DNA from: a virus | Length of the DNA stretch: 34,662 nucleotides | Virus record (IMG/VR): IMGVR_UViG_3300043436_003157 | Location: 1 to 34,662 of that record | Reading direction: 5' to 3' (one strand) | Shown: positions 1 through 34,662 of the stretch, in pieces | Numbering within the stretch: the first letter of the stretch is position 1 | Layout of the letters: every line of letters begins with the position of its first letter | The notes under the pieces: model-generated | What the model was told of the DNA's origin: nothing | What the model saw: the letters and a program-made list of their open reading frames with translations, nothing else | The model's database searches: none | Program-made: the position numbers and the translations under genes

Positions 1-3000
1 TTTAATTTTTAAAATATCATTCGCCATTTCAATCAAAGTATCTGATGCTCCAGTTGAACTTGGGTCTACCGTAGTTGTTGGTAATGTCGTATAACTTATC
101 ACATTTCCTAACTTATCTTGTTTACCATCGGTACCTGAAGGACCAGGATACGCTGATGGGTAATACATAACAGTATTTGCTCTTGCAACATAAGAAATAT
201 AAACTTGTTGTACATTTGTCATACTTTGAGTAATTGTAGTAACTGCATTTAAATAAGTACTTCCTTTGGTTTTAACAACATTTGTATAATTTTCTTTAAG
301 TTGTCTCATTACTTTATTTGAAAAATCTTTACTACTAATTAATTGTAAAAATCCTTCGTCACCATTTTTAATGTCTTTAATTAACTCATCAACAATTACA
401 TTAACTCTCGCCTCTGTATTATTAGGTTTTCCAAAAAGATTTACAGGTTCATTTTTATCAACTAAGAACGCACCATTTGTATAATTTCTTTCTAACATCC
501 ATTGTTGACGTAAAGCATTATTATATTGATTAACGGTCTCTTCACTTTTATTTACAACATTTGTAAAATAATTTTGAGTTTCTTCCGAGAATTTATCCAT
601 AAATGATTCATAACTAATGGTACCTGTTTGTCCTGTAGAACTAATACTATTAGTTAATATTGTTCCAATGGTATTTTCATTTGATAATCCATTGTTTGGT
701 TGAGCACTATTAATTGTTGGAGGTGCAACCCCAGATAACGCCGCAAATTGTAAGAACTCCTTATCCAACACAAGATAACTTGTATCAGTAACATCTGCCC
801 TATCATCATAAATCTCAGTATTTGCGTAGTAGTTGAATGTAAGAGCGTTCTGTAATCTATCAACAGATTCTTTTAATCCACTACCACCAACAAAGTTAAA
901 TGCTAAAGTAACCTTAGCAATCATAGGTTGAACTCCAATACCCTCAGGATTCATATCAAGTCCTTCATAAGCAATACTCAAACTTGTTGGTATTATCTTG
1001 GTATTGTAAAAGTCCCCAACTCTTAAAATAAGAACTGGTGGTGCCCCAAATGCCGTGTTGGTTGCATTATTATATTCTAACACATCTTTACCTCCAATAG
1101 ATTTAACCACAGGTATTGTATCACCAGGTCTCATACATTGTTGTAAGAAAGTAAGTCTTGTGTTTAATCCTTCAGGTGTCATTGAGTGAAATGCTGGTTG
1201 GAAGAATTTTAATTTGTCCTTAAGGTTATCATAAACCATAGGGGTTTCCTCTTTAATTACCTCAAAATAATCACACTCAGATAATAAGGCTCTTAACACT
1301 CTTTTGGTTATATTATCTCTCGGTATTACAGTTGTTTCTACCGTTGTTTGAGTTTCAGTTGTAGTTACAACATTACCTGTCACCACAGTTGTTTTCTTTG
1401 GTGGTAAAACAGGTGTTGGTTCTGTTATGTTAGTCGTTATACTTGATATAAATGCCCTTCTACAAGCCATCGCACTTGTTGTGAACACATCTTTAGAACC
1501 CGCTTGAGTATCACCACCAACAGTGTTATTATCATTATCTGTACAGTTAACCGTATTACCAACATCCATTTCATCTATTGAAAACGGACCTTGTGTTTTT
1601 TTAGATTTTTTTGGTTGTGATGTTGTATTCTCACCAAACCCTTCACCACTTTTCAATATTAATCTATTTGATTTAACAAATTTATTAGTTGCTGGATATT
1701 CGGTAAAGAATTTAATAACAGATGCAATTCTTCTTGCAGAAAGTTCTTTATTATATGATTCAGTCGCTGGTGCAGAACAACTTGAGCTAATTACAATTGT
1801 AATGTTTGTATTAGGTTCAGTATTTGTTGTTAATAGTTCGGCAATTTTATCGGCTAACTGTTGACCAATTTGATAGTTTGGTGTAACAACAGTATTGAAG
1901 AACTCATCTAACTGAGCACCATTTGGCTTACTAGTATACAACCCAACGTTTGTTGGTGATGTATATCTGTCATACTCTTGAGCATAATTTGGAATTGGTT
2001 TATTTTGTTTTGGAAAATCATTACCAAAATAAAAGGCAATTTGTTGGTATTTGTTTAATTCAACACTACCTGTCGCACCTCCACCACCAGAACCTGTTAC
2101 TCCACCACCACTGTTAGACGCAGCAACTGTTGGGTTTCCACCATCAATAGTATTGATAGCGTATTGCATCTGTTCTCTTGTAATTTCTTTAGATGTAATG
2201 GCTTGTTGGATTTGGAATAAATCGTTTGGATTAATTGTATAATATTTTTTGGCAAGTTCATATAAATCGTATTTTCTACATCCTGCAAAGAATGAATCTA
2301 AAATACTATCAATTCTTGGTTTGTTTGTTTCGTTTGCTAACACCTTGTTAACAATAACATTTAACACTGAAGGATGGTCAACAACAATATCCCATGTTAA
2401 ACTACCTGTTCTACTTGTACTTTTGTAAGTATAAATTGGTTCAGGTCTTCCAAGGAATTCGTTTGGATTCCAGTTAGCCTGTACTGATTCGTTGAATGTT
2501 AAGTTATATGGTGGGAACCACATTACTCTACCTCCATTTGGTCCTCGTTCACAAACCGCCAAGTCTGAAACCGCAAAACCTGGTGTGTTTGATGTTGCCC
2601 ATGCCAAGTTCTCCAATGAGAACATATATTTTTTAGCATAAGCATTATTCATCGTACCAATAATGTTAGTTGAGTCTTGTCCTCCCTCTTGTTTGTTTGG
2701 TGCAATATTAAGATTATATGTCTTATCTAATACAGACCACGCAAATCTTCTACCTTCAGTTGTAATACCATCGGTTTTTTGAAGGTCATTATATTGTAAA
2801 TAAGGAATATCTTTGGCAAATACACGACAATATTCTGTTCCAACCTCTTGTCCGATTGCTCCAACATAACTTAAAACTCTTGAACCTTTTGTCATTTCTT
2901 TGTACCCATCATGGAATACTTTACTAACTTGGTCAATCGCGTTACCCGCATGTTTTAGACGGTTACCACCTTGTGGTTGGCTATCAATTAATCTTTGGGT

Positions 3001-4440
3001 GTCATCTAATATAGAACCTTCTCTAAAAGTTCTTTCAGTGGACTCTGTTGAGTTGTATGATGATGGTTTAAAGTCTTCGTCATTATTTGTGATTTCACCA
3101 CCAATACCAACTTTTTTACCAGCATTACCTTTGTATTTTGGTGATACCCATGTGAATCCACCTTCAATACCCCCACCATTACTATAAGTCGGTCCGTTAG
3201 CACCAAGTCTAATTTCTTTACTTGGTCCTTCATATAACTGAGCCAACTCTTCGGGACCATAAACAGGTGATTGTACTTCATTACCATAAGGGTCGTTTGG
3301 TAATGAACCTGATGGTGAAAAAATTCTTGATGGTTCAGATGTTGTTGAACCAATATAATAATTGGCGTTGTTTGTGTTGGTTCCAACCAAAGCTCCACCC
3401 AAACGGTCGATTAATGTTCGGTCGTAACTTGGCTTGTATCTGTTAAAGTTAATATTCTTAAACAATAAAGATTTTTGACCTTGTCCTGTATTTTCAAAGA
3501 ATATTTGGGAACCTGTCTTACCCGCACCTAAAAGATTACTAATAAGTTTACCACCCGCAGCTAATGGATTACCCAATAGAGCTTGTTGGATTGTGGTTGG
3601 TTGTGGTGGATTAACACTTGGGTCCCAATAAGAACCTGGTATAGTTGAGAACGGTAATTGACTACCTCCAAGACTTAAGGCAAATTGAGCTGCAGCTCCC
3701 AACGGATTGTTTGGTACCGTAATATTATAGTTTGGTTCAATTATCGGAACATTACCAGTTAAAATATTAACAAGATTTGTACTACTATTAACATTTAAAA
3801 TGTTGGCTCTACCAATAGTTTCTCTAATGATTGCTCTACCAATTCGGTCTTGAAATTCTTTCTTTAAAGTCTTGGCACCTAAACGAGCAATAAATGAATC
3901 TGAACTCAATAACCCATCACTACCAAGTGGGTCAGGATTTAATAATATTGATACCGCACGATAAGATGATGGTGTAAAGGTATAATATGGTTGTCCGTTT
4001 GGTGGTCTGTCTTGGTCAGGTCTAACAGTTTCTAATGATGAAACCGCCTCACCCGCATCAAAATTATTCGGACTTGAATAAGCGTTTAATGGTCTCCATA
4101 TTTGAGTTGCCGCAAATCCCGTATCAACAATGTGAGCATCTTGTTGACCTGGTCCATATTCACCCTGATTAGAAGTTGTATTTAAGTTTCCACTAATGTC
4201 AGGAGCAAATTCATATCCTCCTTCATTACCCCATCTGTTAAGAGTATATTGTTTGTCGGCAAAAAATGTTGTATCAATTAAAAAATCAGGACTGTCAATA
4301 ACAGAAATGTCTTGTTGAACTACTTCATATGTTATTGGCGGGGTCGCAGGACTAGGTGATTTAGCATAAGGTACTAAATTACGAGTCATCAGTTTTTTTC
4401 TGAATCCTTCAGTACTAATATAATCTAACGGACTACCCAT
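1..4440 (-). CDS. Very large baseplate/hub-like tail protein with OmpA-like domain (3' end outside window)
   Basis: An uninterrupted minus-strand reading frame of 1,480 codons starts at the ATG at 4440 and leaves the window with no stop, so the protein is C-terminally incomplete here. Residues about 610-690 hold a block (FAVSDLAVCERGP, then RPEPIYTYKSTSRTGSLTW and DHPSV) of a type I associate with phage baseplate/tail proteins. A Gly/Ser-rich linker lies near 777-795. Residues about 860-936 resemble an OmpA/MotB peptidoglycan-binding domain: N897, L900, S901 and R903-R904 match its NxxLSxxR signature, but the usual diaminopimelate-binding Asp is Ser889. The gene lies just downstream of the tape measure, where contractile phages encode hub and baseplate proteins. 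A baseplate or hub role is inferred; the OmpA-like domain could touch the host wall. Whether an enzymatic domain follows cannot be seen. Confidence 0.75.
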   Translation of the reverse strand, partial: MGSPLDYISTEGFRKKLMTRNLVPYAKSPSPATPPITYEVVQQDISVIDSPDFLIDTTFFADKQYTLNRWGNEGGYEFAPDISGNLNTTSNQGEYGPGQQDAHIVDTGFAATQIWRPLNAYSSPNNFDAGEAVSSLETVRPDQDRPPNGQPYYTFTPSSYRAVSILLNPDPLGSDGLLSSDSFIARLGAKTLKKEFQDRIGRAIIRETIGRANILNVNSSTNLVNILTGNVPIIEPNYNITVPNNPLGAAAQFALSLGGSQLPFSTIPGSYWDPSVNPPQPTTIQQALLGNPLAAGGKLISNLLGAGKTGSQIFFENTGQGQKSLLFKNINFNRYKPSYDRTLIDRLGGALVGTNTNNANYYIGSTTSEPSRIFSPSGSLPNDPYGNEVQSPVYGPEELAQLYEGPSKEIRLGANGPTYSNGGGIEGGFTWVSPKYKGNAGKKVGIGGEITNNDEDFKPSSYNSTESTERTFREGSILDDTQRLIDSQPQGGNRLKHAGNAIDQVSKVFHDGYKEMTKGSRVLSYVGAIGQEVGTEYCRVFAKDIPYLQYNDLQKTDGITTEGRRFAWSVLDKTYNLNIAPNKQEGGQDSTNIIGTMNNAYAKKYMFSLENLAWATSNTPGFAVSDLAVCERGPNGGRVMWFPPYNLTFNESVQANWNPNEFLGRPEPIYTYKSTSRTGSLTWDIVVDHPSVLNVIVNKVLANETNKPRIDSILDSFFAGCRKYDLYELAKKYYTINPNDLFQIQQAITSKEITREQMQYAINTIDGGNPTVAASNSGGGVTGSGGGGATGSVELNKYQQIAFYFGNDFPKQNKPIPNYAQEYDRYTSPTNVGLYTSKPNGAQLDEFFNTVVTPNYQIGQQLADKIAELLTTNTEPNTNITIVISSSCSAPATESYNKELSARRIASVIKFFTEYPATNKFVKSNRLILKSGEGFGENTTSQPKKSKKTQGPFSIDEMDVGNTVNCTDNDNNTVGGDTQAGSKDVFTTSAMACRRAFISSITTNITEPTPVLPPKKTTVVTGNVVTTTETQTTVETTVIPRDNITKRVLRALLSECDYFEVIKEETPMVYDNLKDKLKFFQPAFHSMTPEGLNTRLTFLQQCMRPGDTIPVVKSIGGKDVLEYNNATNTAFGAPPVLILRVGDFYNTKIIPTSLSIAYEGLDMNPEGIGVQPMIAKVTLAFNFVGGSGLKESVDRLQNALTFNYYANTEIYDDRADVTDTSYLVLDKEFLQFAALSGVAPPTINSAQPNNGLSNENTIGTILTNSISSTGQTGTISYESFMDKFSEETQNYFTNVVNKSEETVNQYNNALRQQWMLERNYTNGAFLVDKNEPVNLFGKPNNTEARVNVIVDELIKDIKNGDEGFLQLISSKDFSNKVMRQLKENYTNVVKTKGSTYLNAVTTITQSMTNVQQVYISYVARANTVMYYPSAYPGPSGTDGKQDKLGNVISYTTLPTTTVDPSSTGASDTLIEMANDILKIK

Positions 4441-4454
4441 TTATATGTTTACTA

Positions 4455-4461
4455 ATAAATA
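4455..4461 (-). promoter_or_regulatory. TATTTAT element before the hub-like gene
   Basis: Sense-strand TATTTAT ends 14 nt before the ATG at 4440, in the 41-base gap after the tape-measure stop codon. It is one of 13 such elements standing in the same orientation before gene starts in this window. Promoter core is the likely role (inference). Confidence 0.5.
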
Positions 4462-4481
4462 GGTTGATTGAGTTTTTTTTA

Positions 4482-6326
4482 TCATTGATAAGTTGGAACA
4501 CCCGCACCTTTTGTATCTTTTCCAAGAGTTGCAACATATTGTTTAAATCCTTCACTATTGAATATTTGAGTTAATTGTTGTTGTGTTAACCCATTAGCTC
4601 CAACAGGACCATCTATAGTTATTTTAATATTACCCGTTACGTTGTTTGTAACATTAGTTGTTTTTGGTTGAGTTGTTTCAATTTGTTTTGATGCCATTTT
4701 AGATTGTAAAGTTTCACCTAAAACATTTGACTCACTTAGAGGTTTTACTTGAGCCTTTTGTTTAACCGCCTCAACCGAAGACTTTAACGGTGAACCAAGT
4801 GCTTCCAAAGTTTCATTTGCAAATGCCCTAAATTCTTTTTCAATTCCACTACTTCCTTTAATATTTTTAGCACTGGCCTCTAAAATACCTTTAAGAGCTT
4901 TCGTTCCACTTTCACCCAATGAATTTGCTCCACTAATAACACTATTTTCTAATTGTTCAATTTTTTTAGTAAAATCGGCGTCAGAAATTTTACCAGCGTC
5001 TTTTGCGGTAAATAAATCTCTCATTTTATCTATCGCTCCCGTAACATTTTCAGTAATTTTAGCACTCTCAGGAATTGCCTTATAAACGTCTTTTGATAAT
5101 TCTCTTAAAATTCTGTCAGCTCCATAAATGTTTTCACGAACTACAGGTGTTGCCGCAACACCATAAGCAACTTTAGCTGCAATCGCTTTAACATTTGCTG
5201 CCATATCTTGTGCAACAGTCAATTGACTTGATTGAATGTCTTCAAGAGTTTTTGGTCGATTTTCTTCTCTTTCTTTTAGAGCGTCAAATTGTTCTTGAGT
5301 TAACTCACTTAGTTTCTTTTGTTCTATAATACCTGTTTGGTCATTTTTAAGTTGAACCACATATTGTCCATCTTTCATTGTTGCCATATTTGCCAACAAT
5401 TGTTTGTCTTCTTCTTTGTCAAACTGTATTTCAGGACTTATATTAGATATTCTTTTATCTAAATCTGCGGCGGCTAAAGCAGCTTTACTTAAAGACCCCG
5501 CAGACATACCAGCTTCTTGTTCAATTTCTCTCAACATTAAGACCCCTTGAGGATTTATCTTAAATGTTTGTGTTTTTTCATCAAACTCTGTAAATTGTTT
5601 TGACGCTTTAATAATACTATCTTGTAATCCCGATGGGTCTGTTAATGATTGATTCATTAATGCAAACGGGTCAGTTAAGTTTCCAATAGATACACCTAAC
5701 CTTTGTAATCCAGCAGCGGTTTCAATAGCCCCTTCAGGTGTTAAAACTTTTTCCGCAAAATTAAATGTTTCTTGCATGTCCAATCTTAACATTGATGCTT
5801 GTGCCGCCATTTTTGCTAAACCTGCAACACCACCTTCAAACTGATAACGGTTCATTTTGGACATGTTAGCATTAACATCCCCCATAACCGTTTTAGAGTT
5901 CAATCCAACACTTTGAATATAATCAATAGAACTTTCTAAGTTTGTACCTATTTGAGAAGCCTCAATACCTACGGTAGCAAAATTTTCAACCAATGTTTCC
6001 GATTCTATACCTAATATTTTACTAGCGGCATATAATTTTGAAACTTGTTCTTCCGTTGCAATTACATTTCTTCTTGACCCCTCAGCAATACCCTCCATCG
6101 TGGCGGCAGCCGATGCTGCATCACCACCTAAACGAATTACTCCAGCGGCAGACCTAGAAATGGCGTCTCCCAACTCATCCATTCGGGTTCTACCCATTAC
6201 AAATGTTTGGTTCAGTCTTTCAGATAAATCAAACATGGTGTCCATAGCCTTGGCAGCTTCCTCAAGAGGTGATGCAAGACTTTCAACACTTTTCTTTAAC
6301 TTATCGATTTCTTCTTTTGACGGCAT
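4482..6326 (-). CDS. Tail tape-measure protein (putative)
   Basis: The 614-residue protein is mostly predicted helix. The first 100 residues are heptad-like and Ala/Ser-rich, as in tape-measure proteins. A mid region (about 170-280) carries the Ala-rich segments common in this class, and the last 80 residues are Thr/Gln/Asn-rich with a short beta-like end. Position supports the call: the gene follows tube and chaperone-like genes and precedes the hub-like gene, the canonical order. Length is close to T4 gp29 (about 590 residues). At roughly 1.5 angstrom per residue it would specify a tail of about 90 nm (inference). No lytic domain or clear membrane segment is visible. Start is the ATG at 6326 with a TATTTAT element 18 nt upstream. 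A different coiled-coil baseplate protein is the main alternative. Confidence 0.7.
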   Translation of the reverse strand: MPSKEEIDKLKKSVESLASPLEEAAKAMDTMFDLSERLNQTFVMGRTRMDELGDAISRSAAGVIRLGGDAASAAATMEGIAEGSRRNVIATEEQVSKLYAASKILGIESETLVENFATVGIEASQIGTNLESSIDYIQSVGLNSKTVMGDVNANMSKMNRYQFEGGVAGLAKMAAQASMLRLDMQETFNFAEKVLTPEGAIETAAGLQRLGVSIGNLTDPFALMNQSLTDPSGLQDSIIKASKQFTEFDEKTQTFKINPQGVLMLREIEQEAGMSAGSLSKAALAAADLDKRISNISPEIQFDKEEDKQLLANMATMKDGQYVVQLKNDQTGIIEQKKLSELTQEQFDALKEREENRPKTLEDIQSSQLTVAQDMAANVKAIAAKVAYGVAATPVVRENIYGADRILRELSKDVYKAIPESAKITENVTGAIDKMRDLFTAKDAGKISDADFTKKIEQLENSVISGANSLGESGTKALKGILEASAKNIKGSSGIEKEFRAFANETLEALGSPLKSSVEAVKQKAQVKPLSESNVLGETLQSKMASKQIETTQPKTTNVTNNVTGNIKITIDGPVGANGLTQQQLTQIFNSEGFKQYVATLGKDTKGAGVPTYQ

Positions 6327-6344
6327 TTAAGTTTTGGTTTCTAT

Positions 6345-6351
6345 ATAAATA
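6345..6351 (-). promoter_or_regulatory. TATTTAT element before the tape-measure gene
   Basis: TATTTAT in sense orientation, 18 nt upstream of the tape-measure ATG and directly after a hairpin (6354-6380). This arrangement would let the tape measure be transcribed independently of the chaperone-like genes. Confidence 0.5.
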
Positions 6352-6353
6352 GA

Positions 6354-6380
6354 AGAAGGACTAATTTTTTTAGTCCTTCT
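6354..6380 (-). terminator. Hairpin between chaperone-like gene and tape measure
   Basis: A perfect 10-bp stem (6354-6363 with 6371-6380) closes a 7-base A/T loop. In the minus-strand transcript it overlaps the stop codon of the 59-codon gene and is followed by a mixed TCTATTTATAT tract, not a clean U run. It may be a weak terminator or an mRNA-stabilising structure. Confidence 0.45.
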
Positions 6381-6549
6381 GATTATCTTCTATCCATTTA
6401 TTGAGTAAATATTTCCTAACAAATATCGGCATCCTCTCAAAATCTTGATAAGAAACTTTTAACAATGTTGTTAGATAATAAAATTCGTCGATTTGACTCT
6501 TCCTATACTCAGAAGAAAGGGCGAAAAAAGTCGACCCCAAAACCAACAT
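6370..6549 (-). CDS. Short second reading frame of the tail-chaperone-like gene (59 codons)
   Basis: This short frame (ATG at 6549, TAA at 6370-6372) overlaps the last 41 bases of the 247-codon gene in the +1 frame. Its C-terminal 50 residues look like genuine protein (FYYLTTLLKVSYQDF, then RMPIFVRKYLL), with regular amphipathic helix. It sits between tube/chaperone-like genes and the tape measure, exactly where the second frame of gpG/gpGT-type tail assembly chaperones is found. It may be translated from its own ATG by coupling, or as a C-terminal extension of the upstream protein by +1 frameshifting at GAC TTT TTT CGC (6532-6521). The frameshift product would be about 293 residues. Real coding is likely; the expression mode is unresolved. 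Confidence 0.65.
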   Translation of the reverse strand: MLVLGSTFFALSSEYRKSQIDEFYYLTTLLKVSYQDFERMPIFVRKYLLNKWIEDNQKD

Positions 6550-7252
6550 TCACTGTTAGTTTTTCTCCTGACGGGGCCATAATAGTTTTGTTCATGTCTA
6601 ATCTTGGTTCATTTTCATTCATAAAATTTCTAATGAATTTAGAATCCGCAATTGGCATTGACTCAATAAATTTAGCAATCTGAGATTTGTCTCTTGAACC
6701 ATCAACCTCTAAAATTTCTCTCTCCATTCTCCACGTAACCCTTGGAACAACTCTACCTTGTGGGTATGTTGACGCTAATCGATTGATGTCTTGAATTTCA
6801 CCATAAGTTAATGGTTTAATTTTAATTGTTGATTGTGATTTTGGTAACATGATTGTAAAGGTACCATCTTCACCTGGTTTTTGATTTCCAACAATTGACA
6901 ATTCATCCAACACAACTGTAGTTTGGAATTGTTTTTTAGTTGTTGGGTCAGTAACATTTAAAGTTATTTCAGGACCAAAAGCAGTATTTCTTAAAAAGAT
7001 AAGAATTGCTTCAACATCACCTTCAACTAATTCTTCAACTTTAATATCTGGCTCATATATTTTGGCTCTCAATAAAGTCATTGTTAAGTCATTAGACCCT
7101 CCCATAAGAATGTTCTCATCGGAAGCAGTAAGATAACCAACTTTAATCGCTTTCTTTTTATTTTTGTAAAATACTCCTTGTGAAGGTAGTTGAACCACGT
7201 CGTGTGGTAGTGTAAAATTTTCTTGACCGTAGTCTCTTGCTTGATTTTCCAT
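6509..7252 (-). CDS. T4 gp26-like baseplate-hub / tail-assembly-chaperone-like protein
   Basis: The 247-residue protein opens with LPSQGVFY and a YLTASDENIL segment, followed by a VEELVEGDVEAILIFLR block. This is the pattern I associate with the T4 gp26-like family of baseplate-hub assembly proteins. It ends in VDFFRPFF. Its place between tube and tape measure is that of the tail assembly chaperone in most long-tailed phages, so a chaperone role for the tape measure is plausible (inference). Start is the ATG at 7252, only 2 nt from the U-tract of a strong terminator, so much of its expression may come from read-through. A near-match TATTTAC lies 62 nt upstream (7315-7321), beyond the hairpin. 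The gene's 3' end overlaps a second frame that may be joined to it by frameshifting. Confidence 0.65.
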   Translation of the reverse strand: MENQARDYGQENFTLPHDVVQLPSQGVFYKNKKKAIKVGYLTASDENILMGGSNDLTMTLLRAKIYEPDIKVEELVEGDVEAILIFLRNTAFGPEITLNVTDPTTKKQFQTTVVLDELSIVGNQKPGEDGTFTIMLPKSQSTIKIKPLTYGEIQDINRLASTYPQGRVVPRVTWRMEREILEVDGSRDKSQIAKFIESMPIADSKFIRNFMNENEPRLDMNKTIMAPSGEKLTVNVGFGVDFFRPFF

Positions 7253-7254
7253 AT

Positions 7255-7291
7255 AAAAAAATAACCGTAAAGTTTATTAGCTTTACGGTTA
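7255..7291 (-). terminator. Strong Rho-independent terminator after the tail tube gene
   Basis: A perfect 11-bp stem (7262-7272 with 7281-7291) with an 8-base loop is followed in the minus-strand transcript by seven U residues (7261-7255). It lies 33 nt after the tube stop codon and abuts the next gene's ATG. It should limit transcription from the abundant tube gene into the low-copy chaperone/hub genes. Confidence 0.85.
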
Positions 7292-7324
7292 AATATAATT
7301 ACGTATAATTTTATGTAAATAGTA

Positions 7325-7813
7325 TTAGTATACTAACACACATCTATCCATTCTTAAAGAAGCTGTGATATCAGCCAACGCATCTTGACTATAAGATAAC
7401 GAACCAAAGTTTACATCAGTTAAGAAAGTTCCATAGAGAATCCATTTCTCAACAACAACTCCTGTAGGGTCTAACATTTCAAGGTCGATATCTTTTTTGT
7501 AACCTGCAGCATAACCCATACGACCTGTCACCGATTCAGCGTGTAAACGAACCCACTCCATAAGAGCTTGAGCTGCTGATGGTCCAATAGGGTCACGGAA
7601 CTTAACACTAATTGGGTCCCAGTTAAATCTACCTGCTACGAATGTAGATGTATTTAAAAATTGTATTTCAGTTGCACCAATCTTGATAGACGGTCTTGAA
7701 GCGCTTTCAACAAACCATTCGTTGATACCTAAACTTGACGGAAACCTTAAAATGAAACGGTTCTGGCGTTTCGGTTCGTAAGGTATCGGCATTTTCATTA
7801 ATAAATCAGCCAT
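7325..7813 (-). CDS. Tail tube protein (T4 gp19-like)
   Basis: At 162 residues it matches T4 gp19 (163) in length. The N-terminus reads FILRFPSSLGINEWFVES, followed by a RPSIKIG segment and a central WDPISVKFRDP, all typical of the gp19-like fold. The C-terminal half includes WILYGTFLTDVNFGSLSY and ends in MDRCVLVY. The product polymerises into the inner tube around the tape measure. Start is the ATG at 7813. The leader is unusually A-rich in sense (two long A runs in 7814-7845), as expected for very high expression where no Shine-Dalgarno is used (inference). A TATTTAT element lies 44 nt upstream and a strong terminator follows, so the gene looks like a monocistronic high-output unit. Confidence 0.9.
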   Translation of the reverse strand: MADLLMKMPIPYEPKRQNRFILRFPSSLGINEWFVESASRPSIKIGATEIQFLNTSTFVAGRFNWDPISVKFRDPIGPSAAQALMEWVRLHAESVTGRMGYAAGYKKDIDLEMLDPTGVVVEKWILYGTFLTDVNFGSLSYSQDALADITASLRMDRCVLVY

Positions 7814-7857
7814 GTTATTTTAATTTTTTTTTGTTTTTTTTTTGTTGTTTATATCCT

Positions 7858-7864
7858 ATAAATA
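7858..7864 (-). promoter_or_regulatory. TATTTAT element before the tail tube gene
   Basis: Sense TATTTAT 44 nt upstream of the tube ATG. The intervening leader is A-rich, giving an unstructured 5' untranslated region suited to a major structural protein. Confidence 0.55.
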
Positions 7865-7916
7865 TAGTCTTGTTAAAAAATTTTTCTCTTTACTTTTATT
7901 TTGTCGAGATTATAAT

Positions 7917-8747
7917 CTACTTATATTCCTTTTTAACGCCTCCAGCAGTAGAATAAGTCTTAACTATATTATCTGGTTTATCTTTAAAGTGTTTACTCAT
8001 TACTTCTACATTTCTAACATCATCATCTGAGAATCCAATACTAGGTTGCTCTGGTACAAAGTTATTTGATACATCATTTTTAATAAATGCTTTCTTATTT
8101 AATAAATTTGCCATTCCTTTAATATAGGAAACAAAATCCTCCATCGCACGAACTTTAGCTTCTTCAGGGTTGGCAGCTCCTTCTTCATCTCCGAAAGACA
8201 CTGGATGATATTTGTTGAGTTCTAAATACGACTTGATTAATTCATCGTCAGTCATATCGTCCTCATCTACAAACGTCCTGTATTTTTTAAGGTTCTTAAC
8301 TAGTTGGTCTTTATCTATACCATTAAATCCGTCAATAATATAATTGTAAACGGCTTGTTTTAAAGTGTTGGGGTTGTGACCTCTTGCGGTAATGATTGAA
8401 AAAATTGACCCGTTATTAATCGCTTCTTTAAAGTCATTAAATGCTGGTCCAAGTTTTGCTCTCATCGCATCAACTAAGAAATCTTTATCACCCGCAGTTC
8501 TGAAGTTTCTAAAAGGGTCTTCTCCAAACCCTACAATAGTGTCTCCATTATACTCAAAATCTTCTTTTCCAATTTTACCTCTGTATTCCGCAAAATCATC
8601 TGTACTCATACCAACTTCATCACCATCTTCAGTTTTTAACATTATCTTTGTTGGCATATGAACAATGTTATCATCCCAATCAAATGCATAATACTTCATA
8701 TCTGGTGTTCCTTCACCTTTAAATCCCTCTCTAAGTTGTCTTTTCAT
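7917..8747 (-). CDS. HAD-superfamily phosphatase-like protein
   Basis: From the ATG at 8747 the protein has 276 residues; an in-frame TTG three codons upstream is less likely, and a later Met (residue 17) is possible. HAD motif I is YYAFDWDDNI, giving the DxD pair D23/D25. Motif II is the Thr in SIITARGH (T120). The acidic motif IV is probably GDEEGA (D187). The cap region lies between motifs I and II. Such enzymes dephosphorylate sugars, nucleotides or nucleic-acid ends; the substrate is not evident. The gene is wedged between sheath and tube, which are normally adjacent in T4-type phages, so it is either an insertion or a tail/virion-linked enzyme. The residues after about 210 are a Lys/Asp-rich tail of unknown role. 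No TATTTAT element precedes it; it probably depends on read-through past the hairpin at 8762-8782. Confidence 0.8.
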   Translation of the reverse strand: MKRQLREGFKGEGTPDMKYYAFDWDDNIVHMPTKIMLKTEDGDEVGMSTDDFAEYRGKIGKEDFEYNGDTIVGFGEDPFRNFRTAGDKDFLVDAMRAKLGPAFNDFKEAINNGSIFSIITARGHNPNTLKQAVYNYIIDGFNGIDKDQLVKNLKKYRTFVDEDDMTDDELIKSYLELNKYHPVSFGDEEGAANPEEAKVRAMEDFVSYIKGMANLLNKKAFIKNDVSNNFVPEQPSIGFSDDDVRNVEVMSKHFKDKPDNIVKTYSTAGGVKKEYK

Positions 8748-8761
8748 ACTTGGCAAATAAA

Positions 8762-8782
8762 GGGGGTATGATTAGTACCCCC
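8762..8782 (-). terminator. GC-rich hairpin after the sheath gene
   Basis: Seven-base stem GGGGGTA/TACCCCC with a 7-base loop, followed in the minus transcript by TTTATTT. It lies 10 nt after the sheath stop codon (8793-8795) and ahead of the HAD gene. It is the only clearly GC-rich structure nearby and likely acts as a partial terminator. Confidence 0.7.
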
Positions 8783-8792
8783 GTTAAGTTTA

Positions 8793-11700
8793 TTAAATAT
8801 TCTCAAACGAAGCTCCTGTTGGAGTGATGAAGAATTCAATATCGATGAATTCTAATGCCTTCGTAGGTTTTAAGTAAATTTTACCTGTTAATGTGTTTCT
8901 GTCTAAGTCTTCAGGTGAAGATGAAACAGTTACACGGAAATCGTATAAACCTCTATCTCTTCTGATTGAATCCAAGATAGGGTTAACACTATCCAAGAAT
9001 TGTTGTCTAACGATTTGGTCGTTTTGTTCGAACAATAATCTTACCGCTACTGCTGAAATCAACTTACGAGCTTGAAGTAATAATCTTCTTACGTTCAATC
9101 TATTAAGTGCTGTGTCAGCGACTTGTAAAGTTTTGTTACCCCAAATTACAGTTCCAACATCAGAGAAAGTTGCGATAGGGTTAATTCTACCTTGATACAA
9201 TGTATCTCTGTCAGTTTGTGTTAGTTTTTGTCTAGCTTTGATTGAGTTTACAAGACCTCTTGTGTAACCCGCAGATGCGAACCAAGGGAATGAAATGTTA
9301 TCAGTCAATGCTAAGTTTCTACAAACCTCACCTGTTGGTGGTAAGTAAATTTGTGTATTGTTTACAGTATCTCTTGTTAAAATCCAAGGATAGTAAGTTG
9401 CGGTATAGTTAGAGTCGATACCTGTGTTATCCAAGTTGTCAACCGCTTCTTGTGAGTAGATAATATCCAAAGAGCTTGTCGCATCTGGTGTATACATTTG
9501 ATAGTCAGGAGTAGTACAGATATAAACTGAATCTGCTCTTGAGTATTGTACCATGTCAATCGCCTCTTCCACAAGGTTAGAGTTGTTAACATAATCGATA
9601 CTTGCAGTTGCAAATATGTTAATGTTTGTTGCTTCAGGGTTAGCGAACGTTAAGATACCAAGTAAGTATGCGTAGTAGTCAGTGTTTGCAAAATCCTGAG
9701 TATTGTTTTGAACAACAATTCTCTTAAACATACCGTCACCTGTTGCGGTTGGATATCTTGAAGATGGTGCAAAACCTGCTAAGAAACCTGATGCCCCCAA
9801 TTGGAATCTGTCCTCGTTAGTTCTCCACTCTCTGTAGATATCCCAACCATCAAATCCACCCGCGAAACACACAGTGTACTTTCTTGAGTAAATGAAGTAG
9901 TATGGGTTTTCTTGAGTTGCAGGGTCTTCTCTAAAGTCTGCAACACCACATTCAAATGCCGTTTGACCACTTGACATTGAAGTGTTTGATATTGTTACAA
10001 CCGTTGCACCTGAGTCCATGTGGAAACCTTTACTTAATACGTTCCATTTAGTTGAATCAGTTGCTAATGTCCAATTTGATTGTGGGTTTTGTTTTCCTTT
10101 ATAAGTTAAGAATGATTCGTCAATACCATATTGTGTTGAGAAACCTAAATAAGTTCTTCTTACAATATCACCACCAGATTCAACAGTGTTAGAACCTCCT
10201 GTTGGAGTACCAAAAGGTGGGTTAGCAATAACTTCACCTGGATAATCATATTTAGTTTTAAACTTAGGATATGGTGATGGATAAATTGAAACATCTTCAT
10301 ACTCTCTTTGAGTGTAACCGTAGAATCCACAAGGGATTGCATCGATTGGTGCTTCGTCAGCCATTTCAATCATAATATATTTTGAAATCAAAGCGTATTC
10401 TCCATCTGAAGAACCAATCTTTTTAGCGATAAAGTTATTCGACGCTGGGTCTAAATTACAATTAGTATATTTTTCAATTACGATAGGATTTGCATCTGTA
10501 TCAAAGAAATTTCTAACAAACACATCAAAAGACATGTTATTAAATGACAAGTTTGCAATTGAAACTTTAATTTCAGTGTTTGCAGAATCACCATCAGAAA
10601 TTGATATAAATTTAAATAAGTTATAAACTTTATTACCTCTCAATTCTGAAACCAAAAATGGTGTCTCAGGTGATTGGTATCTTTCCAAATTCCAAGCAAT
10701 TGACTGACTTGATTGACTTCTTGCGTCAGGTAATGCAATTAAAGTTGAATTTAAACCTCTAATATAACCTTGGTTATAAGCGTAATTCAAACTACCTTGA
10801 TATGCTTCTTCAACATAAACAGGTACTTCAAATCTTGATTTTCCAAAATTATCAACACCTAAAACTTTAGTTATATATTTTGAAGATGATGCTAATAATG
10901 AAGTCTCAAAAGAGAAGGTGTCATTATCTCTTGTAACACCTGATAATAAGAAAGTAGCATATGGTGATGAAGTAATACCTGAGTATTGACCTGTACTTAC
11001 CAATTGTAAATCGGTAAGACCACTTACTTGATAAACAGGACCGTGGTTTTCACTTGTAGAACTATTACTATATAATGAAATACCTCTTGAACGAAGTGTT
11101 CCAACTACCATGTTATTGAACTCTGTATATGCAGTTCCTGTGAATGTATAAGTCTCACCACTTATTGTTCCTGTGTAAACTCCTGTACCACCAGTAACTA
11201 AATTACTAACAACATAGTAGAATGAATATCCTGTGTAAGCATTTCCTGAAGAAATATCAAAGTTAGCGTAAAACCATGGGTCATTTGCTGATGAAGATAA
11301 ATCATTATCGTCAAATGTATTAACACAATTGTAAGGGTCAGTAACCGCAGAGTATGTGGTAACTAAACTGTCGTAATCTGTATTAGGTATTGCACCATAC
11401 ACAACCGAAGTTGTTGCTGACAATGATGGTGTATCAATTATACCACCTAAGTAAGCGTTAAAGTCGGTTTGTAGTGTTGATGTAGAACCGTCATTTAATC
11501 TATATTGTGTATTTAAATTAGCCTGAACTTGTGCAGGTAATGAGGAAGTAAATTCAACAGTACTTCCTGATGAGTATCCTGTAAATGTTGCGGTGAAAGT
11601 TGTGGCGTTTGATGGGTCACCAATTGTTGTTGGGTCAACATTTGCAATTAATGATAAACTCCAAGATGGACCCGCATCATAACCTGACAATCCTAAGATT

Positions 11701-11993
11701 CTTGTAACAAACAATTGGTTTGATTGTTGCAAGTATGATTTAGCAATGTATGCCGCCTCATATTTTGGGATTTGAGTGTTATAAAATTTAACGGGTTCAG
11801 TTCCACCAAAATATGCTTGGAACTCGTCGTAGTTAGTTATGAATACTGGTTCGAATGCTGGACCTCTTAAAGTTTCTCCAACAAGACCTAAAGTTGTTAC
11901 CCCAACACTTTGGGCTACGAATGATAGGTCGGTCTCAGATGTGTATACGCCTGGTGAAACGAATACTTTTTGATTTGCTTGTGCTGTTGCCAT
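8793..11993 (-). CDS. Contractile tail sheath protein (T4 gp18-like, enlarged)
   Basis: The N-terminus (VFVSPGVYTSETDLSFVAQS, then VGVTTLGLVGET) and the last 220 residues (ALNRLNVRRLLLQARK, LFEQNDQ, LTGKIYLKPTKALEFIDIEF) are the conserved core of phage tail sheaths. The protein is 1,066 residues against about 660 for T4 gp18. The extra length lies in a Ser/Thr/Gly/Tyr-rich, beta-looking region at roughly 95-400 and in the middle, so extra surface-exposed domains are likely (inference). It assembles around the tube and drives contraction. The ATG at 11993 has a TATTTAT element 34 nt upstream. A GC-rich hairpin follows the stop, so this is an independent, highly expressed unit. The divergent ribbon-helix-helix gene starts 120 bases away. 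Confidence 0.95.
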   Translation of the reverse strand: MATAQANQKVFVSPGVYTSETDLSFVAQSVGVTTLGLVGETLRGPAFEPVFITNYDEFQAYFGGTEPVKFYNTQIPKYEAAYIAKSYLQQSNQLFVTRILGLSGYDAGPSWSLSLIANVDPTTIGDPSNATTFTATFTGYSSGSTVEFTSSLPAQVQANLNTQYRLNDGSTSTLQTDFNAYLGGIIDTPSLSATTSVVYGAIPNTDYDSLVTTYSAVTDPYNCVNTFDDNDLSSSANDPWFYANFDISSGNAYTGYSFYYVVSNLVTGGTGVYTGTISGETYTFTGTAYTEFNNMVVGTLRSRGISLYSNSSTSENHGPVYQVSGLTDLQLVSTGQYSGITSSPYATFLLSGVTRDNDTFSFETSLLASSSKYITKVLGVDNFGKSRFEVPVYVEEAYQGSLNYAYNQGYIRGLNSTLIALPDARSQSSQSIAWNLERYQSPETPFLVSELRGNKVYNLFKFISISDGDSANTEIKVSIANLSFNNMSFDVFVRNFFDTDANPIVIEKYTNCNLDPASNNFIAKKIGSSDGEYALISKYIMIEMADEAPIDAIPCGFYGYTQREYEDVSIYPSPYPKFKTKYDYPGEVIANPPFGTPTGGSNTVESGGDIVRRTYLGFSTQYGIDESFLTYKGKQNPQSNWTLATDSTKWNVLSKGFHMDSGATVVTISNTSMSSGQTAFECGVADFREDPATQENPYYFIYSRKYTVCFAGGFDGWDIYREWRTNEDRFQLGASGFLAGFAPSSRYPTATGDGMFKRIVVQNNTQDFANTDYYAYLLGILTFANPEATNINIFATASIDYVNNSNLVEEAIDMVQYSRADSVYICTTPDYQMYTPDATSSLDIIYSQEAVDNLDNTGIDSNYTATYYPWILTRDTVNNTQIYLPPTGEVCRNLALTDNISFPWFASAGYTRGLVNSIKARQKLTQTDRDTLYQGRINPIATFSDVGTVIWGNKTLQVADTALNRLNVRRLLLQARKLISAVAVRLLFEQNDQIVRQQFLDSVNPILDSIRRDRGLYDFRVTVSSSPEDLDRNTLTGKIYLKPTKALEFIDIEFFITPTGASFENI

Positions 11994-12027
11994 TATTAAA
12001 TTATTCTGTTACAGATTTATTTTATTG

Positions 12028-12034
12028 ATAAATA
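12028..12034 (-). promoter_or_regulatory. TATTTAT element before the sheath gene
   Basis: Sense TATTTATCAAT 34 nt upstream of the sheath ATG. It faces a plus-strand copy 38 bases away, at nearly the same distance from its own gene, so the two form a divergent promoter pair. Confidence 0.55.
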
Positions 12035-12071
12035 TTCGACTTTTGATGAAAAAACTTTACTTTTGGATAAG

Positions 12072-12078
12072 TATTTAT
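12072..12078 (+). promoter_or_regulatory. TATTTAT element before the ribbon-helix-helix gene
   Basis: Plus-strand TATTTAT 35 nt upstream of the ATG at 12114. It is the mirror partner of the sheath element and shows the motif also precedes genes on the other strand. Confidence 0.5.
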
Positions 12079-12113
12079 AAACGGTATGAAATAATTCTGC
12101 CTTTTTTCTACCC

Positions 12114-12275
12114 ATGAAAACCAAGAAAGAAATAAAGAATATCAAAATATCCCCTGAATCACACGATATCTTAAAAAAGTACTGTGATAAGCGTGGAATT
12201 AAGATTTATAAATTTTTAGAGAATTTAATCTTTGAAAAGTGTAAAGAGAAGAAAGATATTTATGGGGAAGATTAA
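12114..12275 (+). CDS. Small ribbon-helix-helix-like DNA-binding protein (53 aa)
   Basis: A 53-residue plus-strand protein inserted in the minus-strand tail block. It has a Lys-rich N-terminus, a short beta strand (IKNIKISPE), then two helices (HDILKKYCDKRG and KIYKFLENLIFEK). This is the Arc/MetJ ribbon-helix-helix outline. Such proteins dimerise and bind operator DNA through the paired strands. The stop codon overlaps the last 4 bases of the convergent tail-terminator-like gene. Upstream lies a TATTTAT element at a distance mirroring that of the sheath gene. It may regulate the shared intergenic region or the late genes generally (inference). Coding is supported by the coherent fold, proper start and lack of any other gene in the gap. 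Confidence 0.65.
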   Translation: MKTKKEIKNIKISPESHDILKKYCDKRGIKIYKFLENLIFEKCKEKKDIYGED

Positions 12276-13315
12276 ACTAACTTGTTTTCGTATGTTATAA
12301 GTGAGTCTTGGGTGTTATCATTCTTTGTTACTTCTATTCTTAAAATGTCGTTTGTTGTGATTTCAATTCGTTGAAGGTCACTACCATAATAATCACCATT
12401 AATATACACATCAAATGTGTCCACATTACTTGTTGAAAGTAAGTTCATATTTGCGGTAAAATCAATTCGGTCATTTAAAACAGTATTACCTGAAACAAAT
12501 AAAAACGGCATTTCAAACTCATCAGGATTTTCAGGATATTTGTTCCTTCTTTGTTTTCTTGTTGAAGTATCAAGTTCAATAAGTTGAGTAACTCTTTGAA
12601 TTGCGGGTTTTACTTCAAACTCATCTTCGTCAATTAAATAACCTAACATGGTAAAGTCATAACTCTGAACATAATACTTTCTTGAATCCATATTCATCTG
12701 TGATTCATCCGATACGTTGTTCATAATAATTGGAACATACTGACCCTTGATAAAAGTATATGCCTGTCTTGATGAAAAAGTTTGCATTACAATTTTATTT
12801 AATTGATTCAACTCTCTCATTCTGTTACAAATGATTTTAACTTGATAATTGATATCAACAGGAACAGGTTGTGGTATTGTGTAGATATCCATACCTTGTT
12901 CGTTTCCGTTCCATGTTGGAACTGAGGCATAATAGAATTGTTTTCTATTTGGAATAGTATATTGAAGTGATGGGTTTGTACCATACTTAACTTCAGGTGT
13001 TCTAACTACAGTAATAAATGGTGGTGCGGCATTGTAATCTAAATCCACAAACTGCCAAGTTTCCAAATACTGTGTCCAGTTTTGAGTTGTAATGATTATG
13101 TCCAACATAGGAACGACTTTACCTGCGGTTACAACTTCAAGTTCTGTCTTAACAAAATCAAGCATACCCCTATCCAAATCCGCATGTAATACAGATTTTG
13201 GTAAATAGGTTCCATCTTCTTTAATATATTGTAAAAGTTCTTCTCTACGTTCAGATAAAACTTTTTTTGGTACTAAAGGTAATGTTGGTTTAACTACTGT
13301 CCTTGGTAATGGCAT
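12272..13315 (-). CDS. Tail terminator / sheath-stabiliser-like protein (possibly T4 gp15-like)
   Basis: The 347-residue protein has a central alpha/beta segment, VDINYQVKIICNRMRELNQL followed by helix, then IKGQYVPIIMN and YDFTMLGYLID. This resembles T4 gp15 and related tail terminators, where a strand leads into a helix with Met/Gln-rich turns. The first 60 residues are basic and helical. The last 80 (from about 265) form an additional Asn/Thr/Asp-rich beta domain not expected in gp15. It is encoded immediately after the 137-residue gene, with its ATG adjoining that gene's TAA, and upstream of the sheath. This matches T4 order (14, 15, 18). The product would cap the tail and join it to the neck. 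The gp15 assignment rests on pattern and position only. Confidence 0.5.
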   Translation of the reverse strand: MPLPRTVVKPTLPLVPKKVLSERREELLQYIKEDGTYLPKSVLHADLDRGMLDFVKTELEVVTAGKVVPMLDIIITTQNWTQYLETWQFVDLDYNAAPPFITVVRTPEVKYGTNPSLQYTIPNRKQFYYASVPTWNGNEQGMDIYTIPQPVPVDINYQVKIICNRMRELNQLNKIVMQTFSSRQAYTFIKGQYVPIIMNNVSDESQMNMDSRKYYVQSYDFTMLGYLIDEDEFEVKPAIQRVTQLIELDTSTRKQRRNKYPENPDEFEMPFLFVSGNTVLNDRIDFTANMNLLSTSNVDTFDVYINGDYYGSDLQRIEITTNDILRIEVTKNDNTQDSLITYENKLV

Positions 13316-13729
13316 TTATTCTTTTACTACAAATAGTTTATTTTGTGAATTAATCATGTCAACTTCTTGAGCTCTATAAACAGGTTCTTCACTTTGTTTA
13401 TAAACAAATGAATCATATCTGTATGGATTATAAGTTACAATCATATCTGATGGTGGATTCGGAATGTCATCACAAGGATATTCACAATAATCTAATAATT
13501 TTCCAATCACAAATGCGTGAACATTTTTTGACTTTTCTGAACGAACTTTTTCTTTACCACCTTTTCTAACTCTAAACTCAACGTCACCTAATTTAACATA
13601 GTCTGCATGCATAATAACTTTACTGTTGTATGTTACAGAAAATGTGTGTTTGTGTAAATTGTAATACACCATTACTTTTTTACCCAAAAATAAATTATCG
13701 AATTGTGATTCAGTTATTATTACTTGCAT
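13316..13729 (-). CDS. Conserved-looking phage protein of unknown function (137 aa)
   Basis: I do not recognise a function. The protein starts with MQVIITESQFDNLF, an opening type I have seen in phage proteins of Bacteroidota. It continues with beta strands (MVYYNLHKHTFSVTY) and a basic stretch (RVRKGGKEKVRSEKS). A CEYPCDD motif holds two Cys near the middle, and Tyr-rich strands follow. No signal peptide or membrane segment is seen. Its ATG shares one base with the stop of the upstream neck-like gene and its stop adjoins the next start, so it is translated in a tight three-gene unit with head-tail joining proteins. A structural or assembly role is inferred from context only. Confidence 0.7.
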   Translation of the reverse strand: MQVIITESQFDNLFLGKKVMVYYNLHKHTFSVTYNSKVIMHADYVKLGDVEFRVRKGGKEKVRSEKSKNVHAFVIGKLLDYCEYPCDDIPNPPSDMIVTYNPYRYDSFVYKQSEEPVYRAQEVDMINSQNKLFVVKE

Positions 13730-14253
13730 TAGATTCCTTTAAATTCATTTTCACTTACCCATGTTGCTGTAATCGTTCTATAGAACGGTTTGTATCCACC
13801 ATAAGTGTGTTTATTATCAGACCTAACATATCCGTCATCACTAACTGAATAATATCTAACTCTGTCTTCAGTTTCATAATATCCAATATAATCACCCATG
13901 AATATTTCAACTTCCAAGTCATCAAGTTGTTTTTGATAAATTGAAAATTTCATACTTCCTGGCTCTTGAATCTCAACTCTTGAATTACCATAAAATTTAT
14001 TGGTCGGAGCCATAACTTGAACCAATCCTTTTAATTCGACAGGTGCCATAAATTGTACCCCATCTTCAACCACTTCACCGTATACATTGTCTTTCTTTGT
14101 TTTATAACGGTCAATACGATACAATACGATTGTGAAGTTCATATCACCCTCGAGCCATTCTTGACCCATACCAATATCAAGGTCAAAATCTTCACCACCG
14201 AAGAATTTACCCAATCTTGTAATTGGTACCAATTTTTCTGACGTTTGTTTCAT
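13729..14253 (-). CDS. Neck / head-tail connector-like protein (possibly T4 gp14-like)
   Basis: The 174-residue protein is beta-rich and acidic. It opens with a Phe/Gly-rich stretch (LGKFFGGEDFDLDIG), then strands FTIVLYRIDRY and VQFMAPVELKG. A region around residues 110-140 (DDLEVEIFMGDYIGYYETED) recalls the GDLIYFP-type segment of T4 gp14 neck protein. It ends with a Trp-containing strand. It heads a three-gene unit with the unknown 137-residue protein and the tail-terminator-like protein, agreeing with the T4 order 14-15. The ATG at 14253 lies only 6 nt from a TATTTAT element. The gp13-like partner is encoded on the opposite strand 3.4 kb away. Assignment is tentative. Confidence 0.45.
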   Translation of the reverse strand: MKQTSEKLVPITRLGKFFGGEDFDLDIGMGQEWLEGDMNFTIVLYRIDRYKTKKDNVYGEVVEDGVQFMAPVELKGLVQVMAPTNKFYGNSRVEIQEPGSMKFSIYQKQLDDLEVEIFMGDYIGYYETEDRVRYYSVSDDGYVRSDNKHTYGGYKPFYRTITATWVSENEFKGI

Positions 14254-14259
14254 ATATTG

Positions 14260-14266
14260 ATAAATA
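14260..14266 (-). promoter_or_regulatory. TATTTAT element before the neck-like operon
   Basis: Sense TATTTAT only 6 nt from the ATG at 14253. If it is a promoter core, the transcript would start at or almost at the start codon, so it would be leaderless. Confidence 0.5.
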
Positions 14267-14281
14267 CTTAAACTTTTACTA

Positions 14282-14288
14282 TATTTAG
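14282..14288 (+). promoter_or_regulatory. TATTTAG near-match before the helicase gene
   Basis: One-base variant (TATTTAG) of the window's recurrent element, 20 nt before the helicase ATG at 14309, in a very A/T-rich divergent region. It may be a weaker promoter of the same class. Confidence 0.3.
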
Positions 14289-14308
14289 TTTATAATTTAG
14301 TAATTTAA

Positions 14309-16063
14309 ATGAGTGATGTTAGTTTAGAGTCAAAAGCGATGTCAATTCTTGAATCCTATGAGGGTGGCAACAACTATATTTTGGAATTAAAACGTAAATC
14401 ACAAATCAATAAAAAGTTTTATCCGACACGAAGTCAATCAGATTACATTATCAATTTCCACAACAAACAACCAAAGGTTGCTAAGAAGTGGGTTATACTT
14501 GACGCTTACTTCGCACAGAAATTAGCTGACGACAAATTATATACCGAAATACCACAAAAGGTATGGGTTGAGAAGTTATTGGCGGATAAAGAAAAGGCTT
14601 ACCACATTTGGGGTAAAGTTTTAGACAAAGAAGAATTCCACGATTTTTGGTTACCAAAGGCGGCAATCATCAAAGACAATTCAGTTAAAGATGTTGTAAT
14701 TGATTATTCAAAGTATTCACATCGTCCACCACTTGACCACCAAAAAGAAGCAATTCAAAAATTGGTGGAGAATAAAAAATTCATCCTTGCCGATGATATG
14801 GGTCTTGGTAAAACAACATCGACAATCATTGCGGCATTAGAATCAGGTTCAAAAAAAGTATTAATCATTTGTCCTGCAACATTAAAGATTAACTGGAAAC
14901 GTGAGATTGAAAATTATTCAGATAAATCAATCTACATTGCTGAAAGTAAAAATTTCAGTACAGAAGCTGATTTTGTTATCATAAATTATGACATTATAAA
15001 AAATTTCCATGACCCTAAAAAGAAAGATGACTCTCAAGTTCTTGCTGCCAATTTTGATTTGGTTATTATCGATGAAGCACATTATATCAAAAATGCTACA
15101 GCACAAAGGACAAAACTAATTAACGACATCGTTAAAAAAACTGAACGACTTTGGTTGTTGACGGGAACACCGATGACATCACGACCTATTGACTATTTCA
15201 ACTTATTAAGTTTGATTGACTCACCTGTTGCAAAAAATTGGATGGCTTATGCTATCCGTTATTGTTCAGGATACCAATTTAATGTTGGTGGAAGAAAAGT
15301 TTGGAATGTAACGGGGGCCTCTAACCTTGAAGAATTAAGAGACCGAACTGTTGGTTTAACGTTAAGACGATTAAAAGAAAACGTTCTTGATTTACCCGAC
15401 AAGATTATCACTCCCGTATATTTAAGATTGAAATCAAAATCATATGAAAATGTGATGGGTGAATACTACGATTGGTACGACAAAAACCCTGAAGAGTCCA
15501 AATCACTTACCGTACAGTTTTCAAAATTAACAAAAGTTAGACAAATCATTGCAGATGAAAAAATTGCACAAACTATTGAACTCGCTGAAAACATTCTTGA
15601 ACAAGACAAGAAAGTTATTATTTTCTGTAATTTCACGGATTCATTAAATAAAATTTCCGAACACTTTGGTAAATTGGCGGTTAAACTTGATGGTTCTATG
15701 TCAAAAGTTGAACGTCAAAACTCTGTCGACCAATTTCAAGATAACCCAAAAGTTAAAGTATTTGTGGGTAATATTAAAGCCGCAGGTGTTGGTATTACAT
15801 TAACCGCGGCTGAAGCGGTAATCATGAATGACTTATCATTCTTACCTTCAGACCACGCTCAAGCTGAAGACCGAGCTTATCGTTACGGTCAAAAAAATAA
15901 TGTTTTGGTTTATTATCCAATATTCGAAAACACAATCGAAGGTATCATCTACGATATCTTAAACAACAAAAAACAAGTCATCGCCACCGTTATGGGAGAC
16001 AACCAACATCCCGCCGATGCAGCAGAAGAAATACTACAAAGAATTAACGAACTGCGATATTAA
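14309..16063 (+). CDS. SNF2-family DNA helicase/translocase
   Basis: The 584-residue protein has all core SF2/SNF2 motifs. Motif I is ADDMGLGKTT (K168), motif Ia lies in LIICPATLKINWKREI, motif II is DEAH (255-258) and motif III is LTGTP (284-288). In the second RecA-like domain motif V lies in NIKAAGVGITLTAA and motif VI is EDRAYRYGQ (520-528, with R522 and R525). Residues 1-140 are an N-terminal extension. The size matches T4 UvsW (587) and the compact SMARCAL1-like type. It probably hydrolyses ATP to move along duplex DNA and remodel forks or recombination intermediates. It opens the plus-strand block that also holds the SOD fusion and gp13-like gene. Start is the ATG at 14309; no Shine-Dalgarno is seen. 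Confidence 0.93.
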   Translation: MSDVSLESKAMSILESYEGGNNYILELKRKSQINKKFYPTRSQSDYIINFHNKQPKVAKKWVILDAYFAQKLADDKLYTEIPQKVWVEKLLADKEKAYHIWGKVLDKEEFHDFWLPKAAIIKDNSVKDVVIDYSKYSHRPPLDHQKEAIQKLVENKKFILADDMGLGKTTSTIIAALESGSKKVLIICPATLKINWKREIENYSDKSIYIAESKNFSTEADFVIINYDIIKNFHDPKKKDDSQVLAANFDLVIIDEAHYIKNATAQRTKLINDIVKKTERLWLLTGTPMTSRPIDYFNLLSLIDSPVAKNWMAYAIRYCSGYQFNVGGRKVWNVTGASNLEELRDRTVGLTLRRLKENVLDLPDKIITPVYLRLKSKSYENVMGEYYDWYDKNPEESKSLTVQFSKLTKVRQIIADEKIAQTIELAENILEQDKKVIIFCNFTDSLNKISEHFGKLAVKLDGSMSKVERQNSVDQFQDNPKVKVFVGNIKAAGVGITLTAAEAVIMNDLSFLPSDHAQAEDRAYRYGQKNNVLVYYPIFENTIEGIIYDILNNKKQVIATVMGDNQHPADAAEEILQRINELRY

Positions 16064-16066
16064 CGA

Positions 16067-16098
16067 ATAACGGATTATTTATATATAACGGATAATCC
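16067..16098 (+). promoter_or_regulatory. Operator-like promoter region of the SOD fusion gene
   Basis: The element TATTTAT (16076-16082) lies 22 nt before the ATG. It is flanked by a direct repeat ATAACGGAT (16067-16075 and 16085-16093) and enclosed in a perfect inverted repeat GGATTAT/ATAATCC (16072-16078 and 16092-16098). Two repeat copies around a promoter core suggest a regulator binding site, or an mRNA hairpin. This is the most elaborate leader in the plus-strand block. Confidence 0.5.
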
Positions 16099-16104
16099 AA
16101 TACT

Positions 16105-17634
16105 ATGAAAAAAACAGAAGAGAAAATCCAACAACTAGAGTTACAGATACTTGAAAATCACGTAACAAAAGAAAAAGAGTTGTTGATTACAGAAATGAAA
16201 AAAATCGGAATAGAGAAACTACCTTATTCCTACTCAGCCCTCAAACAGTTTATTGACCCTGAAACCATGAGTTTTCACTACAATAAACATTACAAAGGGT
16301 ATGTTGATAAACTAAACGACGCATTATCAAAAAAGAAATACGGAGATTTAGATTTAGAAAAAATAATCAAAACAATCGGTCGTTTCGATAAAACAATTAG
16401 AAACAACGCAGGTGGGGCATTTAACCACGCATTGTTTTGGAATATGTTAACTCCCGAACCAAAGAAACTTACAGGCGAACTTTACAAAAAGATTACCAAA
16501 CAGTGGGGGACATTTACAAACTTCAAAAAAGAATTTGAAAAAATTGCCAAAGAAAGATTTGGTTCAGGTTGGGTATGGTTAGTCTTAACCTCCAAAAATA
16601 CATTGAAGATTATGTCAACTCCAAACCAAGACAATCCATTAATGAATGTGATTGAAGGTGGTGGTTTTCCATTGTTGGGGTTAGATTTGTGGGAACATGC
16701 TTATTATTTGAAGTATAGAAACAAAAGAGATGAATATATCGTAAACTTTTGGAAAGTTGTCAATTGGGATTTTGTAACTAAAATGTATGAGATGAAAGTT
16801 GAAACCAAGTTAGTTGAGTCTACCAAAATGAAACAAATCTTAAGTGAAGGTAAATCTGAAATGTGTTCTAAATCAGATAACGAATTTTATCGAATGTTAT
16901 TCAATGTAAACCAAGATATTAAATGGACTTACATGAATGGTATTAATAGAATTCTTAAAGAAGTCTTTAATGATGATTATATCGACAAACCAAGTAATAA
17001 CGAATTACCTGGCGTATATAATATTGAGGGACCTGGTAGGTCTGTATTAAATAAATTAAATACAAATTATACCGCATTTTGTATCCTATTAAAAGATTTA
17101 AATCAAGTAATCTCAACAATCGCAAACAAAAAACCTATTAGTTTTATGGACAAAACTCCCGCAGAACAAAAGAAAGAAGTTGAGAGATTTGTGAGAGCGT
17201 TAGACCATTTCAAATACCGAATTTTTGATAAAGAAAGTTCTACGTTACACAATCTATTGAGAACATTGACGGATAAAAATAAAGCGGGTGATAAAAGAGA
17301 ACAAATTACAGCATCAATCCTTAAAAGATATTTTGGTCAAAGTGCTAAAGTTGAAATTGTTGGTGAATTAGGAAACAAAAAAGATGCAATACAAGGTGTC
17401 GATTTGGAGATATTTAAAGATGGTAAATTACACACCGCACAAGTTAAACCATTTAGAGAAATGATTGTCACTGATGATGGTATAACTTTGGAAGGTACCG
17501 CAAGTGTAAAATTATATAAAACTGATTGGATGGTATTCCAAAGGGGGAAAAACGTTTTGGTGTTTGATAAGAAACCAAAAATTGTTGATGGTAACTTTGT
17601 TTTCCCCCCTAACTCACTTTTATATAACATATAA
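16105..17634 (+). CDS. Manganese-type superoxide dismutase fused to a nuclease-like C-terminal domain
   Basis: Residues 37-232 are a complete Fe/Mn superoxide dismutase, converting superoxide to peroxide and oxygen. Metal ligands H58 (SFHYNKHY), H108 (GGAFNHALFW), D194 and H198 (DLWEHAYYL) are all present. GSGWVWLVL and the KVVNWD ending also match. Q175 in STPNQDNP is the second-shell Gln of the Mn type, and G103-G104 replace the Fe-type Gln. A charged helical tail of 36 residues precedes it. Residues 233-509 are separate: a linker (LVESTKMKQILSEG), a helical middle, then residues 395-450 with REQITASILKRYFG, GVDLEI (D433) and AQVK (Q446, K448). That layout suggests a PD-(D/E)xK-type nuclease fold (inference). 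No frameshift separates the halves. The gene lies between the helicase and the gp13-like gene. Confidence 0.88.
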   Translation: MKKTEEKIQQLELQILENHVTKEKELLITEMKKIGIEKLPYSYSALKQFIDPETMSFHYNKHYKGYVDKLNDALSKKKYGDLDLEKIIKTIGRFDKTIRNNAGGAFNHALFWNMLTPEPKKLTGELYKKITKQWGTFTNFKKEFEKIAKERFGSGWVWLVLTSKNTLKIMSTPNQDNPLMNVIEGGGFPLLGLDLWEHAYYLKYRNKRDEYIVNFWKVVNWDFVTKMYEMKVETKLVESTKMKQILSEGKSEMCSKSDNEFYRMLFNVNQDIKWTYMNGINRILKEVFNDDYIDKPSNNELPGVYNIEGPGRSVLNKLNTNYTAFCILLKDLNQVISTIANKKPISFMDKTPAEQKKEVERFVRALDHFKYRIFDKESSTLHNLLRTLTDKNKAGDKREQITASILKRYFGQSAKVEIVGELGNKKDAIQGVDLEIFKDGKLHTAQVKPFREMIVTDDGITLEGTASVKLYKTDWMVFQRGKNVLVFDKKPKIVDGNFVFPPNSLLYNI

Positions 17635-17646
17635 TAAACTAAAAGA

Positions 17647-17653
17647 TATTTAT
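17647..17653 (+). promoter_or_regulatory. TATTTAT element before the gp13-like gene
   Basis: Plus-strand TATTTAT 5 nt from the ATG at 17659. It occupies the position a Shine-Dalgarno would normally take, so a role in translation or in a leaderless transcript must be considered. Confidence 0.45.
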
Positions 17654-17658
17654 TAGAT

Positions 17659-18780
17659 ATGTCAGTTATACCAGAACCAGAAAGGTCAAAAATATATACA
17701 AGGATTAAACATCTCTTGGGTGCACCATTACGTAGTGTCGAAGTCACTGACGAAATGATGGATTCTCTAATGGAATTATCCATTCAAGATTATGAACAGT
17801 ATATCTTGAATTGGTTAATTGATAGTCAGTGGGTTAACTTGGTTAATCTTAACATGACTGAAAAATCTGTTGCACAAGCGTTAATCACAAGAACAATGGA
17901 TTTTGAGCAACAGTTCTCATATTCATATTCTAAAATTGTTGGTCTTCAAGCTCAAGGTCCTTGGGTATTAAAGAAAGATTATATCATCCTTGAAAGGGAC
18001 AAACAAAACTATGAAATACCTGCTGGTCGTGAAATCAATGAAGTTTTATGGTTTAGTAATCAACCATGGACAGCATTTGGTATGGGGGGTATTGGTGGAT
18101 TTGGTGGTGTTGGTTTAGGCGCCAGTGAAGCTGGTTTTGCACAAATGGGTTATCAAGGTTCTTATTTTATGATGTCAGGTTTTGACTACTTAATAAGAAT
18201 GCAAGAATCAAATATTTTAAACAGAATTCTTGGTGGTTCTTTAACTTATAGAATTACCGCACTACCTGACGGTAAAAAAGATTTACAACTTTACAATGCA
18301 CCTGGTAATAACTTTAACTGGACTCAATATAGTAGTTATGTCGGTAAAGCTGTATGGTATTGGTATTATGAAACAACTCCTGACAGTAGAGCAGATTGTT
18401 TGAAGAATAACCCTGACGTAATCAAAATGCCAAACGAAGTTCCTTTAGAGGAAATGACTTGGACTGATTTAAATGTACCCGCTCAACAATGGGTGAGAAG
18501 ATGGTTCACCGCATATGTTAAAGAAACATTAGGTAGAGTTAGAGGAAAATATAGTGGAAACTTAAAGGCTCCTGACTCAGAATTAACAATGGACTACACA
18601 AGTTTATTGACCGAAGGTAAAGATGAAAAAACAAAATTGATTGAGGAATTGACAGGACCTGAAGGTTGGTTAACAAGATTACGTCCTGAAAAAGTAATGG
18701 AAAAAGAAGCATTACTTGCTGAAAATCTAAATAAACAAATGAAATTCAGAGCAATGCCTCGTCAAATATACGTAATATAA
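17659..18780 (+). CDS. Neck protein, T4 gp13-like head-tail connector
   Basis: The 373-residue protein has features I associate with the gp13-like family. These are a helical N-terminal third with FEQQFSYSYSKIVGLQ, the strand WVLKKDYIIL, the signature IPAGREINEVLWF (about 120-132), and a C-terminal helical part ending LNKQMKFRAMPRQIYVI. It is longer than T4 gp13 (309), chiefly because of a Gly-rich loop (FGMGGIGGFGGVGLG, about 139-153) and the sequence after it. The protein would sit under the portal and accept the finished tail. Its usual partners (gp14- and gp15-like) are on the opposite strand at 12272-14253. The start is close to a TATTTAT element, and the 111-residue gene follows after 3 nt, so the two are co-translated. 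Confidence 0.75.
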   Translation: MSVIPEPERSKIYTRIKHLLGAPLRSVEVTDEMMDSLMELSIQDYEQYILNWLIDSQWVNLVNLNMTEKSVAQALITRTMDFEQQFSYSYSKIVGLQAQGPWVLKKDYIILERDKQNYEIPAGREINEVLWFSNQPWTAFGMGGIGGFGGVGLGASEAGFAQMGYQGSYFMMSGFDYLIRMQESNILNRILGGSLTYRITALPDGKKDLQLYNAPGNNFNWTQYSSYVGKAVWYWYYETTPDSRADCLKNNPDVIKMPNEVPLEEMTWTDLNVPAQQWVRRWFTAYVKETLGRVRGKYSGNLKAPDSELTMDYTSLLTEGKDEKTKLIEELTGPEGWLTRLRPEKVMEKEALLAENLNKQMKFRAMPRQIYVI

Positions 18781-18783
18781 TTT

Positions 18784-19119
18784 ATGGCAATTATTAGAAC
18801 AATACCATCAACAAGATTGATTAATGGTGAAATCCTTGAAACATCAGAAATTTCAATAGTGTCTGAAAGAGAATATAGAACAAACGGTGAGGAATGTGTC
18901 ATTATTAGAAATGTTGCAGAATCAACAGTTATTTTAGACTCAAAAACAACAGACCATGTAGTTATAAAATCAATGACTCATTTAACAATTAAACCTGATA
19001 TTGGTAGAATTGATGAAGATTACGATGAAATTGTTGCTGACAAGTACGCTTGTATTGAATTTAGATTTTGTGTTGGTAACTGGTATATTTTATCTTCAGA
19101 CGGACTCAAGAATTCCTAA
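18784..19119 (+). CDS. Small beta-rich structural-looking protein (111 aa)
   Basis: Function not recognised. The protein is made of short alternating strands with Ile/Val/Glu/Thr (AIIRTIPSTRLINGE, ECVIIRNVAESTVILD, VVIKSMTHLTIKPD). It ends with CIEFRFCVGNWYILSSDGLK, a terminal strand of the kind seen in small phage decoration or fibre proteins. It begins 3 nt after the gp13-like stop, so it belongs to the same transcript. Its last 24 bases overlap the convergent 3' end of the DNA polymerase gene, so no terminator separates the two. A head- or neck-decorating role is possible but not demonstrated. Confidence 0.7.
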   Translation: MAIIRTIPSTRLINGEILETSEISIVSEREYRTNGEECVIIRNVAESTVILDSKTTDHVVIKSMTHLTIKPDIGRIDEDYDEIVADKYACIEFRFCVGNWYILSSDGLKNS

Positions 19120-21825
19120 TTTTTCTTTCCAATCCTCTTCGGCAAAGTCATACATATAGTCAGGGCTTAATCCTCTTTTTTCCCAATACTTTAATTCTTG
19201 TTCGGTAACATCAAGCACATCTTCTTGTAAACTGTCTTGGTCACCATTACCTAATGGATGTCCGTTAATTAATTCACATTGTGCCTTTGTAAAGATACCT
19301 CTTTTTTCAGGGTCACTAACAATTAAGTTATTTCTAACCTCATCTTGGAATACTACCATTAATGGTTCCATTCTCTTATTGAATGTTGAGATTGCTCTTG
19401 GCACATTATAGTCACCCGTTAAGTTTGGGTTGTTTTCCAATATATCCTTACTTAACATATAACAATTAAGTTGAACCCCATCACCTTTTTTCTGAACATC
19501 ACCATGAGACGCTCTTAATCCGTTATTAACATACATGATAACATCACCAAGATTTACGGCAAGATTTTCATGTAATGCAAGTTCCATGTGAGCCATACGA
19601 CTCATACTATTACCTGCTTTGGTTTTTGTATTTAATCGTTTCTTATAATCATCAAGAGATAATTTAACTTTAGCTCGTTGTGCGATTTTACTTAACGGAA
19701 TTTGTTTGTCAAAAATCTTTTGTAAGTATTCATAGTAATACTCAACAAACGCCTGACCATCACCTTCTAATAACATTTTAATTCCTTTATCCAAGAACTC
19801 CTCGATATAGATTGGAAGTTTCTTTGACTTGATACTATTACCTGTCAATTTGATTTTACCCTTAGCATCCATAACTGCATAGTTCTTACGAGCCAAGTTA
19901 ATACATGAAGGCCAAACCCCATCCGTATCAAGTGCCATCTCACCTCTCATGAATATATCATTGTATTCTGCAACGTCAGCCTCAGGTCCATAATATTCTT
20001 TACCCAACTTAACTTTCCAATTCAATCCACGACCAACATAAACTCTGTCTTTTGCATCGTCAGGAGTAGAGAAGTTCACACCGTCCGTATCCATTACCAA
20101 AGGAACATATCCTTTTGTCATAAAGAACTTAATCATCTGACGTAGGTATTGTCTACCTGTACAAGTAATCTGTTCACCCATATACATGTCACCCCACGCA
20201 AATACCTGTGGAGCAGACAAAGCACCGAACATCGAGTTGATGAAAATCTTAATTGGTAATTGTTTATTACCATACGATTCAGATTTCTTACGGTCAGTTT
20301 CGTAATATTGTTCCGCAAGTTGTTTGTATTTGATACGAGTGTCACGGAAGTATTTTAACATTCCTTTCATTGCACCTGTTACGTCACACTTAGGGAATAC
20401 ATCGTGTACCAACTGAATAGATGGATACAGAGACGAGAAGTCGAGTTTAAGTACGTTCTTACTATAACCAACCTTAAGTAGTCGTGAGAGACCTCCTACG
20501 AAGTCTGTCTTACCTTGTTTTTCAGGAATCGCAAGTCCATGTTTATAAGACCAAGCCAACATCAGCATCTTCCATAAAGTTGCGGTACCCATTGTAGATA
20601 CTCTCTCGTATGTTGTTGGAATCATCGCAGCAAGTAGGAACGAACCCTGATTAAACTCTTGGTCAACCTTTAAGGTTTCATCTAAGTCATCGTCAAGATA
20701 CATCTCTACAATCTTGTCACCCGTAATCTTTTTGTATACGTTAGGGAACTTTGTGTCTAAGTTATCGTACGCAGGATTGTTGGCTTTCTTGTAGTTACCA
20801 TTCTGAATGTTTAACCAATACTCCTCTTTGTTAAGGAACATTTTACCGATATTATCGTGGTCAATATAAACACGACTTGGTGATTCAGCGTTGATATACT
20901 TTGTAATGTATTTCAAACCTGCAGCCTTGATACTTGAGTTGATTGCTTGAGCTCTACGAACTGCGTGAATAATGTCAATTACGTTATAACCCCAAATTGA
21001 AGTTTGAGTATATGTCTCCACCTCGTTGGCAAGTTTCAACATCCCGTCTTTTCTTGTAAATGAATGTTGGGGGTGCAATGACTTACAAATCTTTTTTGGG
21101 TCAATTCCCAAAATTCTACAACGTTCAAAAATCCAATGCCAGTCAAAGTTTGCTGAATTGTAACCACCGATGATACTTGGTTTTAATTCGTTGATTACGT
21201 TGAAGAACTCTATGATTGCATTTCGTTCTTCCGATTCATCAATACATTCGATAACTCTGTGGTATCCTTTATTTGTTTTAATTCCAATCATGAAGATACG
21301 ACCGTCCTGTGGTTCAAGAGAGGTCGTCTCTAAGTCATATACGAGTCGGGTTACTTCATCGTAATTCTCGAATCCCTTAAATAGTCGTTTTTCTTTTGAG
21401 ATGAGGTATTGTTCTACAGGTGGAAGAATAATGATTTTATCCTTTGTCTTTTCACCCCATGGGTCACATCCACCCTCACGGAAGAATTGAATAAGTTCAC
21501 GATAACCTTTAAGAGATTTAACCATAAAGGTCATACCTCTTTCTAATCGTTCATCACCATGAGTTTCCAATTTGTCAATCATGATACCATGTTTAGCCAT
21601 GGCTTCTTTTTGAGCAGCTTTGGAACCACCATAAAAGTTAATATTGCGTAAATCACCTACCCAAGCGAATGGTGTAAATGTATCCTTACGGATTTCTTTT
21701 CCTTTACCAGGAATTTCTTTGATTTTATAAATGGAGTTGGATGCGTAGTCAAATTCGATTGCTACAATAAATTCTTCAGGGTCATTCCCGTGCAAGAAAG
21801 ATTCAATTTCTTCGTTAGATATCAT
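19096..21825 (-). CDS. DNA polymerase, family B (T4 gp43-like)
   Basis: The 909 residues are close to T4 gp43 (898). The 3'-5' exonuclease has ExoI VYDLETTSL (D164, E166), ExoII GGYNSANFDW (N223, D228) and a likely ExoIII Y376-x3-D380. The polymerase has motif A LKLDFSSLYPSI (D462), motif B KIFINSMFGA (K526, N530) and motif C VMDTDGVNF (D579, D581). All catalytic carboxylates are present; motif C carries Gly where Ser is usual. The N-terminal domain of about 140 residues corresponds to that of RB69/T4. The enzyme replicates the phage genome with its clamp and loader, which are not in this window. Start is the ATG at 21825. The leader is unusually long (TATTTAT element 56 nt upstream) and holds a short hairpin. 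The 3' end runs convergently into the 111-residue gene. Confidence 0.97.
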   Translation of the reverse strand: MISNEEIESFLHGNDPEEFIVAIEFDYASNSIYKIKEIPGKGKEIRKDTFTPFAWVGDLRNINFYGGSKAAQKEAMAKHGIMIDKLETHGDERLERGMTFMVKSLKGYRELIQFFREGGCDPWGEKTKDKIIILPPVEQYLISKEKRLFKGFENYDEVTRLVYDLETTSLEPQDGRIFMIGIKTNKGYHRVIECIDESEERNAIIEFFNVINELKPSIIGGYNSANFDWHWIFERCRILGIDPKKICKSLHPQHSFTRKDGMLKLANEVETYTQTSIWGYNVIDIIHAVRRAQAINSSIKAAGLKYITKYINAESPSRVYIDHDNIGKMFLNKEEYWLNIQNGNYKKANNPAYDNLDTKFPNVYKKITGDKIVEMYLDDDLDETLKVDQEFNQGSFLLAAMIPTTYERVSTMGTATLWKMLMLAWSYKHGLAIPEKQGKTDFVGGLSRLLKVGYSKNVLKLDFSSLYPSIQLVHDVFPKCDVTGAMKGMLKYFRDTRIKYKQLAEQYYETDRKKSESYGNKQLPIKIFINSMFGALSAPQVFAWGDMYMGEQITCTGRQYLRQMIKFFMTKGYVPLVMDTDGVNFSTPDDAKDRVYVGRGLNWKVKLGKEYYGPEADVAEYNDIFMRGEMALDTDGVWPSCINLARKNYAVMDAKGKIKLTGNSIKSKKLPIYIEEFLDKGIKMLLEGDGQAFVEYYYEYLQKIFDKQIPLSKIAQRAKVKLSLDDYKKRLNTKTKAGNSMSRMAHMELALHENLAVNLGDVIMYVNNGLRASHGDVQKKGDGVQLNCYMLSKDILENNPNLTGDYNVPRAISTFNKRMEPLMVVFQDEVRNNLIVSDPEKRGIFTKAQCELINGHPLGNGDQDSLQEDVLDVTEQELKYWEKRGLSPDYMYDFAEEDWKEKLGILESV

Positions 21826-21850
21826 AATATTATTTCGTTGGTTTATTAGC

Positions 21851-21868
21851 TTTCACACCATCGTGAAA
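21851..21868 (-). promoter_or_regulatory. Leader hairpin of the DNA polymerase gene
   Basis: Six-base inverted repeat TTTCAC/GTGAAA with a 6-base loop, 26-43 nt upstream of the polymerase ATG and inside its predicted leader. In T4 and RB69 the polymerase represses its own translation by binding a leader hairpin. This could be a counterpart, but the stem is short and farther from the ATG. Confidence 0.3.
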
Positions 21869-21881
21869 TTTACCTTCGTAA

Positions 21882-21888
21882 ATAAATA
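21882..21888 (-). promoter_or_regulatory. TATTTAT element before the DNA polymerase gene
   Basis: Sense TATTTAT 56 nt upstream of the polymerase ATG, the largest spacing in the window. It is between the polymerase and the 125-residue gene's stop at 21914. Confidence 0.45.
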
Positions 21889-21913
21889 TAAATGAAAAAT
21901 CTATTTAATCAAA

Positions 21914-22291
21914 TTAACAACAAGCAGTTTCTGAAATAAAACTTGGTTGAATGTTGATATACAACTCTTCTCTGATTGGAAGAATTAAATTACCTTCATC
22001 GTTCTTTATTAAGAACTGACCAACATACCTACCTGGTGTGTTTGTATCTCTTGAAGTAAATTTATAGTATATATAATATTCAGGTGTTGCGCCCAATGGT
22101 AAGATAAGTGAAACGATTTCACAAGGGGCTGACACAATTTTAGGAATTTCAGTTTCGACATCAATCATTGTGAAGAAAATAGTAGAAACTTCTAAGTCCT
22201 GCATTAGTTCTAAGTAACCCGCCCTACCATCTTTAACTACTTGCATTTTTAATACAGGTAGTGTTGCATTTTGTTTAATAAAGAATTCCAT
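21914..22291 (-). CDS. Small beta-rich phage protein, possibly baseplate-upper-protein-like (125 aa)
   Basis: The 125 residues form alternating strands: FFIKQNATLPVLKMQVV, STIFFTMIDVET, IVSAPCEIV, YYIYYKFTS, RYVGQFLIK and a closing LILPIREELYINI. This strand order resembles the N-terminal domain of BppU-type baseplate upper proteins (low-confidence pattern match). It ends ETACC with two terminal Cys. The ATG at 22291 is part of a perfect 10-bp palindrome that also contains the TATTTAT element, so its expression may be controlled by structure. It follows the glycosyltransferase operon and precedes the polymerase. A small virion protein is the best guess. Confidence 0.65.
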   Translation of the reverse strand: MEFFIKQNATLPVLKMQVVKDGRAGYLELMQDLEVSTIFFTMIDVETEIPKIVSAPCEIVSLILPLGATPEYYIYYKFTSRDTNTPGRYVGQFLIKNDEGNLILPIREELYINIQPSFISETACC

Positions 22292-22312
22292 AACAATAAA
22301 TATATTGTTATG
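22289..22312 (-). promoter_or_regulatory. Perfect palindrome over the start codon of the 125-aa gene, with TATTTAT in its centre
   Basis: CATAACAATA (22289-22298) and its exact complement (22303-22312) flank AATA, making a 10-bp stem with a 4-base loop. The start codon is in one arm, the upstream gene's stop codon (22308-22310) in the other, and TATTTAT (22296-22302) spans the centre, 4 nt from the ATG. It may be an operator for a dimeric regulator or an RNA hairpin hiding the start codon. Confidence 0.55.
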
Positions 22313-23984
22313 ACTCTTTTCTTAAACTTCTTTCGTAATGTTCAAATCTATCGTGTTCTGTTGGTGTCATAAGTAATAAACCAGGATACAATTCACCCTT
22401 CTTAACTAACTGATACATATGACTCATCCATGTCTGTTCGAATGGATGTCCCCATGTTGTGTCTAAAAACATTTTTTGGTTTCCTGTTCTTGTAACGATT
22501 TGAGGCCAATTACAATAATACACTTCACCCGTTACATATGGAATACCTTGGAATGAACTAACCGAATCATACACCGCTCTCGGAGCATTTGGGTCTAGTC
22601 CTTGAACAGGTAATCTGTCTTTACCTGGCCAATATTTTTCTCTAACACTTTGAGGTACATTATACCAAGACCATTGAGTTCCGTTATCGCCAAAAAATTC
22701 ACTGTAATTTAGTTTTAAGAAATCAAAGTTTTCTTTTTTAACAATCTGTAATGTTTTTGAAAATAAATTTGGGACATATCTGTTAAAACCATTTCTACAC
22801 ACATCACCTTCTTTTGGATAAAAAAACATGTCATCCTCAAAAAACAAATAAAAATCCAAATCTGTTTTATTTTGGAAATGTTCTGCAATCCACTGACGAC
22901 CACCACAAATCCCTAAATTATCTTTCTTAATGTGTTCAAAACCATTTTCTTCACATAATTTAGCATAATCATTAAATGTCGACTCATCACTTGAATTATC
23001 TAACAAATACTTTTTAGTTTTTAATAAATAATCTTTGTCATAAGCATTCATCGAATCAATTAAAGTTGAAAATTGTTTTGGACTATTAAATGTAATAACA
23101 TATAAACCAACTTTATTAATGTCTAATGTGTTCGTTTCTTTATGAATATTTTCTGATTTAGGCTTTAGGTCATCATTTTTTAAATCTTCAAAAAATTTAC
23201 CAACTAAACCATTAGATTCAATTTCAAAATAATTAACCAAATCAGAATGTTTATAACACATAATACTAAATATCGATTCTTCAGTACCCATATAACCTTC
23301 TTCTAAGGTTGATTTTAATAAACCATAATAAATCCCATTAATATCACCAATTGTATGTTTTGGTCCACCAAAGAATCCACCTCTTGCAACTTTATTGACT
23401 TTAGCACCTGCAATTGAATTTAACTTATTATACTCAAATCCGTGTATTTCATTTTCGGCATCATAAGGAAAACAAATAAAAGAAAACTTGGAGATATATT
23501 TTGATAAATTATTAAGAACTTTATCATGTGTAAAATATCCTTGGTGAACTGTATTTGTTAAACCACCGTCAATCCAAAACATGTGTTCAGAATTAAATCG
23601 GTCCATGATTTTTGCGTCATGTAATAAAAATACTTTAGACATAACTAACGGATTGTAGTTTTCTAATCTACCTTGAGTTGATTCTTTTAACCAACCTGCT
23701 AAGTTTTGCCAATTTTCATTAGTTCTGATTTTTTGAATTTTATCAAAAAACTCAGACTCTCTAAACCAAGACATTGGTCTAAGTATGAATTGGGTGTTTT
23801 CCTCACTTCGTCTTTCAAAAACAAACTTTTGAAGTTCTTCATCTCCAAAAATAATCATGTTTTCGTCACACTTCAAAAGTTGTTCAAACTTATCTAAATA
23901 ATGTTGGTAAGGTCTTGACCATCCTTCGGACAATTCCCCTCGACCAATATCCCATATTCCTGTTACTAAAGTTATATTACTCAT
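22308..23984 (-). CDS. Two-domain glycosyltransferase: HtrL/YibB-like plus GT-A (GT2-like) domain
   Basis: The 558-residue protein has two parts. Residues 1-270 begin ITLVTGIWDIGRG and contain HMFWIDGGL (D139) and RGGFFGGPKHT, matching the HtrL/YibB family linked to surface-sugar loci. Residues 291-558 begin VGLYVITFNSP and carry YLFFEDDMFF (E383, D384, D385), the acidic nucleotide-sugar/metal motif of a GT-A fold. A Trp/Tyr-rich acceptor-side region follows, with a His pair near the end (TEHDRFEHYE). It would use activated sugars in the cytoplasm. The start lies in an 8-base overlap with the preceding gene's stop (ATGAGTAA), so it is translationally coupled to the other transferases. The two domains may make sequential linkages on one acceptor (inference). 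Confidence 0.8.
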   Translation of the reverse strand: MSNITLVTGIWDIGRGELSEGWSRPYQHYLDKFEQLLKCDENMIIFGDEELQKFVFERRSEENTQFILRPMSWFRESEFFDKIQKIRTNENWQNLAGWLKESTQGRLENYNPLVMSKVFLLHDAKIMDRFNSEHMFWIDGGLTNTVHQGYFTHDKVLNNLSKYISKFSFICFPYDAENEIHGFEYNKLNSIAGAKVNKVARGGFFGGPKHTIGDINGIYYGLLKSTLEEGYMGTEESIFSIMCYKHSDLVNYFEIESNGLVGKFFEDLKNDDLKPKSENIHKETNTLDINKVGLYVITFNSPKQFSTLIDSMNAYDKDYLLKTKKYLLDNSSDESTFNDYAKLCEENGFEHIKKDNLGICGGRQWIAEHFQNKTDLDFYLFFEDDMFFYPKEGDVCRNGFNRYVPNLFSKTLQIVKKENFDFLKLNYSEFFGDNGTQWSWYNVPQSVREKYWPGKDRLPVQGLDPNAPRAVYDSVSSFQGIPYVTGEVYYCNWPQIVTRTGNQKMFLDTTWGHPFEQTWMSHMYQLVKKGELYPGLLLMTPTEHDRFEHYERSLRKES

Positions 23985-24858
23985 ATATTCTATTAAATTC
24001 TTCTAAAATTCTAAAAAAGCTTTTATTTAATTCAAACATCTCATCTGTAACACCTGCAGGTGCGTTATCTCTACACCACCAAATATCAAAATGTTTACGT
24101 TCAAATAATTCTTTATGGTTATAATACATTAATGTCATTATATTTTCTTCGTGAGGTAAACCTTTATCCTCAGTTATTACATTTTTAGTATAAGTTTCAA
24201 ATAATGTTACAATCTCGTCCCACTTATCTCTATGACCTCCAAACAATCCTCCAATAATGTGAAGGCCTCTCTCCCAATTAGTATACCACTTAGGGTCTAA
24301 TGTACCTGACCAATAATTTCGGTCATTTTCTTTTCCAAGAATTAAAAATTTATCACCAGTATCTTCAATTACGTTGTTTAAAAAATTGTTGTTAAATAAT
24401 GTTGATTCGTAGTATCTTTGTTCAGGATGAGTTCCTGTCAAATATTTTACAGGGATTAACCCACAATGTGATAGACCAGCATCAATCCAATAATAATAAT
24501 CATAAGATTTATCTTCATTCCACCACCAATGGAATTTACTATATTGTACCTCAATACATCTATCAGATTTTTTAGTCATTTCAACATCTTTATATTGATT
24601 GATTAAATCTTTGAATTTTGTATTCGCAATATCAAACACTTGAAACTTCAATTTATCTGGTGATATACCATGTGTTTCATAAAAAAATGAGATTAATGAT
24701 GGTAATTCTCTATCTGATGTGTAACATAAGAAATCGGCATTAGTCATTTTTAAGAGTGATAATAAACTATATCTATAATGACCTCCTCTACCAATTCGTC
24801 CACCATACTCAGTACCATACAAATCGCTGTATATTGATGTAATAAATTTAACTGACAT
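23977..24858 (-). CDS. HtrL/YibB-like glycosyltransferase-type protein
   Basis: The 293-residue protein begins with strand KFITSIYSDLYG and carries SDRCIEVQYSKFHWWW, YYYWIDAGLSHCGLIP (D126), a conserved GLHIIGGLFGGH block and LPHEENIMTLMYYNH. The WIDAGLSH and GGLFGGH segments parallel WIDGGL and RGGFFGG of the neighbouring two-domain protein, so the two share a fold and probably a common ancestor. The family resembles GT-A sugar transferases, with the Asp of WID as likely metal ligand (inference). Its start overlaps the GT25-like gene by 11 bases and its end overlaps the next start by 8. Donor and acceptor sugars cannot be told from sequence. Confidence 0.72.
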   Translation of the reverse strand: MSVKFITSIYSDLYGTEYGGRIGRGGHYRYSLLSLLKMTNADFLCYTSDRELPSLISFFYETHGISPDKLKFQVFDIANTKFKDLINQYKDVEMTKKSDRCIEVQYSKFHWWWNEDKSYDYYYWIDAGLSHCGLIPVKYLTGTHPEQRYYESTLFNNNFLNNVIEDTGDKFLILGKENDRNYWSGTLDPKWYTNWERGLHIIGGLFGGHRDKWDEIVTLFETYTKNVITEDKGLPHEENIMTLMYYNHKELFERKHFDIWWCRDNAPAGVTDEMFELNKSFFRILEEFNRIYE

Positions 24859-25582
24859 ATGTAAATTCTTTGTGTTGTTTATTTGTTTTTAATTCGTGTG
24901 TTAATGTACCGTGTAAATATTCTGAAGGTATTTTATATGGACTATATAGATTCCAATTATAAGTTTGGGTATAAAAATTATTGTATTGTCCTTGAGATAC
25001 ATCAGACCAACTACTCATTTGCGGAGCAATTGGTAATATTGGAGAATAACTTGGTTTGATGGGATAAACAAATTGATAGATATAATCGTCAATTGCATAA
25101 TAACCTAAAATTTCCTGTTTTTCCATTTCCAAAACATTATCATAAATTGAATTATGATAAATCATCATGTTAGTTGCAAATATACCTCTTTCGTGTTCTT
25201 TCTTTGGTGGTAAATTTGTTATGTCTAAAAATAATGGTTGTTCTATACTACGATTAACTGGTCGATTTAATGTTGGAGAAAGATTAATAACACCAAATTC
25301 AAATTCGCCTGATTCGGTTTCAATTTTATTAATTAAATCTTTTGAGTAGGGTAAAAAAGTACAATCATCCTCAATCACCATGACCGAATCATACCTTCGT
25401 TCTTTGGCGATTTTAATGATTTGAGTATGGGATAGAGTACAACCACCATGATTATTTAAATCAACTGCTTTGAATACTTCATAATCCCATCCCATATAAT
25501 CCATTTCTTTTTGGATATGTTCTAATCGGTCAGGTCGTCTTTCTAAATTAACGACAAACTTAGGGATACTCGTAATATTCAT
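24848..25582 (-). CDS. Glycosyltransferase family 25-like protein
   Basis: The 244-residue protein opens with KFVVNLERRPDRLEHIQKEM, the GT25 signature of Asn-Leu followed by Arg/Asp. It continues with GGCTLSHTQI (47-56) and VMVIEDDCTFLP (E71, D72, D73), the acidic donor-binding motif. GT25 enzymes add galactose or glucose in lipooligosaccharide and collagen-type glycosylation. The protein is near the usual size for bacterial members. Its ATG shares one base with the stop of the upstream gene and its stop overlaps the next gene by 11 bases, so all four transferases form one translationally coupled operon. Targets could be the phage's own Pro/Thr-rich proteins or host glycans. Confidence 0.85.
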   Translation of the reverse strand: MNITSIPKFVVNLERRPDRLEHIQKEMDYMGWDYEVFKAVDLNNHGGCTLSHTQIIKIAKERRYDSVMVIEDDCTFLPYSKDLINKIETESGEFEFGVINLSPTLNRPVNRSIEQPLFLDITNLPPKKEHERGIFATNMMIYHNSIYDNVLEMEKQEILGYYAIDDYIYQFVYPIKPSYSPILPIAPQMSSWSDVSQGQYNNFYTQTYNWNLYSPYKIPSEYLHGTLTHELKTNKQHKEFTYVS

Positions 25583-26847
25583 TAACTAACGTGATTGTGG
25601 GTTAATCTACCTGTGATTCTATCACACCATCCTTTAGATTCTGAGTAAGGCCATACAACCCAGTATGAAGGCATTTCATCGGTTTGGAATTCTCTCCATA
25701 CTTTACAGTATTTGTCAGGGTCTCTCATAAAACCTGCAATTTCATTTTTGTCTGCATCTTTTCTAAATAAAGTTTCATCTTTATCGTTATGAAATGCAAC
25801 TACCCAAAATTCATAATCTGTTTCAGGAACTTGAGAATATCCGATATCAATACAGTGTTTGAACATCATACAGAAACTATCTTTCCATTCTTGTTCTGTT
25901 TCAAAATTGTATGGGTTTGGTGGGTAATTTTTATCTAATGTGTGTTTGTCAATTGCTCTTTTTGAAAAAAGAATACCTGCGTATTTTTCATAATCAGTCA
26001 AAGTTCTAACTGGTCCAAATCCATAAGGCCCATCATGACCTTCTTGTTTTTCACCATCCATACCAAATAGTTTTCTATTTGTTAAATGCGAATGGGTATT
26101 TCGTTGACCCCAAGTTTTATCATCATCCCATTGTTTTGTTCTACCTTTACGAGTGTATTCGTGGAAAACAACAGGAATGTGTGGGTGAAACAAATCATAA
26201 CCCCAAGTGTAAGCTCTTGCAGCGATTGAAATCTCTTCACCGTGGAAATAATATTCAGGGTTGTGTTGAACTTCAGTTGAAAACTCACCTAATGTAAAAC
26301 AGAAGTGAGCCGAGTAGAATCTTGCGGTCACGGGTTTTTTCATTTCTTTCCATCTTGGAATTGTTTCAGGTAAGAAGAATACCGCACCTTCAGGAATGAA
26401 TCGGTCAAACACCATTCTCCATGCATCTTGAGCTCTTCCTGCAGGGTCATTATCGGGGTCAAAAGAAGGAACGTAGCCCGTAAGTAGAGGCTTCTTATAC
26501 CCGTCCTTCTGTAACCCCTTTATCATTTTGATAAGGATATCATCCCAATCCTTAACAAATCTCATGTGAGAATCAATTTGTAATGTGTATGTTTCACCTT
26601 TGTAAAGTTGTTGAACTTGATGTCTTGCCCAACAGACACCTTTGGCATCTTGATAAGGAATATCTAAGATTCTAAATCTTTTGTCCTTTCTATACTCATC
26701 TAAATTATCAAACCCATCTTCGTCGCTATATTGTCTTGCAATACCGATAACAAGGTTATTTGGTTTTTTGGCATTTGCCAACATGTCTTTAATTGTTGGG
26801 ACCAACTGAGGGTCTCTGTAAGCCGCGATTTGAACGAAAATTTTCAT
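25582..26847 (-). CDS. GlcNAc-transferase of the Skp1-GnT (GT60-like) type
   Basis: The 421-residue protein begins IFVQIAAYRDPQLVPTIKDM, followed by GVCWARH, then TYTLQIDSHMRFVKDWDD with D92-x-H94 as donor/metal motif. FYSAHFCFTLGEF, YYFHGEEISIAARAYTWG and VFHEYTR come next. This is the pattern of the GlcNAc-transferase family that includes Dictyostelium Skp1 GlcNAc-transferase, which modifies hydroxyproline on protein. It is the first gene of the transferase operon and lies directly downstream of the Pro/Thr-rich protein genes, past a terminator. A protein O-glycosyltransferase acting on those repeats is the attractive reading (inference). No exact TATTTAT precedes it; the leader holds TATAAAATAATAATAC next to the ATG. 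Confidence 0.78.
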   Translation of the reverse strand: MKIFVQIAAYRDPQLVPTIKDMLANAKKPNNLVIGIARQYSDEDGFDNLDEYRKDKRFRILDIPYQDAKGVCWARHQVQQLYKGETYTLQIDSHMRFVKDWDDILIKMIKGLQKDGYKKPLLTGYVPSFDPDNDPAGRAQDAWRMVFDRFIPEGAVFFLPETIPRWKEMKKPVTARFYSAHFCFTLGEFSTEVQHNPEYYFHGEEISIAARAYTWGYDLFHPHIPVVFHEYTRKGRTKQWDDDKTWGQRNTHSHLTNRKLFGMDGEKQEGHDGPYGFGPVRTLTDYEKYAGILFSKRAIDKHTLDKNYPPNPYNFETEQEWKDSFCMMFKHCIDIGYSQVPETDYEFWVVAFHNDKDETLFRKDADKNEIAGFMRDPDKYCKVWREFQTDEMPSYWVVWPYSESKGWCDRITGRLTHNHVS

Positions 26848-26873
26848 GTATTATTATTTTATACATAAAAATA

Positions 26874-26903
26874 AAAAACCCTCCACGAAGGTGAAGGGTT
26901 TTT
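26874..26903 (-). terminator. Rho-independent terminator between fibre and glycosyltransferase genes
   Basis: Stem AAAAACCCT/AGGGTTTTT (9 bp) with an inner CAC/GTG pairing around GAAG. In the minus-strand transcript it is followed by a U-rich tract (TTTTTTATTTTTAT). It could also work on the other strand. It separates the 391-residue fibre gene from the transferase operon. Confidence 0.85.
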
Positions 26904-26924
26904 GAGTATATTAATTTTGTTTTT

Positions 26925-28100
26925 TTAGATACAAGCTGTTGGGTCGACACCCGTAACTTCACCCGCTCCTCCTGATACAAGGAATGCAGCAGTTCCGTTA
27001 GAGTAGTAACCGTTAGCAACAGGTATTGTTAACGCAGTATTAAAGTATAAGAATTCACCTGCATTTGGACCAGGTCCTCCAGCAACTGTACCGTAAATTG
27101 TGTTAGGTGCTGAAATAAAGTCGGTACATGCATCATTAGCTGTTCCTCCAGTACCTAAACTATAAGTGTAGTAACCAAATGTTGCAGTTGGTGTTGTTGT
27201 TGGGGTTGCCGTTGGTGTTTCAGTTGTAGTAACTGTTGTAGTATTTGTTGGTGTTTGAGTATTTGTTGGGGTTGCCGTTGGTGTTTCAGTATTTGTTGGT
27301 GTTGGTGTTAAAGTTTGACATAATGAGCCAAGTCCAACCGTATTACCGTTCGAATCAAGTTCAACAACATAATTACCATTTTTATAGAAACCTGTCATAT
27401 CAACAGTAGGTCCTGCAGTTGCAACATTCCAAAATTCGGAACATAAATCAAACTGTGGATTATTACCGTAAATCGTTGAAGTACTATTGTATTGACCACA
27501 AGCATCATCTTGTGTCGCTCCGTAATAGACTGTAAATGAAACTCTAGCGATAGTAGGTGTAGGTGTATTAGTTGGTGTACCAGTGTTAGTAGGTGTTGGA
27601 GTTGCGTTAGGAGTACCTGTTTGAGTTTGAGTTGGAGTATTAGTTGGGGTTTCAGTATTAGTTGGTGTTACGGTTACATTAGGGGTTCCTGTTTGAGTTT
27701 GAGTTGGTGTGTTAGTAGGAGTTTCAGTATTTGTTGGTGTAGGTGTTGATGTTGGAGTTTCAGTGTTAGTCGGTGTTGGAGTGTTAGATGAAGTATTTGT
27801 TGGTGTTTGTGTATTAGTTGCAGTAACACTTGGTGTTGGTGTATTAGTTGGAGTAGTCGATGGTGTCATTGTAGGTGTTGGTGATGGGTAAACAGGTGGA
27901 AATACACCGTTATTAACCAATACTACACTACTCTGAAATAAAGGTGCAATTGAATACGTATTATTAATTAACCAAATATTTTTAGTTTGGTTTGGATTTA
28001 ATTCAACTTGGTACTCCCAAAGTGAATCGTCACATCTTCTATAATTAAAGTTTATTATAGTTGAACCCGTGTTCGTCAAAGTATATTTACTACATGCCAT
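26925..28100 (-). CDS. Pro/Thr-repeat modular fibre-like protein (391 aa)
   Basis: The domain order is clear. Residues 1-70 are a small beta domain (MACSKYTLTNTG, CDDSLWEYQVEL, NQTKNIWLI). Residues 73-184 are an almost pure Pro/Thr/Asn/Glu/Gln linker built on [12 protein letters not shown]. Residues 185-260 are a beta module with Cys near both ends, and 260-306 a second Pro/Thr linker. Residues 307-391 are a more divergent copy of the module. No signal peptide or membrane segment is seen, as expected for a virion component. The Thr-dense linkers resemble mucin stalks and could carry O-glycans. The N-terminal domain is duplicated as the 70-residue neighbour. A terminator follows, then the glycosyltransferase operon. 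A tail-fibre or adhesin role is inferred from architecture. Confidence 0.8.
   Translation of the reverse strand: MACSKYTLTNTGSTIINFNYRRCDDSLWEYQVELNPNQTKNIWLINNTYSIAPLFQSSVVLVNNGVFPPVYPSPTPTMTPSTTPTNTPTPSVTATNTQTPTNTSSNTPTPTNTETPTSTPTPTNTETPTNTPTQTQTGTPNVTVTPTNTETPTNTPTQTQTGTPNATPTPTNTGTPTNTPTPTIARVSFTVYYGATQDDACGQYNSTSTIYGNNPQFDLCSEFWNVATAGPTVDMTGFYKNGNYVVELDSNGNTVGLGSLCQTLTPTPTNTETPTATPTNTQTPTNTTTVTTTETPTATPTTTPTATFGYYTYSLGTGGTANDACTDFISAPNTIYGTVAGGPGPNAGEFLYFNTALTIPVANGYYSNGTAAFLVSGGAGEVTGVDPTACI
27607..27750 (-). repeat. 72-bp tandem repeat in the 391-aa fibre gene
   Basis: Two adjacent 24-codon units (27607-27678 and 27679-27750) encode [20 protein letters not shown]-type linker with only a few base differences. 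Confidence 0.75.
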
Positions 28101-28120
28101 CGTTTTATTTTCTTTTAAAT

Positions 28121-28127
28121 ATAAATA
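28121..28127 (-). promoter_or_regulatory. TATTTAT element before the 391-aa fibre gene
   Basis: Sense TATTTAT 20 nt upstream of the ATG at 28100, in the 29-base gap after the 70-codon gene. Confidence 0.5.
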
Positions 28128-28129
28128 CT

Positions 28130-28342
28130 TTAGTTTGGTGGAAATACACCATCATTTATTAAAATAACATTAGGTACGAATAACGAAGCAATAGAATAAG
28201 AGTTATCAATCAACCAAATGTTTTTTGTCTGATTTGGTTCTAGTTCAACTTGATATTCCCACATTGTGTCGTCACATCTTCTATAGTTGAAATTCACTTG
28301 AGTTGTTCCAGTGTTTGTTAGTGTGTATTTGCTACAGGCCAT
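28130..28342 (-). CDS. Stand-alone copy of the fibre N-terminal domain (70 aa)
   Basis: All 70 residues align without gaps to the first 70 of the adjacent 391-residue fibre protein; by eye about 54 are identical. Both begin MACSKYTLTNTG, share NFNYRRCDD and PNQTKNIWLI, and end GVFPP. Here the frame stops after GVFPPN, just where the Pro/Thr linker begins in the larger gene. It is either a duplicated fibre that lost its shaft or a deliberate short subunit, for example one that fills attachment sites without a long arm. Its leader (28343-28375) is A-rich in sense, with no TATTTAT element, so it may depend on the upstream transcript. Confidence 0.75.
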   Translation of the reverse strand: MACSKYTLTNTGTTQVNFNYRRCDDTMWEYQVELEPNQTKNIWLIDNSYSIASLFVPNVILINDGVFPPN

Positions 28343-28375
28343 TTTATTTTGTGTTTAATTTTTTTATTTCTGTTA

Positions 28376-29875
28376 TTAGCATAATACACCAAATCCAATA
28401 GTAAAACCATTTAAATCAAGTTGAACTACATAACCATTATTTTGATAGTAACCTGACATATTAATTGTTGAACTACCGTTAGGTACATTCCAAAATTGAG
28501 TTGATAAATCAAATTGTGGGTCATCACCATAAATTGTTGTTGATGGGTTTACTTGATTACAAGCGTCTAATTGAACACTACCTGGGTAAACGGTAAATGA
28601 AATTCTACTATGAGTTGGGGTAGGTGTTGGGGTTAATCCAACAGTTACACTTGGCGTTACAGTTACAGTATTTGTTGGAGTACTTGTTGGTGTTTGAGTG
28701 TTAGTAATGGTTGGTGTATTAGTTGGAGTTTCACTTGGAGTTTCTGTATTGGTCGGTGTATTAGTTGGAGTTTCCGTATTAGTCGGTGTATTAGTTGGAG
28801 TTTCCGTATTGGTCGGTGTATTAGTTGGAGTTTCAGTTGGAGTTTCAGTGTTTGTTGGTGTTGGTGTTTGAGTTTCAGTGTTTGTAGGTGTGTTAGTTGG
28901 CGTTTCCGTATTTGTTGGTGTTTGAGTCGGTGTTTCAGTTGGTGTCGGTGTATTACTTGATGTAACCGATGGTGTTGTCGTTTGAGTTGAAGTATTTGTT
29001 GGAGTTGCGGTTGGAGTTGGTAAAGGACATCCACCTAAATAAGTTGCAAAACCATCACCATCAACAATAATAACACTTTGAGCACAATAGGTTAGAGTGT
29101 CAAAAACTTCTAAGAAGAAATCGTAAGGGAATCCGTCACAATCAATACCCGCAAACGTTGTTTGATTTGTTGTTCCACCAAATAATAAATAAGTTTTACA
29201 TAGTGAGTTAGTTGGTGTTTGAGTGTTAGTTGGTGTGTTAGTTGGGGTTTCTGTATTAGTTGGTGTTTGAGTAGGTGTCGATGTTGAAGTTTCAGTATTC
29301 GTAGGGGTATTAGTAGGTGTTTCAGTATTAGTAGGGGTATTAGTTGGAGTTTCAGTATTAGTAGGGGTATTAGTTGGTGTTTCGGTGTTAGTAGGTGTAA
29401 TACTTGGAGTAACTGTCGGTGTTGGTGTATTACTTGCAGTTGCGGTTGGAGTTAATCCAATGGTAACGGAAGGTGTTGGTGTTAAAGTACTAGTTGGTGT
29501 TACGGTTGGTGTTTGAGTATTTGTAGGTGTTTGAGTGTTAGTTTGTGTTTGAGTCGGTGTTGCGGTTTGACTACTAGTTGGGGTTGGTGACAACCCAAAT
29601 GTACTAGTTGGTGTTGGAGTTATTGTTGGCGTTGTTGTTTGTGTTACTGTTGGTGTAGGTGTTACTGTTGGTGTTGGTGCTGGTACATTTAATGAATATG
29701 TGTAACCATATGTTGGAACATAACAATCATATATACCGTAATAATAACTTGATATATAGTTAAATGGAAAAACTTGAGTACCTAAATTAATTGTACCTCC
29801 TGTATCGGGAAAATACGTAACATTTGTGGTTTGACCACTCAAATTATCACTTAAAATTCTTACACCTAACGCCAT
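28376..29875 (-). CDS. Pro/Thr-repeat modular fibre-like protein (499 aa)
   Basis: Residues 1-65 are a unique beta domain starting MALGVRILSDNLSG. Residues 66-220 are a Pro/Thr/Asn/Glu linker. Residues 222-282 form a globular module with four Cys (LCKTYLLF, IDCDGFPYDFF, TYCAQ, LGGCP). Residues 283-420 are a second linker, and 421-499 a copy of the shared beta module (ISFTVYPG, ACNQ, TIYGDDPQFDL, GYYQNNGYVVQLD, ending GVLC). About 60% of the protein is linker, with Thr at nearly every second position. No secretion signal is seen. The ATG at 29875 is 4 nt from a TATTTAT element. It is probably a fibre or virion-surface adhesin with an extended, possibly glycosylated stalk (inference). Confidence 0.8.
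   Translation of the reverse strand: MALGVRILSDNLSGQTTNVTYFPDTGGTINLGTQVFPFNYISSYYYGIYDCYVPTYGYTYSLNVPAPTPTVTPTPTVTQTTTPTITPTPTSTFGLSPTPTSSQTATPTQTQTNTQTPTNTQTPTVTPTSTLTPTPSVTIGLTPTATASNTPTPTVTPSITPTNTETPTNTPTNTETPTNTPTNTETPTNTPTNTETSTSTPTQTPTNTETPTNTPTNTQTPTNSLCKTYLLFGGTTNQTTFAGIDCDGFPYDFFLEVFDTLTYCAQSVIIVDGDGFATYLGGCPLPTPTATPTNTSTQTTTPSVTSSNTPTPTETPTQTPTNTETPTNTPTNTETQTPTPTNTETPTETPTNTPTNTETPTNTPTNTETPTNTPTNTETPSETPTNTPTITNTQTPTSTPTNTVTVTPSVTVGLTPTPTPTHSRISFTVYPGSVQLDACNQVNPSTTIYGDDPQFDLSTQFWNVPNGSSTINMSGYYQNNGYVVQLDLNGFTIGFGVLC
28741..28830 (-). repeat. 30-bp tandem repeats in the 499-aa fibre gene, distal linker
   Basis: Three consecutive 30-base units (28741-28770, 28771-28800, 28801-28830) differ at only two positions and encode a 10-residue TPTNTPTNTE unit. 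Confidence 0.8.
29291..29380 (-). repeat. 30-bp tandem repeats in the 499-aa fibre gene, proximal linker
   Basis: Three 30-base units (29291-29320, 29321-29350, 29351-29380) encode the same TPTNTPTNTE-type decapeptide but use a different base pattern from the distal array. The two arrays therefore expanded separately. Confidence 0.8.
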
Positions 29876-29879
29876 GTCA

Positions 29880-29886
29880 ATAAATA
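29880..29886 (-). promoter_or_regulatory. TATTTAT element before the 499-aa fibre gene
   Basis: Sense TATTTAT with only TGAC between it and the ATG at 29875. Confidence 0.5.
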
Positions 29887-29921
29887 CCTATTTGTTTTGT
29901 TTTATACCTTTTAAAAAAAAT

Positions 29922-30491
29922 TTAACCACAGATTCCTTTATTAATAATTAAAGTCCCACCAATTTGAATAAATGTTGAGCCATTTGAAATCGTAAAATTG
30001 GCGTTAATCGGCGGAATAGTTAACTGACTATTACCATAAACATGGTCACCAATCTCTAATTGACTGAATGGTTTTTCGGAATAAATAGTAACGTTAGCAG
30101 GATTACCAAAATACGTTGAACCGCAAACATCTTGATAATAACCACCAGTTCTTAAATTGGCCATATAAACAATAACAGGTGTTACCGTTGGTGTTGGAGT
30201 TTGAGTTGGAGTTACGGATGTTTGAGTTGGAGTTGGAGTTACGGATGTTTGAGTTGGAGTTGGTGTCACAGTTGGTGTTGGAGTTGTTGAAGGACATAAT
30301 CCCATATTAACAACATCTAAAGGTGCTGCATAATTTTCAACATATAAATCTTTAGCGCAGACATAACTTGTTTGTAATGGTTCTACGGGACTAACACTAA
30401 TAATGTCAGTACAACCTGTCCATCTATAATATCCTGTTTGGACATTATTATAATTTGTTATTCTATAGTAATTACAGTCTGTGGTGTACAT
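29922..30491 (-). CDS. Pro/Thr-repeat modular fibre-like protein (189 aa)
   Basis: This is the smallest multi-domain member of the fibre set. Residues 1-70 are a Tyr/Cys-rich beta domain (MYTTDCNYYRITNYNN, YYRWTGCTD, CAKDLYVENY). Residues 71-107 are a short Pro/Thr/Gln linker with a 9-residue TQTSVTPTP repeat. Residues 108-189 are a divergent copy of the shared beta module, again with Cys near its start (DVCGSTYFG) and at the end (KGICG). The start lies 2 nt after the stop of the 1,376-residue gene, so translation is probably coupled. It may be a short fibre or a clip between long fibre and baseplate (inference). Confidence 0.78.
   Translation of the reverse strand: MYTTDCNYYRITNYNNVQTGYYRWTGCTDIISVSPVEPLQTSYVCAKDLYVENYAAPLDVVNMGLCPSTTPTPTVTPTPTQTSVTPTPTQTSVTPTQTPTPTVTPVIVYMANLRTGGYYQDVCGSTYFGNPANVTIYSEKPFSQLEIGDHVYGNSQLTIPPINANFTISNGSTFIQIGGTLIINKGICG
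30211..30264 (-). repeat. 27-bp tandem repeat in the 189-aa fibre gene
   Basis: Two adjacent 27-base units (30211-30237, 30238-30264) encode QTSVTPTPT-type nonapeptides. Confidence 0.7.
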
Positions 30492-30493
30492 TT

Positions 30494-33400
30494 TTATAAT
30501 CCATATTTTGATTTGTCAGCATTATAGTTTTGTAAAACTTGGGTAGAGGTAAGTGATGAGTTGTATAAACGAGTTATACCAATTTTTCCATCAAACCATT
30601 GAGAAAACTCACCACCATTGTAACTGCCAATGTAAAGTGGGTTAGACGTGTTTAGTATACTTGCCAAACTATGGCTCACACTTCCTATACTTACACCATT
30701 TACAAATGTTTCAAGTGTATTAGACGCAATGTTAGTAAACACATAAACTATCTGATACCAAGTACCAATCGTCCCAACGTAGTTTGTACTATTAACAAAC
30801 AATGATGAACCACTACCACTACCTGAACCTAATTGAGCGTAGTATGTGGTATTAGTTGTTCTGATACTATAACTTACATCTATAGTTAACCCTCCATTAT
30901 CAAATTTTCCAAGTACAACATCATTACCTAAAACCGATTGATTAACCCACACTTCCATAGTCCAATCTCCACTTCCTGGTTCTAATAATGGATTATCGGC
31001 AACTCGAACTTGTGATGAAGTTCCATTATATGAAAAATATGGTGATGTATATGTAATACCCGACATTGAACCATTTAATCCATTTCCTGATAAATCATTA
31101 ATTGTTGTACCAGTACCAGGGTAACTTGATAAATTACTTGGGTCATAATATAAAACAAGATTAGTGGTTACGGGAACTGCAGGTGTTGAGGTTGGAGTTG
31201 GACTTGAAGTTGTTGTGTTAGTTGGCGTAGAGGTATTAGTATTTGTTGGTGTTACTGTTGGCGTACTTGTTGTTGTAGGAGTTGATGTTGGTTCCACAAA
31301 TCTTGGAGCCAAGTAATTGTATTGTTGTGTTATTTCAGCAAGGTTTAATTGTCTGTTATAGAAATACATGTTGGCAACATGTCCCCAAGGTTGAGCAACA
31401 ATATCATTATTACCCCATCCCCAATGTGTTGTTCCACCAGCACCCTCATTAATTGTGCTTCCCACCTGTGAACCATTTATGTAGAATGTTTGAGATGTGT
31501 TTGTTCCAACTACCGCAAACTGAACCCAAACGCCAGCTGAAGATGCTACATCATATCCTGAGCTTACAAATCCTGTTGCCCAATATCCTAATGTACTTGT
31601 TCCATTAGGTATTGTAATTGGTGTGATTTTAGGAGGACCCTTTGTATAAAGTACTGTTCTAAATCCAGCATTACTAGGTATCAATCTTGCCCAAGTGATA
31701 TATGTGTATCCCGAATTTGGTAATAAAGGTCCTGTTAAGTTGTAATCAACTCTATTATTTCCTGTTGTACAATCAAAACATTTTACACCATTAAGAACTG
31801 TGTAAGTTGCACCAATTAATGTATGGTCATACCCACCTGTAATATCAAAAACAGTTGTTCCTGTTCCAGGGTAACTTGAGCTTTCATATGCGTCAAGTTG
31901 AATAACCAAACCTGAAGTTACAATACTTGGTGTTGAGGATGGTGTATTGGTTGGAGTATTAGTGTTTGTTGGTGTTGGAGTAATGATTTGTGTTTCAGTT
32001 GGTGTTAATGTATTAGTTGGTGTTGAGGTTTCGGTTGGTGTATTAGTAGGAGTCTCAGTTGGTGTTGGTGTGTTAGTTGGTGTTGGTGTCTCAGTTGGAG
32101 TGTTAGTTGGTGTGACTGACGGAACAACACTACAAGAACTAAATCCGCCCATCTCAAAACCATTTGAGTCTAATTCAACAACTAACCCACTATAACTATA
32201 ATATCCTGACATATCACCAATAACGGTTCCATTTGGATTATTATAGAATTGTGTATTAGTATCAAAAGATAAATTTTCGGCATATATTACTCCAATAACA
32301 CCACTATCACAAGCAATATTTGCGGTTGAACCTGAAGTTATATTAAAAACATCTAAGGCATTTGTTGGGGTTGGTGTTTGTGTTTGGGTTGGTGTTTGTG
32401 TTGGAGTTTCGGTTGTAGTTGGTGTAGGAGTTTCGGTTGTTGTTGGTGTGTTTGTTGGCGTTTCTGTATTTGTCGGAGTTTGAGTTACCGTTGGTGTGTT
32501 TGTTGGCGTTTCTGTATTTGTCGGAGTTTGAGTTACCGTTGGTGTGTTTGTATTTGTCGGAGTTTGAGTTACCGTTGGTGTGTTTGTTGGCGTTTCTGTA
32601 TTTGTCGGAGTTTGAGTTACCGTTGGTGTAGGGGTTAATGTTGAGGTAGGTGTTGGTGTTGGTGTAGATTGAATTAGTTCATAATACAAATCATTTGCAG
32701 GTATACTAATATATGATAAATCATTATCAGGTATTGTTATGTAATACAAATCGTTTGACGGTATTACAATTCTACAATTAAGACAATCAGGATTTAATAA
32801 ATTATATGTGTCTTTTAGTATTTTAAAATTATGTTTAATTTGAGCGGCATTTAGTGGTTCGGTGTACATTCTAAACGCACTGATATCTCCAATCATACTA
32901 CCACCAAACAATTCTTCTAACCTAATTTGGGTTGTTAAACCTGAATAAATTGTATTGTCTAAATCATAAGTCGTTAAACACTCAGGGTCTTGTTGATATT
33001 GAAGTCCACTTAAATCAACTGGACATCCACCTGAGAATGTTAAGTTATCGTGAAGACCTTGGGTACCACCACCAATTGAAATGTTATATCCAACACCAAT
33101 TTGCTTTTCTTTTGGAGTATTCAATAATCTTGGAATGATTTCTTCAAAGTTTTCAACAACCATGAATAACTTTCCATTCACATAAAACTTAAGTGTTCCT
33201 AATCTATATTTTTGTTCTTCGGTCCACATATCTGTGAATGTCACAACTTCAGTTGAAGGTGGGTCATAAGGAGTTTCCCTTGTAATAGGAGGTTCAATTA
33301 AACTAACACTTCTACCTTCAATTGTTGCAAAATATACGTCTTTAACAAGCAGACCTAATCCACCTTTATCATATAGGTCACAAGTATCTAACCATTCATA

Positions 33401-34624
33401 TCTTTGGAATACGGTATCAATTTGAACCCAATGTTCTACATTTGGATAAGTTGTACCCGAACAATCATCAAAGATACCTCTTGTTGAACACCATTCAGTT
33501 ACCGAAGTACCTGTAACATAAGTTATACCTGTCAAACAAGTTCCAGTGCTTTCACATCCACCAGTTATTCTATATGTCTTAACACATAATCTTGGACTAC
33601 CCGTATCACCACTTAATCTTAATGATAATGCATTTGAAACTTCATCATACAGTGGGTCTTTTTCAGGGTATTGTGCCGTAGTTGTACAATCACACGCACA
33701 TCCACAAGTGCAATTTGTAATGGTACCACCTGATGGTTGGTATACTTGAAGACATTCTGAAGATGTGTTTGCACTACTTGCACAACCACAAGTGTGCATA
33801 CAAGTTAAACCTGATGTAACCCTTGTATATCCCGAATCTTGTTTTGGACTACCGTCGGCATAATGATAAAATTTGTTTTCAGCTCTTGCTCCCATATAAA
33901 AGAATGTTCCTTTATTATTAGGGTACCTTGCATTTAGACCAACTGAAGTATCACCAGTCCATCTATATTTTAACATGAATTCAGTTGTCCAACCTAAACT
34001 AACTCTTTCAGGGAATACTTGGTAATCATAACCCGCAATCTTATAAAATCCTTGATAAAACCCACCTTGTAGGTTTGCAACATATCCAATATCTCCACCA
34101 ACATTTGTGTACGACAAATCATAAGTGTATGAGTTATCATTCCATAATCTATTTTGAGTTGTAGTAAAACCTGTAATAGGGTGAAGTTTCATCCTCCTAT
34201 CATACTTGTATCTACTAAACTTATCTGTAATATTTGTGTATAACCCTGTGGTTATTTCTATAGTTTCTCCCGACATGTTTTGAACAAGTCCGTTGTCAAT
34301 TCCTGTTAAACCAATATCACATAATTGAGTGACGATTGGACAAAAATTTGGGTCAGTATCCGTTGGGTTCCAATAATTTTCCGATACAATAGTATCCGCA
34401 CTAAAAACACAAGGCGAAACTTGGCATAATGTGGTACCACTACTATTAAAATCAAATTTAAATGGCATTCTATTACCATCGTCTTCACCAATTAATAATG
34501 GTGAAAAAATAACTTCTTGGTCGTAATCTTTTTCATCTGAAGCAAGACATAAGTCGGTCACTTCATTGACAGGTTTTAGACCAAATCTTCTAAAATTATA
34601 TTGATTAATATTTTGATATGCCAT
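30494..34624 (-). CDS. Giant fibre/adhesin with Cys cluster, Pro/Thr linkers and LamG-like domains (1,376 aa)
   Basis: Residues 1-650 are a unique N-terminal part that may attach to the virion. It contains nine Cys within about 40 residues (near 275-320) and a segment resembling the end of a LamG fold ([17 protein letters not shown]). It ends with three IPxNDLxYI-type repeats. Residues 653-754 are a Pro/Thr linker with 16-residue repeats, 755-833 the shared beta module and 834-900 another linker. Residues 900-1111 are a LamG/concanavalin-like domain ([22 protein letters not shown]), 1112-1151 a linker, and 1152-1376 a second LamG-like domain ([25 protein letters not shown]). LamG-like folds usually bind glycans, so the C-terminal end is the likely receptor-binding tip (inference). 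The ATG at 34624 lies 9 nt from a TATTTAT element. Confidence 0.85.
32455..32630 (-). repeat. 48-bp near-perfect tandem repeats in the giant fibre gene
   Basis: Two full identical units (32455-32502, 32503-32550), a unit shortened by 12 bases (32551-32586) and a further copy (from 32587) encode a 16-residue Thr/Pro/Val/Gln/Asn/Glu pattern. The in-frame 12-base loss points to recent slippage or recombination. Confidence 0.85.
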
Positions 34625-34633
34625 ATTACAATG

Positions 34634-34640
34634 ATAAATA
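34634..34640 (-). promoter_or_regulatory. TATTTAT element before the giant fibre gene
   Basis: Sense TATTTATCATTG 9 nt upstream of the ATG at 34624. Together with a plus-strand copy it makes an inverted repeat (ATAAATAC/GTATTTAT). Confidence 0.5.
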
Positions 34641-34653
34641 CCTTGTGAGCTAG

Positions 34654-34660
34654 TATTTAT
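34654..34660 (+). promoter_or_regulatory. Plus-strand TATTTAT at the window edge
   Basis: TATTTAT reading rightward at the last bases of the window. By analogy with the others it may precede a plus-strand gene beyond the edge, making a second divergent promoter pair. Confidence 0.3.
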
Positions 34661-34662
34661 AA

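Follow-up and report, generated by a model that had tools for sequence, protein, structure and literature searches.

Does the short +1 reading frame lying between a gp26-like gene and a tape-measure-like gene of this T4-like phage encode a protein of its own, or is it translated as the C-terminal part of a longer form of the gp26-like protein? The question concerns one locus of the window, by which we mean the whole 34,662-nucleotide stretch of viral DNA analyzed here (IMG/VR record IMGVR_UViG_3300043436_003157), in which gene A and frame B overlap by 41 nt (Table 1). Both are placed between a tail tube gene and a tape-measure-like gene, as is the G/GT pair of lambda, and frame B ends just 5' of the latter gene, at 6370. 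This gene was named from its position and length, and no profile matched it; in the immuto phages and LIS04, the tape measure comes next after the homologous pair. The first-pass annotation had pointed to a 247-codon gene overlapping a short +1 frame just before the tape measure and had proposed a programmed +1 frameshift in this tail-assembly-chaperone position. The coordinates all check, as do the codons of the proposed site, GAC (6532-6530), TTT (6529-6527), TTT (6526-6524) and CGC (6523-6521), after which gene A ends with CCT TTC TTC TGA. The comparison of relatives described below strongly supports the proposal itself, through the site, the two frames, the homology of the tail and the relatives in which a start codon is missing: a forward slip of the ribosome by one base, close to the 3' end of gene A, is very probable and would give a longer second protein. 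When TTTC is read as one step, the predicted fusion has 293 aa, which matches the earlier estimate of about 293 residues. Its predicted junction peptide is LTVNVGFGVDFFALSSEYR, and that of the immuto phages ends IGVSFFGLTPEYR.

Table 1. Features of the gp26-like locus and its neighbors in the window.
Feature	Coordinates	Strand	Remarks
Tail tube gene	7813..7325	-	Upstream of A; phrog_4542, E 4e-25
Gene A	6509..7252	-	gp26-like short form, tail assembly chaperone TAC-N; 247 aa/247 codons; stop TGA 6511-6509
Conserved RNA stem-loop 5' of slip site	6534..6577	-	Helices 6577-6572/6539-6534 and 6559-6554/6548-6543
Frame B (+1)	6549..6370	-	59 codons counted from its own ATG
+1-frame ATG 5' of slip site	6547..6549	-	Alternative start; present in 53/53 close relatives
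Slip site TTT TTT, then C	6524..6529	-	Second TTT (6526-6524) the likely P-site codon, which would re-pair on TTC (6525-6523)
Putative slow A-site codon CGC	6521..6523	-	Relatives: CGC, CGT or CTC
+1-frame C-terminal domain TAC-C	6370..6522	-	50 codons and stop; joined to A by the proposed shift
Tape-measure-like gene	4482..6326	-	Directly downstream; 614 aa

The loci of relatives were taken from viral contigs retrieved with peptides that exclude the C-terminus of A and were completed by named phages found by protein similarity, giving 268 loci, of which 132 are distinct over 210 bases around the A stop. The conserved tail lies in the +1 frame in 129 of these 132 distinct loci, and in each of the 129, one of the last 14 codons of A is a TTT with C or T as the next base (TTT-Y). 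The +1 frame is absent from three distinct relatives, all of them devoid of TTT-Y. In L260 (TTC TTG TAT) and L266 (TTC CTT TGG), frame B has become an independent ORF, its ATG lying 2-5 bases past the A stop, and in LR756511 (L086, a 595-kb phage) the tail lies in the -1 frame behind a canonical heptamer, T TTT TTC. The loss of the slip site together with the splitting off of B in L260 and L266 raises the question of whether covalent fusion is always needed.

Within the clade of the window, the slip sequence is TTT TTT C(GC/GT/TC). Loss of the T6-C run in relatives keeping both frames had been named beforehand as the observation that would speak against a shift; both frames are kept and the run is invariant in the 53 distinct close relatives, whereas most codons for the other invariant Phe residues of A are variable. 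Indeed, Phe 242 and Phe 243 are encoded by TTT in every one of the 53 sequences. No close relative lacks either frame or the site, so that chance does not account for this arrangement. Among the 117 codons of A with an invariant degenerate amino acid, 17 are single-codon in all 53 sequences, and 10 of these 17 fall within the last 19 codons; this conservation reflects partly dual coding and partly the stem-loop at 6577-6534. The T run owes some of its conservation to the protein, since the FF pair is itself conserved at the amino acid level (LKEFFELL at the end of T4 gp26).

More distant +1 phages allow the site to be narrowed down. The immuto (Flavobacterium) group has TTT CTT/CTA or TTT TTT TGG, the L251 group TTC TTT TGG, SP-15 TTT TTT CAC, LIS04 GAG TTT TTT AGT, GXN1 TTC TTT CGT, RM378 and Mel-JY01 TTT TTT TGG, and LR756508 AAC TTT CTA. 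Because TTT alone can re-pair one base forward when it stands next to CTA or TTC, the slip codon is TTT-Y. TTT is retained at the site although the other Phe codons of A are mostly TTC (TTT:TTC of 0:5 in GXN1 and 2:10 in SP-15/LIS04). The main genes of the window comprise 10,420 codons, and TTT TTT C is found in frame at this place only. In the window, TTT codons are seldom followed by C (17 of 340), vs 13% of all codons starting with C. CGC, which had been called infrequent, is used for 3 of 374 Arg codons, and CTC for 12 of 771 Leu codons.

The ATG at 6549 opens another route to B, namely a separate protein made by translational coupling to gene A, an alternative that the first-pass annotation had kept. 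This ATG is in frame throughout the close clade, several -1 phages have an ATG overlapping the A stop or shortly after it, and in L260 and L266 B is a separate ORF that starts from an ATG of its own. Against this, 27 of the 129 +1 relatives lack any start codon (ATG, GTG or TTG) in the interval from the last +1-frame stop to the slip site, and in these a shift is needed for B to be translated. Three of the 27 (L080, L092 and L132) are close relatives of the window in which a TAG parts the conserved ATG from B. Furthermore, the +1-frame residues of the window clade vary freely before the slip site, stops included, and are conserved after it, where changes affect mainly the third position; thus, the conservation of B starts at the slip site and not at the ATG. 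Past the A stop, 25, 11 and 40 of 45 sites are variable at the first, second and third codon positions, and the dN/dS of B is 0.08 (53 sequences), indicative of purifying selection on a tail that evolves as protein. The ATG is also located inside the stem-loop, with the nearest AGGAG 15 nt off, and TTT-Y is gone from the relatives in which B does start separately. The invariant ATG makes some B-only product possible in the close clade, but coupling cannot make B in the 27 relatives. This ATG is probably not the main route to B, and we consider a purely separate B protein improbable.

The frame of B could also be reached by a -2 slip, in which tRNA-Phe would move from the second TTT back onto the TTT two bases earlier and one extra Phe would be incorporated. 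Such slips are known among tail assembly chaperones from phage Mu, and the T6 run of the window permits perfect re-pairing two bases back; the predicted junction would then read DFFFALSS instead of the DFFALSS expected from a +1 shift. In relatives with AAC TTT CTA, ACC TTT CTT or TTC TTT TGG, a -2 slip cannot re-pair, but a +1 slip (TTT to TTC or TTT) can, and a single mechanism for the whole family fits as +1 only, which leaves the -2 slip with a slim probability. RNA polymerase slippage on the T run, which would give a mixed mRNA population, could draw on a run of T6 in the window and on T7 runs among the relatives, in some of which they occur, but many relatives of the same architecture have only T3 runs, and T6 is itself short for such slippage; we regard this reading as very nearly negligible.

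Other candidates were rejected as well. A canonical -1 shift does not fit since a stop ends the -1 frame of the window clade 20-38 nt past the A stop and no X XXY YYZ heptamer is found, and at GAC TTT TTT the P-site codon offers no -1 re-pairing. Shine-Dalgarno stimulation of the prfB type was discarded since the upstream GGGG is paired in the stem, no Shine-Dalgarno sequence adjoins the site and the A site holds CGC, CGT or CTC and not a stop. Lastly, a sequencing error or a pseudogene is at odds with the agreement of 53 distinct close relatives and with the low dN/dS. As judged from the sequence comparison, it is highly probable that this locus codes for the short and the long form (TAC-N and TAC-NC) of a gp26-type tail assembly chaperone, the long form arising by a programmed +1 shift.

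The RNA around the site was examined for structures that might assist this shift. In 49 distinct sequences, 99.1% of the cells of the stem-loop at 6577-6534 are paired, vs 30-52% when it is slid, and its z value is -2.7 in the window. It ends 4 nt 5' of the first TTT and covers the ATG at 6549. Changes among these 49 sequences are one-sided only, with no two-sided covariation, and the stem-loop was not found in the more distant +1 phages in which it was looked for. It is a possible frameshift stimulator. On the 3' side of the site, hardly any structure was obtained by consensus folding (-1.3 kcal/mol). An invariant GGAGA/AGGAG-like purine stretch (6569-6565, minus strand) lies in the loop of the 5' stem-loop and precedes the +1 ATG by about 15 nt, too far for a usual start. 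Farther downstream, a perfect 11-bp inverted repeat, AGAAGGACTAA/TTAGTCCTTCT, spans 6380-6354 on the minus strand; it overlaps the B stop between B and the tape-measure gene and resembles a terminator or a processing hairpin.

At the protein level, gene A matches the PF12322 profile (E 1.6e-7, 31.7 bits for a cut-off of 24.5) and phrog_150 (baseplate hub, E 5e-13). Alone, A aligns to column 233 of phrog_150, and the fusions extend farther, over columns 12-258 for the window and to column 273 for LR756508; T4 gp26 covers columns 14-235 and T4 gp51 columns 13-280. When the profile of the +1 tails was compared by HHalign with that of the gp51 and -1 tails, a probability of 93, an E value of 3e-7 and a score of 36.3 were obtained, against scores of at most 12.3 in 30 column shuffles. 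Frame B is, on this profile evidence, homologous to the C-terminal extension of T4 gp51. For the immuto, SP-15, RM378 and LR756511 fusions, the phrog_150 alignment was not clearly extended, and the homology of these tails comes from the profile comparison or the layout alone. T4 has two PF12322 genes, one short and one long, and six phages whose tail is in a shifted frame (SP-15, LIS04, RM378, GXN1, LR756508 and LR756511) have one each; Mel-JY01 and immuto fall under the Pfam threshold, yet match phrog_150. In Campylobacter phage CP81 (L286, L291 and L292), phrog_150 matches three adjoining places, perhaps duplicated gp26/gp51-like genes.

An AlphaFold model of A alone has a pLDDT of 84 and is ordered to about residue 235, so that the shift point would lie directly past the folded domain. 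The PDB chains that this model matches with a Z score of at least 5 are tail assembly chaperones only (YqbN, 3klu, 5.7; HK97, 2ob9, 5.0), with modest values below 8, the next match being at 2.5; Foldseek gave no significant PDB match for the model.

From these data, we infer the following sequence of events. Most ribosomes would complete gene A and release the 247-aa TAC-N. A minority would pause before the rare CGC of GAC-TTT-TTT-CGC, with tRNA-Phe paired to the second TTT; the tRNA would then re-pair one base forward, from TTT to TTC (6525-6523), and translation would go on in the frame of B. UUU-pyrimidine slip sites, including UUU CGN, were reportedly described by Schwartz and Curran in 1997. 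By analogy with lambda gpG/gpGT, the common N-terminal part may coat the tape measure protein and the rare C-terminal part may recruit tail tube subunits. Synthesis of the fusion in this phage, its efficiency, the forward single-base step, the help of the 5' stem-loop and the role in assembly are all parts of this proposed model. A broader scheme, in which one family makes two forms by four routes (+1, -1, duplication in T4 and a split gene) and in which the stem-loop, by re-forming behind the ribosome, drives the forward step in this clade, is advanced only tentatively and may well prove wrong.

To our knowledge, forward (+1) sites in phages are few and poorly defined. The present family provides a large and clean natural set that follows a simple rule, TTT plus a pyrimidine, then usually a slow codon in the window clade. 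As it also offers natural mutants that have lost the site and a homologous group with the -1 arrangement, the direction in which a single family of proteins shifts frame can be put to the test. In several sequenced phages, the annotation of the long chaperone form is fragmentary or missing: for L084, L085, L087 and L088, public annotations cut the tail short (SP15_046, immuto35A_232 and Rm378p030) or omit it (LIS04). Elsewhere in the window, the gene at 16105-17634 on the plus strand encodes, in a phage, a fusion of Fe/Mn superoxide dismutase domains (PF00081/PF02777, at residues 36-226) with about 280 more residues that have no Pfam match. The region 26925-34624 on the minus strand encodes several virion-like proteins with long Thr/Pro tandem repeats, and some of these repeat genes have low-complexity open frames on the opposite strand.

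The identity of gp26-like proteins as tail assembly chaperones is not new. Vladimirov, Gautam and Davidson (2022, Virology 566:9) are said to have named genes 26 and 51 as a short/long chaperone pair, and this agrees with the two T4 family members, short and long, found here by sequence. The earlier remark that the gp26-like family is not normally described this way has to be revised, since T4-like tail assembly chaperone genes are named in Vladimirov 2022, as far as that work is relayed by PMC10885494 and PMC12846349. As cited there, the short form and a long fusion are encoded by two genes, in place of frameshifting, in some T4-like phages (PMC10885494), and polyT -1 signals occur in TAC-N genes of T4-like phages (PMC12846349). 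The reports on T4-type phages, as relayed in these citations, thus describe a backward slip or two separate genes, vs a very probable forward slip here. Elsewhere, gp26 and gp51 are listed as hub assembly chaperones (PMC3004832), and G-T frameshifting is described as conserved in long-tailed phages "except T4" (PMC5009743). No text linking gp26 itself to frameshifting was found in the literature searched; this search, which did not cover the text of Vladimirov 2022, likewise yielded no mention of the +1 variant, of its breadth or of the TTT-Y rule.

The closest known systems include the -1 chaperones. In other T4-like phages, the tail is in the -1 frame and is preceded by T TTT TT(N). For S-PM2, HTVC008M, Cr30 and phiM12, this frame yields matches to the C-terminal columns of phrog_150 after runs of T, and PhiW-14 and Atu_ph07 look the same by inspection. 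These, and the GTTTTT chaperones of Vandenendeviridae (PMC12846349), share with the window phage a T run at the end of TAC-N and an overlapping TAC-C before the tape measure, but their tail is in the -1 frame and most of those inspected have an ATG near the A stop. Lambda gpG/gpGT is similar in layout and in the presumed control of the ratio of the two forms, but its shift is -1 and its sequence unrelated. Forward shifts in phage tail genes are represented by the chaperone of the haloarchaeal myovirus HSTV-2, "very likely" +1, and by Listeria phage PSA, which differs in slipping on CCC in capsid and tail-shaft genes (PMC5009743). E. coli prfB, where UUU is among the forward-slippery codons (PMC10885494), has in common a P-site slip and a slow A site, but relies on an adjoining Shine-Dalgarno sequence and on a stop codon in the A site. 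Finally, T4 gp26 and gp51 belong to the same families (PF12322 and phrog_150), with the same N-terminal part and, in gp51, an extension homologous to the C-terminal part studied here; T4 keeps its short and long forms on two genes, whereas the window phage would obtain both from one gene through the proposed +1 shift.

Follow-up and report, generated by a model that had tools for sequence, protein, structure and literature searches.

Several described systems resemble parts of the locus analysed here. In bacterial O-antigen and capsule loci, exchangeable sugar genes lie between constant ends. The eukaryotic GT60 alpha-GlcNAc-transferases are represented by TcOGNT1 of T. cruzi and Skp1 Gnt1 of Toxoplasma; according to PMC9472816, TcOGNT1 acts on Thr of mucin-like proteins, producing GlcNAc-alpha-Thr. 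The DxH motif replaces DxD in both GT27 and GT60, families that share the O-glycosylation of Ser/Thr in polypeptides (PMC7185993). Among phages, mycobacteriophages were described in 2023 as glycosylating their virions with enzymes of their own, the targets being the C-termini of capsid and tail-tube proteins (Freeman 2023, via PMC12619734).

The window, which is the whole stretch of DNA analysed, is a virus record of 34,662 nt numbered from its first base, and all its fibre and glycosyltransferase (GT) genes lie on the minus strand. The large fibre gene (30494–34624, 1376 aa) encodes a conserved 650-aa N-terminal part, two Laminin_G_3 stretches (ConA-like lectin), and three Thr/Pro stalks at 32309–32710 (134 aa, 55 Thr), 31898–32164 (89 aa, 30 Thr), and 31130–31339 (70 aa, 22 Thr). 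The small fibre gene (29922–30491, 189 aa) has a single stalk of 67 aa (30138–30338). Two further genes, of 499 aa (28376–29875) and 391 aa (26925–28100), carry stalks at 29156–29737 and 28574–29059 (356 aa, 145 Thr) and at 27507–27929 and 27150–27356 (210 aa, 82 Thr), respectively. The stalks of the four genes total 926 aa, comprising 353 Thr (38%), 160 Pro (17%), and 8.6% Asn, and form an extended Thr/Ser/Pro-rich repeat region of the kind that defines mucin-type sequences. The probability of finding Thr two residues after another Thr was 0.83, and at the next residue 0.07; the earlier note, which had described long Thr-alternating linkers in four fibre genes, was correct on this point.

The Thr codons of the stalks are mixed (ACA 158, ACT 138, ACC 35, ACG 22), which argues against an origin by slippage of a single DNA word, although the region does hold tandem DNA repeats (44 overlapping rows). 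Among 54 distinct relatives of the 189-aa fibre, chosen by length and Thr/Pro content and hence biased towards conserved stalks, linker Thr codons differed synonymously in 54% of the pairwise, non-independent comparisons and were replaced in 8.5%, compared with replacement of 12.8% for linker Pro and 15.4% for Thr outside the linker. A codon comparison within the arrays (lags 4, 6, and 10) was dropped because the array period is shared by Thr but not by Pro; the orthologue comparison alone was used.

The last fibre gene is set off from the GT operon by a strong intrinsic terminator (26874–26903, minus strand, z −5.45). Thus, the fibres and the GTs are neighbours that probably lack a common transcript, and the idea of a single shared transcript was given up. 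The operon begins with the GT60-family gene (25582–26847), followed by a GT25-type gene (24848–25582; Pfam E 1e-12, 48.8 bits, cut-off 24), a putative GT distantly related to HtrL/YibB (23977–24858), and a two-domain GT (22308–23984), whose N-terminal half matches HtrL_YibB in Pfam (E 4.6e-21, 76.1 bits, cut-off 24.1, residues 3–252) and whose C-terminal half has a GT-A fold. The product of 23977–24858 gave no match in a Pfam search at E 0.01; in its gene cluster, 10 of 99 members matched the YibB2 profile. A sequence search of the PDB with YibB2 returned a single chance match (E 0.34). The four genes overlap one another by 1, 11, and 8 bases. The operon of four overlapping sugar-transfer genes directly downstream of the fibres was therefore rightly recognized in the earlier note, but it runs on to 22308, beyond the interval 25582–34624 given there. 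The GT25-like and HtrL/YibB-like assignments were borne out by Pfam, while the supposed GT2-like enzyme is really the C-terminal half of the 22308–23984 product.

The first product of the operon, which had previously been called GT60-like, belongs to PF11397 “GlcNAc” (E 6.7e-67, 226.9 bits, cut-off 21). It thus has the Pfam family and the DxH motif (D92-S-H94) in common with the eukaryotic GT60 enzymes, and D92 and H94 were invariant across 19 sequences. Unlike those enzymes, it is phage-borne, with its presumed acceptor and a cassette of exchangeable genes alongside, and its activity is a predicted one. In a structural search with the AlphaFold model (pLDDT 88.7), the top 29 of the best 50 matches were all polypeptide GalNAc-transferases (Z 19.1–21.9), aligned over 256–280 aa of the N-terminal domain, and the first match after them had a Z of 17.4. 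The model thus predicts a GT-A fold akin to that of GT27, as judged from one family of targets, and among these 50 matches it is closest to the mucin-type polypeptide GalNAc-transferases, the initiators of mucin glycosylation. The DxH motif occurs in both; however, sequence identity to the GT27 structures in these alignments was 11–15%, and phmmer detected no sequence match to GT60 in the PDB. In the literature collection searched, “PF11397” occurred in one paper, on a brown alga, and “jumbo phage” together with “GT60” in none.

We propose that 25582–26847 encodes a polypeptide O-glycosyltransferase that adds the first sugar to stalk Thr, and we consider it probable that the fibre stalks are self-glycosylated with strain-specific glycans. 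The operon would then be a virion-glycosylation locus. Working in the host cytoplasm, GT60 would attach the first sugar to stalk Thr, with a nucleotide sugar as donor and alpha-GlcNAc or a similar HexNAc as the probable residue transferred. This sugar could be extended and capped by the exchangeable enzymes of the middle and by the constant YibB-type enzyme with its two domains, giving a stiffened, mucin-like bottle-brush stalk between lectin-like tips, with an outer glycan that varies by strain. The genes, repeats, predicted fold, motif, association, and cassette structure are observations, whereas the acceptor, donor, order of transfer, and benefit of the glycosylation are inferred from them. 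The locus would resemble the mycobacteriophage system in that phage-encoded GTs act on virion proteins; it differs in its putative target, the Thr/Pro fibre stalks instead of the capsid and tail-tube C-termini described in PMC12619734, in its GT60 family, and in its variable cassette. If this reading is true, the mucin-like stalk, its own initiating enzyme, and the exchangeable cassette would represent a new phage surface chemistry, with fibres that are stiff, protease-resistant, and variable.

The association between GT60 and Thr/Pro stalks was explored in viral contigs selected by Pro-Thr-repeat DNA alone, with controls selected by the same pattern read backwards. GT60 was found in 10 of 99 repeat contigs and in 0 of 100 controls (9/36 vs 0/30 above 40 kb); these records are not independent, and common phage ancestry may account for part of the count. 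For comparison, GT2 was present in 14/50 and 8/50 records, respectively, in half of each set (p 0.23). Starting from GT60, a first count of TPTPTP DNA (17 of 20 records) was partly circular, since four of these records came from a search with a Thr/Pro pattern; after removal of the circular records, such DNA occurred in 13 of 16 GT60 records (16 of 19 such records being used) and in 11 of 50 controls, which were taken from 118 with selection towards longer contigs. By length, the values were 7/10 vs 11/41 at 20–110 kb and 6/6 vs 0/5 above 110 kb. At GT60-anchored viral loci, a same-strand Thr/Pro gene was located upstream in 75 of 80, with a median gap of 85 bases; of the five exceptions, one has a Thr/Pro gene overlapping the mechanically assigned GT60 start (L032), and four have less than 1 kb of contig upstream.

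On bacterial contigs, 9 of the 40 GT60 loci had a Thr/Pro-stalk gene nearby, as against 0 of 68 same-contig controls. A wider Thr/Pro listing (17/79 among the matches listed) includes likely antisense frames and was set aside in favour of this paired test. The association, whose absence the earlier note had regarded as fatal to its reading, was therefore positive in both viruses and bacteria. Together with the fold of the GT60 model, it supports the view, put forward in the same note and still inferential, that the phage glycosylates its own fibre stalks. The recurrence of the pairing of a mucin-like stalk with GT60 in phages and bacteria suggests that certain phages put a coat of strain-specific glycans on their own fibres. 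In that case, bacterial PF11397 genes, described in Pfam only as “Glycosyltransferase (GlcNAc),” would gain a candidate substrate in the nearby Thr/Pro-repeat protein.

What is new here is a cassette bracketed by GT60 and the YibB-type gene, the latter being its constant 3′ end, and organised like a bacterial serotype locus. In 64 distinct loci, 19 gene orders were observed; in the window, the GT25-type gene and 23977–24858 are the first and second genes of the exchangeable middle. The cassettes contain GTs, FkbM methyltransferases, fucosyltransferase-like enzymes, and a sugar aminotransferase. Like O-antigen and capsule loci, the cassette has constant ends and a swappable middle; unlike them, it is phage-borne and has no membrane-like gene save one borderline case. 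We regard as evenly balanced the broader view that GT60 paired with a Thr/Pro-stalk protein forms a general prokaryotic equivalent of O-glycosylation of the mucin type, common to phages and bacteria, and that in this lineage a fixed GT60 initiator and a fixed YibB-type terminal enzyme surround the exchangeable cassette as a “glycotype” locus, giving differing mucin-like coats comparable to bacterial serotypes.

The likeness of the exchangeable middle to O-antigen loci also agrees with a different explanation, namely that the GTs alter host surface glycans during infection, excluding other phages or freeing progeny, and adjoin the fibres through a shared role at the cell surface. Host conversion by phage-encoded GTs is well established, HtrL/YibB has been linked to LPS, and a gtr-type conversion kit consists of a membrane flippase, a polyprenyl GT, and an integral-membrane GT. 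Pfam describes GT25 as involved in LPS biosynthesis, and conversion by phage GTs is documented in PMC12619734. Nevertheless, no membrane-like segment was detected by hydropathy in the four GTs of the window (19-aa maximum 0.88), and among 190 distinct cassette proteins one reached at least 1.6, a borderline value, and none 2.0. Thus, no flippase or membrane-bound GT was seen between GT60 and YibB2, and the membrane component of a gtr-type kit was absent by hydropathy within the cassette. In addition, the predicted model of the first enzyme most resembles polypeptide GTs, and the association is with Thr/Pro proteins, bacterial contigs included. We therefore consider action on the host surface unlikely.

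Named relatives bear on a further alternative, in which the operon glycosylates mainly other virion proteins, such as the capsid, tail tube, or lectin domains, rather than the stalks. The GT60 enzymes of Xanthomonas phage XacN1 and Stenotrophomonas phages RAS14 and CM1, all with known hosts, are 43–45% identical to that of the window (45% in XacN1, a cultured phage). In XacN1 and RAS14, a large gene of the tail region that carries a C-terminal Thr/Pro stretch is found close to GT60; in XacN1 it is a 3313-aa baseplate-cluster gene adjoining the GT operon; the stalks beside these operons are short, and the XacN1 operon differs by an annotated carbamoyltransferase. At least two glycoproteins are reported for XacN1, which the available part of PMC5852040 does not name; according to the same part, electron microscopy showed its authors no tail fibres, and they found no fibre homologues. 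The gene neighbourhood and the reported glycoproteins speak for stalk glycosylation. The missing names and fibres slightly lowered our estimate for it and fit other virion targets, as do the capsid and tail-tube substrates of the mycobacteriophage GTs. However, GT60 goes together with Thr/Pro stalks across distant settings, a pattern that would be unexplained if the capsid were the target, and this alternative appears distinctly improbable.

In another reading, the stalks would be mere spacers and GT60 a passenger that travels with the same phage lineages, with no functional link; this is in our view very improbable. GT60 was not detected in 89 of the 99 Thr/Pro-repeat records, many of them fragments, which fits a passenger and counts against stalk glycosylation. 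Also against the latter are fibre relatives that have stalks but no nearby GT60: G104, in which the polymerase lies next to ORF5 and fibre-like genes and a stalk attains 396 aa, and the partial records G052 (100 kb) and G027 (95 kb); in L120, no GT60 was found over 8.4 kb downstream of the fibre relative. L135 and L150 were rejected as further cases, since the stretch merely holds more fibre-region genes. Yet the spacing of GT60 and stalks is closer than chance: five of ten pairs lie within 2 kb (1.0 expected, p 0.0016), and the same five-of-ten count applies within 5 kb (2.0 expected, p 0.03). The pairing also recurs on bacterial contigs in 7 of 24 taxon groups, compared with 0 of 24 in same-contig controls. 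Four of the ten pairs are 12–30 kb apart under the strict pattern; this, like the terminator that parts the fibres from the GTs, counts against stalk glycosylation.

Least probable of all is glycosylation of modified bases in phage DNA, which would agree with the nearby DNA polymerase gene, a weak match of the GT25 gene to PHROG 2835 “glucosyltransferase” (E 7.5e-6, 31 residues), and the large group of apparent oligosaccharide character on YerA41 DNA (PMC9023294), while the GT60 family and predicted fold point to a polypeptide acceptor, and XacN1 DNA was digested by BssHII, NaeI, and SpeI (PMC5852040).

The DNA polymerase near the GT operon has weak relatives in named phages (35 records), with identity below 27% in the best 20 of the 35. 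Next to the last GT gene, a small protein of 125 aa is encoded at 21914–22291 on the minus strand. Some related phages have a homologue of it that is fused with a Thr/Pro stalk, so the 125-aa protein is possibly a fibre or baseplate adaptor.

The repeats and the gene order described in the earlier note were confirmed in the window, a viral record of 34,662 bases, by gene calls and stalk composition. The Thr/Pro stalks of the four minus-strand fibre genes (30494-34624, 29922-30491, 28376-29875, and 26925-28100) total 926 residues, 38% of which are Thr in an alternating arrangement (P(+2) 0.83), and all four genes were partly matched by phrog_15511, a PHROGs family of unknown function. The glycosyltransferase block (22308-26847, minus strand) consists of four genes with successive overlaps of 1, 11, and 8 bases. 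The Pfam matches were, in order, GT60 (PF11397; 25582-26847), GT25 (24848-25582), none (ORF3, apparently 23977-24858), and HtrL_YibB (the two-domain gene YibB2, 22308-23984); the first gene also matched the PHROGs family phrog_24687, “glycosyltransferase” (E 6.7e-167). The last fibre gene is followed, ahead of GT60, by a strong intrinsic terminator hairpin (26874-26903, minus strand) and then by an A/T-rich stretch containing TATAAAATA; the operon may have its own promoter. The large fibre gene is preceded, at a distance of 37 bases, by TATAAATA at 34661 (minus strand), which we take to be a T4-type late-promoter word and which suggests late expression. A short domain, ..DAC..TIYG..F..Y.NG..V.LD..G...G..C, was seen by eye to recur between the stalks of several fibre genes (26925-34624), and a Pfam search gave it no name. 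In other phages (L422, L427, and L282), homologues of the 125-aa protein encoded between YibB2 and the DNA polymerase gene (21914-22291, minus strand) carry a fused Thr/Pro stalk, so this protein may be a fibre adaptor domain.

The most likely mechanism, which we consider fairly probable, is that the phage O-glycosylates the stalks of its own fibres, a process that GT60 would start and a strain-specific cassette of further enzymes would complete. Such a coat might provide stiffness, protease resistance, a decoy, or adhesion. D92, H94, and 28 further positions were kept in 19 viral GT60 sequences, with identity to the window's enzyme down to 25%. When the AlphaFold model of the latter (pLDDT 88.7, pTM 0.84) was compared with solved structures, all of the first 29 VIA entries were polypeptide GalNAc-transferases (Z 19.1-21.9, 256-280 residues), followed by a drop to Z 17.4; in Foldseek, chains 1-29 were again polypeptide GalNAc-transferases (E 1.3e-9 to 1.3e-8) and row 30 was RmlT (E 1.3e-8). 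These 29 matches represent one family and count as a single observation. A passage of PMC7185993 groups GT27 with GT60, both with DxH, and cites their shared polypeptide Ser/Thr O-glycosylation. TcOGNT1 of T. cruzi, a GT60 enzyme like the first one of the window, is described in part of PMC9472816 as forming GlcNAc-alpha-Thr on mucin-like molecules. The last enzyme, YibB2, is predicted from its model to be a tandem glycosyltransferase: the N-half superposed on blood-group-type glycosyltransferases (Z 13) and the C-half on B4GALNT1, POMGNT1, and GnT-I (Z 14.7-16.4), with the packing of the domains uncertain (pTM 0.59). The top Foldseek rows for this model were LH3, a multi-domain, collagen-modifying enzyme, with low overall TM-scores (0.23-0.30).

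The viral scan yielded 432 stretches encoding a GT60 relative. Among the best 80 of these 432, taken as loci, a Thr/Pro gene was located upstream of GT60 on the same strand in 75, with a median gap of 85 bases. In one of the five exceptions (L032), the Thr/Pro gene overlaps the mechanical GT60 start, and in the other four (L030, L031, L046, and L079) less than 1 kb of contig lies upstream of GT60. YibB2 was present in 77 of the 80 loci. Conversely, GT60 was found in 56 of 77 fibre-anchored loci, many of which share contigs with the GT60-anchored set. In 17 of the 21 without GT60, the contig stops at most 2.7 kb from the fibre gene; of the remaining four, two carry on with other fibre-region genes, one lacks an N-terminal fibre match, and one is free of GT60 over 8.4 kb. 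Two viral loci, L135 and L150, have divergent sugar-gene look-alikes upstream of the fibres (1273-7300, minus strand), by eye GT2-like and nucleotide-sugar dehydrogenase-like.

The cassette between GT60 and YibB2 was compared in 116 loci, corresponding to 64 distinct GT60 and YibB2 pairs. Its genes fell into 51 clusters by single linkage at 30% identity and stood in 19 different orders; the commonest order, GT25 plus ORF3, is that of the window (82 of 116 loci, 43 of 64 distinct pairs), and 16 of the 19 orders occurred in a single distinct pair only. In these relatives, identity to the window was 82-100% for GT60 (median 88) and 78-100% for the polymerase (median 86), and 40-100% for GT25 (median 57). 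Representatives of 30 of the 51 clusters were scanned, and 17 had Pfam matches at E 0.001, which included FkbM methyltransferases, GT10, GT11, GT7C, GT2-like and PLOD-type glycosyltransferases, a DegT aminotransferase, HAD plus nucleotidyl transferase, and, below the cut-off, a group-1 glycosyltransferase and an O-methyltransferase-like protein. Only one of 190 distinct cassette proteins had a borderline membrane-like segment. The sugar chain thus probably grows from an unchanging first step and differs towards its outer end.

The association was also assessed in unselected viruses. At least 120 viral stretches matched a DNA pattern for PTPTPTPTP, and at least 120 matched the control, the same pattern read backwards (118 of the 120 taken were new); 100 loci from each of the two sets were searched with the PF11397 profile. 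GT60 was detected in 10 of 99 distinct Thr/Pro-pattern records versus 0 of 100 reversed-pattern records (Fisher p 7e-4), or 9 of 98 versus 0 of 100 (p 0.0015) when the record of the window's lineage was excluded; these counts assume independent records, and independence is only partial. Above 40 kb, the values were 9 of 36 versus 0 of 30. With both sets limited to their first 50, GT60 occurred 6 versus 0 times (p 0.03), and the general glycosyltransferase family PF00535 14 versus 8 times (p 0.23). The ten GT60s were 28-85% identical to that of the window. The nearest strict Thr/Pro site was within 2 kb of GT60 in five of the ten records (expected 1.0, p 0.0016) and still in five within 5 kb (expected 2.0, p 0.03); record G063, scored at 14.7 kb, has looser Thr/Pro genes on both sides of GT60 within 5 kb. 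In the converse test, with records picked without regard to Thr/Pro, TPTPTP DNA was present in 13 of 16 GT60 records versus 11 of 50 controls.

Most Thr/Pro-repeat records (89 of 99, many of them short), including relatives, were without GT60. In G104, the polymerase, ORF5 (apparently the 125-aa protein gene), and stalked fibres are joined with no glycosyltransferase operon between them, and G098 has the same arrangement with a short stalk (63 aa). GT60 was not found in 100 kb of G052 or 95 kb of G027 despite stalks of 278-284 aa; each has a GT25-like gene and also GT2 genes. Thus, judging from these stalked relatives, a Thr/Pro fibre does not require GT60, and such phages may use other glycosyltransferases or host enzymes, or may have bare stalks.

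Glycosylation by the phage itself, as a general idea, is already present in the XacN1 paper, passages of which (PMC5852040) report at least two glycoproteins from proteomics, propose them as products of the phage's own glycosyltransferases, ORF328 and ORF334, and do not mention stalks or GT60. The GT60 of this cultured Xanthomonas phage is 45% identical to that of the window, and its operon, which includes a carbamoyltransferase and a YibB2-type gene, converges on baseplate genes. By our threshold, one C-terminal Thr/Pro stretch each was found in a 3313-aa gene by the baseplate wedge of XacN1 and in a 3138-aa gene of Stenotrophomonas phage RAS14; TPTPTP DNA occurs 29 times in the XacN1 genome and 19 times in RAS14. 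XacN1 is a weaker model for fibre coating, since the same paper reports no tail fibres by microscopy or homology (PMC5852040); this slightly reduces the probability given to stalk glycosylation. A carbamoyltransferase adjoins GT60 in L161 (34792-37089), L423, L425, and L165, annotated in XacN1 and recognized by eye from similar start sequences in the others; a carbamoyl decoration of the sugar is possible in these phages.

The scan of bacterial genomes gave 177 GT60 relatives, and 79 loci were kept. In 40 of these, mostly on contigs above 58 kb (L492 was missed) and picked after the Thr/Pro listing had been seen, Thr/Pro stalk genes were found within about 8 kb of GT60 in nine, versus 0 of 68 control stretches from the same contigs (p 7e-5). 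Leaving out the borderline contig L518 gave 8 of 39 versus 0 of 67, and collapsing to 24 self-defined taxon groups gave 7 versus 0 (p 0.005). A looser Thr/Ser/Pro measure gave 12 of 40 versus 3 of 68, and Ser-rich and Ala/Gly-rich control measures showed no excess near GT60 in these 40 loci relative to the 68 controls. In a proteobacterium (L505), KTPSPTHTNAPT repeats adjoin GT60, and in Magnetospirillum (L518) PTTTSAPTTTQA repeats occur with it. In Burkholderiaceae (L469, L473, L477, L478, L486, and L493), a protein of about 780-1040 aa is encoded on the opposite strand about 4 kb from GT60, and its stalks change completely by species (PTPT, DETP, PSEEP, and STPEP). The starts of the gene in L473, L478, and L486 share VTVSS.AMPQLLG; in L469, L477, and L493 it was equated by position and size. 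Some of the bacterial GT60 contigs may be phage or prophage. On seven bacterial contigs (L444, L445, L446, L450, L451, L452, and L458), a YibB2-type gene is located directly after or close to GT60, as in phages. An alphaproteobacterial MAG (L520) contains a 2448-aa open frame with four separate tandem GT60 domain matches.
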